64,000 bases of DNA from Diplolepis rosae. Taxonomy: Eukaryota > Arthropoda > Insecta > Hymenoptera > Diplolepididae. The notes under the pieces were generated by a model, which saw only the letters and a program-made list of their open reading frames with translations, had not been told where the DNA came from and searched no databases. A program made the position numbers and the translations under genes. This document shows positions 1-64,000 of the stretch, in pieces (the first letter of the stretch is position 1; each line of letters starts with the position of its first letter). The stretch covers positions 1,302,001 through 1,366,000 of the forward strand of contig JAPYXD010000738.1 of NCBI GenBank assembly GCA_030998225.1, written 5' to 3'.

Positions 1-13
1 AGGAATAGGAATT

Positions 14-499
14 TTGCAAACAAAATCAGGTTGCAATCTAGATTCATCAACTCCATATTACCATCTTCAAAACCATTTGAATATAATGGATAATTCAATT
101 CCAGTCAGCAAATCAACTACTTCCCTTGCTATAATTTCACCATTTTTATATAATATTTCCATTCAAGAGCCTCACTTACTAAAAAAGGTATTACTTCTTC
201 TTCAGCAAAAAGAAGACATGCCATTATCAATCTTCGAAAACCATGTCTTTATCCTTACAAAATATGCAAACATTCAAAAAATCATTCCATCAATTTTTAT
301 TTCTAGTGCACATAAATTAACATTAGCACTAATCTTTATCACTTTACTTATGATTACAATTTTAGGATTATTACTATTGAAAATTCAAAAAATATCTAAA
401 AAAATAAACAAAACGCCAACACGTATAGAACTTATACAAAAAACTCCTTTAAGCTCAGTGACAAAACCTTTACTGACCGACTTGACGTTTAACTTTTGA
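14..499 (+). CDS. Env-like glycoprotein, C-terminal fragment of an LTR retroelement
   Basis: The 161-codon open frame has a hydrophobic segment at about residues 102-124 (LTLALIFITLLMITILGLLL), followed by a basic stretch (KIQKISKKINK) and a short tail. That is the layout of a transmembrane anchor and cytoplasmic tail of a retroelement Env. The part before it is Ser/Thr- and Leu-rich ectodomain-like sequence. The 5' part of the gene lies outside the window, so the start is not a true start. A decayed homologue lies inverted at 7108-7524. Two Cys-rich ORFs, a dsRBD gene, a polypurine tract and an LTR follow on the same strand, so I place it in the 3' part of one element. The Env assignment rests on membrane topology and position, not on a diagnostic fusion peptide; a small unrelated membrane protein is possible. 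Confidence 0.55.
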   Translation: MQTKSGCNLDSSTPYYHLQNHLNIMDNSIPVSKSTTSLAIISPFLYNISIQEPHLLKKVLLLLQQKEDMPLSIFENHVFILTKYANIQKIIPSIFISSAHKLTLALIFITLLMITILGLLLLKIQKISKKINKTPTRIELIQKTPLSSVTKPLLTDLTFNF

Positions 500-836
500 C
501 GTTTCCTTTATTCCATCTTTCACCCTTTTCTTTAATAGACTTGAAGTCAATTCACAAAATTCTTCAGATACACGTACATTCCGTCTTTACCTTGCTCAAA
601 ACCACGTGCATGAACGTCCTATACGGTCAGAAGGACAGTTTTTGTACCCACGTCTTTAATGTTTCTTACTAAAGGAAAAACAAACTGTAATATAAAAGTT
701 GTTTTTCTGACGGAAAGTAAAATACCTTTAGCAAAATCTTTTACCTTGCATGATTAGAAAATATATTCAAAAAGTTATTTTTCAATCTCCTTATCAGACC
801 TTAATAAAATAAATCTATTCTAACAATTTGTAGAAA
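500..836 (+). other. intergenic spacer between Env-like and Cys-rich ORF A
   Basis: No open frame of interest is seen. The stretch ends in a pyrimidine-biased, branchpoint-like and AG-containing sequence just before the ORF A start, annotated separately. Confidence 0.5.
815..836 (+). promoter_or_regulatory. splice-acceptor-like site before ORF A
   Basis: A branchpoint-like CTAAC at about 819-823 is followed by ATTTGTAG, with the AG at 832-833, only 3 bases before the ORF A ATG at 837. The inverted copy keeps TTGTAG at the equivalent place. This would suit a spliced subgenomic mRNA; no donor can be assigned because the 5' part of the element is not in the window. Confidence 0.45.
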
Positions 837-1244
837 ATGATACCAACTCCAAGTCAACCTATTGTTAACCATCTTGGACCAGTAGACGGTGTATGTTCGC
901 AAGACTATCCGATAGCATACGCGCACTTATTACAGAGTTACTGCTTCGAATTAGAACCCTCAACATTGTTTTTATATTATAATCACCAAACCACAAAAAG
1001 ATATTGCCAATTCTGTTTCGAGAAATTAGATCAGGAAACTCAAAATAACTGTGAATATTTTACTTCATGGCATTCCATTTGTAAATTGAAATGCATATAT
1101 ATGAAATGTTACGGTTGTCAAGAACTATTAATTACTCCGCGAAAAAAAGCAGCTGATTGTAGAGAATGTATCGAACAATATTTAAATTATAAATTCGAAA
1201 TTAGCCAAGGAAACGAAGTTGAGGTAGAAAATACCCCTGCATGA
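837..1244 (+). CDS. Cys-rich accessory protein A (unknown family)
   Basis: This 135-aa protein begins at ATG 837 in the context AAAATG. Its centre holds paired cysteines (YCQFCFEKL, then CKLKC, then KCYGCQELL, then DCRECIEQYL), a pattern expected for a small zinc-binding fold. I do not recognise the family. The following ORF B has the same order of motifs (CX2C, then C-x-LK, then CxxC, then an R..AD.C block), so the two look like tandem duplicates. The protein has no signal peptide or membrane segment and an acidic C-terminus. A copy with several stops lies inverted at about 6440-6856. The splice-acceptor-like AG just upstream and the position between Env and LTR suggest an accessory gene of the retroelement. 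Function is unknown. Confidence 0.6.
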   Translation: MIPTPSQPIVNHLGPVDGVCSQDYPIAYAHLLQSYCFELEPSTLFLYYNHQTTKRYCQFCFEKLDQETQNNCEYFTSWHSICKLKCIYMKCYGCQELLITPRKKAADCRECIEQYLNYKFEISQGNEVEVENTPA

Positions 1245-1383
1245 TTATACGTATCTACCTTCCACGCATGTAATCACGCATGAAAAATTTTGTTAAATTT
1301 AATAAAATCCTTAATACTAAAAAATTGTAAATTTTGCAAATATTTCAAATTCCTTAAATATTGTAAATTTCCCCAACAGAAAA
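1245..1383 (+). promoter_or_regulatory. AT-rich spacer with splice-acceptor-like site before ORF B
   Basis: The spacer ends in TTTCCCCAACAG, with the AG at 1378-1379, 4 bases before the ORF B ATG at 1384. The inverted copy has different upstream bases (TTATTCGTAG) but keeps the YAG and the spacing to AAAAATG. Confidence 0.45.
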
Positions 1384-1836
1384 ATGCTGCCCCAAGAAAT
1401 CGAAACAATCGAAGCAGAAGAAGTTCGAGCAAGCGAGCAGGATGTTCAGCCGTATTTTGAAAATCAATTATGGTCAGAATACTGCTGCACAACCCTGATC
1501 GAGAATTTTTACATGAATGTTCTCGAAAAAAAACTTGTTTGCGAGGATTGTTGGATGACAGAACTCAGCTTTTTCGAAACCGAAGTAACATTACCCGTCC
1601 GAGTAGACCACATAGTTACTAAAGACTTATATTGTACATTAAAACTATCTAGCCTCGACTGCTCCATTTGCAATACACAAATTTTTTACATGCGGCAAAG
1701 AGCAGATTTATGTGTAACATATGCCGAACATGTAATTCATTTATACCAACAAGAAGCACTGTATAACGACGTCGATTCCCAAGCATCAACTATTATTTAT
1801 TATATTTTGATACTGAAGCTCAAACCAATTTTATAA
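1384..1836 (+). CDS. Cys-rich accessory protein B, paralogue of A
   Basis: This 150-aa protein has an acidic N-terminus (about residues 1-20, rich in Glu) followed by a Cys-rich domain: YCCTTL, VCEDCWM, YCTLKLSSLDCSICNTQIF, and an R..ADLC motif near residue 115. The order and spacing match ORF A, indicating a duplicated gene pair. It is probably a zinc-binding small protein; I know of no named family. The start is the ATG at 1384, directly after a splice-acceptor-like CAG. The 3' end lies next to the left border of an inserted repeat near 1850, so the last residues could be non-native. A decayed copy is inverted at 5985-6380. Role unknown; an accessory function in the host element is inferred from position. 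Confidence 0.58.
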   Translation: MLPQEIETIEAEEVRASEQDVQPYFENQLWSEYCCTTLIENFYMNVLEKKLVCEDCWMTELSFFETEVTLPVRVDHIVTKDLYCTLKLSSLDCSICNTQIFYMRQRADLCVTYAEHVIHLYQQEALYNDVDSQASTIIYYILILKLKPIL

Positions 1837-2189
1837 TAATATTACAGATGATGTGAATTACACATTTTCTCAAAGTCACTGAATTTCTTTTTGAATTTAA
1901 GTGAAACAGGAAATTCAATTTACTTAAGGCTCTATCGGCCTTAAGGAACACATTCTCATCATGACACTCGCGCTTCGCGCTCGATTTTCTGTATACATTT
2001 CAGTATAACTTTTTAATAAATTACATGATTAAAAGAATTTACTTTCTTCGACATATCTAAACAGGAAAAACAATCGTAGACTTTATTTAAGGAAACGATT
2101 TTGCAGAACAACGCTTATTTCGTATCTCACATATTTTGGTGAAAAAAATCGAATTTTTTTAATATTAAAAATCAAAACATGAAATATAC

Positions 2190-2862
2190 CTCCTGTCCCG
2201 AAATGTCTTAATGAGAATTTGTAGACCTCATTTAGGCAAACAATTTTCCATCTAAACAATTTTTTTGTATCTCACATATTTTGTCTAAAAATGGAATTTT
2301 TGAATTTTAATCGTATTTTTTAGAATTGAAACGAAAAATATATGTTTTTTCAGAAACTGTGTCAGACAAAATTTGTAGATCTTTTTGAAACGAACAACTT
2401 TGTATTCTTACGCTTTTTTCGTATTTCACATATTTTGTCTAAAAAATGGAATTTTTTCATTTTTATCGTATTTTTTGGAATTGAAACGAAAAATATATGT
2501 TTTTTCAGAAACTGCGCCAGACAAAATTTGTAGATCTTTTTGAAACGAACAACTTTGTATTCTTACGCTTTTTTCGTATTTCACATATTTTGTCTAAAAA
2601 ATGGAATTTTTTCATTTTTATCGTATTTTTTGGAATTGAAACGAAAAATATATGTTTTTTCAGAAACTGCGCCAGACAAAATTTGTAGATCTTTTTGAAA
2701 CGAACAACTTTGTATTCTTACGTTTTTTTGGTATTTCCAATATTATTGTTAAAAAATTGAATTTTGGATTTTCAATAGTATTTTTTTTAATTAAAAAGAA
2801 AAATATGCATCTTATGAAAAAATATTATAATTCAAATTTTTAGGCCTTTATCTATTCAATAA
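2190..2862 (+). repeat. 155-bp tandem repeat array
   Basis: Units starting at 2342, 2497 and 2652 are nearly identical over 155 bp (TTTTTTCAGAAACTG, CAGACAAAATTTGTAG and ACGAAAAATATATG recur). Diverged units flank on both sides. Two complete units differ by only one or two bases, so the amplification is recent compared with the age of the element. Confidence 0.85.
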
Positions 2863-3215
2863 TATTGTTTCATAACGTTTTTTCTTATCTCGTATAATTT
2901 AACTGGAAAATGGAATTTTGATATTGACTTTTTTCGAATTTGAATATGCTGTAATATTTCTAATTTTGATGTAATCAAAAAATATTATGGGGTTAATTTT
3001 TAGAGATTTATGAGCACTATCTAAAACCAGTATTAAAATTTTTGATTTTTTCAAAAAATTATTTTCAAAAACACAAAAGTGGTGCTCAATCCCTCAATTT
3101 TGATTGGATGTGGCTGGTTAACGAACTTGTCCTTAATTTTTCGGCTCCGATAAAGTGTACCAAAGCTTAATTCAATCTGATAATTCTATCAAAAGTTATG
3201 CCGCACACGACCTAC

Positions 3216-3244
3216 TACAGACAGACAGACAGACAGACAGACAC
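3216..3244 (+). repeat. (ACAG)n microsatellite
   Basis: About seven copies of ACAG, near the right end of repeat family Z. Confidence 0.9.
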
Positions 3245-3413
3245 TTTCGTAAAAACCATTTTTTCTGACTCAGGGGGTCTCAAAACATAAAGATTTGATG
3301 AAAATTTCGAAAGTCATTTTTCACATAAAACCAATACCTTCTCATCCATGATGAGAATGTAAAAAAAAACTAACTAACTTTAGAATTTCAATATATTCAA
3401 TCATCAACTCAAA

Positions 3414-3440
3414 CAGGTTATTCTTTTGCAGATCAAAACA
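3414..3440 (+). promoter_or_regulatory. splice-acceptor-like site before dsRBD gene
   Basis: A pyrimidine tract ends in TTCTTTTGCAG, with the AG at 3430-3431. ATG at 3441 follows in the good arthropod start context AAAACAATGG. Confidence 0.5.
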
Positions 3441-3891
3441 ATGGCCTTGCAGACAAGAGACCTATCGAAAGGCACTGCTGTACAAGTTTTAAACGAGATA
3501 AGCATTGAGTATGATTTCTCCGAACCTTCATATATTGTAAAATCGCTTGGAAAACACCAAGAACTGCCACCGTTCCAAGCAACTTGCGAAATCTTTAATA
3601 ATAAAATAACTTTCTCTTGTATTGGGGAACCAGCCCCTCAAAAAAATGTCTGCAAAGCAAAATGCAGCATCTAAACTCTTGGAAATGCTTTCCACAAGAT
3701 ATGTATTTTTAGAAGAAATGAAAGAAAAAAGCTTAATCCCAGAATCGAAAATTTGCAAAATAAGTGATGAAATCAGTAAAGAAACCTTGCAAAAATGGAC
3801 CAACTCTTGTGAAAGGTGTTTTCAAAGAGGGCATTTAGCTCATAACTGCCGCAACCCTTTACGTAATAGAAAATATAAAAATAATTCTTAA
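3441..3891 (+). pseudogene. dsRNA-binding domain plus CCHC zinc-knuckle protein, frame broken once
   Basis: From ATG 3441 the first frame runs to 3674 and encodes helix 1 and the strands of a double-stranded-RNA-binding domain: AVQVLNEIS, then EPSYIV, PPFQATCEIF and ITFSCIG. The C-terminal dsRBD motif, a KKMSAKQNAASKL-type loop and helix, is in the next frame (from about 3622). The domain is therefore split by a one-base shift somewhere in about 3615-3645, near a run of seven A. The second frame then has a charged linker and ends with a CCHC knuckle (CERCFQRGHLAHNC at about 3808-3849) and a basic tail. dsRBDs of this type occur in Staufen/TRBP/Loquacious-like proteins and in viral RNAi suppressors. 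The dsRBD-knuckle pairing and the location just upstream of a polypurine tract and LTR suggest an accessory gene of the retroelement. The shift may be decay or programmed frameshifting; I favour decay. Confidence 0.65.
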
Positions 3892-4213
3892 AAATCTACA
3901 TTATGAAATTACGTTTTATATTACAGTTTTATATATTATTATTTTATATTACATGATATTTATAATTTACGAATATGAAATAAAAATTATTGATGTATTT
4001 AGTAATATAAGAAAAAATCATATGTAACCTTATGTTAAGTTCATACTATTTCAAAAAAAAAAAAACTATGTAATTATTTATAACAAAAAAAATTGTAATA
4101 TGAATGTTGGTTACTACGTCAGAAATAGAAATTCAATGTATCTTCAAAAACATTAACGAATGTATTCTTCTTCCGAAGATTCGATCGCGGATGCTTCACC
4201 CCCGCGCTCGAAC
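3892..4213 (+). other. non-coding 3' region of the LTR element
   Basis: AT-rich, no gene seen. It runs from the dsRBD gene to the polypurine tract. Confidence 0.5.
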
Positions 4214-4225
4214 TAGGGGGGGAGG
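4214..4225 (+). promoter_or_regulatory. polypurine tract
   Basis: AGGGGGGGAGG directly abuts the LTR start TGTCACG. This is the expected plus-strand primer site for an element whose coding region lies to the left on the plus strand. Confidence 0.7.
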
Positions 4226-4988
4226 TGTCACGTCCCGCGACGCATTCGAATGTACTATAGGCAGAGGCTAGGTCTAGAGAGAAATCTGGGAAAATTACTA
4301 AAAGAGAGAGAAAACCACCTATTGAAAAGAGAGGTATAACTACGTCACACGCAGCGGGAGACTGCGCAACGCGTGACGTCACCAAAAAATATAATATAAA
4401 AAGGACACACTGCCAAGGAAAAACTAGTCTTGTGAGCAAAATTAAGTGCGGCAAATTTCTAAAAATCTTAAAAGGATTCACAGCGTGAGATACGTGTTTA
4501 GTTCAGTTTTCCGAAGAAACGTGTCGTAAATTCTCCGATTGTACTTTCAATCTTTGAAAGGATCTTAGAGTCAGTGTAGAGTGAGATAACTATTCTTGTC
4601 CTCCTCACACCAGTGGGATATTTGTTTCTGTCTTCCTCATACCAGTGGGATACCTATTGCTGTCTTCGTCGCACCAGTGGAAGAATCATTCTCTCTCCCT
4701 CACACCTGTGAGGATCATTCATAAAAAAGGGACTATTCACAACTCAACAAAGGTACCGAAAATTCTCTCTATTCTTCACCTATTCCCTGTGCCATTGTTT
4801 GAATCATTGTAAAGTTTTAACCTTGTTTATATCAGTGTTAATTTAAATAAATTCAATTTGTATTACTTTACTAATCATTGTGTACTTTTCATTGACTTAT
4901 CCTCATCCCTAAGCGAGGATCATTCGATCCTAACTTAAAACGAGAAATCTTCGATCAAAGTAAGTATTTACGTACTTGTGACGTAACA
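4226..4988 (+). repeat. 3' LTR of the Env/dsRBD retroelement
   Basis: It starts TGTCACGTCC and ends GTGACGTAACA, so it has TG...CA ends with the short inverted repeats expected of an LTR. A TATA-like TATAATATAAAAAGG lies at about 4390-4404 and an AATAAA signal near 4848. A 32-bp repeat (TCACACCAGTGGGATA type) is present three to four times at about 4598-4710. The same 5' end recurs at 46453 next to a Gypsy gag fragment, so the left boundary is supported by an independent copy. The right boundary is inferred from the terminal inverted repeat only. Confidence 0.7.
4598..4712 (+). repeat. 32-bp direct repeats inside LTR
   Basis: CACCAGTGGGATA-type units begin near 4598, 4630 and 4662, with a diverged fourth at about 4694. 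They could be enhancer-like repeats in the LTR; that role is inference. Confidence 0.6.
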
Positions 4989-5984
4989 TTTCCTTTCATT
5001 CTTAGTTAATATTTACAATGACTATTAAAATTTTTATTAATGTTCTCGTTTATAAGAATTTTAAAAAATAAAAAATGTTTACATATCATTATTCTATTTG
5101 TTAATATGGGGATAATATTGGATTTAAATAATTGTTAATAATCACAAATAACAATAAATATTTTTTTAAATTTAGAATAATTATAAATAAGAATTACTAA
5201 TGAACAGAATCAAAAATACATACAAGAGGGCTCCACTTGAGCGCCACCTTTGTGCGTGGCCATTCCGGTCCTGCCTTAACGAAGGAGGCGAGCAACAAAC
5301 CGGCCGAGAACCGTGATCGTCGATTAAAATTCAACTCAGATACGATTGAACATTTTTAATCGTATCTCAGGTACCCATGAATATTTTTGAACTTTTCTTG
5401 GCTTAAATTGAAGATAAGATTTTAGACTCTATGTTGTATAATTTTTAGATTGTGGAAAAATTTTCCCTGGGTCATGCTAAAAGTTAAAGTTGAGGTAGAG
5501 AATTTGAGAAAATCTTGAATTGTTTTTTTTAAATCCTCACGTGCTGTATTATCTTCAGAAAGTCAAAGAAATATTTGTTGAGCATCACTAGACGTGGAAT
5601 TTTATAAGCTTTCACGCTGTATTTTTAAAAATGCCCTATCTCTTTTTTTCACCGAGATATCGTGGTTCAAAATCAGCAGTGATTTTTAATAGCGATGACA
5701 AGCACCGTGCGCATAATTTCCGACGGTAGTGTATAAAATTTAATTTACTATCACATTTTGAGATATGAGTTATATGGTTCTGGGCATCGAATGAAAAAAA
5801 ATAAATAAAAAAAGGAGAGTTATTTAAATGAGTGATTTGACATTTTATTGTTATAATAAAGAAATATATTTTTGATAAATAAGACAAATTTGCAGAAATA
5901 TGGTTAAATATATATATTTTTATTTTATTTATTATATATATATTTTTTTCATTCGTTGTTATAAATAATCGTTGTAGCTTCAGA
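4989..5984. other. unassigned AT-rich stretch
   Basis: No gene recognised. It contains a GC-richer patch at about 5225-5310 and a 10-bp-arm palindrome (AGATACGATT...AATCGTATCT) near 5338-5367. The right part is low-complexity A/T next to the decayed Cys-rich copy. Confidence 0.5.
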
Positions 5985-6382
5985 ATCGACGTCATTATAC
6001 AATACTACTTCTTCGTATAGATCTAATAAACGTTCGGCACAAGTTACGCATAGATCTGCTCTTTGCCGCATGGAAAAAATTATTGTATTGCAAAGGGAGC
6101 AGTCGAGGTTAGAGCATTTTAAAGTATAGTATCAGTCTTTTGTGACGATGTGATCTATTTCAAAGAGTAATGTTACCTCGGACTCAAAGAAGGTAAGTTT
6201 CGTCATATAACATTCCCTGCAAACAAGTTTTTTTTCAATGACATTTATATAAAAATTTTCGATCAGGGTTGTGCAACAGTATTCTGACTATAAACGATGT
6301 TCAAAATACGGCTGGACATCTTGCTCGCTTGCTCGAACTTCTACTTCGATTGGTTCAAATTCTTGGGACAGCATTTTTCTAC
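5985..6382 (-). pseudogene. decayed copy of Cys-rich ORF B
   Basis: The minus strand matches 1384-1790. The start region (AAAAATGCTGTCCC) and the segment around the MRQRADLC-like motif (near 6020-6070) are clear. Frameshifts and stops prevent a full product. The YAG before the start is retained. Inverted relative to the first copy. Confidence 0.7.
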
Positions 6383-6439
6383 GAATAAATTTATAATTTA
6401 CAATTCTTAGTATTGAGAATTCTATCAAATTTTACAAAA

Positions 6440-6858
6440 CCATTCATGCTTTATTTATATACGTGCAAGATAGATGGTTATAAATCATGCAAGGATATTT
6501 TTTACTAATTTTTTGATTCCGTGGTTGATTTCTAGTTTGTTGTTTACATATTGCTCGAGGCATCTCTTTCAATTAGATGATCTCTGTTACGGACTAAGTA
6601 ATATTTCTTCGCAACCATGAGAGTTCATATATATATATACATTCTAATTTACAAATGAAATGCCATGAGGTAAAAACTTCACATTTATTTTGAATCTCTT
6701 GATCTAATTTTTCGAAACAGAATTGACAGTATCTTTTTTGTGTTTAATGATTATAATATATAAATAATTCCGACAGTTCCAAATCAAAGAAATAACTATT
6801 TAATAAATAAACGTAAGTTATCGGATATTCTTGCGGACATACACCGTCTACTGGTTGG
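6440..6858 (-). pseudogene. decayed copy of Cys-rich ORF A
   Basis: The minus strand matches 837-1240, including the VDGVC, YCQFCFEKLDQE and HGCEE-like parts. The initiator ATG is changed to ATT and there are in-frame stops. It lies between the decayed ORF B and Env copies in the same order as in the first block. Confidence 0.7.
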
Positions 6859-7107
6859 TATAATTTTTCTACAATTATTTTAGTAAAGAATTCATTTTAT
6901 TAAGGTTTGACAAAAAGTTTAAATCATTTTTCCTTCATACATTGTCTAGTCATGCAAGGTGAAATTGGGTTCGAAGATTTTACTAAAAGTGTATTATATC
7001 TTTCCGTCAGAAAAACAACTTTTATAGGACCATATGTAACTTTTTTGGTATACAACATTAAAGGTATGTATGAGTACAAAAATTGTCCTTGTGATGGTAT
7101 AGAATGT
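6859..7107 (-). other. spacer in inverted Env/accessory block
   Basis: Corresponds to 500-836 of the first block, with conserved stretches such as TTCCGTCAGAAAAACAAC at 7002 on the plus strand. No gene. Confidence 0.5.
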
Positions 7108-7540
7108 TCAACTACGTTTTTGTTTATTTTTTTTTGATATTTTTTGAATTTTTAATAATATTAATCCTAAAATTTTAATCATAAGTAAAGTTATAATAAT
7201 TAGTGCTAATGTTAACTTAAATGCACTAGAAATTAAAACAGATGGAATACTTTTTTTAATTTTTGTATATTTTATAAGGATAAAGACATGGTTTTCGAAG
7301 ATTGATAATGGCAAGTCTTCTTTTTGCTAAAGAAGAAGTAATACCTTTGTTAGCAAGTGAGGCTCTTGGATAGAAATATTATATAGAAATGGTGAAATTA
7401 TAGCAAGAGATGTGGTTGATTTTCTAACTGAAATTGAATTATCCATTATCTTCAAAGGGTTTTGGAGATAGCAATATGGAGTAATATGTTTTATTTTATA
7501 AACATGACTATATATTTGTATCACAATTGCAAAGCTTATT
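7108..7540 (-). pseudogene. decayed inverted copy of the Env-like C-terminus
   Basis: Two adjacent frames on the minus strand (7327-7524 and 7108-7314) repeat the NIMDNSI, STTSLAIISPFLYNISIQEPHLL, MPLSIFENHVFIL and LTLALIIITLLMIKILGL segments of the first copy. A frameshift lies near 7315-7327. The membrane segment survives. This shows that the Env block exists in at least two copies and that its sequence is shared, not a chance open frame. Confidence 0.7.
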
Positions 7541-7821
7541 TTATAATAGATGAAGTTATTTATTCTACTTCTTCATCTGTCGATGCATCAGATGATATGT
7601 CATTCATTTTTTTTTTTATTCTTGTTACACTTCAGTCACTAGTATTACTTTCTAAATAATATCCACTAACTGCCACTAATAAACATTAGCAGAGAGCGGA
7701 CAAATTCTGACGCTTGAGGTTATTGTCGTTTTTACTCCCGCTATTATAGAGGGCGCGCATATAGCTTGACCAATGCCTGAAAGTTAGCCTTTCTGCCGTA
7801 AAATTGGTGCCGGAACCACGT
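7541..7821. other. unassigned
   Basis: No gene or clear repeat recognised. Confidence 0.4.
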
Positions 7822-9490
7822 ACTAATTTTTCAAGTTATTGATTTTTTAATTTCCAAAGTGCAAAAAATGTTTTTTTCAATACTGCTTCTAATATTCAAC
7901 GAAGAGTATAGAGTACATAAATGAAATATGCCATGGGATCTTCTATTAAGTCCATGCTTTGATCGAAACTCAGAAACGGTATTTAGTACCTTCTATGCAA
8001 CAATTAAGTAAACAAATAAAATTATCTCAAAAGGAACATGTTTGAATTGAATCATTTTTTGTGTAATTTGTTCGTTAAGTACTTAGAACTTTGTGTCAAA
8101 ATTTGGTAGTGGATCGTTTGATACTTGTCGAGAAAAAATTTCTTTTGTGTGACCGTGCACTTGGAGCGCGCAACGCTAAGTATAGAGTCGATAATCCAAG
8201 CAACAGGGCATTTATTATGAATGATTTATGACATTATTTATTTCAAAAAACGGACTGCGCCATCAAAAGAAAGGTTGGTCATAGAGTAATTGTGTCATGT
8301 TTTGGACAATAAAATATGATTTATAAATTTTTTATCAACATTTAAGACCAAAAAATTGCACTTTTTTAGTTTTTTGTTTATAACATTAAAGGTAATTATC
8401 CAATCTTGACGGCATCACTTCATAAGTTGTAGACAATTGAATTGCCAACAAAATGAGCTGTCGCTTGATCTGATTGGATAATTCGAAGCGGAGAAAATTT
8501 GGAAAAACCGGTAAATTTAGCTTTTGTTAAACAAATTAATATCTCAGTTAACTTTTAACTTTTTAGGTTGAGGTTTGGTGGAAAAGTAGCAGACTTTATG
8601 CTCTTCAAATACATAGAAAAACGGACACTTTGAGATAATACGTTTTCGCGCTATTGACAATTTAATTTATTTAATCCGTTATTTGTAAAATGTCTGCTTG
8701 TCGCAGAGGTGGTCCGATTTTTATTTTGAAAACGGCTTTTAAAAATATAAATCAAGCACAAAATAACGTCAATCTTGGTTTTTCGCTAAAATATTGCAAA
8801 GTATATTAAAAAAAGTCCCAAACATGACTTCAAATTCCTGAAAGACAAGCACGAAAAGCTAGTCTTCAAAGGTCTGTGTATGATCAAATAACGACACCAT
8901 TACAAACATTACAAACATTACAAACTGACAACAATTGAATTTTCATTTATTTGAAAGTATTGGATGTAAAAGTGCATTGTTAATAAATTACATGACTGCT
9001 TTCGAATTAAACAGTGTTTCTTTCTCAAAAGACATTTTATTATTTACCGACTTTTATTTGTGGGAACTGCATAAAATCCTCATCGGAATATGGTAGACTC
9101 ACTTATAAATTTTTGAGTGCGCTGGACTCTATACTTCGCGTTGCGCGCTCCAAGCGCGCGGTCACACAAAAAAATTTTTTTCTCGAAAAGTATCAAACGG
9201 TCCACTACCAAATTTTGACACAAAGTTCTGTGTACTTAACGAACAAATTGCATAAAAAAGGATTTAATTCAGACATGTCCCTTTTGAGATAATTCCATTT
9301 GTTTACTTAATTGTTGTATAGAAAGTACTAAATACCGTTTCTGAGTTTTCATCAAAGCATGGACTTAATAGAAGATCCCATGGCATATTTCATTTATGTA
9401 TTCTATACTCTACGTTGAATATTAGAAGCAGTATTGAAAAAAACATTTTTTGCACTTTGGAAATTAAAAAATCAATAACTTGAAAAATTT
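7822..9490. mobile_element. non-autonomous element with about 370-bp terminal inverted repeats
   Basis: The left arm at about 7822-8190 is the reverse complement of 9122-9490 at high identity, including the CATGGACTTAATAG, GATCCCATGGCATA and GCGCGCTCCAAG-type landmarks. The ends read TAATTTTTCAAG and TAAATTTTTCAAG. The roughly 930-bp centre (8191-9121) has no transposase. It is a foldback or long-TIR MITE; superfamily not assignable. Two GC-rich ends of the arms (near 8165 and 9140) face the centre. Confidence 0.75.
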
Positions 9491-10050
9491 ACATATCATA
9501 TTGAAAAAAAAATACGTGTCATTTTTTTTTCTTTCTAGAACGAGGAAAAAAAATTTCAGGTGAATCAAAATTTGTATTGTAAGTCTGATATGGAATGACC
9601 CATATATTTTTGTTCTTTTTCAATTATTTAATGAAACTAGGAAAAATTCTAAAAACAGTTACACAGATGTATCATTAGATGGCCGATGTAGTAGTATTTT
9701 TTGGAAAAATTTTCAATCCAAATTTAATAATAAAAAAAAAATGTTTTTTTCGAACAAATTGATTTTTTGAAAAAACGCCATCTTTGAAAAATCTGATAAA
9801 GTTCATAGTGATAGCCCCAAGCATTACGCAAATTTAAAATATATAATTAAGGTGCGCATTCGAAAATTGTGCGAAATATGAATTTTTTTGTAAAGTGATG
9901 CGCGTGGAATCACGATCTTCGATCGACGGCGTCGGGCACAAGTTCCACTAATGTTCTATTACTGGCTACGTTTTCGGGAACGCTATTATCAAAAAATAAT
10001 ATTCATAGAGCAGTTTACATCATACAACAAAAAATGAAACATTGTTGTAA
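9491..10050. other. unassigned AT-rich stretch
   Basis: No gene seen. It ends at the target site of the R1-clade LINE. Confidence 0.4.
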
Positions 10051-10067
10051 TCCATACAAAAACAAAA
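10051..10067 (+). repeat. target-site duplication, left, of R1-clade LINE
   Basis: TCCATACAAAAACAAAA is repeated at 11750-11766, after the poly(A) tail. Confidence 0.9.
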
Positions 10068-11373
10068 CAGTCATTATGAGATTGGTGACTAGAAGAAAGA
10101 CCCCAAGCCTGGATAATGCCGATCGGGTCAAGTACATTGTGCGGAGCTTGCTCCCACACGTAGAGCCGTTCCAAAGACAGGACCGAAGTTCCTGCGTGGT
10201 CCGGCGCGAAGATCTCTTCACACTCTTCACACTCTTCTTTCAAAGAAGAGATGACATGTGGCGCCCCTCAAGGGTCACGGGTGGGTCCACTCGTTTAGAA
10301 CGTTATGTATGACGATTTCCTGCGCATGGACCTACCTGTTGGAACGAGTATCATCGGCTTCGCGGATGACGCACTTGTCGTGTGCGCCGCTGACGACGTC
10401 AAAATCCTGGAGCTGAGGTCTGTGGTGGGCAAAGCGTTGGTTGGATAGGAGATGCCTGAAAATGGCCCCGAAAAGACCGAGGCTTTGCTGGTCACGGACA
10501 GGAGATCCTTCAAATGCCTGAGGATCATTCTCGGGGAACATAAAGTCAAGTGGAAAAAGAGCATTTAAGTTCCTAGGCGTGCAGTTGGATCGAAGGCTTA
10601 GCTTCTGCGAACACCTGCAGATCGCGAGTGCCAAATCCATCCAATGTGGAGCCGCTCTGACTCGGCTCATGCCGAACATTGGAGGCCCCAGGGAAGCCAA
10701 GAGAAGGCTGTTGGCGATCGTGGTAAATACGAAGCTGCTTTACGGAGCTCCGGTCTGGACAAGTGCCCTTAACAACCATGCTATCCAGAAGAAGCTGTTC
10801 TCGGCACAGAGAGGTGTGGTGCTGAGAATTGCCTCAGCATACCGAACTGTGTCAACGAGCGCTGTGCTGCTCCTGGCGAGCGTCACACCAATAGACTTAT
10901 TGGCGGAGGGAAGGAAACCTGCAGGAAGTCACTCGCTCGAAGGAGGCCATCCGCAAGGATGGAAGGCGCAGATTCGTCGAGAAATGTCAGACAAGATGGC
11001 ATGGTGATCAATCCGGGAGATGGACACACCGTCTGATCCCGGAGCTCGCCACCTGGCTGGATAGAAAGCACGGTCAAGTCGGCTTTTTAATGTGTACCTG
11101 AAGCGCTTCAAGAAAAGAGACGATGAGTCGTGTTGCTACTGCGGATCCCTTGTGAAAAATGCAGAGCACACATTCTTTGTTTTTGCCAGGAGGGGCGCGG
11201 AAAGGGAGGCTGTCGGTCGGGCAGTGGGCGCACAACTCACTCCTGACACGATGGTCTCTCTCATGCTCCAGTCTGAACAGATAAGGATGCTTATCGAGTC
11301 CTTTATCACGCTGGTGATGAAGACGAGGGAGCCCGATGGGCGTACAGAGCACGGCAGCAATAAAGCCCAGTAG
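10068..11373 (+). pseudogene. R1-clade ORF2: reverse transcriptase C-terminal part and CCHC region
   Basis: Fragments in order are: a pre-RT linker (PFQRQDRSSCVVRREDLFTL at about 10168-10230); a jump over most of the RT fingers; the palm catalytic motif GFADDALVVCA near 10350-10385; KTEALLVTD; and the thumb and downstream region LTRLMPNIGGPREAKRRLL and SAQRGVVLRIASAYRTVSTSA (10579-10900). The C-terminal cysteine-histidine motif CCYCGSLVKNAEHTFF is at about 11131-11178. Frameshifts and stops divide it into at least four frames, and an internal deletion lies near 10235-10300. The FADD box is intact but the gene cannot make RT. It belongs to the R1/TRAS/Waldo-type group by these motifs. Confidence 0.85.
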
Positions 11374-11749
11374 AAATCGCATCTGGGCCTGCACTCGCGG
11401 TCCTGCGTCTTGGGCGGACTTGGCTGTCCGCGTCGACCTGGGGAGGAATCTTTTTATTCCTCCCCTGGCTGGCGCGGCTAGTCGGCGTGCCTAACGGGCG
11501 TGTGTCCGCGGATGGGTGTCCTGGGCGAACGGATGACGGAAGAGTCGTACGCGACTTTAAGCTGGAACCAACCGCCCGCGAAGTTTAAAGCGGAAAGGTG
11601 GTTCCGCGGGTGGTGTACTGGTTCGAGAGAGGGTTTTTTTTTGGTTTTAGCAGGTATGCCTAGACCCGTCTTAGGAGAGCCGTGTACAACGTCCATAAAA
11701 GATTTCGCCATTTCTCCTCCTCGCCAAAAAAAAAAAAAAAAAATAAAAA
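10068..11749 (+). mobile_element. R1-clade non-LTR retrotransposon, 5'-truncated
   Basis: The insertion is bounded by a 17-bp target-site duplication and ends in a poly(A) tract (11726-11749). It carries the C-terminal part of ORF2 and a GC-rich 3' UTR (about 11374-11725). The high GC content contrasts sharply with the AT-rich flanks. The truncated 5' end, plus-strand coding and 3' poly(A) tail agree with target-primed reverse transcription. Confidence 0.9.
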
Positions 11750-11766
11750 TCCATACAAAAACAAAA

Positions 11767-12240
11767 ACCGTAAGTGAATATTACGTGATTTTCACTCTCG
11801 ATACAAATTAAAATATAGTGAAATCATCACGTGCTGATCTATAAATAATTTATCAAGCCTGAGTTTAAAATTCATTTTCCTATTAATATATTATACTTGC
11901 AAATTCAAATGAAAGCAGTTTGAGGGCAATTCTAGAGCATTTTTTAAATAAATTCAAAGAAGTTAAAAAAAATGCTCTCCTTTTCAACACATGCAGTTTA
12001 AGAGTTATGAAAGGTGAAGTTTTAGAAGAAGGATAGAAAACAATAAGATTTGTTCCCCCTAGCATTCATGTTTTCTTTCTTAATTGCTGAAATTATCAGA
12101 AATCGACGATTGATTCGCAAAATCTTCCTTCTCACGGCCTCCAGGTACCTTCCGATTCCAGAAATCCCTCGAAGACAATAATATTGACGACAAATCAGAG
12201 TCTTTGCGATTCATTACATTCACATCAACGTACAATTCAA
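11767..12240. other. unassigned
   Basis: AT-rich, no gene recognised. It may be the far 3' part of Gypsy copy A, but I see no LTR. Confidence 0.35.
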
Positions 12241-12640
12241 AAAATCACTGTTCATACTTATAATCATACTTATCATTTCGCATATTTAATTGATCGCGAC
12301 ATTCAATTATATCTTTTCTCGTTATAATTTTTTCTGTTTGAGAGTTTATAGGAGGGGGTTCTGGGGGTGGACGATCATCATCATTATAATGATTATCGTC
12401 GTTTTAAGAATTTATTTGAAATCTTTGGTTTAGTTTCCAATATTTCTCTAAAATAACGCTCTTCAAATTTTTCTTCCAAGTTTCCTTCTTGGTTTTCTTC
12501 AAACTTCTCTTCAAAATTTTCCACAAGATTATCTTCAAAATTCTGTTTAAATTTTTCTTCGAAATTTTCTTCAAAATTATCTTCAAAATTCCCTTCCAAA
12601 TTTTCTTCATAATTTTCTCCATCACTTCCTTCATGTGAGG
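12240..12640 (-). pseudogene. Gypsy copy A, pol linker with Glu/Asn-rich low-complexity stretch
   Basis: On the minus strand a run of NFEE/KFEE-type four-residue repeats (12393-12599) precedes, after a frame change, a Pro-rich and charged segment (DDRPPPEPPP, then TEKIITRKDII; about 12252-12397). The second part resembles the pol linker of insect Gypsy elements. It lies on the same strand and downstream of the RT and RNase H of copy A, so I treat it as that element's far pol region. Assignment of this exact part is tentative. Confidence 0.45.
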
Positions 12641-13017
12641 TTTTAATGTCGTCACACGGAGCTAAATCAGGCGAATGTAGTGGTTGTGGAACGATATGTG
12701 TTCAGTTTTTGGCGAAATGGTAGCGAAGAACGAGTGCAGTGTGAGAGGGCGCATTATTGTAAAGAAAAAATCACAAGTTGTCTGCCCAAAAACTTCTATT
12801 CTCAACTAATTCAGACACTGTAAAAATTGAAAAAATCATTTTTAGTCGTTTAGAAAATACAAGCGTAACTATGTAACAAATGATGACATTAACATGAAAT
12901 TTGTCACAGACGTCTGTAACAGTAGGACCAACATAAAAATAGAAGAGTTTGCCTGAATCGATTAGCCCACAAAGTTTAAATAAAAAATTCACCTTAGTTT
13001 TTTCCCACAATAATACT
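12640..13017 (-). mobile_element. mariner relic
   Basis: The segment matches the mariner at 54170-54955 in two blocks (GCGAATGTAGTGGTTGTGGAACG; and the N-terminal start region around 12810-13000). The right end carries the same terminal inverted repeat (TTCACCTTAGTTTTTTCCCA). The left end and most of the transposase are deleted. It lies within Gypsy copy A. Confidence 0.75.
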
Positions 13018-13531
13018 CGTATATATATGGTAATTCTTCTTTATATATTTCTATAATTGATCTACCTCTTTTTCTTTTCGGTTAAAAGGAAATATTTTTC
13101 AAATTTATAAGTAGATTTTTCCTTGGCGTACCTCGTGGTTTTTTCACAAAAAGGTTTAGAAGAAAAATTTTCGTCTAATTTTTCTTGGTTTTTATTTTGA
13201 TTCAAATTTTTCACTTTTTCTTGTTGTATTCTCTTTCGAGCTCTTGTAGTAATAGTTTTCCATGATAAATTTTCTTACTTTTTTGAAAAATACTGGACTT
13301 AATAAGAATACTGTCATAAAAATAAGTTTTGAAGCCAGTCAATTGAACAAATTTGTGTATTTTAAAATATGTTTACCAATCTCAATAAACAATTCTTCAT
13401 TAAGAAATTCTTGTGAAAATTCTGGAATTTTTGATTGAATATTTAATATTTGGGCTTCCGAAATTTCTTTAAAACGATTTACATCGTCTGGTGCAATTCT
13501 TGGATTCAAGTTTCTTCGTTTTAAAGGTTTG
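13018..13531 (-). pseudogene. Gypsy copy A pol, segment after RNase H
   Basis: An open frame at 13339-13531 (minus) reads KPLKRRNLNPRIAPDDVN and on to LKYTNLFN. It is in the same reading frame as the RNase H tail across the solo LTR at 13532-14151, once one 4-bp duplicate is removed. Further downstream are Lys/Arg-rich stretches (KPRGTPRKN, KKKRGRS) with stops. No HHCC zinc-binding or DDE integrase motif is seen, so integrase is missing or beyond recognition. Confidence 0.55.
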
Positions 13532-14151
13532 GTCACGTCCTGTGACCATTAATATCCATTTATAATATTATAATTGTTATTCGGATTTGAAAAGAAGGAA
13601 CGTCGGGGAAACCAGAGAAGAAATCTATTAGAACATATTTTTCCCCTTTTTCTTCTTCAATATGCGAAAAAAGCCAAGCACTATCGATTGAAACATGGCG
13701 ACCAGGATCACAATAGATCGAAAATTGCCCATAAAAGCCAGTGCGAATCCGCAAATCTTCAGTTGCCGTCAGTTCCTGTCAGACCATCTTAAACATCGGA
13801 ACTCTCCCTCGAACAGTTGCTGTCAGGAAATCTTAGGATATGGAACTCACCCTCGAAACCCAGTGTTCAACAGTTCTCATCGCGGAGTCGGTCTCCCCAA
13901 AACAGGTCTTCAAGTGTTCGTGAATTCTTGTCAGTTTTCTTCAACATTGTGCAGCACTCAAGTTCCTTCGAGGAGAATCTACAGTACTCTGGTAGATTTC
14001 TCCAAACAATCGTCAGGATTTTCCTTCGCCGTATCAAGTGGTCCAGTTGTTCACCTGAGACAAATTTTATACACATTCCCCAAGTTCGTGGAAATACCGG
14101 AGTGTTCCAATTGTTAATAATATTGAAGGGTGAGTAACTAGGACGTTACAG
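13532..14151 (+). repeat. solo LTR inserted in Gypsy copy A pol
   Basis: It starts (T)GGTCACGTCC and ends GGACGTTACA, and is flanked by GTTT on both sides (4-bp target-site duplication). The flanking minus-strand reading frame continues across it. The 5' end resembles the sequence at 56243 (TGTCACGCCCTGTGACCAT). The plus-strand open frames within it have no recognisable product. Confidence 0.75.
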
Positions 14152-14466
14152 TTTTACCTCACATTCACAGTTTTTTTGTTTATTTCTTGTAAAATTCTTC
14201 TTGGCAAACATTTTATCTTGAGAAGTCATAAAAGCATCGTTGTCATCAACTTGTAACTATCTTGATTTCCCTTTGTTATCGTCAATAGGGTTTCTTGAGA
14301 GAGCGTCTGCATTTACATTCATTTCCCCTGCTTTGTAAATTACATCAAAATCATATTCTGCGAGTTTCAATCGCCAACGTGAAACTTGTGAACAAGTGTC
14401 TTTAGAATTTTGAAACCAAACTAAAGGTTTGTGATCACTCACTAAAGTAAATTTTCTTCCATACAA
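14152..14466 (-). pseudogene. Gypsy copy A RNase H
   Basis: The minus-strand frame contains FTLVSDHKPLVWFQNSKD, SQVSRWRLKLAEYDFDVIY and NVNADALSRNP. These are the hallmark C-terminal motifs of Gypsy RNase H, including the catalytic-type VSDHKPL and DALSR boxes. One TAG follows LSRNPIDDNKGKSR, and the frame then continues to the solo LTR. The N-terminal half of RNase H (14470-14560) is frameshifted. Confidence 0.9.
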
Positions 14467-15760
14467 ATAAGGACGAAAATGAGTTACACAAAATAAATCA
14501 GGTCGTTGTGAAAGTGGTTCTTCACTTAATTTTGTTTTAAAATATCGAAAGCTGCTTGTTGTTTTTCTGTCTAATTAAAAGGTATATCTTTTTTTAGAAG
14601 TTGATTCAAAGGACTTGTAATTTTTGAAAATCCATCTACAAATCTTCTGTAATATCCTGCTTAGCCTCAAAAATTGTTTAACATTTTTCTGTTTTTGGGA
14701 CTGGAGAGTTTTTTACAGCTATTAACTTTTTTGGATCTGGCCATATTCCATTTTTATTAATTATATGACCCAAACATATTACTTTGGGACGTAAAAATTT
14801 GCATTTGTCTAGTTCTAAATGAAGATTTGCTTTTCTAAGTCTTTCTGCTAAATTGTTAAATTTGATTTAGTGCTGTTCTAAAGTATTTGCATATATAACT
14901 ATTTTATCGAGATATACAAAAAGTTCCGTTCCGATTAATCCAGTTAATGTTAAGTCCATTGATCTTAAAAATGTGGCTGGTGCTGTTTTCAAACCGAAAG
15001 GCATTCTATCGAAATTGTAATGGCCATGAGGTGTAGAAAATGCGATTTTATGAGAGTCTTTGGGGTCCGTTTTTATATGGTGAAAACCGGTAGCTACCCA
15101 GGAAAAAAAACCGATAGAACGCGCGTCTCTTTGAATTGTGTATCTGTCATTTGCATATTGAGGAAATAAAAATTCAATCGGATGGTGACACTTGGAATCT
15201 GCCATTTGTGCGCAATGTTTTAAATCTGCCATTCGACATTGGTTAAATCGTTAAGTGAATAGGGTTGAATAAGACTGATTAACCTCAAATAATTTCTAAT
15301 GGCAATGTACGATTCATTGATGTTCGCATGAATCGGTTGAAATTCCAAATGAAATGGAAGTCTTAAAAGGTCACTCTGAATAAGAGAAATACAATAAAAA
15401 CAGGATACGAATTGTATTGTAAACGATTGTTCACTTTAAATACATTATTTTCTATCGGAAATATTGGTTTTCAATCTTTTAATGCTAAAATTCCAGTGAC
15501 AAATACGCAATTCAGAACACCTCAAAGCCCATTAAAATTTAACGCAAGTGAATGGTTTTTTGTTTCCTGGGTAAATCAAACACTGAAAAATATTTTTCTG
15601 GTCCTAGAGAATCGAGTATATCGTTCATATTAGATAGAGGATACCAGTGGCAAATTGTTTTCTCATTTAATTTACGAAAATCAAGAATCATTCACCATTT
15701 CATTTTTCCTTAAAAAGCAGATTTTTTAGCAACTATACATACTGGAGTGTTATAGGGTAA
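14467..15760 (-). pseudogene. Gypsy copy A reverse transcriptase
   Basis: On the minus strand the RT begins near 15760. The N-terminal part near 15620-15740 is frameshifted; compare copy B (ILDFRKLNEKT). It continues through the palm at 14867-15232 (GFHHIKTDPKDSHKIAFSTP, YNFDRMPFGLKTAPATFLRS). The catalytic box reads YLDK instead of YLDD, so the third carboxylate is lost. Several frameshifts, and a 15241-15610 stretch replaced by unrelated sequence, show it is dead. Copy B at 49675-50187 is the clearer homologue. Confidence 0.85.
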
Positions 15761-16107
15761 TTGTGAGGGTTCGATTATTTAATTTTTGAATAATTCATCG
15801 ACTTTTCTTGTAATTTCTTCCTTTTGAACAGGGGGAAATATATATTGTCTTGAAAAAATCGGAGAGTCATCCACAGTAGGAATTGAATGTTGTAATACAT
15901 TAGTAGCTTCAAGTGGTTCTCCTGGGACATGAAACCTGTCTGCATTATTTAAATTGAATTTTCTACATGTTCATATTCATCTTGATTCAAATGGTCTAAT
16001 CGAAGAAGCTTTTTAATACATTCTACTCTGTCTTCGTCTGTTATATCATAAAATTTGCATGAGTTAATTAGAGAATTCTCAGTTCTTAAAAAGTTATTTA
16101 ATATTTT
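15761..16107 (-). pseudogene. Gypsy copy A, protease-RT linker
   Basis: The minus-strand open frame (15949-16107 and on) reads KILNNFFRTENSLINSCKF and ITDEDRVECIKKLLRLDHLN, matching copy B at 49270-49430. It leads into the RT N-terminus (FPPVQKEEITRKVDELF-type segment near 15800-15850). Confidence 0.75.
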
Positions 16108-16304
16108 CCCGGTAAGAAGGTGGGCATTGAATGGCATTGAAATATCAAAATCTGGAAAGAAGCGGAATCGACAATGAAACTTTTGAATGCATTTCAAGTC
16201 CTAGGCATTAAAAGGCATTTAAAAGTTTTATCCTCGATTACATTTGTTTCCACATCTTGACATTTCAATGCCATTCGATGCCCACCTTCTTAGCGGGTTA
16301 CTTG
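16108..16304. mobile_element. palindromic MITE (about 190 bp), copy in Gypsy A
   Basis: The sequence folds on itself: CCCGGTAAGAAGGTGGGCAT at the left is the inverse of ATGCCCACCTTCTTAGCGGG at the right, with about 85-bp imperfect arms around a short centre. The same element sits at the same place in Gypsy copy B (49079-49268), so it inserted before the copies separated. Confidence 0.8.
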
Positions 16305-17292
16305 ATAAATCTTCATTATTTATTTGTTGAAAATTGTGTAAATTTTCAATTTCTTTGTAACATTCTTGTTCTTCAATTTGCAAAATTTGCAAGTTTTAAA
16401 TAAGATTTTACTTTGTAATTTTTTACAACTGCGTCTCCTACGTAAACGCCATATTGGATATGTAATCGAGTGACATAACCTTCACCTTTTCCTGTATTTT
16501 TTATTTAAACATAAAATGTTGTAACTGTTCGAGATGGAATAGTAAATGTATTGTTAGATTTGAAAGGGTAACAGTGGTTCTCAATTTTTAAGCATTTTAA
16601 AATATAGTTTATATTTACACTATAATCTTGAAAAAATTCTGATCCTAATACTCCATTTTCTTCTATTGGGACTTCATTGGGAATAATGTTAAATATCGTT
16701 GGATAATCGAAAATGTTCATTTTTACCTGTCCTAATGTGTAAAAATAACCACTGTTACCCTTTTAAATTGATTGATTTGAAAGGGTAACAGTGGTTCTCA
16801 ATTTTTAAGCATTTTAAAGTATAGTTTATATTTACACTATAATCTTGAAAAAATTCTGATCCTAATACTCCATCTTCTTCTATTGGGACTTCATTGGGAA
16901 TAATGTTAAATATCATTGGATAATCGAAAATGTTTATTTTTACCTGTCCTAATGTGTAAAAATAACCACTGTTACCCTTTTAAATTGGCAGATTTAAAAG
17001 GGCAACAGTGGTTCTCAATTTTTAAGCATTTTGAAGTATAATTTATATTTACCTTATTACCTTGAAAAAATTCTGATCCCAATACTCTATCTTCTTCTAC
17101 TCATACTTCATTTGTAATAATGTTGAATATCGTTGGATAACCGAAAATGTTTATTTTTACTTGTCCTAATGTGTAAAGTGATAAATCATTAATTCCTATA
17201 GGTTTTAATACGTTTTGGCTATTTATTGGTATTTCAGGGTTGAGAACCTCCTGTTTAGTTAAATTTCGAGCAGCACCAGTATCAATGGTCAT
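16305..17292 (-). pseudogene. Gypsy copy A protease region, with internal triplication
   Basis: The minus strand encodes the retropepsin-like start TIDTGAARNLT near 17240-17292 (DTGA catalytic motif), then FGYPTIFNIITNEV and GVLGSEFFQDYSVNINYILK with LKIENHCYPF (16505-16720). The middle-to-end part of the domain is repeated three times. Homologous parts occur in copy B (48620-48912) and in the fragment at 62740-63150. The repeats and stops make it non-functional. Confidence 0.8.
16557..17207. repeat. 217-bp tandem triplication within the protease gene
   Basis: Units start at 16557, 16774 and 16991 (GATTTGAAAGGGTAACAGTGG and variants), with a constant 217-bp period. At each of the first two junctions the 18-base arms AACCACTGTTACCCTTTT and its inverse meet around a short loop, forming a hairpin. 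Copy B has a single unit. Confidence 0.85.
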
Positions 17293-17693
17293 GTGTGTTG
17301 GACTTTTTAGAGCTTCTGTTCATATTATAATTGATGGGATTGCAGTAGATTTGGAAATATGTATTGTCGTTGTATGATTGCTAGAAAAGGTAGCCAGTGG
17401 TTCTCCATTCACGCTTATCTCAGTGCACCGGTGCTTGGGAGAGCTTTGAGTTTTCCTGATGACGTGTTTGTGATTGGTTATTTGGTCGTATCTTGCAGTC
17501 TCGTACTAAATGACCAGGTTTTTTACAGTAATTGCGAATTATTCCCGTATAACTAGAAATTTTGTTGAGGGTTTTTATCATTTTGTAAATATCTATTTTC
17601 ATATGGTTGATTTCGAGATTGAAATTGCCTTGAGTTGAGGTCTTTATACGGTTCTGGATTCAATTGTCTATTATTATTATTAACATTGTTATT
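17293..17693 (-). pseudogene. Gypsy copy A gag C-terminus with zinc knuckle
   Basis: The minus-strand frame at 17420-17602 contains YCKKPGHLVRDCK (CCHC), followed by QSQTRHQENSK. Upstream the sequence is Asn-rich (AAT/ATT runs). The matching region in copy B is 48515-48617 (CKKPGHLVQDCK). The R1-type LINE interrupts it at 17709. Confidence 0.8.
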
Positions 17694-17709
17694 ATTATTG
17701 TACAAATTT
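17694..17709 (+). repeat. target-site duplication, left, of R1-type LINE
   Basis: ATTATTGTACAAATTT is repeated exactly at 19571-19586, after the poly(A) tail. Confidence 0.9.
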
Positions 17710-19570
17710 GTCCCGGTCCTGCATTGGTTTCCTCGGAAACCAAGCAGGGGGCCCTAGAACAGGCCACGGAGCGCGTCCTCAGGTTGCGGATAGAGGGACC
17801 CTGTACCGAGGGTTACTGCTGAATACAGATACAAAACTAAATAAGCAGTCGCGGACAATGTTCCAGGGATGGTATTGAGGCCTTACCCCTGCATGCGGGG
17901 CTCTACAGGGGTGGACCGAATACTTCCCTAGCTAATCGTGGGAATAAAAATGGAGTTTAAAAATTTAAATCAAACAATGTGTGAGGAGATGTTTGGAGTC
18001 GAGTTGGACGTGATGGAGGAGATGGTGGATTCGTTCGAGACCGATAAGTCCCAGGTACGGCAGTACCGGGACTGGCTCCACGAGAGGAACGAAAAGCAAT
18101 TGGAGATCCTACGGAAGGTAGAATCGGCCCTGGAGAAGATGGAGAATTTCTCCACGACCAAGAAGAATATGCACCTCCCTATCAGGGACGGCATACAGGA
18201 GGCAAAGAAGGAGCTCGGGGCGCTGCGGTATGATATAGAGGATACCGTTTGCTACCTCGACTCCTTCGAGTACCTGATGAGAGGCCTCATGGTACAGAAG
18301 ATGAAGGAGGTAAGACCACAAAAAAAGAAGGAACTTGCGGACGAGGGTAGCCAAACCCTCCCCCAGCCGGCTGCGAGGTACACACCGGACACCCGCAAAC
18401 AGCCGAGAGAGTTGACACCGAGCCCGGAGGTGTCTGCGGCGAAGAAGCCGGCAGAGAAGAGGCCGAGAGCCTCTAACAAAGAAAAGGAGTGAGTGGAGGT
18501 CCCTAACAGGAAGGACCTCCGAAATAAGAAGAAGAAGGAGAAGAAGCTCTCCTCAACGCCGGAAAAATCTCGCCGTGCGCGCCCAGAAGCGGTGCTCATT
18601 AAACCAGCAGAGGGAATGAGCTACGCTTCTATCTTGCGTGAACTCAAGAAGCGCGTCAACCCCGACAAACTGGGCGCCACAGTTCAAGGAATTAGGGAGA
18701 CGCGCTCCAAGGATTTGCTGGTGGAACTGAAATGTTCCACAAAAAGCAGAAAGAAAATTGAAAATGCCTTTAAAGAGGTGGTTGGAGCCAGGGGGACGGT
18801 CCGACACCTAATCCCCAGGATCGAGGTCGAGATCGCCGACTTGGAACCAACCATTGAAGCGGAAGACGTTGAGGATGCCGTCAGGAACTACTTCGGCCAA
18901 GAAACGGAGCTGGAGCTAAGGGTGTCTTTAAGCAAGACACCCTATAGAGGAAACCGGAAGGCGTATGTGCTTTTGGAGGAGGTAAGGGCGCTGAAGAAGC
19001 TCAAAGGAGCCCACATCAAGATCGGGTGGGTCTCTTGCAGAGTCCGCAGGAAAAACGAGGTGAACCGGTGCTTCCGCTGCCTTGGCTTTGGCCACATAGC
19101 GGCGGACTTCCGAGGGCCAGACCGCAGCAAGAGCTGCTGGAGATGCGGTGAAGAAGGGCATCTCGCGGGTTCCTGCAACGGGAAGCCGAGGTGCTTTCTC
19201 TGTGCCGCAAAGAAGGAAAAGCCTCGGAATGACCATATACCGGGGACTATGCGCTGTGCGGCCTTTTGGGAGGAGGCCCCGAATAGGAAGCCTTGGAAAG
19301 GCCGCTATGAGAGAGAAACTGGACCTGTTGTGCCAGGAAACAGATGAAGAAGCAAGGAGCTGAGGCTAACATCGCCTTCAGATGGCCCCCACCCTGAAGT
19401 AATGCCTAACGGCGGTTCCGGGGTGGGATTCCATGGCCTAGCGACAGAGAGGGAGTTTTAGTGGTTAGGGCTGCGTGAACAGCAGAGTCCCAAACACCAG
19501 GGGGGCATGGAGTCCCGTTGACGGTGCATAAAGCATTTCTCCCTTCCTCAAAAAAAAAAAAATAAAAAAA
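17710..19570 (+). mobile_element. ORF1-only R1-type non-LTR element
   Basis: A 1.86-kb GC-rich insertion has a 16-bp target-site duplication and an A-rich tail at 19550-19570. It contains a 5' UTR (17710-17937), ORF1, and a 3' UTR (about 19348-19549). The endonuclease and RT ORF2 are completely absent. The 3' half of the same insertion exists at the same site in Gypsy copy B. Confidence 0.9.
17938..19347 (+). pseudogene. R1-type ORF1 (gag-like) with CCHC knuckles, one in-frame TGA
   Basis: Two open stretches (17938-18492 and 18493-19347) are in one frame, separated by a single TGA at 18490-18492. The N-terminal part is helical and charged. The middle is Lys/Arg-rich (about residues 110-215). 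The C-terminus has CCHC zinc knuckles in the R1-clade pattern: CFRCLGFGHIAADF (last Cys changed to Phe), CWRCGEEGHLAGSC and CFLC. ORF1 proteins of this clade bind RNA and form the RNP particle. A TGA readthrough cannot be excluded but a nonsense mutation is simpler. It ends close to the 3' UTR with no ORF2. Confidence 0.85.
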
Positions 19571-19681
19571 ATTATTGTACAAATTTCTAGGAAAATTATT
19601 GTTATTGTTTTACCTTTGTTGTTAAAAATTATTATTGCTATTTCTGTAATTTTTATTTTATTTTGAAAAAAATTATTTTTA

Positions 19682-20226
19682 TGTGCCCCCGGCGCGGAAA
19701 CACGTTTTTCCGTTATAGCTAAGAGCAACGGAATGTTTGGTATTCCGTTGCAGAGGGAAATAATGTAAAAATTGAACTGCGCATGCGCATATAGTCTTGC
19801 AGCGGAGCAGAATCTTCTTCTCATTCTTCTTCTTCTTCTTCTTCTTCTTCGTACATGGTTATTACCCTACTGACAAAGCCTTGTACATTTGAATTGTGTA
19901 TGCTCTATTACAACAAGTTACTACTACACAAGATCGATAAAATCAAAATGGCTGGGACTAGTCGCGAAACATCAAGTGTAATGACTAGCACCGCAAACAA
20001 CTACAATACTAGATTAGATTTGATTGTACGCATAAAAACTCGTATCCGCACCGAAGTCACATAAAATAGAATACGTGCCAATGCACACAATTCGGGAAAT
20101 TACGAGATTCGCGACAATGCTCGCAGGACTGATCGCACCTCGGTTTTGTCTCGACTACGCCTTGGCTTCGATCTCCTGCGAGCATTGTTGCTCGTCACGC
20201 AATAACCCTCATTGTGCGCCTAGGCA
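19682..20226 (+). mobile_element. MITE-like element X, copy 1
   Basis: The ends are TGTGCCCCCGGCGC and TGCGCCTAGGCAC, short terminal inverted repeats. The body shares blocks with 20376-21141 (inverted) and 46928-47345: AACTGCGCATGCGC, GTCACATAAAATAGAATACG, TCGATCTCCTGCGAGCATTGTTGCTCG. A (CTT)n run is at about 19812-19849. It is absent from the matching point of Gypsy copy B, so it inserted after the copies separated. Non-coding. Confidence 0.7.
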
Positions 20227-20375
20227 CGTAATATACTATTGTTAGTATTGAAATTATAATTTGTATTGCATAAGAAATTTTAGTTCGCAAGTTTCTTGGA
20301 AAATTATTATTACTTCTTCGTTGACCATTGAAGTTATTATATCTTTGTTAGTTAGGAGGATATAAGAGTATATTA

Positions 20376-21141
20376 TGTGCCTAGGTGCATAACGAGGGTT
20401 ATTCATAGACATATTATAGATAGAGGAGAAAAGCCATAGGCCGCTCTGTAAGTGGCAAAGTCAGTCTGCAAACTCGGTGAGAGCAACAGAGAGAGACGAT
20501 GGGAGGTTATTCTGTCTTTGTCTGCGCGTACCGCGTTAGCCTCGGCGTTAGCGAGAGACAGCCTAAACCACAATTCACTCTCTCCCTCGCCCGAGCCGAC
20601 AGGTTTCAGGCTGGCTTGTCTCTTCTATCTATCATATCTCGATGGGGTTATTACGCGACGAGCGATAATACTCGCAGGAGATCGAAGCCAAGGCATAGTC
20701 GGGGCTTCGGTGAGGCGGAGTCGAGGAACGATCAGACGTGCGAGCATTTTAAACGAGTCTCGTAATTACACGAATTGTGTACATTGGCGCATATTCTATT
20801 TTATGTGACGTCGGCGCATTTACGGGTTTTTCTGCGTACACTCGTACACACTGCGTACAATCTGAAAAGATCGAAATTGCCGTGTTTATCGAACATCTCA
20901 TTTGACATTTCGCGAATACTCCCGACCATTTTGATTTGCTCGATCTTGCGTAGTAGAAGTGTATTGTAATAGACGCATGCACAGTTCAAATGTGCAAGGC
21001 TTTGTCAGAACGGTGCCAACGCTATACGTAGTAGGCGCATGCACAGTTGAATTTTTACATTATGTTCTTCTGTATCGTAATACAAAACATTACGCTACTC
21101 TCAACTGTAGCCTAAAAACGCTATTATGCGGCGGATGCACA
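20376..21141 (-). mobile_element. MITE-like element X, copy 2 (inverted)
   Basis: It begins GTGCCTAGGTGCA and ends GCGGCGGATGCAC on the plus strand. It is longer than copy 1, with an extra block at about 20440-20640 and an internal duplication of the GCGCATGC(A) motif. It sits at the same place in gag as the copy in Gypsy B (46928-47345), so this insertion is ancestral to both. Confidence 0.7.
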
Positions 21142-21390
21142 GGAAAAATGTTTTTGTTTGTTAAGAACTGCTTCTTCAGCTTCACTAAAATAAAAACATT
21201 TTTCAGTTGTGTGACCTGCTTTTTTAAAATTAAACAAATAATTTTTTCTTTAAGTGCTACGTTGAACCGGGTAGTTTTATTATTTTTATTATTAGTTGAA
21301 TCTTCAATTTTGACATATCCAAAACGTCATGAACGAAGCTTAGACTGTGACGTGGTAAAATTTACCCGTCTCATTAAAAAGATTTAATTT

Positions 21391-22817
21391 GTTAAACTCA
21401 CCGGTATGACAGGTGATGGTATGTCCCGGGGAAACAGTCGTGTGACGAGAGACCGCGCTTCGTCACTACCCGAGACCACTCGAAATACACTAATCACGCA
21501 CTGCACGCACTTACGCTTCCTGTCCCGTCTGTGCCATACACGGCACGAGAACAACAGCACCAGAGGACAGCAGCGTTGGAGAAGAGGCACAACCGGCTAC
21601 CGAGTCGACGTAAACACTGGCCGCCATGACGACTTGCGAGCATCGATACATCAATGCTTCGATCATCGCCGCCATCGATCGTTGGAGAGCGACACACAGG
21701 ATGACCAGATGCCACCACGTGACCCGGAAGACGTACCCTGGGGCACATAGACCCCGGGACTTGATATTTAGTATCTTATACATTTTGTGATACTAAATTT
21801 ACGTCGTAGGATGTAAATGAACACTAATCATAATAGTGCCAATCCACTACACGCCCTGTTCGTTGTAATTGAGAGAACCGCGTGTTTGCAGAAAATATTT
21901 GCCGAGGGCAACTACTATACGAGACACGGGTTGTCTAGTCGTCTATTAGGTGTATGACATGTAACCCGCTTCCGGGTGCGCGATTGGGTCACGCATGTAA
22001 TTCGTGGGGCAGGTCGGCAATTTTATCAGCGTCGCGTCTTCCATCATCACTCTCGTCCTGCGACTACTGGAGACAGGTGCTATTGTTGTGACTTGAAATT
22101 TAAAGAGGTCTCCTATTTTAATTCGATCGAAAATGGAAAGAGAATTCGTATTGAGATTTATTCCGGAACTACAGGACGTAATACAGGAAGCGTGAGTAGA
22201 TTTCATTTAAATTCTCTTGGCAAGTGGTCCGAAACTAACGGACATTATTGAACTGATACTGACACTTTATGGCGTACATTACACATACCGGCCACTTCGC
22301 CTCTCTTCTCTGTCTTATTCGAGAGCGCTTTCTTTTTATATCAGTGGTCTTTTTTATGTATGTTGGGATAGGAAAAGAAATTAGTTAATTAAAATAAAGT
22401 AGTGGTAAATTCCGGTACTCTCGGGTGGTGACGCGCGCCAATAGATTAATTCCGCCATATTGTCGCGTGGCTCGGGAATGTCCCGAGAATACTGTCATTT
22501 TAATTATACTTATTGATGATCGCGCAGATTTTTTGGCTTTTTTTTTATATAATAATTCATTTTCTCTGTATCGAGCCCTAATTAAATTTAATAAATAGTG
22601 TTCAGCCTTTTTATGTTTATTAATTAAATTCTGGTGTTTTATTCTTTTACCCGGAGAACTGTTGTAACCTTACCTTGACCCCGCCGGGTGATTGTGTTAC
22701 TGTTGTGATTATATTTTGTATGTATAAATTTTGTCACTCAAGAGAGTGGCCGGCGCTCAACAAAGTATTTAAGAAAATATTTTATTTCGGGTCGTTCCAA
22801 GCCGAAATAAAATTAGT
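21391..22817. other. unassigned, partly GC-rich
   Basis: No gene recognised. A short hairpin (TTTAGTATC...GATACTAAA) lies at about 21768-21798. The stretch could include a 5' LTR or leader of Gypsy copy A, but I find no second copy in the window to define one. Confidence 0.35.
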
Positions 22818-23090
22818 TGGGTGGCCATTAAAGAGTTGCCAAGTCACGGGTAAAACCTGCATCTCAAGACATATGGTAAACAAATCGTTTTGACAAATTA
22901 GTGAGTTTGCTTTAGCGTCATATACTTTTGGTTGTGTAAAAATGTCTGATTTTGTGCCAAATAATCGTCATTTGCGGAAAGTGTTGATTTTCTTCTTTCA
23001 TTCGAAGAAAACGGCGGCTGAAGCGCATCGAGAGCTCTAAAGAGTTTACGGAGATGCTGGTCTAAGTAAAACAACGTGCTGAATATTTCT
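22818..23090 (+). mobile_element. mariner relic (mellifera-type N-terminus)
   Basis: A TIR-like TTGGGTGGCCATTAAAGAGTTGCC begins at 22818. The open start at about 22942 reads MSDFVPNNRHLRKVLIFFF and KTAAEAHREL, then VYGDAGLSKTTC. This is the N-terminal helix-turn-helix of a mellifera-subfamily mariner transposase, with an in-frame stop after REL. The rest is deleted. Confidence 0.8.
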
Positions 23091-24221
23091 AACAGTGTAA
23101 TGCTCAGATATTATTTATTATTAAAAAATTCTGATAAATAATTTAAAGTAAAAAATGGAAATGTAGCATATAAACTTGTAATATAAACGTCAAATTTAAA
23201 TGAATTGCTCATATGGAAAAAACATGTGTTCTGGCAATAGGGTATCTAAATTTTTCAATCTCATCAAGTTTTCGAATTTTAAAATAAAATGAACCACCCT
23301 TACGTAATATGAAACTTATTATTTGAGGGTCGTTGCAAGCCCTTTATTATGAAGAATAATATTTTATTTGAAAATCATTAAAACGTTTCTGCATGATTAA
23401 TTGTACCTATTGGAAAACTTGACTTAAAAAAAACACGAAAAGGGTTCCTACTATTTTTAATTTTTTGAAGACTAGAAATTAAGGATAAGGAAGTGAAAAA
23501 TAAAAGTACCGTGAAAACGGTTTTTATTTCAATTGTACCTAGAATTCATAAGAATAAAATACCTACGAAATAAATTTCAAATATTCATGGGAATCCAATG
23601 CTTTTAATCTATATTCCAGAAGAAAGAATCAGAAGAAGATATCCCAGAAGCAGGAACCAGCAAGGATTTGCTTACAGAAGACTTGCATAAAACGCGGAAG
23701 AAAGCTATCATGATTCGACAAAGTTGTCGTTTAGTTTCGAAAAAAGTTGAGCTCGATCAATTTTCACCGCAGAAAAAAAAATTTATGGAACTTTTGGTTT
23801 TAATGATAAAAGAAATTACCAACATATTTTTCAAAAATTGAACTTTTTTGAGTTTCTAAACCAAAACCAAAAACCACTTTTCGAATTTTAAAAAGAAAAT
23901 TACAGATATTATTGAATTTTACCTATTACGATAAAACCAAGATTTAAAGCAAAATTGTGAAAATGTAATTTAAGAGTGAATTGATATTAACTTCTCACTC
24001 TTGAGTTACATTTTCGCAATTTTGCGTTGAATCTTCAACTTCCTTTTAATTATATTTGAATATATTCTTTGTAACGTATTAAAAGAACCTAAGTATGCAT
24101 GTATATGCACTAACACGTGCACACATAATGGTACTTCATGTGCAGTACTGTACGCGGCGCTAGTTGCTAACTGTCGACCACCTTTCCATTAGGTTTGTAC
24201 GGCCTGCGTTGGCGTGCGACG
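23091..24221. other. unassigned AT-rich stretch
   Basis: No gene. It contains a hairpin repeat, annotated separately. Confidence 0.4.
23941..24033. repeat. short inverted repeat (about 40-bp arms)
   Basis: GATTTAAAGCAAAATTGTGA at the left is mirrored by CGCAATTTTGCGTTGAATC at the right, around an 11-base centre. Likely a tiny MITE or its remnant. Confidence 0.7.
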
Positions 24222-24227
24222 AGGGAT

Positions 24228-24385
24228 GGTACTCTCAAGTTGTAGAAAGCAAGAAAGGAGCAAAAATTGATTGTAATGTACCCTCGAGTTGTGGAAAAAG
24301 CAATGAAGGATGAAAAATTGAATGTATTGTAATCTCGAGTTGTGGAAAAAGCAAAGAAGGAAGGAAATAGAGATTGTTGTATTCT
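24228..24385 (+). repeat. about 51-bp tandem repeat, three units
   Basis: CTCAAGTTGTAG, CTCGAGTTGTGG and CTCGAGTTGTGG start near 24233, 24284 and 24334, each followed by AAAGCAA(T/G)GAAGG-type sequence. Confidence 0.75.
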
Positions 24386-25160
24386 GGCGACCGTATTTTG
24401 AAATGAATTGAATAACATTTATAAACCGATGCCAAGTGTGATTGTGTGTAAGACTTGCCGAGTTGAGCAAAGTTGAGGTAAGGGTCTTTTGTCGAAAGTT
24501 GGTCCGATCAGGGTGTCGAAATTTTTATGTAATGTCGGCTGTGAGCCAAGCCTCGTGCCAGTAACGCAGTCTCCCCCGACCGTACCACACTTTATTCACG
24601 TTGAAATATTTTATGATAAAGTGATTTATATTGACATGTTCGGTATTCAGATTGTAATTAACGAAGCTGAGATTGATCGCGCAGCCAGCAAGTTAATTTT
24701 CGAGTAAACCTGTAAAAGAAAAATTTAGCAGTCCGTTTAGGCCGAGTGCTAGGCAATCGTGTAATTGGGCGAGGGTGTACAGCTGTTGCGAATGGGACAA
24801 GGGTGCGTGGGCCGTCATTTAGTAAAACTGTGGTCGCGATCGTGTGATATTAACCGGGCTTCGTAGTAAAGTCAAAATGGCGTATATCAAATAGGTTCTG
24901 GAATGTTTGTTTACTGTCTGTAAAATAAACGTCCAATTCCTTTTAATTTGTGTTTATCTTTATTCAATTCCTTTTTTTTTTAGACTGATAATTCAGGACA
25001 CCTTCCGCGAACTCCGCGCTTTCCCCGTGATCCTAGTGAGGAAGAAAGGGGGGGGGGGGGGTGAGCTAGGCCTACTATTCGCGTGAACCGGTACTGTGTG
25101 TACTCGCCGCGAGTTCGATTCGTACTCTATTCTCTAAGCAAAAATTACTGGGTTCTTTTT
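24386..25160. other. unassigned; poly-G tract
   Basis: No gene recognised. Includes a run of 14 G at 25048-25061. Confidence 0.4.
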
Positions 25161-25164
25161 TGGA

Positions 25165-25525
25165 TTAAGTGTTTATCGAACCAACCATACACACAATCCC
25201 GAAGGGTGAGTTGCATAGGGTCGGAAAAATTGCAACGTCACAATACCAGTCGATGATTGTTGATTTCCCTGGTGCAGAGTCCCCATAACGCTTATCAAGC
25301 CACTGTTTCGCTTCAACAGTATTTTTTCCTATTAAAAAGCAATCTTTGATTAACACTCTAAACTCTTTTTTATCCATTGTTTTGAAAATGATAACAGTTG
25401 CTCCACCAAAATCTCTGTAACTTTTGAACTAAACGTCAAATTGTTATAAAATTTTGAAACTTAACGTTTGGAGGTTGGTTCTATCCAGAAATCATATGGA
25501 TTCGACAACAGTGGTGCCATCTATA
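25165..25525 (-). mobile_element. mariner relic (N-terminus only)
   Basis: The minus-strand start at 25377 reads MDKKEFRVLIKDCFLIGKN, then TVEAKQWLDKRYGDSAPGKS and TIIDWY. This is the conserved first helix-turn-helix of a mariner transposase. After TIIDWY the sequence jumps to unrelated bases, an internal deletion. The left flank keeps a mariner-like 5' UTR and a GAACCAACCTCC end near 25465-25480. It is a different lineage from the mariners at 22818 and 54170. Confidence 0.8.
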
Positions 25526-25527
25526 TG

Positions 25528-26217
25528 TCAGGCTGGAAACTTATTAAGTGATGTGTTATATAATTCCATCATTTTTCTGTCTAGCAATGGAATGTCTACC
25601 AATGTCAATAGTTTTTGAGATGTAATTTTGATGTCCGTTTTACCAATTGGCCAGAGTAATTCTGCCCTGATGTGCGGAGTCGGAATCAGAAATTCATAGT
25701 CTTTTATATTGGTGTATATTTCGGTGACTACTTCCTGTAGTTGGGCTTTGGAAATTTTCGTAGGGTGTAATTTTCCTTCTTGTGCATATTCTGTTATTTT
25801 TATGAATTGTTTCAATGCACCATGTAAGCGTTTTAATTTTAGCTTAAAATGTGTTGCCCTTTGAATTATTTTTTTGTAATACATGTAGTAGTTCCAATAT
25901 TGTTCTTGTGATTCTATTTCGTGAATACTCTGATTTAATTCCTCCTAAATGGTTTGAATTTGATTGGTTTTCTTATCTAGGTGCTGGTGAATATAAGTTA
26001 CTCCTTTTTTTAATATGTTTGTTTGTTTTTTTACTATTTTACTGATGTTACTTTGTTTTTCATAGATATCGTTTATTGCCTTATCGTATTCTTCTGCTTC
26101 GTCAGATGTCATTACTGCTATTACTGGTCCTAACATACTGTCTACAAACCCTAGAAGGGGTGCTCTTCGTTTGTGCATGGTCCTTGGGGGAGTTATTTCG
26201 TTGGGTTGATACTTCAT
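25528..26217 (-). pseudogene. errantivirus-like Env fragment (fusion-peptide region)
   Basis: The minus-strand frame at 25945-26217 has a furin-like KRRAPLLGFVDSMLGPV segment followed by DEAEEYDKAINDIYEKQSN. This is the order found at the cleavage site and fusion peptide of insect errantivirus Env, related to baculovirus F proteins. A second frame (25528-25884) carries the downstream heptad-like helical region (ATHFKLKLKRLHGALKQF and on). A frameshift or stop separates the two. The membrane anchor is missing because the sequence ends against a mariner relic. It belongs with the integrase at 27392-27921 on the same strand. Confidence 0.7.
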
Positions 26218-26755
26218 ACCTGAATATTATAAGGTAATCTTGTTGTTGGGATTATGGCAAGGTTGACCTTGTTTTCTGAATTTACGCTTTTAAGACGATG
26301 ATTTAGGTTAAATTTTCTGTATTTTGTTTCATAGCAATTATGAGCTTACAATAAAAACTGTCAGTAACTATTTAATTACATGAACAACATTTTTTCTCAC
26401 TAAAAAAATATAAATTAAATAAGGTTCTCATCATTTTTCTTGCAGCCGAATGCTCTGAAGGCCGAACTTTTATTTCAGCGTCGCTTGTTTATAAAAATAC
26501 GTTTCCGCATATTGCATCTTTAACTATGCATTTTACAAGAAAATGTTCTCTGGTGGCCGCACTCGACTGTCTGGTCGAGAATATATTTTGGCTTAGTGAA
26601 ATCGTATTCCATCGTTGATTCCTCCAATTTCCCTTTTACAAATTGCAAAGCCTCTATCACCCCTTTAGGCTGGATGGTGGTACGGCATATACATCACTTG
26701 GGTGGTTGGGTGAAAATGATAGACATCGTGGTTCTTCCTGGAATAGAAATTGTAT
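26218..26755 (-). other. unassigned part of the errantivirus-like remnant
   Basis: No readable domain. It lies between the Env fragment and a mariner relic. Confidence 0.35.
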
Positions 26756-27215
26756 TAGGTGCGCAACGAAGTTCCCGCAGTTTTTTATAATGAAAATGCA
26801 AATTTATTATGAAAAGATGGTTACAAATGAATCATTCACAGTATTGCCCATCGTTAGCTACAATTTTTGCCCATCTTTCTGGTGCAGCTGGAATACCGTT
26901 ACGACAAAAGTGTTCATCTTCTGAGGCTATCCACGAATCAAGCAATTTTTCGATCTCTTCATATGAGCGGAACTGCTCATCAGCCAGAACATGTGTTGTC
27001 GACCGGAAAAGGTAATAATCGGACGGCACGTCCTCCGGAAACACGGAGGGTGGGGTAGGACGTTCCATTCGAGCGTTTCCAGGTAGGTTTTAACGGGTTT
27101 GGCAACGTGAGGCCGAGCGTTGTTTCACTTAGAGCAGCATGTCCGTAAAATTTTTGGAGCTCTCAAAGCTTTACGCTATCTTAAGGTGACTGAGACAAAA
27201 GTCGGGCCGGGATTC
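26756..27215 (-). mobile_element. mariner relic (C-terminal half)
   Basis: The minus strand reads VPSDYYLFRS, then FRSYEEIEKLLDSWIASEDE, then GIPAAPERWAKIVANDGQYC (26832-27068), the typical end of a mariner transposase. A broken region upstream corresponds to the HVA..VK.YLE part. A TIR-like end TTAGGTGCGCAACGAAGTTCCC is at 26756. It sits between the integrase and Env of the errantivirus-like remnant, so it probably inserted there. Confidence 0.8.
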
Positions 27216-27391
27216 GAGCGCTCACCGTAGACATGCATTTCCTCAGTAAATAGACTTGGATTTTGATAACTTTTTTTTCATTTTGTTCAGGACACTATAA
27301 TTTCGAACGGTGCAGCTAAAATCTTAATATTAATTCTTGCAGACAGGTCCCATAGGTTTCTAGTTCTTCATGATCTGAAGGTGCGCGCGGT
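27216..27391 (-). other. decayed region downstream of the integrase
   Basis: Short stop-laden remnants only, such as LSARINIKILAAPFEI on the minus strand. Confidence 0.35.
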
Positions 27392-27925
27392 TTATCTGAA
27401 TACTTTTTTAGAAAAGGTGAATTTAGTGGCCTCGTGTACTGATTTGCTATACGCCAACATCGCGAAGGGTAGGAGATGATCCCAATCATCGTAGGTTTCA
27501 GCGTATAATCTTATATAATCCAATAGTACTACATGGCTTCTTTCTAGGGATCCGTTTGATTGTGGTCTATACCCTGAAGTATTTGCTTGTTTCACTCCGA
27601 AATTTTGAAATAATTTCATTCGTAATTTGTTGATAAAACTTCCTCCCCTATTTGTAAGTATTGCCCTGGGAGCACCATAACGTGAGAATAAATGCTTTGT
27701 TATTGCATGGGCAACTGTAATTGCCGAGATATCCAATATAGGGACGGATATACAGTATTTGGTAGATTGTCCTGCATGGTTAGAATGTGTTTATTTTCAT
27801 CAGGGGTGGTAGGCAATTTTGCAACTGTGTATAGGGATACTTTATCGAAGATTTCAAGGGGTGTATCGGTGATCAACATTGGTTCGTGAATTTTCGCTCT
27901 GACAATTTTTCTCCATGACACATTA
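27392..27925 (-). pseudogene. Gypsy/errantivirus-like integrase core
   Basis: The minus-strand frames 27700-27921 and 27392-27736 carry MLITDTPLEIFDKVS, KHILTMQDNLPN (first catalytic Asp present), DISAITVAHAITKHLFSRYG, AILTNRGGSF (Asn where the second catalytic Asp is expected), SGYRPQSNGSLERSH (catalytic Glu present) and YDDWDHLLPFAMLAY. One frameshift near 27736 splits the core and the second Asp is lost, so it is inactive. The upstream part (27930-28460) has only stop-broken pol remnants. Confidence 0.85.
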
Positions 27926-28790
27926 TTATTTCTATATTGGAGTTAGTGAATTCCTGTGTTAGCATTTACCGTGATTTTCCTTTGGGCAATTCATCGCACA
28001 AATCTCCATATCGTGAGATGCAAAATTCTGGCATATTTTCTCTTTTAAATCCTATGTTTGGTTTTTTATATCTTAGATCCTGGGGCTTTATCCATAGTGG
28101 GTTTGTCCGAGTATTTGAGTATATTTATTTCTATACTGCGAGTGTTATTTTTGTCGGTTGATTGTTTGAGGCCCGGGTTGTCATCTAGTTTTTCTGGAAA
28201 TTATGTTAAAATACCCTTAGGTTTTCTTAATTTCTTCATTTGAAGACAAAATACCTGGGTCCAGATTTTCCAAAAATGATTCGCTAGGAGCGTTTAGCGT
28301 TTTGACCAGATTAGTAATAATAACCGTTTTATACTTTGCGCAATGATTTCTGCACAGAAACTGCAAAATCTGCAACAAGAAAAAGTTAAAGATTGAAAGA
28401 AACCAAGAAGAAGTAGAACTACAACCCCTTTCAGCTGGCAACCTAACAAACACATACAAAATTCACCCTGAAAAAAAAGTATAAACAATTAATCCAGAAC
28501 ACAACCAAGCACTAAGCTGCATTGCAACAACGACATTCGAAATGAAAAAAAAAACTAAAAATGCTTAACCTCATCCCGTGGGAACAAAATAAACATTTGT
28601 AAAGTGACGGCACTGAGGGCACCTTACTAGAATGGATGGTGTCTAGTAAAACTGAAATTTTTATTAACTTTATCCGCGGTGAACTAGTATAACTCCGAAA
28701 CCTTAATGTACAAGAGGAAACATATGTTGGAATCCGTCAAAAATGCTTAAAATTTCCATCGGGGACGATGATTACTCTAAGGAGGGAGGA
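27926..28790 (-). other. decayed pol remnants upstream of the integrase
   Basis: A few readable pieces on the minus strand (EFTNSNIEIIMCHG, YGDLCDELPKGKS, LENLDPGILSSNEEI) in different frames suggest eroded retroelement coding sequence. No domain can be named. Confidence 0.3.
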
Positions 28791-30098
28791 CTGTTACATC
28801 CCGGTGACTTTAGATTTTTCATATTGCTCCTGTGCAAGGGCAGTATGCCGCACACCACACCACGCATGGTAATGAATGTTAAAGAAAAACATCTTTCTGT
28901 CCGTATGGTAACTGTCCACACGGTAATGAGTCAGTGACAGACACCGCGTGTCAATAAGATGGTAATGCTATGTTAATGACCTAAGGAGAGCATAATGAAT
29001 TATCGACATAGCTTCATTAAAAATAAACGAGTAATGTTAATCGTAATAATTGTTATTGATGTAATATTGATTATCACCAATATTACTGTTTATTGATTGC
29101 CGATTATAAATCACATGTAATCAATAGAGAAAATATAGATTGGCTATCATAGATCATAAATGCAGAATCGATTGATCGGTCATTGGCAATTGATTATTGA
29201 TCATAGTTCATAAAATACAATATATAGTACGAATTACTCCCAAATAAATGCAGGAGTGAGTAGTTAAAACTACATTTATTTGAAAGCTACGAGAGGAAAC
29301 TCATTTAAACTTACAGGACTGATAAAATAGTGTTCTGCAAAGATAATGTGGCAATTTTTACCTAGATGGCACTGAAAGTATAGTTCTTGCGACAGAAGTT
29401 CGAGAACTTGTGGAACACACTGCGTAGAGAGAAGAGATGAACCCATGAATTCTAAAATAATTCATGACTTGCCACCGATTCACGATTCGTACGTACCGCA
29501 CCAGGAAATTACGATTCAAACGTACCTTGCCAGCGATTTGCAATCATCTGCTCCAATTATTGTAATAACCAATAGTACATTTTATATATCCCATATTTAC
29601 CTGTGGTTGTTTGTCATTAAGTTCCGATCAGTTGCACGCTAAAGTAGATTCATTTCGGACCCGTAAATCAACATCCTGAGCAGGCCCTTCGATAAAGGTG
29701 AGTCTTGTCGGTTTCTTTGAGCACGATTCTACCTTTCGGCCTTGGTAATTAAAACCCTTGGTCCTTAAATAGTGCAAGTCCGGAAACAGTACTTCTATCT
29801 AGTTCCTTTGCATTACACGTATCGTCGTATTCAGTCGCGTTCGGTTAGTAGTGATTCAATTCTGAAATCGGGACGAACTAATCTTTCTTGTTAACAAGTG
29901 CATGCGAGATTGATTCCTCGTGCATTTAGCAAGATACGTAAGCAGATAATTGATCATACCATTTTTGCTACCTCATGGGGACTCAAATGAAAACCAAACT
30001 ATCACGCAAGACTGTGCCGTTGGCTTGCAATTATAGGAGTACCAAACAGCAATTCTCTCTTTTGCCCTCTAATATAAGAGGTAGACAAGTAAGTTAAC
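28791..30098 (+). repeat. LTR-like repeat family Y
   Basis: It starts TGTTACATCC and ends AAGTTAACA, LTR-like ends. Matching segments are inverted at 53690-54168. A promoter-like TTCAGTCGCGTTCGG, which fits the arthropod TCAGT initiator, is at about 29829-29843. No coding capacity. Boundaries are tentative: the second copy is internally deleted and no target-site duplication is evident. Confidence 0.5.
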
Positions 30099-31021
30099 AA
30101 ATAAGTATCGTTCTTTATTGTGAATTTTATCAAATAGTCATTTACTGTACGATAAATCAGGATTTAAAATATGGTAGTTTTCTAATGTCAGTTCTTCGGT
30201 ATTTCTGGACCAAGTTGTTGACGCCATATTTGTTATATTCTATTGAAAGAAAACATTTTAAGCATATATGTACAATTGTTCGGATTTTCTTTGCTTTATG
30301 CTAATTTTCAAGGTAAACTAATTTTTGTACAGTTTGTTTGGGTATTTCATATTATTTTAAGAAAACTCTTTATATAAATAAATAATAGATAGTCTAGACA
30401 TTCAAATTTGAGTTTATCATGCGAAGCATAAGGTCCTTTTAGATTGGAAGTAGGAAACAACGGCTATACGCATGCAGTGAGACATATAAATAAACATTGA
30501 TACGTAAAACCCTTTGCACCTCCATCGAGATATGTGACTCGTATTTATTGGTACCTGAGTAACACAGTCCCTCATCTGTTTTATGGCCGACGAGCTTACG
30601 GCCATTATAAACACTATAATTAAAAAAGAGAATTTAGCCTGCCGTGTTTGCGCAGGGTTAAGTCAACTGTAACCCGTCAGACCCATAGAAACTTAAAGAA
30701 CTTGACTAAGGACTTGAGAAGGGCTACGACTGAAAGTCAGATGAGAGGAAAAAAAGGAAAATATAGAAATATTGAGATATTTCGGCTTACCTATTCCAAA
30801 ATAATTGAAGTAGCACAAAATGTATAGGTTTTGAAAGTATAGCTGCATCAACAACTGGGAATCGCTGTCGAAGTTTCACTTACGGGGGTGATGTGTGTTG
30901 AAAATTGAAAACAAATATTATTATTTTTCGTTTTTTAACATCACCTCCTTGAGACGGTGTAGAAGAAAGGAAAAAGTGTAACAAAGTGTAAAACTTTTAT
31001 TTTTGGTCAAGTTTGATTTTG
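30099..31021. other. unassigned
   Basis: The first roughly 50 bases are still shared with the repeat at 53690. Beyond that no gene or repeat is recognised. Confidence 0.4.
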
Positions 31022-31320
31022 GTATATCTGTGATATTTAATTTGGCATGGGGTCAGTTTAGTTACAAATTTTTTATGTCGAAAAGAACATAAACATTTGA
31101 AAGGCAAACGTTTCGGCCACAAATGGGGGCCCTCTTCAGTGCCAACACTTTTAATTTGCATTGAAAATAACAATTATAAACTAAACAAGCAAACCTCATG
31201 CAACTTAATATTTATTTTCTTTTTTTGGTTTTTTTTTTCTTATAATAAATATATTAATAAAAGTAGAATTAAAACATGCGATTAGACCCTCCAGCATCGT
31301 CCTCACACAAAGTCCTCTCG
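31022..31320 (+). repeat. outer end of left arm of the Penelope-like element
   Basis: Inverse of 45040-45337 at high identity. It contains the hammerhead-like motif and an AT-rich block that reads TTTTTGGTTTTTTTTTTC. Confidence 0.85.
31098..31150 (-). ncRNA. hammerhead-ribozyme-like motif, left arm
   Basis: The minus strand has CTGAAGA, a stem II (GGGCCCCC...GGCC), then GAAAC. This is the conserved core of hammerhead motifs known from Penelope-like terminal repeats. The following bases are GTTTGCC: a short stem III is possible but the expected U before the cleavage site is C, so activity is doubtful. Confidence 0.45.
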
Positions 31321-31329
31321 TGTCACGTA

Positions 31330-34300
31330 TTATATATGCGTAAAAAACTTAGTTGACAATAATTTTACGAAAGTATTGCATTTATACTAAAGCGATCCCA
31401 TAATGCGATTGTTAATCCTGAAAACGCGAAAACGCGAAGAAAGAGAATTTTTTAGTCATTTTAAATTGACATGTATGATATGCGCGTGAAAAACTTTGTT
31501 ACCAATACTTTTTCAAAAGTATTGTATTCAAAGTAAAGGATTCCCATAATGTAATTACTTCACCTAGAAACGCGAGAACGCGAAAACGCGAAAACACGAA
31601 AAAGCGAAGAATAAGAGATTTCTTAAGTTATTTTGAATTAACAGGTAGGATATATGTGTATAAAAACTTGTTTATAATACCTTTCAAAAAGTACTGCATT
31701 TATGGTAAAAAAACGCTCCTGCAATGTCATTATTAATCCCAAATACGTGAAAACACGAAGAAAGAGAATTTTAGAGTCATTTTAAATTGACATGTATGAT
31801 ATGCGCGTGAAAAACTTATTTGCCAATACTTTTTCGGAAGTATTGCACTTATAGTAAAGCGATCCCATAATGCGATTACTAATCCTGAAAACGCGAAAAC
31901 ACGAAGAAAGAGAATTTTAGAGTAATTTTAAATTGACATGTATGATATTCGCGTGAAAAACTTTGTTGCCAATACATTTTCGAGAGTATTGTATTCATAA
32001 TAAAGGATTCCAATAATATAATTACTTCGCATAAAAACGCAAAAACGAGAAAAGATATACGCGTAAAAAACTTAGTTGACAAAACTTTTTCAAAAGTATT
32101 GTATTTATAGTAAAAATCACTCCCGTAATGTAATTCTCAATCATAATTACGCAATAAAGCGAAGAATAAGATTCTCTGGATATTTTAAATTGACCTATAA
32201 GATATATGCGTAAAAATCTTTGTTAGAAATACTTGTTCAAAAGTATTTTATTTGTAGTGAACATCACTCCCGTAAAGTAATTACCAATTATAATTACGCG
32301 ATAACGCGAAGAATAAGATTCTCTGGCTATTTTAAATAGACCTGTAAGATATATGCGTAAAACACTTAGTTGACAATAATTTTTCGGAAGTATTGTATTT
32401 ATAGTAAAGCGATCCCATAATGCGATTACTAATCCTGAAAACGCGAAAACCCGAAAAATAAAAATTTTTAAGACATTTTAAGATATTTTAAATTTACATG
32501 TAATATATATGCGTAAAAAAACTTAGTTAACAATAATTTTTCGGAAGTATTGCATTTATAGTAAAGGGATCCCATAATGCGATTACTAATCCTGAAAACG
32601 CGAAAACACGAAGAAAGAGAATTTTAGAGTCATTTTAAATTGACATGTATGATATGCGCGTGAAAAACTTTGTTGCCAATACTTTTTCGAAAGTATTTTA
32701 TTTATAGTAGAGCAATTCCATAATGCAACTACTGATGCTGAAAACGAGAAAACACGAAGAGAGAGGATTTTGAAGTCATTTTAAATTGACATGTATGATA
32801 TGCCCGTGAAAAACTTTGTTGACAATACTTTTTCAAAAGTATTGTATTTATTGTAAAAATCACCCCCGTGATGTAATTAACAATCATAAATACGTGATAA
32901 CGCTAAGAATGAGATTCTCTGGATATTTTAAATAAACCTGTAAGATATATGCGTAAAAATCTTTGTTGGAAATACTTTTTCAAAAGTATTTTATTTATAG
33001 TGAACATCACTCCCGTAAAGTAATTAACAATCATAAATACGTGATAACGCTAAGAATGAGATTCTCTGGATATTTTAAATAAACCTGTAAGATATATGCG
33101 TAAAAATCTTTGTTGGAAATACTTTTTCAAAAGTATTTTATTTATAGTAGAGCAATTCCATAATGCAATTACTGATCCTGGAAACGCGAAAACCCGAAGA
33201 ATAAGAATTTTTAAGAATTTTTAAGATGATTTAAATTGACATGTAATATATATGCGTAAAAAAATGTAGTTGACAATAATTTTTCGGAAGTATTGCATTT
33301 ATAGTAAAGCGATCCCATAATGCGATTACTAATCCCGAAAACGCGAAAACACGAAGAAAGAGAATTTTAGAGTCATTTTAAATTGTCATGTATGATATGC
33401 GCGTGAAAAACTTTGTTGCCAATACTTTTTCGAGAGTATTGTATTCATAGTAAAGGATTCCCATAATATAATTACTTCACCTAAAAACGAAAAAACGCGA
33501 AAAGACATACGCGTAAAAAACTTAGTTGACAATAATTTTTCAAAAGTATTGCATTTATAGTAAAGCGACCCCATAATGCGATTACTAATCTTGAAAACAC
33601 GAGAACACGAAAAATAAAAATTTTTAAGAATTTTTAAGATATTTTAAATTTACATGTAATATATTTGCGTAAAAAACTTAGTTGACAATAATTTTTCAAA
33701 AGTATTGCATTTATAGTAAAGCGACCCCATAATGCGATTACTAATCTTGAAAACACGAGAACACGAAGAAAGAGAATTTTTGAGTCATTTTAAATTGACC
33801 TGTATGATATGCTCCTGAAAAACTTTGTTGCCAATACTTTTTCGAGAGTATTGTATTCATAGTAAAGGATTCCCATAATGTAATTACTTCACCTAAAAAC
33901 GCAAAAACGCGAAAATATATTTCCGTAAAAATCTTTGTTGGAAATACTTTTTCAAAAGTATTTTATTTATAGTAGAGCAATTCCATAATGCAATTACTAA
34001 TCCTAAAAACACGAAAACCCGAAAAATAAAAATTTAAAAAATTTTTTAAGACATTTTAGATTGACATGTAAGATATATGCGTAAAAAACTTAGTAGACAA
34101 TAATTTTTCAGAAGTTTTGCATTTATAGTAAAGCGATCCCATAATGCGATTACTAATCCTGAAAACACGAAAACTCAAAGAATAAGAATTTTTATGAATT
34201 TTTAAGATATTTTAAATTGACATGCAAGATATATGCGTAAAACACTTAGTTGACAATAATTTTTCGAAAGTATTGCATTTATAGTAAATCGACCCCATAA

Positions 34301-34790
34301 TGCGATTACTAATCTTGAAAACACGAGAACACGAAGAAAGAGAATTTTTGAGACATTTTAAATAGACATGTATGATATGCTCGTGAAAAACTTTGTTGAC
34401 AATACTTTTTCGAGAGTATTGTATTCATAGTAAAGGATTCTCATAATGTAATTACTTCACCTGAAACGCGAAAACACGAAAACGCAAAGCCACGAAAATG
34501 CTAAGAATAGGAAATTTCTTTAGTTATTTTGAATTGACAGGTATGATATATGTGTATAAACCCTTGTTTACAGTACTTTTTCAAAAGTATTGCATATATA
34601 GTAAAAAAAAAACGTTCCTATAATGTAATTATTAATACTAAATAAGCGAAAAAACGCGAAGAAAAAGATTTTTTAGTTATTTCAAATTCACCTGTATGAT
34701 GTACGCGTAAAATACTTTTTAACAATACTTTTTCAAAAGTATTGTATTCATAGTAAAAATCAATCCCGTAATGCAATTATACAAGATGTT
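31330..34790 (+). repeat. left-arm tandem array, about 150-160-bp units
   Basis: More than twenty diverged units are seen. Each has, in order, CCATAATGCGATTACTAATC, GAAAACGCGAAAAC, ATTTTAAATTGACATGTA, GATATGCGCGTGAAAAACTT and an 8-bp-arm hairpin AATACTTTTTCGAAAGTATT. Units fall into subtypes (for example CACTCCCGTAATG units with GATAACGCG) that alternate. Confidence 0.85.
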
Positions 34791-34857
34791 TAATGCCCAA
34801 GTAGTGGAGTCACAGTTCCTAGGACCCAGGTCCCCCTTTTTCTTTATATTATTATGA
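34791..34857 (-). other. 3' untranslated spacer of the Penelope-like ORF
   Basis: Short unique stretch between the tandem array and the stop codon of the GIY-YIG frame. Confidence 0.4.
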
Positions 34858-35532
34858 CCCTTTTTTTAATATAGGGTTATAAATCTTGGATAGGTTTTCC
34901 ACGTCTGTTCTCAGGTTCACTGCATCATCTGTACCTACGATATGGCACATCTCCAACAGTAATCTTTTTTTATAGTTCTCTTCATTGGCTAGAATTATGG
35001 TTTTATCAAAATCAAAAAAATGGTCCTTCTCAATTGTATGTTTCGTTAGTGCATTTTGTTTATGGGGCTTTCTCTAATGTTATTTTTGTGTTCTTTTAAT
35101 CTGTTTTTGAGGAACCGTTTTGTTTGACCTATATAGACGGCTTTGCACTCATTCCCCTTGCAAGGAACACTATAGACAATCTTAGAGGAATGTTCATTAG
35201 GTATTTTATCTTTAGTTGATTTGAATATCATTTTAAGGTTTTTTTAATTTTCATACGCAGTGTTTAAGTTGTAGCTGTGTAGGATTCCTGATATTTTTTC
35301 CGAAAGGCCTTCAATATAAGGAATACTGATAAAGGGTTTGCTTTCCGCGTTTATGTCGATATGATTGTTACCTAATCGTGTCATTTGTTCAAGAGTGAGG
35401 AGTCTCTGATAAATAATTTCTTGTGTGAAAAAAATGGGATGGTCGTTTTCTTCTAGTGTATCTATAATTAATTTAAGGTTGCTTTTTTGAAATTCTATGT
35501 CTGAAAGTAAGACTGCTCTATCAACCAAGTTG
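34858..35532 (-). pseudogene. Penelope-like element ORF, RT thumb/linker and GIY-YIG endonuclease
   Basis: The minus strand reads MVDRAVLLSDIEFQKSNL (RT-distal linker) from 35528. After a frame change it reads IVYSVPCKGNECKAVYIGQT and KRFLKNRLKEHKNNI at 35046-35231, the GIY-YIG nuclease signature: V-Y then Y-I-G with the downstream Arg. A further frame continues with HFFDFDKTIILANEENYKKR and ends at a stop near 34858. At least two frameshifts. The Cys/His content upstream of GIY fits the animal Penelope clade. It is cut at 35533 by the inserted DNA. Confidence 0.85.
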
Positions 35533-35540
35533 TTGATTAT

Positions 35541-35857
35541 CAGTGAAATTTGACTGATTTAAATAACTAAAAACAGGTTACTGTGAATCAGTCAAATTTC
35601 ACTGATTACTTCAGTGAAAAGTAACTGATTTAACAGTGAAAAATATTGTTTCCACTGATGATTCAGTGAAAAGGCAAATCACTGATTCAATCAGTGAAAA
35701 TTAGACTGATTCAGATTTAGAGTGTATACAAATTTCAAATATAAAGTGTACTCTGTACATTAATCAAACAAATTTAGAAGATGAATATTTTAATAAATAT
35801 TCCTAAATATTATTGGAATATGATACATATCGATTTAGAAAAACTTCTTCAAAGTAC
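35541..35857 (+). repeat. left TIR of the hAT-like transposon
   Basis: Contains many short CAGTGAAA / TCACTGATT subrepeats, direct and inverted, besides the overall inverse match to 38539-38855. Confidence 0.85.
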
Positions 35858-36852
35858 TCAGACATTTTTCTTATTTTACGACATTTTTGCACCATGTTTG
35901 ACCTTTGGGTAGGATTCAAGAAAACAATTGTAGACATACTTTCATTACTTAGTAAAATACTATGAAGACTTGCTTTTTAATTAAAGCGAAAACTTTTAAA
36001 ACCTTTAACAATCGGTTGCATAGATTCTGCTCTAATCTTGGACGCAATTAGAGAAATAGGTTTTTTTGCTTTTTTAAGATCTAGTTTTTGCCTTAAACAT
36101 AAAAGAAAGAAAACACATTTGAAATATTAAAATAAAAAAGCTGGTTCATTCTTAGAGAATCCCAAATATTCTGAAATAAAACTCCTTTCCACACCACCAC
36201 GGAGGTAGAGTTTAAGGCTCGTTTTTTTTACGTGGTATCCCCTGTAGGCCTAGTCCACGTCCTACGAAACAAAAAGGGTTTTTGCTTTCAAGCAAAAAGA
36301 AAAAAGCAAAAAAATGAAGCAAAGTGGTAAAAAACGCTACAAATGTAGCCCGTACTTCAGGCTTGCCTCTTTCAAATGCCAGTATACGTCGAACAAAAAT
36401 GTTTTGTTTTAAATCAAATAATGAAGAAGTTTGATTAATTCGGGATGATTTGGGGTGCTTGATTATTGTGAGTCCCTCTGCCTCTCACTTATGCTCAAAG
36501 CGTGATATTAATCAATTTCAGTATGTTTTCTTACTCACAAAATAATAATTAAAACTAAACAATTTCCATACCTTAGGCACGCGAAGAAAGGAATAAAGAA
36601 CGTATCTCTGATATAAGAAATAAAATGTCATTATTTTGTGAGTAAGAAAGGAGTTTGAAATTGATTAACGCCATGCCTTGGCCATTAGAATTAATCCTCT
36701 CCTTCGTGAGCGAAGAGCGACAAACCTCTTTCCCTATCACTTTCTGCCATCTCATAAAGATTTTCGGTCATTAATTGCAAATACTTCGAAGTGATGCTTG
36801 TTGTTCTGGCTGTTTCAGCTCTCGCCTTTAGGGCTGATCGAGTAACACAAAT
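35858..36852. other. internal non-coding part of the hAT-like transposon
   Basis: Includes the extra segment in the left arm (35865-36167) and the 3' untranslated part of the transposase gene (36211-36852). Short poly-A/T and TTTTTGCTT repeats, no gene. Confidence 0.5.
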
Positions 36853-38448
36853 TTAGTTGACCGTCCTGTTTCCTAAGCGATTTCTTTTGGGAGTTTTCGC
36901 GTCCGTGAGCATGGAGAAACCTCGCTCCGCCTCAGCATTTGAATGAGGAAGACTCCGAACATGATTCAATACTGATGTCAAATTTGGAAAAAGTTTTTCT
37001 CCTGTACTCGTCGAAGATACACCGATACTAGACCACATTTCGTCAAAAGATAAATTCGACCACTTTTCTTTGAGTTCCTGTCTGATTTTGAGTAAAGAAT
37101 CCCACTCTCTTTGTACACCTATTCTATCAAACGACCCTAAATCTTGACAAACTTTCCAGACCCTAGGAAAAGTTTCGCTTCGATCAGCATAGAAAGCTAC
37201 TTGAGGCCCGAAAACAGCAACGCAAGACAAAAAGATGTCATCAAAAGGAAGTCGATTGCGAATTGCTTCGCTTGCTGTGACATAAAATTTCAAGCAACTA
37301 CGAAGAAATAGATCAACTTCTACTATTTGCAATTTCTTGTTTGTAAGTTGCTGCTGGAAACATTCTCGCGTTTCCTTACCAACGTCAATGTCTTGAAGCG
37401 GCTGTTGATTACTAGGATCTGCAAAGTTAACGTTTCTAATGATTTGAAAGAATAAATTCGGTTGAAGAAGAGCCTCTTTCAAATAACTGCTAAGAATCCA
37501 TACGAAGAATTTAGCCGAGTTTGGCTGGAGTTCCTGAACCATTGTTTCGCGACTTTGAAATTTCGCATTGTATACGTTGAACCTATTCAAAGTAAATTTC
37601 AAGAATAGGAAATATGCGAGTGTCAAAGGATTCTGCATTTTTCCTAACAAGTCTTTGGCCTTCTCTACCTTCTCAGATACGAGGACCATAAGATACTGAA
37701 GAATAACTTCCCAATTCTTTATTATAATATCTATGCATCGATAGCGGACAAGCCAGCGAGTTTCAGAATGACTAGGAATTTTTTGATAGTCATTTCCTAA
37801 TTCCAAAACAATCGATCGAAAAATAGCCGTTCGCTTGGAGCTAGCATTAAGAAAAGCTGGCAAATCTTTGATTAAATCCTCTACATCTGGGATTGTGGCA
37901 CAAGCATATTTTGCTACAATTGCTGACGAATGCGAGACACATGGGAAAACAATTAAACGGGGACTTTTTTCCTTTAATTTTGTTTTAAATGAGGACCTAT
38001 TGCCGACCATCACCTGTGCATTATCACAAGCTAAAGCACAGATATTAGATAAAGGGATTTTCTGCCCGGACAATGCTTTTTCGAACGCATCACAAATTTT
38101 AGAGGCAGAACAATCCGAAGCATTTACATTAATAAGCTGGAGCAATTCCACCCTGACAGAAAATGTCGTTGGCTCCATATATCGAACCATTAATGACAGC
38201 CACTTTTCTAGAGTCCTGTCGGTCGTTTCGTCTTCGTACACTGAAAATGATTGCTTACGCAAAATATTTGCCATGCGATCAGATTCAGCAGCACATACGA
38301 CGTTATTTACAACTAGGACCATTTTAGTGTGGCTCAATCTAACGTCTTTTAAAACCGAAGGTTCCATATCTTGGAAAAGTCCTATCAATTCTGATGAAAT
38401 CGCGAATGGTAAATTATGCTCTACGAAAAATGTACTAATCCTAATCAC
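36853..38448 (-). CDS. hAT-family transposase, 531 aa, intact frame
   Basis: The protein has the RNase H-like fold motifs of hAT-like (ZMYM/DUF4371-type) transposases. VYEDETTDRTLEKWLSL gives the first Asp (about residue 93). ALACDNAQVMVGNRSSF gives the second Asp (about 165). ETRWLVRYRCIDIIIKNW follows. The C-terminal dimerisation region is LPHSNAEAERGFSMLTDAKT (about residues 495-515), with the expected Glu. No stop in 1.6 kb. The N-terminal BED/zinc-finger DNA-binding domain is absent: the frame stays open to about 38483, where it meets the inner inverted repeat, so the domain was lost or supplied by a spliced exon. The start chosen is nominal and may not be the real one. It is the best-preserved gene in the window and the insertion may be young. 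Confidence 0.85.
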   Translation of the reverse strand: MIRISTFFVEHNLPFAISSELIGLFQDMEPSVLKDVRLSHTKMVLVVNNVVCAAESDRMANILRKQSFSVYEDETTDRTLEKWLSLMVRYMEPTTFSVRVELLQLINVNASDCSASKICDAFEKALSGQKIPLSNICALACDNAQVMVGNRSSFKTKLKEKSPRLIVFPCVSHSSAIVAKYACATIPDVEDLIKDLPAFLNASSKRTAIFRSIVLELGNDYQKIPSHSETRWLVRYRCIDIIIKNWEVILQYLMVLVSEKVEKAKDLLGKMQNPLTLAYFLFLKFTLNRFNVYNAKFQSRETMVQELQPNSAKFFVWILSSYLKEALLQPNLFFQIIRNVNFADPSNQQPLQDIDVGKETRECFQQQLTNKKLQIVEVDLFLRSCLKFYVTASEAIRNRLPFDDIFLSCVAVFGPQVAFYADRSETFPRVWKVCQDLGSFDRIGVQREWDSLLKIRQELKEKWSNLSFDEMWSSIGVSSTSTGEKLFPNLTSVLNHVRSLPHSNAEAERGFSMLTDAKTPKRNRLGNRTVN

Positions 38449-38538
38449 TCCTTCTTGTACTTTCTGTTTGAAAGTAACTAGTAAACTCTAACTCCGTGGT
38501 GGTGTGGAAAGGAGTTTTATTTCAGAATATTTGTCTGT

Positions 38539-38855
38539 GTACTTTGAAGAAGTTTTTCTAAATCGATATGTATCATATTCCAATAATATTTAGGAATATT
38601 TATTAAAATATTCATCTTCTAAATTTGTTTGATTAATGTACAGAGTACACTTTATATTTGAAATTTGTATACACTCTAAATCTGAATCAGTCAAATTTTC
38701 ACTGATTGAATCAGTGATTTGCCTTTTCACTGAATCATCAGTGGAAACAATATTTTTCACTGTTAAATCAGTTAATTTTCACTGAAGTAATCAGTGAAAT
38801 TTGACTGATTCACAGTAACCTGTTTTTAGTTATTTAAATCAGTCAAATTTCACTG
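38539..38855 (+). repeat. right TIR of the hAT-like transposon
   Basis: Inverse of 35541-35857, equal in length. Confidence 0.85.
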
Positions 38856-38861
38856 ATAATC

Positions 38862-41136
38862 AGTAGATTTTGACTGATTAATATTTGAAATTTGTACAGT
38901 TTTTAAAAAAATCCGAAACTTTTTGAATTTAGTAGTTTATTTATAAAATTTGAGAATGTTGTAGTTTATATTTTTATATAGAACTTTAAGCATTTATGGA
39001 CATAAAATTTCATTTAAAGTTTCTTCTATCGGTATTCAAAACTTTCAACAATTTTGCAAGATCAGTTAAATGCAAAATTTGACAAATTATTTAATCAAAA
39101 TATTTACATTTATTTTTTGAATATTTCGAAAATAATTCGACGAAAATAATGATTAATAAGATTTTGTAACATTTTGGGAATATTGGAACGCTGCAAGATT
39201 AAATTTTGAGTACAATTTTCAATTAATGAATGTTTAAAGAATTGATTGAAAGCATCAATTAAAAAATATTTTTACTTTATAAATTTGATTAAGTGCAGTA
39301 ATAAGAAAATTTTGACTTTCTATAAAGCATTTCATTTATCTGATTAAAAGTCTGTGAATACGTCACTAAAACGTAAGATTAAAAAACTTTAAACTGCTTT
39401 TACCATCAATCTATGAATGTGGATTTTAAACCGTAATTTAATGTGTCTTATTTTTTTTGATAAAATATTTTTAACATAATTTTTTGCTTAAAGTAGCCGA
39501 TTTACTCGATTAAAAATTGGTCAACTTGTATATTTCAAAATTTTGTAATAAAAGTATTTTCATATTATGTTTTTGTATCCTATGCGTAGAATTTTAATTT
39601 TAAAATTGAGATTTCTCACAAAGAAGAAAGATTGTCTTATTAAAGCAGTTTATTCCCAGAAATTAAAAATCATTTACTTAATATTTCGATTCCAAACATT
39701 GAATATTTATTGACTTTGAATAAAACAGAAAAAAAATTTTTATGAAGTTTTAAAATCTTTTTACAATGTTACGAATTGGGCCGAATTTAGAATTACGAAA
39801 TCTTTCATTAGAAAAAGAAAAAAGTCACTCACATGAAATAAACTTCTGTAAGAATTATCAAGATTGAAGAGATGTTAAAATATTTGAAAAATAATGCAAT
39901 TGTAAAATTGCAATTTATATCAATATTTGACAAATTTTTAGCTTTCTCAATCAAAGCATTATCCGGAAATTTTTAGTTCCTATAAAAAGATGGAATATTT
40001 ATCAATTTCTTGAATGTTCATACATTAAAAAAATATCGAATTAGAGAATTATATGCAAAGTATTTTCCATTAAGAAGACATAAACATGTCATAATTAGTT
40101 TTATATCTACATTTTCAGCTTACTTTTTTGTGGCTTAAGCACACATTTTGAATTCGAAATACAAAAATCCTCTACAGAGTTGAAGTATTTCCTGAATCAA
40201 TTATTATTGATCCTGAATTCTATTGGAAAATTTGTTGTTTACTGTTCAAATCTTACTACGGTTTCAGACGGACAGACAAATTAAGAACTACAAAATATTT
40301 CATCCATAAGATTGCACTCCTCCATAAAATCTTGTCAAATTGTAACAAGATTTGAACACTTCGAACGAACATTTTTATGTAAAATTTAAAGTTGATTGAT
40401 ATTTATATGTTAATATGGAAATACCAATAAACACATATTTTAGCTTTTTAATTTATCTACTGCTATTAGACAATTTTCCATTTCCGTAGAGATTTTAAGT
40501 TTTGGAATGAAAAGTTTGTGCTTAGGCTACAAAAATGTGAGATGAAAATATTTCTAACATATAACTGAAAATATAAATTATGAACTTGAATTTTATGTTC
40601 ATTTTATCTTGATAGAAAATATTGTTCTAATTGAAAAATTGTTAAATGTACAAAATTAGTAAGAAGTATATAAATTTGAATGAAAAATTATATATTGATT
40701 CAAATTTTATACATTTATTGACACTAAATTTCACTGAAAGTTTATTTTTGAAGTGTTGAAATCCTCATGAAATTTTCCAAGATCATACTGATGTTTATTT
40801 CATGCAGACTTTCTTCAAGAAATTCAAGAAAAGTGTTATTTCTTGAACTATATACTTCGTAAATTCAAATTCGTCGTCTGCTTCGCGCCTCTTTTGCACG
40901 TACTCGAGAAAAATACAATTCTTAATTTCGACTCGATAAACGAAAGCGTGAAATCTAAAAATAACTTGAAATCTCAAGCATTGTAACGAAGTCCGTCTTC
41001 GTGCACCTTCGGCTTTACACGAAGCTGGTGACCGCAGCGTGTAGCAGAGCCGACACACTGACACGCCACGTTTGCATGTGTTTCTCGCAGATGGGAACGT
41101 GGTGGGGGCCGAAAAATCCCACGTTCCGGAGACACT
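38862..41136. other. AT-rich DNA of unknown origin inside the Penelope-like element
   Basis: About 2.3 kb of stop-rich A/T sequence replaces the Penelope RT core. No domain or repeat match is recognised, except a GC-richer end (about 40970-41136) with a small palindrome (GGGAACGTGG / CCCACGTTCC) near 41092-41127 at the junction with the RT frame. It may be part of a larger composite insertion with the hAT-like element. Confidence 0.4.
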
Positions 41137-41985
41137 GGTCTTCACTAGTTCAAAACTGTTAATGATTTTTGATTTTGGTGGGGTGGTATTTTTAGATATG
41201 GTAGAGCAAAAGAAGGATGCTAGATTGTAGGTTGGGCTACCCACATAGGAAACAATGGGTCTAACAGGGTTACCTTCTTTGTGGATTTTTGGTAATCGAT
41301 AGAATCTCGACGGAATTGCATTAGAAGACTTTAGGTCCTTAGCTAACAGATTGTTAATAAGACTCTTGTTTTCCCATGATTTCACGAGGGAATTAACTTT
41401 ATTTTGTATTTTGGTTGTTGTGTCTTTGGACCGGACTTGATATGTGTTCTCGTCTTGTAAAAGGTTTATAACTTTTTCATTGTAATTTTCTCGCGTCAAG
41501 GCTACTGTTGTGTTACCCTTGTCTGCCCTAATAAAAACTATATCCGGGTTATTTTTAACGAAATTTCTAGCTTCTTTGATTTCTCTAACCGATTGTACGA
41601 ATTTCGATTTGTGTTCGTTGACACCTTTCTTGAAATTATTAACAACATTTGCAACTGTAAGTCTCATTTCGTCCTGCGATTCAGGGTTAATTTTATTAAT
41701 GTTAGAATCAATTTCCGCGATAATAGTATATGTGGGAATTTCACGTTTTTTGATAGTAAGCCCGAAATTTATACCTAAGCTAGCTATTTTTGCGACATTT
41801 TCTGGGATTTCATTTCCTGTCAGATTTTTGAACCACTTTTGATTAAGTTTATTGTTGGAGACTGTCCTTTTTTTGGAATCAAGAGCGCTGATTAGAGAAT
41901 CCAATTTTCTTTTACATTTAGATTTACTTTCCTCGAATTGGCGCGAAACTTTCCCAGATTCAAATTCTAAAAAACTGTTGAACAA
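41137..41985 (-). pseudogene. Penelope-like reverse transcriptase, N-terminal part
   Basis: The minus-strand frame from 41985 carries a charged N-terminal region, then NPDIVFIRADKGNTTVALTR, YNEKVINLLQDENTYQ and RFYRLPKIHKEGNPVRPIVS followed by GSPTYNLASFFCSTIS. These are the classic Penelope RT motifs before the fingers and palm. The frame is intact to about 41137 and then runs into foreign sequence; translation beyond that point is meaningless. The YADD-containing palm is absent. The C-terminal half of the protein is at 34858-35532. Confidence 0.9.
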
Positions 41986-42059
41986 GTGGCTAGGAAAAAC
42001 AACAACTATTCTACCCTCAAGATGCCTGATCTGATTCTCAAGATACCTTACCTTACCTT

Positions 42060-44720
42060 TAAAAAAGTATTGTTAAAATGTTTTTTTACGCATATGTCTT
42101 ACATGTCAATTTAAAATAATTAAAATTTTGTTTTATTCTTCATGTTTTCACGGGTTTAGGTTCAGTAATTGCATTATGGGATTGCTTTACTATAAATACA
42201 ATACTTTCGATAAAGTATTGGCAACAATGTTTTTTACGCATACATCATACAGGTCAATTTAAAATATCCAGAGAATCTTTTTGTTCGCGTTATCGCGTAA
42301 TTATGATTGGTAATTACATTACGGGAGTGATGTTCACAATAAATACAATACTTTTGAAAAAGTATTTATAACAAAGATTTTTACGCATATATCTTACAGC
42401 TCAATTTAAAATATCCAGAGAATATTTTTGTTCGCGTTATCGCGTAATTATGACTGGTAATTACATTACGGGAGTGATGTTCACTATAAATACAATACTT
42501 TTGAAAAAGCAACAAAGTTTTTCACGCGCATATCATACATGTCAATTTAAAATATCTTAAAAATTCTTTAAAATTTTTTATTCTTCGGGTTTTCGCGTTT
42601 TCAGGATCAATAATTGCATTATGGAATTGCTCTAAAATAAATAAAATACTTTTGAAAAAGTATTTCTAACAAAGATACTTACGCATATATCTTACAGGTC
42701 AATTTAAAATATCCAGAGAATCTTATTCTTCGCTTCATCGCGTAATTATGATTGGGAATTACACCACGGGAGTGATGTTCACTATAAATACAATACTTTT
42801 GAAAAAGCAACAAAGTTTTTCACGCGCATATATATTACATGTCAATTTAAAATATCTTCAAAATTCTTAAAAATTTTTATTTTCCGGGTTTTCGCGTTTT
42901 CAGGATCGGTAATTGCATTATGCAATTGCACTACTATAAATAAAACACTTTTGGAAAAGTATTTCCAACAATGTTTTTTACGCATACATCATACATGTCA
43001 AATTAAAAAAAAATAAAAATTTTTATTTTCCGGGTTTTCGCGTTTTCAGGATCGGTAATTGCATTATGCAATTGCACTACTATAAATAAAACACTTTTGG
43101 AAAAGTATTTCGAACAAAGATTTTTACGCATATATCTTACAGGTCAATTTAAAGTATCCAGAGAATCTTTTTGTTCGCGTTATCGCGTATTTATGATTGG
43201 TAATTACATTACGGGAGTGACGTTCACTATAAATACAATACTTTTGAAAAAGTATTGTCAACTAAGTTTTTTACGCATATATCTCACATGTCAATTTAAA
43301 ATAATTTAAAAATTCTTTAAATTTTTTATTCTTCGGGTTTTCGCGTTTTCAGGATCAGTAATTGCATTATGGAATTGCTCTTCTATAAATAAAATACTTT
43401 TGAAAAAGTATTTCCAACAAAGATTTTTACGGAAATATATTTTCGCGTTTTTGCGTCTTTAGGTGAAGTAATTACATTATGGGAATCCTTTACTATGAAT
43501 ACAATACTCTCGAAAAAGTATTGGCAACAAAGTTTTTCAGGAGCATATCATACAGGTCAATTTAAAATGACTCAAAAATTCTCTTTCTTCGTGTTTTCGC
43601 GTTTTCAGGATTAGTAATCGCATTATGGGATCGCTTTACTATAAATGCAATACTTCCGAAAAATTATCGTCAACTAAGTTTTTTTAAGCATACATCTTAC
43701 ATGTCAATTTAAAATATCTTCAAAATTCTTGAAAATTCCTATTCTTCGGGTTTTCGCGTTTTCAGGATCAGTAATTGCATTATGGAATAGCTCTACTATA
43801 AATAAAATACTTTTGAAAAAGTATTTCCAACAATGTTTTTTACGCATACATCATACATGTCAAATTAAAAAAAAATAAAAATTTTTATTCTTCGGGTTTT
43901 CGCGTTTTCAGGATCGGTAATTGCATTATGCAATTGCACTACTATAAATAAAACACTTTTGGAAAAGTATTTCGAGCAAAGATTTTTACGCATATATCTT
44001 ACAGGTCAATTTAAAGTATCCAGAGAATCTTTTTGTTCGCGTTATCGCGTATTTATGATTGGTAATTACATTACGGGAGTGACGTTCACTATAAATACAA
44101 TACTTTTGAAAAAGTATTGTCAACTAAGTTTTTTACGCATATATCTCACATGTCAATTTAAAATAATTTAAAAATTCTTTAAATTTTTTATTCTTCGGGT
44201 TTTCGCGTTTTCAGGATCAGTAATTGCATTATGGAATTGCTCTTCTATAAATAAAATACTTTTGAAAAAGTATTTCCAACAAAGATTTTTACGGAAATAC
44301 ATTTTCGCGTTTTTGCGTTTTTAGGTGAAGTAATTATATTATTGGAATCCTTTATTATGAATACAATACTCTCGAAAAAGTATTGGCAACAAAGTTTTTC
44401 AGGAGCATATCATACAGGTCAATTTAAAATGACTCAAAAATTCTCTTTCTTCGTGTTTTCGCGTTTTCAGGATTAGTAATCGCATTATGGGATCGCTTTA
44501 CTATAAATGCAATACTTCCGAAAAATTATCGTCAACTAAGTTTTTTTAAGCATACATCTTACATGTCAATTTAAAATATCTTCAAAATTCTTGAAAATTC
44601 CTATTCTTCGGGTTTTCGCGTTTTCAGGATCAGTAATTGCATTATGGAATTGCTCTACTATAAATAAAATACTTTTGAAAAAGTATTTCCAACAATATTT
44701 TTTACGCATACATCATACAG
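42060..44720 (-). repeat. right-arm tandem array, inverted to the left arm
   Basis: The same units as in 31330-34790 read on the opposite strand: GTAATTGCATTATGGAATTG, TTTTCGCGTTTTCAGGATC, CATGTCAATTTAAAAT, AATACTTTTGAAAAAGTATT. About seventeen units. Includes a higher-order 862-bp duplication. Confidence 0.85.
43036..44720 (-). repeat. 862-bp higher-order duplication within right array
   Basis: The block at about 43036-43897 repeats at 43898-44720 with an 862-bp offset. The stretches 43097-43309 and 43959-44171 are nearly identical. It points to recent unequal exchange. Confidence 0.8.
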
Positions 44721-45039
44721 AAAATTCTCAATATTTCCTAAATCAGTTTTCTCTCTATCTTGCAGCGGAGTGGCAGTCTACCATACTGACTGTCGACTCC
44801 GTGATCGTAAAGAGAAAAAAATTTAAATTTTTCTTCCCAAATTCAAATTTATCGGTTTTCGACTCACCCTTAACTTCTCGGGTTCGCGTGTGTGTGTGTG
44901 TGTTGTGCTGTGCGTTCTTCATCGAGGGCCCACGTTTGAATTTTTGACCTGTGTTTTTTATGGAATTAATTGTGGTTGTGTGCCTTTGGAGTAGCGCGTT
45001 CAGCAATTCACATCTTCCACGAATCGGACACGAGAGGAC
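44721..45039 (-). other. arm-specific stretch of the right side
   Basis: Unique compared with the left arm. Contains a (GT)n run at about 44888-44904 and a small palindrome (AGTCGACTC-like). It could be leader or promoter of the Penelope-like unit on the minus strand; inference only. Confidence 0.4.
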
Positions 45040-45337
45040 TTCTGTGTGAGGACGATGCTGGAGGGTCTATTCGCATGTTTTAATTCTACTTTTATCAATA
45101 AATTTATTATAAAAGAAAAAAAAACCAAAAAAAGAAAATAAATATTAAGTTGCATGAGTTTTGCTTGTTTAGTTTATAATTGTTATTTTCAATGCAAATT
45201 AAAAGTGTTGGCACTGAAGAGGGCCCCCATTTGTGGCCGAAACTTTTGCCTTTCTGATGTTTATGTTTTTTACGACATAAACAATTTGTAACTAAACTGA
45301 CCCCATGCCAAATTAAATATCACAGATATATCACTGT
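45040..45337 (+). repeat. outer end of right arm of the Penelope-like element
   Basis: Inverse of 31022-31320. Confidence 0.85.
45205..45255 (+). ncRNA. hammerhead-ribozyme-like motif, right arm
   Basis: CTGAAGA (45214-45220), stem II GGGCCCCC...GGCC and GAAAC (45239-45243), followed by TTTTGCC. Same core as the left-arm copy, and the same missing U at the expected cleavage triplet. Confidence 0.45.
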
Positions 45338-46452
45338 GGGTCAATGTAACAAAGGACATGTGCAGGAACATGTCAAGATACAATTTGTTTTTGGTATTTT
45401 CCAGACTTTCAGGATGACCAAAAATAAAAAATTATTTTTCCAAAATTTCTTGCACTGATTGCAAGTGCTACCAGTGAAAAATGCTATTATAGACATTATT
45501 TTAAAACTTATTTATCCATATCCATATCCAAATTGAATATTATCAAAGTCCCTAGAAAAGACCCCAGTTCAGCCTTGGCCAGAAGTCTGATTTGTTACCA
45601 GAAGTTCCTATGTCAGCCTGACCCCCGTGGTGTCACTGAAGCTTCTAGGAAAATATTTCCAATTAGGGCCAACGCTGATGGACTTATTGGAGTTAGTTGT
45701 GGAATTAAGGGGTTATATACGTTTTCATGAGTCAAAAAATCGAAATAATTTTTATGATTCATTTCGAACAAACATACTTTCAAGAGTTTATGTTCAAAAT
45801 TTCAAGTCAATCCGAGCAGTAGATCGTAAGTAGCAACTCGATTTGTAGCGCGTTATCTGCCTTGCGATAGGCATCTCAAAACTTTAAACGTGATTTTCTC
45901 CAAATGATGTTTTTTGAAAAATGCCTTTGCGGTGACTACGATATCTCGAAAACTACTTGACCAATTCATCTAATTTTTTTTTATTCTTTTCCTAGTTACG
46001 ATACGGAGTACTTGAACGATCATTTTTTCATTTGCAGTATTTGTCTTAACTAAAATTTTTTTTTAAATACATTATCGAGACGCAAAAAGTCGCTTTATTT
46101 TGCATTATGGTTTCCGTATGAAAAAAAAGTTTTTTTTTTCGAAATTTTTCGTTCAAGTACTCGGCGCTATAGTAAACAACTGTAAATTTTTTGTCTTTTT
46201 GATTACAGTTGAGTTGTTGGCATTCAAACGTGGTCACCACCAGAATCTTCAGAAAAAACGCGCATCAGGACAAGAGCTACAACTTTTACAATTTTCAATA
46301 TTTTTTCATATTCGACCACTCTTTTCTTTCGTAAGAATATGTACTATGTATACCTGTTATGCGAGTTTCTAATAAATTATTTCAAATAGCCCAAAAAAAA
46401 TCACAAATATGCCCTAAGTTGCCTGTAAAAAAAGGTATAAAACCCCTTAAAT
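45338..46452. other. unassigned
   Basis: No gene. Low-complexity T/A runs near 46120-46160. Confidence 0.4.
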
Positions 46453-46545
46453 GTCACGTCCCGCTACGTATTTGAATATAGTATGGGCACAGGCTGGGCT
46501 TGGGGAAAAATCTAGGGAAGTTACTAAAGAGAGAGAAAACCAACT
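46453..46545 (+). repeat. LTR fragment (5' end) related to the LTR at 4226
   Basis: TGTCACGTCCCGCTACG followed by TTTGAATATAGTATGGGCA, and the AGAGAGAGAAAACCA block, match 4226-4320. It breaks off near 46545, and Gypsy gag sequence follows on the same strand, so this is probably the deleted 5' LTR of Gypsy copy B. Confidence 0.75.
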
Positions 46546-46559
46546 ATAGATACATAAAT

Positions 46560-46927
46560 ACTATAGATACAGTTTCCCAGCGATGGTTTCGTTCGGTTCC
46601 AACAGCTCATAATTGATAACATCAGAGTCTTCGAAGGTTTTTGGCATTCCTTCACGTGGACAGCGGCAACTTAGTTGCGCACCTAATACAATAGATTCTG
46701 AACGAAGATTGGCTTCAAATTCTGCACTGCGAAGAAAAAGAAATACGGATTATTTAAAAATTGAAGATTCAACTAATAATAAAAATAATAAAACTTCCCT
46801 GTTTAACGTAGCATTTGAAGACAAAATTTTTTGATTAATTTGTAAAGAAGCAGGTCATACAACTGCAAAATATTTTTATTTTAGTAAAGCTGAAGAAGCA
46901 GTTCTTAATAAATAATAAAAAATTTTA
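46560..46927 (+). pseudogene. Gypsy copy B gag, N-terminal fragment
   Basis: The open frame at 46613-46834 (VFGIPSRGQRQL, ERRLASNSALRRKRNTDYLK, IEDSTNNKNNKTSLF) is followed, after a stop, by CKEAGHTTAKYFYFSKAEEA. This has part of a knuckle-like pattern but lacks the first Cys. Matches copy A at 21142-21330 in inverse. Confidence 0.6.
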
Positions 46928-47345
46928 TGTGGATCCGGCGAATAAACTCGTTTTTACGCTACAGTTGAAAGTAGCGTAATGTTGTGTATTACGATACAGA
47001 GGACCATAATATAAAAATTGTACTGCGCATGCGCCTATTACGTATTACGTACGTACGTACGTACAAGTGAGATGTTCGATAATCACGACAATTTCGACCA
47101 TTTCAGATTGTACGCATTGTGTACGAGTGTAGACAGAAAAACTCGTAAATGCGCCGACGTCACATAAAATAGAATATGCGCCAATGCACACAATTCGGGT
47201 AATTACGAGACTCGCTTAAAATGCTCGCAGGACTAATCAAGCCTCGACTTCGCCTCACCGAAGCCTCGACTATGTCTTGGCTTCGATCTACTGCGAGTAT
47301 TGTTGCTCGTCGCGTAATAACCCTCATTATGCGCCTTGGCACACA
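46928..47345 (+). mobile_element. MITE-like element X, copy 3
   Basis: The ends are TGTGGATCCGGCG and TGCGCCTTGGCACA. It shares the body with the copies at 19682 and 20376 but is shorter. A TACG/ACGT repeat lies at about 47037-47064. It is at the orthologous point of the inverted copy at 20376-21141. Confidence 0.7.
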
Positions 47346-47588
47346 ATATACTATTATATCCTACTAAGCAACAAAGATATAATCATTTGAATGGTCAATG
47401 AAGAAGTAATAATAGTTTTGCAAGAAACTTTCAAAATGAAATTTTTTTATGCAATACAAATTATAATTTCAACATTAACAAAAATCATTTTTTGCAAAAT
47501 AGAAATAAAAATTACAGAAATAGCAAGTATAATTTTCAATAACAAAGGTACAACAATAACAATAATTTTCCTAGAAATTTGTAAAATT
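47346..47588 (+). pseudogene. Gypsy copy B gag, middle part
   Basis: MVNEEVIIVLQETFKMKF and the ITEIASIIFNNKGTTITIIF region correspond to copy A at 19587-19681 plus 20227-20375, without the second X insertion. Ends at the poly(T) of the inverted R1-type insertion. Confidence 0.6.
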
Positions 47589-48483
47589 TTTTTTTTTTGT
47601 AGGAAGGGAGAAATGCTTCATGCACCGTCAAGGGAACTCCGTGCCCCCGGGTGTGTGGGACTCTGCTGCTCGCGCAGTCCTACTCACTAAAACTCCCTCC
47701 CTGTCTCTAGGCCTTGGAATCCCACCCCGGAACCGCCGTTAGGCATTATTTCAGGGTGGGATCCATCTTAAGGCGATGTTAGCCTTTCCTCCTTGCTTCT
47801 TCTTCTGTTTTTCTGGGCTTGCTCCTCCAGATCTCTTCTCCATGGCGGCCTTCCTAAGGCTTCCTGTTGGGGGCTGCCTCCCTAAAGGCCTCGCAATGCA
47901 TAGTTCCACCCGATCTTGATGTGGGCTACCTTGAGCAGCTTCAGCGCCCTTGCTTCCTACCAAAGCACATAGGCCTTCCGGTTTCCTCTATAGGGTGTCT
48001 TGCTTAGAGACACCCTTAACTCCAGCTCCAGTTCGTGATCGAAGAAGCTTCGATACGTTTCTTGAGCTCGTGCAGGATTGAGGCGTAGCTCATCCCCTCA
48101 GCTGGTTTGAAGAGCACCGCTTCTGGGCGCGCACGGCGAGGTTTCTGCGACGTTTTGGAAGGCTTCTTCCCTTTCCTTTTCCGGAGGTCCTTCTTCTTGG
48201 GGACCTCGACACAATCCCCTTCTTTAATGGCGGCTTTAGGCCTCTTCTCCGCTGGTTTTTGCGCCTAAGACACCTCCGGGCTCGCTGTCGGCTCTCTAAC
48301 CCGCTTGCGCGTGTCTGGCGTGAACCTAGCAGCTGTCTGCGGGAGGGTTTGGCTACGCTCGTCCGCAACTTTCTTGCTATTCGGTGGTCTTACCTCCTTT
48401 ATTTTTCGTACCAACAGACCTCTCATTAGGTACTCGAAGGAGTCGAGGTAGCATACGGTATCCTCGATGTCGTACCGCAATGC
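47589..48483 (-). mobile_element. R1-type ORF1-only element, copy in Gypsy B (5'-deleted)
   Basis: On the minus strand the ORF1 parts are LRYDIEDTVCYLDSFEYLMR (48400-48480), a Lys/Arg-rich middle, and a C-terminus (LCIARPLGRQPPTGSLRKAA) leading straight into the 3' UTR and a poly(A) tail (poly(T) at 47589-47604). ORF2 is missing exactly as in the copy at 17710. The knuckle region is deleted and the 5' end is cut near 48483 together with adjacent gag sequence. Confidence 0.85.
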
Positions 48484-49078
48484 AAACTCAAGTTATATGT
48501 GAATAATTCGCAATTACTGTAAAAAACCTGGTCATTTAGTACAAGACTGCAAGATACAACCAAATATCCAATCACAAACACGTCATCAGGAGAACTCCAA
48601 AGCTCTCCCCAGCTTATAGGAATTAATGATTTATCACTCTACACATTAGGACGAGTAAAAATAAACTTTCTTGGTTATCCAACGATATTTAACATCATTC
48701 CAAATGAAGTCTCAATGGAAGATGGAGTATTGGGATCAGATTTTTTTCAAGGTAATAGGGTAAATATAAATTATACTTCAAAATGCTTAAAAATTGAGAA
48801 CCACTGTTACCCTTTTAAATCTACAAATACATTAAGTATTCCAGCTCGAACAGTTAGAACATTTTATGCTCAAATAAAAAGTACAGAAAAAGGTGAATGG
48901 CATGTACCCTGATTACATATCCAAGATGGCGTTTACGTAGGAGACGCAGCTGTAAAAAATCACAAAGTAAAAGAGTATTTAAAATTTGCAAATTTTTTAA
49001 ATTGAAGAACAGGAATGTTATAAAGAAATTGAAAATTTACAGAATTTTTAACAAATAAATAATGAAGATTTATCAAGT
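48484..49078 (+). pseudogene. Gypsy copy B gag knuckle and protease remnant
   Basis: NYCKKPGHLVQDCK (near 48517-48560) is followed by QSQTRHQENSKA and then jumps to GINDLSLYTLGRVKINFLGY and PTIFNIIPNEVSMEDGVLGS (48620-48745). NHCYPFKSTNTLSIPARTV follows. The DTG active site of the protease, present in copy A, is deleted at the 48617 junction. Single unit, not triplicated. Confidence 0.8.
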
Positions 49079-49268
49079 AACCCGGTAAGAAGGTGAGCAT
49101 TGAATGGCATTGAAATGTCAAGATGTGGAAACAAATTTAATCGAGAATTAAACTTTTAAATGCCTTTTATGTCCTAGGAATTAAAATGCATTCAAAAGTT
49201 TCATTGTCGATTCCGCTTCTTTTCAGATTTTGATATTTCAATGCCATTCAATGCCCACCTTCTTACCG
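49079..49268. mobile_element. palindromic MITE, copy in Gypsy B
   Basis: Flanks read AACCCGGTAAGAAGGTGAGC and GCCCACCTTCTTACCGGG. Same position as 16108-16304. Confidence 0.8.
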
Positions 49269-50190
49269 GGAAAATATTAAATAACTTTTTTAGAACTGAG
49301 AATTCTCTAATTAACTCATGCAAATTTTATGATATAACAGACGAAGACAGAGTAGAATGTATTAAAAAGCTTCTTCGATTAGACCATTTGAATCAAGATG
49401 AATATTAACATGTAGAAAATTCAATTTAAATAATGCAGACAGGTTTCATGTCCCAGGAGAACCACTTGAAGCTACTAATGTATTACAACATTCAATTCCT
49501 ACTGTGGATGACTCTCCGATTTTTTCAAGACAATATATATTTCCCCCTGTTCAAAAGGAAGAAATTACAAGAAAAGTCGATGAATTATTCAAAAATTAAA
49601 TAATCAAACCTTCACACTTACCCTATAACACTCCAGTATGGATAGTTGCTGAAAAATCTGCTTTTTAAGGAAAAATGAAATGGAGAATGATTCTTGATTT
49701 TCGTAAATTAAATGAAAAAACAATTGGCGATTCGTATCCTCTATCTAACATAAAGGATATACTCGATTCTCTAGGATCAGCAAAATATTTTTCAGTGTTT
49801 GATTTAGCTACCGGTTTTCACCATATAAAAATGAACCCAAAAGACTCTCATAAAACCGCATTTTTTACACCTCATGGTCATTACGAATTCGATAGAATGC
49901 CGTTCGGGTTAAAAACAGCACCAGCCACACTTTTAAGATCAATGGACTTAACATTAACTGGATCAATCGGAACGTAACTTTTCGTATATCTCGATGAAAT
50001 AGTTATAAATGCAAATACTTTAGAAGAGCACGAAATCAAATTTAACAGTATAGAAGAAAGACTTAGAAAAGCAAATCTTCATTTACAACCAGACAAATGC
50101 AAATTTTTACGTCTTGAAGTAAGATATTTAGGTCATATAATTGATAAAAATGGAGTATGTCCAGATCCGAAAAAGATAATTGCTCACAAT
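49269..50190 (+). pseudogene. Gypsy copy B reverse transcriptase N-terminal and palm parts
   Basis: The linker (KILNNFFRTENSLINSCKF) and RT read in one direction with scattered stops. They include PTVDDSPIFSRQYIFPPVQK near 49500 and then the open part at 49675-49977 (MKWRMILDFRKLNEKTIGDS, YPLSNIKDILDSLG, FSVFDLATGFHHIKMNPKDS, FDRMPFGLKTAPAT). After one stop comes FVYLDEIVINANTLEEHEI and KCKFLRLEVRYLGHIIDKNG. The catalytic box is YLDE instead of YLDD. The element stops at about 50190; RNase H, integrase and the 3' LTR are missing. Confidence 0.9.
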
Positions 50191-51774
50191 TAATGATTTA
50201 CTTCCAAACCGGAAGTAAATGTGGAAAGAACGAGGTAGTCTGGTTTTCACGGACATTTTCGTTCGTACTCCCAGCGAGCGCCGCACTAACCTGTGGTTGC
50301 TGCTACACAACCGTTCACACGGATCAAGCAGCTTGAGGCATGGTCGCTGGATGGGTGGGCGTCCCACGATGTTATTTCTTTTATTTTTTTTTACATTGTT
50401 TATTACAGGTTTGTTTATTTAAGTGCAAGTAGGCGACTTATTATAAATAAATAAATATAATCAAAGATTAGAAACGCCCAGATACCGCGTTAATGAATTC
50501 CACGGTCGTAAATTCTTGTCGTGTTAGAGTGTAGACGAAAAATTTAATACATAAATAAATAAATAAATATAATAATTATTACATTATGAACACTATAAAT
50601 ATTAAACATTATGAATAAAGATAATTGTTGTTACTTTGTAAATATTATGAATATTAAATGGTGTAAATAAGATTAATTATTATTATATGATGAAAAATGT
50701 TATGAATATTAAACATTATCAATGAACATAATGATTCTTACATGATAATATCATTAATCTTAAATATTATAAATAAATTTGTTTATTATCATTGCATGAT
50801 TAATATTGTAAGCATTGGATGGTGTAAGTAATTGTAATTATGAATGTAACTCATCAGTAATAATGAATCAAGATTAATTGGCTGATTATCTAATGTTAAT
50901 AAATTGAATATGTAAGATGAGCAAAATGCAAACCCTTTGAATGAATAATTAATGTGCATTTTCTTTTCAATTTTTGTGAATAAATAAATATGAATCTCTC
51001 CATGAGTTTAAGGATTCGTCATGCTGCTGTCCAATGGGGGCCCGCGCCTACGCACGTAGCACGCGCCAGGAGAAATGGAATGGGGGAAAAGCGTTCTCCT
51101 CGTTACCGCGCGGTATGCTTTCTCTTTTCAGCGCATATCAATTTTTGAACGCTTCCACCGGACGAAATATGCGACCATTTGAAACTTGAAAGATATCATC
51201 ATGATCGCGAAAACATTATCTTTCTTCCGATACCCATTTTCAACCCTAAAACGGTCGCAAAAAGGGGGAAAACATCGTGTATAAAATTCTTAATTTATTG
51301 ATCGCGTTGATCTTAATCGCAGTGGCTAATTGAGGCGCGCGCATATTAATTAAGGGGGGAATTAATTGAGAGGTGGAAATCCGAGGCAATTAACAGAATT
51401 AAATAGATAGAGGCTCGGAACAGGCACTGTGCATTCTAGCATCACAGTGCCTGTCTCTTGAGAACTCGCTCGCATATGGTTCCTGCCCCCCCCCCCCCCC
51501 CACCTTAGTTAGGGATCAATGGTTTTTATTTTATTTTACCTTTGTTAATTTTTGGAAATTGAATTATTTTTTTTTTTGCTCGTTCTAAATTATATTGCAA
51601 GTCGGTTAGCTCAACTCATGCCACTAGTTATGTGAACTCTTATATCAAGACACATCAAACGTGGCATTCCAAATTAAATAAACCAAATTCCAGGAGGAGT
51701 TTATAAGGTTATGTTCAGGGAGGGCGGCAAGTGATGATTGGTGGCAGGTCTGTGTCATAAATTTTACAGGGCCC
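50191..51774. other. unassigned, with simple-sequence patches
   Basis: A perfect palindrome (ATTTACTTCC...GGAAGTAAAT) is at about 50194-50218. A degenerate ATTATGAATATTAAA-type repeat fills 50560-50800. A run of C is at 51487-51501. A GC-richer patch lies at 51040-51140. No gene seen. Confidence 0.45.
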
Positions 51775-52430
51775 TGCTCATGCCTGATGCCTTTTTAATT
51801 CCAAAAATAAATATTGGAAATCCAAAATTCAATTTTTTAACAATAATATTCGAAATGGTTAAAAACGTAGGAATACAAAGTTTGTCGTTTCAAAAAGATC
51901 TACAAATTTTGTCTCAGACAGTTTTTGATAAAACATATATTTTTCGTTTCAATTCCAAAAAATACGATTAAAATTCAAAAATTCCATTTTTTAGACAAAA
52001 TATGTGAGATACAAAAAAAACGTTTAGATGGGAAATTGTATGCCTAAATGAGGTCTACAAATTTTTATTAAAACATTTCGGGACAGGAGGTATATTTTAT
52101 GTTTTGATTTTTAATATTAAAAAAATTTGATTTTTTTTACCAAAATATGTGAGATACGAAATAAGCATTGTTCTGCAAAATCGTTTCCTTAAATAAAGTC
52201 TACGATTGTTTTTTCTTTTTGAGAGATTTGGAAGAAAATAAATTATTTTAATCATGTAACTTATTAAAAAGTTACTGAAATGTATACAGAATATCGAGCG
52301 CGAAGCGCGAGCGCCATGATGAGAATGTGTTCCTTAAGGCTGATAGAGCCTCAAGTAAATTCAATTTCCTGTTTCACTTAAATTCAAAAAGAAATTGAGT
52401 GACTGAGAAAATGTGTAATGATTTTTTTAT
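51775..52430 (-). mobile_element. repeat family Z, second copy (inverted)
   Basis: On the minus strand it matches 1850-2860, including the GCGCGAAGCGCGAGCGCC palindrome region and one unit of the 155-bp repeat. Only one unit is present, so the tandem expansion occurred in the first copy. Confidence 0.75.
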
Positions 52431-52969
52431 ATGATTTTTTTATATTGAAATTAGTCTCTTATAGATGGGAGGGACGACTATGAAAATCTAGATAGGTTAC
52501 ACATGTTGCGTAATAAAAAGCCATTGATCAAACACATTTTTCTTTCAGATGTAGGGAATAACCCCAGAGTTGAAACGTGATTTCGAAGCCACAATGGCGC
52601 TAAAACTCGCTGAACATTAATTGAAGTTTTGTTTTTATGGTTTTTAGACTCGAAATTAGAATCAAGGACAACCATTACGAGGATTCACCCGTTTGCTTTG
52701 TTCTCTCAAAGAATTTTACAATCGTGAGTTATTTTTAGTATTTTTGCTCGTTAAACAAAGAATCCAATCTCGCGGAATTTTCTCCCTTCGTGCCACCCAC
52801 ACGTGGATTTTAGAAGGACAATTTTGAGACAAAATATTTTAAAACAGCCTGAAATTATCAAAACGTTGGAAATTTAAAATTCGAAAGAGCCGAAATGTTT
52901 CAAAAACTGAAATGGTCAAAAGGCTTAAATATCAAATGAAAGCTTAAAAAGCGAAACTCTAGTTTGGTA
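52431..52969. other. unassigned
   Basis: No gene recognised. Confidence 0.4.
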
Positions 52970-53062
52970 TCAAAATTCTGAAGACTCTTGTTCACAAGTT
53001 TCACGTTGGCGATTGAAATTCGCAGAATATGATTTGGATGAAGTTTACGATACTTTGCAGTA
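52970..53062 (+). pseudogene. Gypsy RNase H micro-fragment
   Basis: The plus strand reads QNSEDSCSQVSRWRLKFAEY followed by DLDEVYD. It matches the RNase H motif of Gypsy copy A (14330-14410) at both DNA and protein level, over about 90 bases only. Nothing recognisable of the element surrounds it. Confidence 0.75.
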
Positions 53063-53689
53063 GATGAAATCATAAGTTGATTATGTATATTAACAACATA
53101 CGTTTTCGGCGATACAAGATTAATTAAGTCAGACTTAAGCACAAATCCCTAATTTATTCTTAAAATCACGGAAAATAGTTATTATTAATCAACAAAAAAA
53201 ATTTTTTTGTTTAATGTCACAGAATTTTAGACATGCAAGATTGGACAAGCTAGACTCAAGTTCAAATCCTTGGATAATCTTTGCAATTAAAAATATTCTG
53301 TTATTTGACAGAGTTAACACGAAAGTTATAAACGATTAAAATGCAAATACTTCGAACTTTGCTTTACCCAGTCGATCGTTATCGATGGTGACCGTTCAAC
53401 GAATCTAAAAAGGACTTATACCCTCGTGTGCTGTTTTTGTTTCGTTTTTAACTTGAATTTAAACTTAGTTAACAATTTAAGAATTTCGGCAGTACAAAAT
53501 TAGACGAGCCGAACTGAAGCAGAAAATCTTGTATAATTTCAATACTTTCAGAAATTCTGGTAGATATCATTTGTTCAATTTAAATATTCTATGCCTTATT
53601 ACTACTAGTTTATTCAGGATAGGCTTAAATGCCAATTCCTGCATAGACTTCAAGTAGATAAAGCTCTGAATTTTAAACTGATAAAAGAG
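53063..53689. other. unassigned, with degenerate repeats
   Basis: A motif like ACAAGATTA...GACTTAAGCACAAATCC recurs loosely near 53108, 53238 and 53497. No gene. Confidence 0.4.
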
Positions 53690-54168
53690 TAAATTTGTAT
53701 GTATAATAATTTATTGAACAGAAAATAAATATTTGATAAAGCTTACAATAAGGAACGATACCCAATTCATTACTTATTCCTATACCTCTTAGACTAGAGG
53801 ACAAAAGAGAGAATTGTCGTTTGGTACTTTTATAATTGCAAGCGAGCGGCACAAAGTCTTGCAGGATAATTTGGTTTCGTTTGAGTTTCTGTGAGGTAAC
53901 AAATCGCAAATTGGTGGCACGGCACGTATGAATCGTGAATAGGTGGCAGGGCTCTCTCTCTATCTCCCCCCCCCCACCCTCTCGTTTGCCCAATTCTTCT
54001 GCTAGTTTTCAAATAAATGTAGTTCTAACTACTGACTCCCCCATTTATTTGTCCATAATTTTTATTGTATATTTTATGAACTGTGATCAATAGTCGATTG
54101 CAGATGACCGATCAATCAATTCTGCATTTATGATTTATGATAGCCAATCTATGTTTTTTCTATTGATT
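53690..54168 (-). repeat. repeat family Y, second copy (inverted)
   Basis: Matches parts of 29112-30145: CTTGCAATTATA, GTACCAAACGACAATTCTC, AACTACATTTATTTGAAA on the minus strand. The middle portion is missing relative to the first copy. A run of C is at 53967-53975. A mariner begins at its end. Confidence 0.7.
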
Positions 54169-54169
54169 A

Positions 54170-54955
54170 CTACTGTGGACAAAAACTAAGGTAAATTTTT
54201 TTATAAAATGAAAAATCTTTATTTATTTATCCAAATCAATTTCATCCCCTTCAAAGTAACCCCCTCCCGGTCTAATGCACTTACGCCAACGTTTTTTCCA
54301 ATTGTCGAAACACTTGTTAAAATCGATTTCCGGAATTGCCTTCAAGCCTTCTTCGATTCGGCTTGCATCTCTAGGATCGTTTAAAACGGTGTCCTCGGAG
54401 TGGTCTTTTGAGTTTGGGGAATAGCAAGAAATCACACAGAGCAAAATTAGGCGAATGTAGTGGTTGTGGAACGATATGTGTTCAGTTTTTGGTGAAATGG
54501 TTGCGGAGAACGAGTGCAGTGTGAGACGGCGCATTATCGTGATGCAAAAACCACGAGTTGTCTGCCTAAACTATCTTTTGAAACTTTGTTGAGTGATCCT
54601 TTTGAAATGCCAATAGTGTACCACTTATAAACATTTTTCTGCGACATGTCCAAATCACCGCAGGCCTTCTGCAACATTCTGAACGTTTCCAAAACTAAAA
54701 TTTTACTCCGCAAACAGAATTTAGTGGCACTTCTTTGCTCAACAAATTCAGACATTGTAAAACGCGAAAAAATCACTTTTAGTCCTTTAGAAAACACAAG
54801 CGTAACTATGTAACAAATGATGACATCGACATGAAATTATGCACAGATGTCACGAACAGTAGGACAAACATAAATATAAAAGAGTTTGCCCGAATCGGTT
54901 AGCCCGCGACGTTTAAATTTTAAATTCACCTTAGTTTTTGCCCACACTAGTACAT
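54170..54955 (-). mobile_element. mariner element with both terminal inverted repeats
   Basis: The left end ACTGTGGACAAAAACTAAGG is the inverse of the right end CCTTAGTTTTTGCCCACACT, flanked by TA. Length is about 785 bp against roughly 1.3 kb for a complete mariner, so the middle is deleted. Confidence 0.85.
54223..54797 (-). pseudogene. mariner transposase, internally deleted
   Basis: The N-terminal piece on the minus strand (54534-54797) reads MSEFVEQRSATKFCLRSKIL and VLETFRMLQKACGDLDMSQKN followed by VYKWY, the first helix-turn-helix. The C-terminal piece (54223-54534) ends INKCFDNWKKRWRKCI-like and GGYFEGDEIDLDK. The catalytic DD34D core is absent, and a frameshift separates the parts. 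The same lineage as the relic at 12640. Confidence 0.85.
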
Positions 54956-54989
54956 GTGACTTTGATATAGGTGCTTTAGTTGCTGCAGT

Positions 54990-55560
54990 GGTACGGCTGC
55001 AGTAGTGGTGATTCAGGAGTTCTCATTCACTTTCTGAATCATCACCGAATAGCAATCGGAACGCCTTGCGCTTCGTGGTTTTCCGAGATGCCGATCCCCG
55101 TGATGAGACAGCAGTCCCTATCGGTGAAAAGCGTACTGGGATGTCCAAGACGTCTTCGTTGGTGGTTGGTGTTTTGGCGTCTTGAAGATCCACCTGCTTC
55201 CCAGGGGTTGGAGGTAGACGGTCCAGCGGCAGAGTGACGATCTCCACGAACTGGTTGTAGTAGAGTAGCTTCTCTGGTTCGATGTCTCACTTTGTTAAGT
55301 GGGCGGTTGGTTTCGTCCAATATTGGCAGGAGAGTCTTGGGAGGCAGTGAAACGGCCTCTGGAACGCCTTGCCCCTCTGAATCTGGCCTCCGATTCAAGA
55401 CGTCTAGCTTTTCTTGCCCTATCTTCGGACGTCCATTCCTGGGCGGCATTCCACCCAGGAGTCAGAGCGTCCCGATGATAGTCGCCAGGGCGGTATGCCA
55501 CCCTGGCGACCAGAAACGACGAGAGGAATTCTCTAAGCGTTTCATGAATGTCCACTCACC
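54990..55560 (-). pseudogene. GC-rich coding remnant, unknown (possibly a retroelement gag)
   Basis: Three overlapping minus-strand frames (55295-55555, 55042-55449, 55023-55247) appear to continue each other with frameshifts: an N-terminal REFLSSFLVARVAYRPGDYH, an Arg-rich middle, then a polar region ending LFGDDSESE and a stop. The composition is unlike the AT-rich surroundings. I cannot name a family; a Gypsy- or BEL-type gag is only a guess. Confidence 0.3.
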
Positions 55561-56242
55561 AAGTGGGCCGGGGAGCCCATGCTGCGAGATGTTCGAGAAG
55601 GCCAAGAAGAGAAGTTTTTGTTCTTTCGTATTAAACGGTTAGCTCTTAAACGGGCTGATGGTAGATTGTAGTAAAAGGCAGCATTCGTAAAATAAATGAA
55701 GAGAACTTTATTATGGCTTAGTTGCTAAGGTTCTCTGGAGGTGCTCTCTCATAGGCTCAGTTTCTAATTATCCTAAAATACAAAGTGGCCCGATATTTAT
55801 ACATATTATCCTGAAGTTTACTCGCCAATAAAAATGTTTGTCAAATATGATTGACTAATAGCAAAAATTCGGCGCTCCGATTAAAATCGCCCCTGGTCCG
55901 ATTGACCGATGGAGAAAGAAGGGGCTCGTATGTATTTTACCCTCTCTTGAGTCCATCAGCCAATCGTGGTGACCTGACCGAACGCGCGCTTCATTTTCCT
56001 GGATTCCCGTCTGGCCAAAATGCCTCGACTTATTCCAGGAAAATAAAATATAAAATAAATCAAGGGACCTTGAAATGTGCCTACTGGCTTACATCAACTT
56101 ATTATCGGCAATCAATAAACCGTTATATTTCCGTTTCCGTGGCCTTTTTCGTTCTGAAAATCAGGTAACGCTGCACTAGGCTAAATGTATTGCCTCTCGC
56201 CTAATCACCGAATTTAAGGAACTTCAGGGGTGATTAGTGCTT
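55561..56242. other. unassigned
   Basis: No gene recognised. It may belong to the same element as the LTR-like start at 56243. Confidence 0.35.
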
Positions 56243-56800
56243 GTGTCACGCCCTGTGACCATCGCTATTTATTTATTCATAATACCAAAATATGGAAAAT
56301 TAATAAAAGATTTTAACATAAAACATGCATAAGCAACAGCTATTGAGAAGTATTGATTAGACAAAAATTGAATGTACAAAAATAAAATTGTAATAGAAAG
56401 AGAGATAGTAGTGAACTTATAAATAGAATACATCGTAAACTCTAAACTACCTGTTAACAAGGGAACCCCATCGGAATGTCCTTAGTACACAAGAATATCG
56501 ATCTCACCCTTTGGGATCATCAGTATTCCAGCCCGAAATTGATTTGTGGATTTGGTGCCTACCAGCCAAAGATACCCTATTTGGATTTTGGTGACTACCT
56601 GTCAGAGTTTTAACATATTGTAAAGTGAATTGGAAAGTGTGTACCCCTTCCGGATTATCAGTGGTTCCAGTCTGGATCTGAGTAAGTCCAATTTATTATA
56701 TGACCCCGAGAAGGAAATTTTAATGATTTACTCTCTCTCTCTCTCTCCTATTTTGTACTCATTAAAAATAAAGGTTGATAATTGAGCCCACGGGAAGAAG
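56243..56800 (+). repeat. LTR-like sequence (5' boundary only)
   Basis: TGTCACGCCCTGTGACCAT shares its first bases with the LTRs at 13532 and 4226. A run of (CT)n lies at 56731-56747 and AATAAA near 56768. The right end is not defined. Confidence 0.4.
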
Positions 56801-57425
56801 AACTCGCCGAGCGCTCGAACAAGGGGAAAAGTATTGTCCACTTTCTAAAATTGAAGTAAAAAAAAAAGTTGTAAAAACTCAAGATATAAAAATATGAGCT
56901 GATAGAGCTTGTCAAAATACAACTTTTATTCCTTAAGTATTTTTTAGTCCAACATGATTATTACGAAAAAAAATATAAAAGGTATTTTTTGAATAACCTA
57001 AAATCAATGTTTCAAAAAACATGAATTGCGATTTTTTCGGTAAGTACTGCATGAAATGGATTAAATTTTGCGTATTTTCATTCAGTATTCATTGCTGATG
57101 CCAAATAGTCACTTAAAAACAATAAATACCATCAAAATTTGATAATATTCAATAACAAATCAATACTTGTCATTTCTTTGTTTTTCGCGATTCGGAGTGA
57201 AAAAGTGACGAACAAATTTTATGTTTCGAAAAATATGAAGTGACAATAGTATATTACATTACAAGGGGCGAAACAGAGCGATTGCATGAGTGTTAAGTTT
57301 GCTGCCCGAGTGAAACGAGGGCTGCAATCACACGAAATGCTTTCGCTGTGTTTTGTTTCGAGTAATGTATACTATTTTTCATAGCAACAAATTTCTATGT
57401 CTCCAGTTTACCATGTAATCATAAT
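56801..57425. other. unassigned, 5' side of the CACTA transposase
   Basis: AT-rich, no gene or CACTA terminus identified. Confidence 0.35.
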
Positions 57426-58743
57426 ATGCCCTGCACTGTTCATACCGTTTTCCAATATGTAGAAAATTTGTCAATACCTGTGAAGGAAATTGCGCATTAC
57501 TTTTGTTACCCAGCTATGCATTTACTGAAGTCAAAACAAAATCACTGCAATATTGATATTTGTCATTCTACTGACGTGAAAGTATTTTATGAACTTCCCA
57601 TAGAACGACAGATCAGATTTCTTTTTGAACATTGTGGGTTGGCTGATGTTATTGATAAATACCGAGAAAAGAGATCAAACACGAGAGGAAAAATTTGTGA
57701 TGTAGCTCATGGCACAGAGTATGCAAGAGTGTGGCGTGGTGTTGCAGCGATGTATAAAATAACATTAATTTTAAATGCAGATGGAGTTCAGCCTCACAAA
57801 AGCTCTGCTGCTAAGATGTGGCCGTTGATGTTCACGATAATAGAAGTTCCTCCTGTTCTTCGCTCATCGTTTCTCATTGTCTGGGGCATTTCGTTTGATA
57901 AGAAATTGAAACCGAATATGAATATGTTCCTTGAACCGTTTGTGCCATCCCTATCTAAAATACACGATGCAGGTGGGGTTATTTGGAAGCACCCTGACAG
58001 CGGACTTCAACTACAGAGCCCTGTTAAAGCTTCACTAATAGTAGCTGATGATCCAGCTAGAGCTGCTGTGTTAAACATGCAAGAACACAATGCAAAATAT
58101 GCCGGCAACACTTGTGAGCAAAAAAGCAACAAATTGCCGGCCTCACTTGTTGTTGAAGGTGAGTAAAGAAAGAGACGGCTGAGATGGTTCATTTGCAAGG
58201 AGAATCCAGCACCGTTAAGAACTCATGACAGCATCATGAATCAAGGAATATTTGTATTAAGGCATGGACTTGATAGTAAGAGAGGGATTAAAGGATTGAC
58301 AATTACTCGCGAATTACCTGGCCGTGACTTGTGCAATATTGTCTTGGCTGAGTACATGCACTCTGTTTTGAAAGGAGTGGTGTTGCAATTTTGCACTATG
58401 TGGTTTTATGTAAGAGGGAACTCGAACATTGGCAATCACTTGACTGAAATCAACCATTTTCTATGTCAAGATATTCACCCCCCAGATTATCTTACTAGGT
58501 TACCACGGTCAGTATAGTTTTTCAGTTACTTTAAGGCAAATGAGCTGCGTTCTCTCTCACTTTACTATTCACTTATTATTGCCTCTCAATTCATGTCAAG
58601 TAAGTTTGTACAGCATTGGCTATTGCTTGTGGAGGCTATATACCTATCGCTTCAAGATGAAATATCAGAGGAGGATCTTGAAGCAGCTGATGCCATGCTC
58701 AGGATATTTTTAACGGAAGTAGGGCCATTGTATGGTGATGAAC

Positions 58744-58756
58744 AATATACATATAA
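58744..58756 (+). repeat. target-site duplication of the insertion in the CACTA gene, left
   Basis: AATATACATATAA recurs as AATATACATACAA at 59296-59308, and the protein reads YTYN across the restored junction. Confidence 0.75.
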
Positions 58757-59295
58757 ATTGAAGGAATTTTTCTGTGAAAAAAGGTATGCTTCCACTCCGC
58801 TGGGTATCGAGCCCAGGTCCTTTCGATTGCCGGTCGAATGCTCTGTCATCTGAGCTACGGAGGTTCCACAACTTTTCTCACAGAAACTTGTTAACGCCAA
58901 CTTGGCTACGGATAAACCGGAAACTATTTTCTGATTTTTCTAAATCATTACAGTCGATTATGTCGATCATTAGAAGAGTGTATCACTGTACGTGATAACG
59001 GAACACTACTATATCGACCTTATCAACCTATGATTCAGAATTAATTTAACGTTATTTAAAACTAGATACCCAGCTCGAGCACCTAGCTCGATACCCAGCG
59101 GAATGGAAGCGTTCCTTTTTTCACAGAAAAATTTCTTCAATTTATATTGGAAAATACCATCTAGTTTTAAATAACGTTGAATTAATTCTGAATCATAGGT
59201 TGATAAGGTCGATATAGTAGAGTTCCGTTATCACGTACAGTGATACACTCTTCTAATGATCGACATAATCGACTGAAATGATTTAGAAAAATCAG
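58757..59295 (-). mobile_element. tRNA-like insertion with interleaved inverted repeats
   Basis: The insert of about 540 bp holds a tRNA-like region, a 44-bp segment (58768-58812) whose inverse is at 59090-59143, and a roughly 136-bp segment (58930-59065) whose inverse is at 59160-59297. The two inverted pairs interleave (A, B, A', B'). It is bounded by a 13-bp target duplication. It could be a SINE that suffered an internal inversion, or two head-to-head copies. Confidence 0.65.
58787..58866 (-). tRNA. tRNA-like sequence (pseudo-tRNA or SINE head)
   Basis: On the minus strand are a D-arm with A-box-like TAGCTCAGATGA (58846-58857), an anticodon-arm TTCGA/TCGAA with loop CCGGCAA (anticodon position GGC, Ala-type), and a T-arm CTGGGCTCGATACCCAG (B box; 58799-58815). 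The acceptor stem pairs poorly and position 33 is C instead of U. It is therefore not a functional tRNA and is more likely tRNA-derived repeat sequence. Confidence 0.6.
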
Positions 59296-59958
59296 AATAT
59301 ACATACAATGTCCATCAACTCACTCATCTTGTGCTATATGTTAGACGTTGGGGCAACGTCAGCCTTTCCTTTCGAAAGCTTTAATGGAATACTTGGTAAT
59401 ATGATTCATGGATCGAATAATGAGGGTAAGGAGCTCCTGAAACAAATATTCCTTGCACAAGGTGTCCAAATGTTGAGGAATGTTGTGTACAAAAGAAGAT
59501 ACACTCAATTTACTGGCATCACAGCTTTGGGGAAACCGCTTTCTCGTTGCCTTTCTCCCGCTGAAGCTCTTTGTCTGAAGAAAATTGATTTAAGAAAGTT
59601 CCAAGTGTTTGGTAGGGTTTCCATTGGGAAAGAGTTATTTTCATGCCTGGAATATGACAAAAAAAAGAAGAGATCTAATTCCTGGTTTGAATTTTCTCAT
59701 GCTGGTCGGAAACATTATGGCCGTATAGTTTTTTTCCTTCAATCTGGAGATCAGACACTTACTCTTGTGTTAGTGCTTAGAGTTGCTGATGCTAATTTCT
59801 TCTTTCACAAAGCTTCACAAACTCGTGTTAAGCATACAATACCTGTTGAGCACACTAAAGAATTTAAAGTGTGCAATGTGTGTGAACTAAATCAAAAGTT
59901 AATTCAAGTAGGGGATTATTTATGTGTGCGTCCAAATGCTGTAGAGCGGAATTTATGA

Positions 59959-60174
59959 GACATGCTATTTCAAACTTTGTAATCAGATGTGACATGTCGA
60001 CATGAATAAAAAAGAAAAAAAGTGAATGTTTTCCTCTTTCTGTAGCGTTGGCATTCCAATTTGTGATCATCGATCACCAGTTGTGTAGTGATGTTCTTTT
60101 GTTCTTGAAAACGAAGACCTGTGACGTATAGTTCTTTCATGGGACAACGTTAAAACATTTTAGTTTTTGTATAA
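59959..60174 (+). other. 3' untranslated region of the CACTA transposase
   Basis: AATAAA at about 60005 may be the polyadenylation signal. Confidence 0.45.
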
Positions 60175-60950
60175 ATTTGCATCATATAAGGCCTGAGCCA
60201 TATACAAGGCGGATACATCATATATGACAACAACTTGATGTCATAAGAGAAAAAGCTTCATATATGCTACACCCGCCTCACATATGACTCTGTTCTTATG
60301 CGAATTGGCTTTATACAGGACTGAATAGCTTCTTATATGAACTGAAACACATACGAAGAAGGTGAATCATATAAGAAGCTACTCAATCTCATATGATGAA
60401 ACCTACTTCATATAAGATTCAACAGATTCATATATGATTAACCCGCCTCGTATTCGACTCGGGTCTTATATGAAATGGCTTCATATAGGACTGGGTAACT
60501 TCTTATATGAACTGAATCATATACGAAGCCAGTAGATCTTATATGAAGCCCCTTTATCTCATATGATGAAACCTACTTCATATAAGATTCAACAGATTCA
60601 TATATGATTAACCCGCCTCGTATTCGACTCGGGTCTTATATGAAATGGCTTCATATAGGACTGGGTAACTTCTTATATGAACTGAATCATATACGAAGCG
60701 GGTGAATCTTATATGAAGCTACTTCGTCTGATATGATGAAACCTATTTCATATAAGAATGAGTAGCTTCATATATGACGTAAGTCATATACGAGGTGCGT
60801 GAATTATATATGAAGTCTCTAGTCTTATATGATGTGCCTTCCGTCCATATATGTAACATATATGAGGAAAAAGGATTCATATATGGTATCAAACCAGATA
60901 TATATGGATTATATATGATGCATATATGTTACATATATGAACCGTTTTCC
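60175..60950 (+). repeat. CACTA subterminal repeats
   Basis: Dozens of short direct and inverted copies of CATATATGA / TCTTATATGAA units are present, a known feature of CACTA ends where the transposase binds. A roughly 182-bp block (60385-60540) is repeated at about 60567-60720. It ends abruptly at R1-type sequence near 60955 without a recognisable TAGTG terminus. Confidence 0.75.
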
Positions 60951-60954
60951 GCGG

Positions 60955-61330
60955 ACCCGCCACCTCCACCCAAACGAACACCGCGTCCGACTCCAGGAAA
61001 TCTCCGACGCTCAAATCAGGGCTACAAACAAGTATGCCGGCCCTCTCGATGCGTCCTGAAACCAAGAAGAGTTCTCAGACCATTTGTACTGCTCACTAAG
61101 GAGCAGTACATCGCCCCCCTCCCCTCTCCTGGCAGTCTGCATCAGGAGGGCTTGGGCATCGTTCCCCCTTCCGAGGATGAGTTGCAGGAACTTCAATTCC
61201 TGTCTCTCTACCTCCGAAGCTCTTCCCAAAAGACCGGGCAGGAGCCGCCACCAGAGACATGGTGTCTAAACAAGTCAGGCACCTTGGCGTTGCCTTGCAG
61301 CTCTAGGCCAAGTGTCCCATGGCACCGCAT
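60955..61330 (-). pseudogene. R1-clade ORF2 endonuclease N-terminus
   Basis: The minus strand reads LKFLQLILGRGNDAQALLMQ, DVLLLSEQYKWSENSSWFQD and, in another frame, PDLSVGDFLESDAVFVWVEV. This matches the start of the APE-type endonuclease of R1-clade elements (the Asn of the first motif is changed to Ile: LQLIL instead of LQLNL). It is cut off at 60955 by the CACTA repeats, which is unexpected for a LINE 3' side and indicates later insertion or rearrangement. Confidence 0.8.
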
Positions 61331-61908
61331 CTTCAACAGGCGTTCTTCCTGTCAGAGTTGCAGCAGCCCCGGGACACATGGCCGTAGCCAAGGCACCTGA
61401 AGCATCGGACGACTACCGCGTGCTCGCGGATGAGGCACGCAACCCACCCGATCTTGACCTTACCCAGCTGAAGCAAACAAGTAGCGTCTGCCTCAGCTAG
61501 CCGGATCACTGCGGTCTTCACCCCACCAAAGCGGGTGAAGAGCCTGCAGGACCCGTCAAGTACCGGTCTGCCCAGTGCCAAGCACAAGACAGACATGACG
61601 TCTTCTTTCTCGACTGTCTCGTCAAGGACCCTAATTTCGAAGGACCTCGTTGAGACCACGGCCGAAATTTCCGCCCTCTTCCCGACCGCACGATCAAGCT
61701 CCTCGCGGAAGGCCAAATCGTCTCCCAGAGATGCCACGCGTAGTCTCCGGAAGATCCCCATCTTTTTCGAGGCAGGGTGGGATTCCAGTCTCTTTTGAAT
61801 TTCCACCCCGCTTTCTAGTAGGCACTTGTGGGTGTTGAGCGTACCGCTCAACACCTCAGTTGCCTCATTTAACGAATCTTTTACGAAGCCAGGGTTATTC
61901 CTCAGCAT
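61331..61908 (-). pseudogene. R1-clade ORF1 (gag-like) fragment
   Basis: The minus-strand open frame of 191 codons has a conserved central region (DETVEKEDVMSVLCLALG, CRLFTRFGGVKTAVIRLAEA, KVKIGWVACLIREHAVVVRC) and the first CCHC knuckle CFRCLGYGHVSRGC. The rest of the knuckle cluster is frameshifted just before ORF2. Distinct from the ORF1 at 17938, so it is a second R1-type lineage. Confidence 0.85.
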
Positions 61909-62626
61909 ACCCTGTTAGATAACGCTGAGGGCCCTGGCTAACCTTTCCATCTTTTCATTTTTCTCATTCAGGAGCTGAAGGATTCCTTCCATCCCTCAGC
62001 TCCAGAAGAAGCACCCAAGTCCATTTTCTCTACAGTTTTTAATTTTAATTCCATAAATCTTTTCACCAGCGCATCATGCGTAGAGGAGCGGGTTGGAATA
62101 GTTGGGAACGGATGTACCCTCGGACCGAAGTCCTACCCCAGTTCCCTGAGGCCCAAACTCCGCTTAGCCGGTCCCGGAATGTGCGGACAGACTGAACTCG
62201 CTCGAAGCAACACAGGCTCCGACACCTGTGTTCAATACACACTACCTGATCAAGGTCCTGAAGGGGCTGGCTCCTGATCCCGCACGGCACACCACCTCGG
62301 CAGAGCTAAGCTCACATCAACCTCGCCACCTCGTGGACCAGGGAAGACACCACTCGGTGACGAAGCGCTCCCAGTGGGATGCCATACGGAAACGATCGTT
62401 TGGACTGTTCTTGGTCACAGACTGCGGAGGCTTTGCAGTGTCCCCCAGGAGGTTCCATACACAAATTCGTTCTGCACTACATTCAAGAGAGAGCCCGTTC
62501 ATAGGTTCTTCTCTGACATTCGAAGGACACATATCACAGTCATGCGGCGCTGACATTCATTCAGTTCACTCATTCCTCGCAGGCACTCGCAGACTCTTTC
62601 GCAGCGCGGAACGGTTGCACAAATGA
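61909..62626 (-). mobile_element. 5' part of the R1-clade LINE (ORF1 start and 5' UTR)
   Basis: GC-rich sequence upstream of ORF1 on the minus strand, with a stop-broken ORF1 N-terminus at 61909-62050. The border with Gypsy protease sequence is near 62626. Open frames here on either strand are not recognisable. Confidence 0.5.
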
Positions 62627-63300
62627 GGGCTTAAATGAAAAATTAAATGCACCTAGTTTAGTTGAAAGCAAAACTGAAAAAGTCAATTTAAGCACAAGTA
62701 ATACAATTCCTCATTTAATTTTATCAGCTGAAGGATTAAAAAACCCCATACACATGTTTATAGATACAGGTGCTGGATCAAATTTAATTCAACAACAAGC
62801 ATTCAAAACAAACGTGAAAATAAATGAATTTGAACGCCTAAAACTAACAGGTTTAAATGAACATCCTGTATTTAAACTTGGCCAAATAACGATCAATATT
62901 TTCGGTTACTTGACCACCCTCAATATAATACCGAACGAAGTACCTATAGAAAATGATGGTAAATTAGGTACATAATTTTTTAGAAACAATAACGCAAAAA
63001 TAAATTATGCGGAAAAACAACTTGAAATAAATAATGAAGTTTATCCCTTTGAAATGCAAGCAACTATATTGGTTCCAGCAAGAAAAATTTCAGGTTTTTA
63101 TGTGCGAATAAAAAACAGTGAAGAAAAACAGGGATTCATTCCACAATTACACCTATGCAACGGAGTTTATTTAGTAAATGCAATTGTTTCTAATAATAAC
63201 AACAAAGCATAGATGAAAATATTTAATACAAATACACAACCTCAAAAGTTAACCATATAAACTGTTGAATTGGTCGATTTTGAAGAAGTGGCAATATATG
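62627..63300 (+). pseudogene. Gypsy protease region, third copy
   Basis: The plus strand reads SNTIPHLILSAEGLKNPIHM, then FIDTGAGSNLIQQQAF (DTGA active-site motif at about 62760), LNEHPVFKLGQITINIFGYL and NIIPNEVPIENDGKLGT, a stop, then NHCYPF-equivalent NNEVYPFEMQA and LVPARKISGFYVRIKNSEEK. A clear homologue of copies A and B but about as different from them as a separate family. The left border meets an R1-type LINE, and the right part decays near 63300. Confidence 0.85.
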
Positions 63301-64000
63301 AAGAAAAGCAAACTGACACATGCCACCCTTTTATCGGATCCCAGCAAGACTCCTCGTATAATGGATGAGCAAGGGAGTCCCCAAAATTTTGATTACGTTA
63401 TGATGCCAACGGAGGGGAAGGAGACTGGAGCAACAACCACTGACGACTCAAATCTCGAAATTTTACCAGGAGTGTGGACGTTGGGGTACTGAGGGCTCCT
63501 CGTCAATACGCTCCTGCGATACCTCTGCACAAGATCGTAGCAGAAGTGGACCGTCAGCCAATCAGCGCGCCGGACCAGCGGTAAGGGAAGCGACAGGAAG
63601 GCAGGAGTGACCGGCAAGTGTCAGCATCGTCCTATTTCGTCCGCAGCCTTTGAGGAAGCCAGCTCCTTCGCCGCAGCGCATCGCATCTTTAGTTTTGTGC
63701 AAATTACAATGTGTATTTCCTTGTTTTTTGGACTCCTAAAGATTGTAACGACCCGGAGACAACGAGGCCATCGCCCTCAGTCTGCTGTTTCGGCATTGTT
63801 GCCTTCTGTAAGGTGAGGCCACATTATCTTATCCTCTCCAGGGACCCTACCGACACGTGGCTACCGTTTTGTTGTAGTTGGCTTTTAGATTAATAATTTG
63901 ACACGTGTCAGGGCGGATTCCTGGATTTTAGTGACTTTCCTTTCTTTTTTATTGTGTTAGTTCGTTCTATCTTAGCTTAACCTGGCAAATACTCTTCATT
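63301..64000. other. unassigned GC-richer end of window
   Basis: No gene recognised. It could be an LTR or leader region, but no repeat partner is present in the window. Confidence 0.35.

What the first reader, a model, noticed from the sequence alone, without database searches (positions are those of the whole stretch)
14..4988. Retrovirus-like element with three accessory genes between Env and the 3' LTR, each preceded by a splice-acceptor-like site
On one strand and in order: an Env-like membrane anchor, two Cys-rich ORFs, a dsRBD/zinc-knuckle ORF, a polypurine tract touching an LTR with TGTCACG...GTAACA ends. Each accessory ATG lies 3-9 bases after a pyrimidine/AG acceptor-like sequence (AG at 832, 1378 and 3430). 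Insect Gypsy/errantivirus elements normally have only gag, pol and a spliced env. A set of spliced accessory genes would resemble complex retroviruses and I know of no described insect element with this set.
Basis: partly seen in the sequence, partly recalled or inferred. Interest (0 to 1): 0.9.

Follow-up and report, generated by a model that had tools for sequence, protein, structure and literature searches.

The report
Two-envelope retrovirus-like element with accessory genes
An animal genome, probably an insect's, carries many copies of a 17.6-kb retrovirus-like element that has two unrelated envelope genes and six small extra genes, an arrangement as elaborate as that of complex vertebrate retroviruses and not found in the papers searched here.

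Summary
Window 1-4988 is the 3' end of one damaged copy of a high-copy Ty3/Gypsy-type element. Three other copies, sampled by pieces, are 17.61-17.65 kb, bounded by 763-bp LTRs (98.9-99.5% identical pairs) and 4-bp target-site duplications. Gene order, put together from pieces of several copies: gag - pol - X98 - Env1 (Monjiviricetes-type) - dsRBD-A - dsRBD-B - Env2 (Baculo_F) - ORF1 - ORF2 - ORF3 (dsRBD plus zinc knuckle) - PPT - LTR. Six of nine gene starts lie within 16 nt of an acceptor-like AG, against 25 of 250 other ATGs. A candidate common donor, AAA|GTAAGT, lies in U5. Splicing is not shown; a search for spliced genomic copies found none. In the window copy ORF3 is split by a frame change, a roughly 1.5-kb repeat separates ORF2 from ORF3, and Env2 is truncated. 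Most likely: an endogenous, once-infectious metavirus that makes its Envs and accessory proteins from spliced mRNAs and uses dsRBD proteins against RNAi or to handle genomic RNA. That function is inferred.

The parts
2..499 (+). C-terminal part of Env2 (Baculo_F type) with its membrane anchor; the 5' part of this copy is missing to the left of the window
   Evidence: ORF. The same gene in L003 scores Baculo_F 62.2 bits (cut-off 24.1). Left flank L014 holds an opposite-strand copy of the family (gag/pol 86-96% aa).
832..833 (+). acceptor-like AG 3 nt before the ORF1 ATG
   Evidence: AG kept in 26 of 28 copies, counted by eye (lost in L005 and L007)
837..1244 (+). ORF1, 135-aa Cys-rich accessory protein
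   Evidence: 150 of 150 scored genome matches; dN/dS mean 0.27 over 25 open copies, 0.09-0.14 in the four most diverged pairs
1378..1379 (+). acceptor-like AG 4 nt before the ORF2 ATG
   Evidence: AG kept in 29 of 29 copies, by eye, including the diverged minus-strand copy in the window
1384..1836 (+). ORF2, Cys-rich accessory protein; native to about 1800, the last 11 residues come from the insert
   Evidence: dN/dS mean 0.18 over 15 open copies
1801..3360 (+). inserted foreign repeat (bounds approximate)
   Evidence: Direct repeats at 155-nt spacing, 90% match to 51793-52419 on the minus strand; the ORF2-ORF3 interval is about 365 nt in L006
3430..3431 (+). acceptor-like AG 9 nt before the ORF3 ATG
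   Evidence: AG kept in 25 of 26 copies, by eye
3441..3891 (+). ORF3, dsRBD plus CCHC zinc-knuckle protein; split over two frames in this copy
   Evidence: The same gene in L004: dsrm 30.5 bits (cut-off 23), zf-CCHC_3 23.8 bits (cut-off 27, so below it); dN/dS mean 0.25 over 13 open copies
4215..4225 (+). polypurine tract abutting the 3' LTR
   Evidence: Sequence; the same tract in L023-L025
4226..4988 (+). 3' LTR, 763 bp, TG...CA
   Evidence: 97.8% to the 5' LTR of L019; 4-bp target-site duplications in three copies
4957..4965 (+). donor-like AAA|GTAAGT in U5; in the 5' LTR it is the proposed common splice donor
   Evidence: Best-scoring donor-like site in LTR, leader and gag start of 3 of 3 copies scanned (3.9; next 3.5, 3.5 and 3.8); present in 8 of 8 LTR ends held at that time. 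One search shows 20 other LTRs in the genome with this site changed (picked out by that search); the number with it intact was not obtained.
5952..7482 (-). second, decayed copy (Env2 tail, broken ORF1, ORF2) on the opposite strand; no ORF3 or LTR match beside it

Best explanation
A 17.6-kb Ty3/Gypsy-type (Metaviridae-like) endogenous retrovirus. SHOWN: LTRs, polypurine tract, gag, pol with Ty3-like RT-RNase H and integrase, and then, between pol and the 3' LTR, X98, Env1 (Monjiviricetes fusion glycoprotein), dsRBD-A, dsRBD-B, Env2 (Baculo_F), ORF1, ORF2 and ORF3 (dsRBD plus zinc knuckle), read from pieces of several copies; purifying selection on ORF1-3. INFERRED: a donor in U5 joins the capped R-U5 leader to acceptors placed just before X98, dsRBD-A, Env2, ORF1, ORF2 and ORF3, while Env1 and dsRBD-B, which overlap the gene before them, are read from the X98 and dsRBD-A messages. 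The two envelopes give entry by a Monjiviricetes-type or an F-type fusion protein. ORF3 and dsRBD-A bind double-stranded or structured RNA, to blunt the host's RNAi and/or to carry unspliced genomic RNA. ORF1 and ORF2 are zinc-binding regulators of unknown target. My weights: architecture 0.96, spliced expression 0.7, dsRBD proteins as RNAi suppressors or genomic-RNA factors 0.5.
For: LTR pairs, target-site duplications and lengths of three copies. In the same three: gag start, X98 with Env1 start, dsRBD-A, dsRBD-B, ORF1, ORF2 and ORF3 in order between the LTRs. Pol and Env2 were not looked at in these three; they are placed from other copies. Pfam hits. RT best match Ty3 at 252 bits against about 132 for a murine-type RT and about 50 for HIV. 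Copy numbers. dN/dS. Acceptor enrichment, 6 of 9 gene starts against 25 of 250 ATGs, binomial tail 6.4e-5. AG retention 26/28, 29/29, 25/26. U5 donor.
Against: No RNA evidence. No spliced genomic copy found: of 29 sites with a non-G after the U5 exon, 20 are LTRs with a changed donor, 8 unrelated DNA and 1 an older diverged LTR. Six donor-like 9-mers elsewhere score higher than the U5 one: three in pol, two in Env1, one before ORF3. The acceptor-like AGs just before ORF1, ORF2 and ORF3 rank only 53rd, 24th and 89th of 1031 AG sites scored; ORF1 and ORF3 have stronger AGs 39 and 25 nt upstream; X98 ranks 135th. dsRBD-B scores 21.9, under the cut-off of 23. Selection on X98 is not shown (dN/dS 0.67 on almost no divergence). 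All functions of the accessory proteins are inferred.
Confidence: 0.7

Rival explanations
1. The downstream ORFs are expressed without splicing, from internal promoters or by re-initiation; the AGs near the ATGs are chance features of T-rich spacers.
For: No junctions seen; no spliced retro-copy; the proximal AGs rank 53rd, 24th and 89th of 1031; the MDG1 group of Drosophila expresses accessory sORFs from unspliced transcripts (PMC11952523, passages).
Against: 6 of 9 gene starts against 25 of 250 ATGs; acceptor AGs retained in 26/28, 29/29 and 25/26 copies, though most of these copies are close to one another; the env of Drosophila relatives is spliced (PMC12992720, passages).
Confidence: 0.27
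2. Unrelated flanking DNA or fossil host genes that happen to lie beside an LTR.
For: The window copy is broken, nested and interrupted.
Against: ORF1-3 in the same order between two LTRs in 3 of 3 copies, 150 of 150 scored matches for ORF1 and for ORF2, and low dN/dS.
Confidence: 0.01
3. A host-domesticated locus: the ORFs are kept by the host rather than by the element.
For: Purifying selection alone does not say for whom.
Against: The signal is spread over dispersed copies; the three LTR pairs measured are 98.9-99.5% identical, as in recent transposition.
Confidence: 0.03
4. dsRBD-A, dsRBD-B and ORF3 act in packaging or nuclear export of genomic RNA (Rev- or CERV-like role) rather than as RNAi suppressors. 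This is a rival only for their function, not for the architecture.
For: ORF3 couples a dsRBD to a zinc knuckle. Cer1 of C. elegans encodes CERV, required for export of unspliced RNA (PMC10309623, start of abstract and passages). With many splice sites, export of unspliced RNA would be a problem for this element.
Against: No sequence relation to CERV was tested; no functional data.
Confidence: 0.45

Closest known systems
Errantivirus / insect ERVs (gypsy, ZAM, idefix)
   Same: Ty3-like pol, Baculo_F-type Env, env made by splicing in the known members (PMC12992720, passages)
   Different: 17.6 kb; a second, unrelated Env; six accessory genes; candidate donor in U5 rather than upstream of or within gag
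Insect gypsy elements with type III fusion glycoproteins
   Same: Figure legends of PMC13172572 say that mosquito gypsy elements, like BEL and some RNA viruses, have type III fusion glycoproteins (passages), so a Monjiviricetes-like Env on a Gypsy-type element is not new in itself
   Different: No second Env or accessory genes are named in the passages seen; 'accessory' occurs 0 times in that text. The paper it cites on ancient gypsy envelopes (Chary and Hayashi 2025) did not appear in the search listing and was not seen.
Anakin (BEL/Pao element with chuvirus-type glycoprotein, mosquitoes)
   Same: A chuvirus-type glycoprotein captured by an LTR element (PMC7642597, passages)
   Different: Here the pol is Ty3/Gypsy-like
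MDG1-group elements (412, mdg1) with sORF1/sORF2
   Same: Ty3/Gypsy elements of insects with conserved accessory ORFs (PMC11952523, passages)
   Different: Those ORFs lie upstream of gag, are unspliced, and there is no Env
Cer1 with CERV (C. elegans)
   Same: An invertebrate LTR element with an extra non-Env gene acting on its RNA (PMC10309623, start of abstract and passages)
   Different: One such protein, not a battery; no dsRBD genes named in the passages seen
Complex vertebrate retroviruses (lentiviruses, spumaviruses, HTLV)
   Same: Several small genes around and after env, with a common 5' donor (recalled; spumavirus and HTLV donors in R are recalled)
   Different: The RT is Ty3-like, not retroviral; two Envs; no accessory protein matched a retroviral family in the Pfam scans
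Bdelloid rotifer LTR elements with captured ORFs
   Same: Extra ORFs in animal LTR elements (PMC5408684, start of abstract and passages)
   Different: The terms dsRNA, double-stranded RNA and zinc occur 0 times in that text

Membership tests
Metaviridae (Ty3/Gypsy) | RT closest to Ty3 | tested here: met
   (solved structures only): Ty3 RT/RNase H 252 bits, a caulimovirus-type polyprotein 191, murine-type 132, foamy-type 122, HIV about 50; virus labels other than Ty3 and HIV are recalled from the molecule names
Metaviridae (Ty3/Gypsy) | pol order RT - RNase H - integrase | tested here: met
   RVT_1 and RT_RNaseH in L015/L018, then H2C2 and rve in L010. Read from different copies; the end of L015 matches the start of L010.
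Metaviridae (Ty3/Gypsy) | LTRs TG...CA with 4-6 bp target-site duplication | tested here: met
   CAGT, GTAA, CTAC in 3 of 3
Errantivirus | Baculovirus F-type env | tested here: met
   62.2 bits over residues 67-350 of the L003 piece
Errantivirus | RT inside the errantivirus clade | not tested
Errantivirus | env from a spliced mRNA | tested here: inconclusive
   Strong acceptor-like site 16 nt before the Env2 ATG (score 5.36, third of 1031); no RNA
Errantivirus | gag-pol-env only, one envelope | tested here: not met
   Eight genes between pol and the 3' LTR
Anakin-type element | chuvirus/Monjiviricetes-type glycoprotein | tested here: met
   PF24664 606.3 bits (cut-off 27). Nearness to chuviruses in particular was not tested.
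Anakin-type element | BEL/Pao pol | tested here: not met
   best match is Ty3 (no BEL/Pao chain among the 60 rows shown)
Complex retrovirus (Retroviridae) | retroviral RT | tested here: not met
Complex retrovirus (way of working) | several accessory genes under selection | tested here: met
   for ORF1, ORF2, ORF3; dsRBD-A and B 0.31 and 0.24 at low divergence; X98 0.67 on very few changes, so not shown for X98
Complex retrovirus (way of working) | multiple spliced mRNAs from one donor | not testable with these tools
   No RNA reads; indirect evidence only, and a negative search for spliced copies
dsRBD family | Pfam dsrm above cut-off | tested here: met
   ORF3 30.5 and dsRBD-A 37.8 bits (cut-off 23); dsRBD-B 21.9, below the cut-off
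CARD | Pfam CARD above cut-off | tested here: not met
   X98: 14.8 bits, E 0.03, cut-off 23.9; no CARD chain in the PDB sequence search

The most novel reading that the evidence does not exclude
A complex retrovirus-like lineage that arose outside Retroviridae: an invertebrate metavirus that spreads with two envelopes of different origin (Monjiviricetes-type and baculovirus F-type) and runs an alternative-splicing programme for six accessory genes, among them a duplicated set of dsRBD proteins that suppress RNAi and a CARD-like protein that blocks cell death, a convergent counterpart of lentiviral accessory genes.
Probability: 0.33. Interest if true: 0.92.

Novelty: new variant of a known kind. 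Interest (0 to 1): 0.78.

Why it matters
It would show that the complex-retrovirus plan (several accessory genes from a common leader) evolved independently in Ty3/Gypsy elements of invertebrates, and that one element can keep two unrelated fusion proteins. At least 150 matching copies in one genome (1131 candidates), with three measured LTR pairs near 99% identical, make the splicing and RNAi-suppression hypotheses testable with RNA data from the host. A type III glycoprotein on Gypsy elements is already reported (PMC13172572, passages), although an earlier survey found no clear capture by Gypsy (PMC10084718, passages); what I did not find in print is the two Envs together and the accessory set (searches).

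Tried and rejected
Rejected: 'flanking DNA'; 'the element has only three accessory genes' (five more genes lie upstream); 'ORF1 fused to Env' in L011, whose 722-aa frame joins Env2 residue 141 to ORF1 residue 4, read as a deletion; 'L094 is a spliced copy', read instead as an older, diverged LTR that shares a 28-nt U5 stretch.

Led nowhere: AlphaFold of ORF1 and ORF2 (mean pLDDT 37.6 and 42.5, unusable), so no fold search was run; ORF1 against ORF2 as paralogues (hhalign probability 2.8, P 0.016, suggestive only); solved-structure sequence search with ORF1 (E up to 10), ORF3 and dsRBD-A (E up to 0.01) profiles, no hit, ORF2 two weak hits, best E 0.15, X98 two repeat or designed chains, best E 0.0086, not a CARD; viral contigs for ORF1, ORF3 and Env1 (279, 25 and 11 pattern hits, none a relative; genome contigs and metagenome contigs were not searched). 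Protein database: ORF3 74, ORF1 33, ORF2 34 relatives, all 'ena' records without a name, so no species range. PBS assignment to tRNA-Gly is recalled, not tested; ARAGORN found no tRNA in the window. In one search the ORF1 query was out of frame; corrected. Pieces L012, L013 and L021 matched none of the element queries used on them.

Full report
WHAT IS THERE. The window is G000:C410:1302001-1366000, in a 757.7-Mb genome with no name. On the + strand, 1-4988 holds an Env tail (2-499), ORF1 (ATG 837, 135 aa), ORF2 (ATG 1384), ORF3 (ATG 3441), a polypurine tract (4215-4225) and an LTR (4226-4988).

THIS COPY IS DAMAGED. Roughly 1801-3360 is an inserted repeat with units at 155-nt spacing, part of which recurs at 51793-52419 on the other strand; the last 11 residues of ORF2 come from it. 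ORF3 lies in two frames. Just left of the window an opposite-strand copy of the same family (gag and pol 86-96% aa, piece L014) adjoins the shortened Env. A second, decayed copy runs from 7482 down to 5952 on the minus strand.

THE FAMILY. ORF1 has 1131 candidates in the genome; the 150 scored all match, at 87-100% identity, 133 of them without an internal stop by my count of the table. ORF2: 818 candidates, 150 of 150 scored match. In the 20 most diverged of the 150 ORF1 copies, ORF1 is found in 20, an ORF2 match downstream in 19 and an ORF3 match in 16; the pieces end about 2 kb downstream, so an absence may be an insertion. In ten other copies dsRBD-A and at least part of dsRBD-B were found in 10 of 10, and X98 with the Env1 start in 9 of 10.

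FULL LENGTH. For three copies (C358, C362, C393) I fetched the 5' end, three middle pieces and the 3' end separately. The LTR pairs are 98.9, 99.5 and 99.1% identical. Target-site duplications are CAGT, GTAA and CTAC, and the lengths are 17,648, 17,612 and 17,635 bp. In all three, the gag start and matches to X98 with the start of Env1, dsRBD-A, dsRBD-B, ORF1, ORF2 and ORF3 lie in that order between the LTRs; some of these genes are broken in some of the copies. I did not look at pol, the rest of Env1 or Env2 in these three; those are placed from other copies (L003, L006, L009, L010, L015-L018). Gag follows a leader of about 900 nt. After the 5' LTR comes TACTTCCTTTTTTC then TGGTGCATCGGCC, which fits a tRNA-Gly 3' end from memory.

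DOMAINS. Pol: RVT_1 119-124 bits, RT_RNaseH 132 bits, Integrase_H2C2 75 bits and rve 49.7 bits. Gag zinc knuckle zf-CCHC 20.9 bits against a cut-off of 20.8. RT against solved structures: Ty3 252 bits, then (virus labels partly recalled) caulimovirus-type 191, murine-type 132, foamy-type 122, HIV about 50. Env1: Monjiviricetes_fusion 606 bits (C-terminal 505 aa, L009) and 255 bits (N-terminal part, L010). Env2: Baculo_F 62.2 bits. ORF3: dsrm 30.5 and zinc knuckle 23.8 (cut-off 27, not reached). dsRBD-A: dsrm 37.8, two stretches; dsRBD-B: 21.9, below the cut-off of 23; X98: CARD 14.8, below the cut-off of 23.9. ORF1 and ORF2 match no family above its cut-off.

In the ORF3 alignment the KK.AK stretch is invariant or nearly so (K68, K69, A71, K72). 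From memory this is the part of a dsRBD that touches the RNA backbone. dsRBD-B has no such lysines at the matching place (its sequence), so it may be a protein-binding variant. This is inference.

SELECTION (Nei-Gojobori, only copies covered to at least 90% and without stops). ORF1: 25 copies, mean dN/dS 0.27, four most diverged pairs 0.09-0.14 at dS about 0.35. ORF2: 15 copies, 0.18; pairs 0.11-0.14 at dS about 0.3. ORF3: 13 copies, 0.25; pairs 0.20-0.22 at dS about 0.65. dsRBD-A 0.31 (8 copies), dsRBD-B 0.24 (8), Env2 N-terminal part 0.25 (3). X98 0.67 (9), on almost no divergence, so uninformative. ORF1-3 are genes.

SPLICE SIGNALS. With one rough acceptor matrix, 6 of 9 gene starts have a YAG of score at least 0.8 within 16 nt upstream: X98 (5 nt), dsRBD-A (1), Env2 (16), ORF1 (3), ORF2 (4), ORF3 (10 in L006). 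Gag, Env1 and dsRBD-B have none. Among 250 other ATGs in the same pieces 25 do (binomial tail 6.4e-5; the five other settings 1.0e-4 to 4.3e-4). Single sites are not outstanding: among 1031 AGs scored, the ones next to ORF1, ORF2 and ORF3 rank 53rd, 24th and 89th, and ORF1 and ORF3 have stronger AGs 39 nt (second of all) and 25 nt upstream. The two genes after pol without an acceptor are exactly those that overlap the gene before them (X98/Env1; dsRBD-A/dsRBD-B), which suggests two-gene messages. The acceptor AG is kept, by eye, in 26 of 28, 29 of 29 and 25 of 26 copies for ORF1, ORF2 and ORF3; most of these copies are close relatives, the decayed minus-strand copy in the window being the most diverged.

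The best donor in LTR, leader and gag start is AAA|GTAAGT in U5 (3 of 3 copies), seen in the 8 LTR ends held at the time. Against this, six 9-mers elsewhere in the element score higher. A whole-genome search for the U5 exon followed by anything but G gave 29 sites (control pattern: 4): 20 LTRs with a changed donor, 8 unrelated stretches and one older LTR; none is a splice junction. Spliced RNA would lack the primer-binding site, so such copies are expected to be rare; the result neither supports nor refutes splicing. The number of LTRs with an intact donor was asked for but not answered.

HOW IT MOST LIKELY WORKS. A Ty3-type retroelement, made enveloped by two captured fusion proteins, transcribed from the LTR (TATA at LTR position 170, AATAAA at 620). 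Full-length RNA gives Gag and Pol and the genome. Splicing from U5 gives at least six shorter messages. The dsRBD proteins bind dsRNA or genomic RNA. The LTR pairs show insertion in the recent past; whether any copy is active now is not known.

COMPARISON. Drosophila env-bearing Gypsy elements splice env from an exon upstream of gag, from an AU dinucleotide, or from within gag, depending on the subclade (PMC12992720, passages). Mosquito gypsy elements are said, in figure legends, to have type III fusion glycoproteins (PMC13172572, passages), and Anakin, a BEL/Pao element, has a chuvirus glycoprotein (PMC7642597, passages; also stated in the first of five parts read of PMC12440569). A survey of Jingchuvirales glycoproteins in arthropods noted Gypsy fragments beside them, in Hymenoptera among others, but 'no clear evidence' of capture by Gypsy (PMC10084718, passages). 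Insect MDG1-group elements carry accessory sORFs upstream of gag from unspliced RNA (PMC11952523, passages). Cer1 has CERV (PMC10309623, passages). Nine searches of the open-licence library list no title or start of abstract that describes an element with two envelopes or dsRBD genes; several of these lists were cut (for example 15 of 81, 20 of 56, 12 of 107). Subscription papers, preprints outside that library and Repbase were not searched, and Chary and Hayashi 2025, cited by PMC13172572 on the age of gypsy envelopes, was not seen; an earlier description is possible.

VERDICT. New variant of a known kind: an env-bearing Metaviridae-like element with unusual gene content. Splicing and function remain to be shown.

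Noticed in passing
L027, L031, L034, L035, L037, L042: Copies whose ORF1 and ORF2 are 87-96% like the reference but whose ORF3 is only 71-76%: mosaic 3' ends, as from recombination between subfamilies.
   Followed up: partly
window 3414-3431; 26 copies: A donor-like CAG|GTAATT sits 15 nt before the ORF3 acceptor AG and is present in 21 of 26 copies by eye (GTTATT in the window). Purpose unknown.
   Followed up: no
L094, minus orientation, junction at 1514: A 28-nt U5 stretch ending exactly at the donor is identical in an otherwise diverged old LTR.
   Followed up: partly
window 12260-17551 (-), 46685-50268 and 52953-53048 (+), 62568-63305 (+): Further gag/pol fragments of related elements, 47-91% aa to this family's Gag-Pol; an LTR-like 100 bp at 46452-46550.
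   Followed up: partly
window 31297-34758 and 42049-44849: Two large arrays with repeats at about 146-nt spacing, in opposite orientation.
   Followed up: no
L010:2619-2897: X98 has a CARD-like look (Pfam 14.8 bits, cut-off 23.9); if real, a viral CARD-only protein.
   Followed up: partly
L010:3-1589: The region before the integrase zinc domain is long and lysine-rich, with a weak AT-hook hit (13.6 bits, cut-off 17.4).
   Followed up: no
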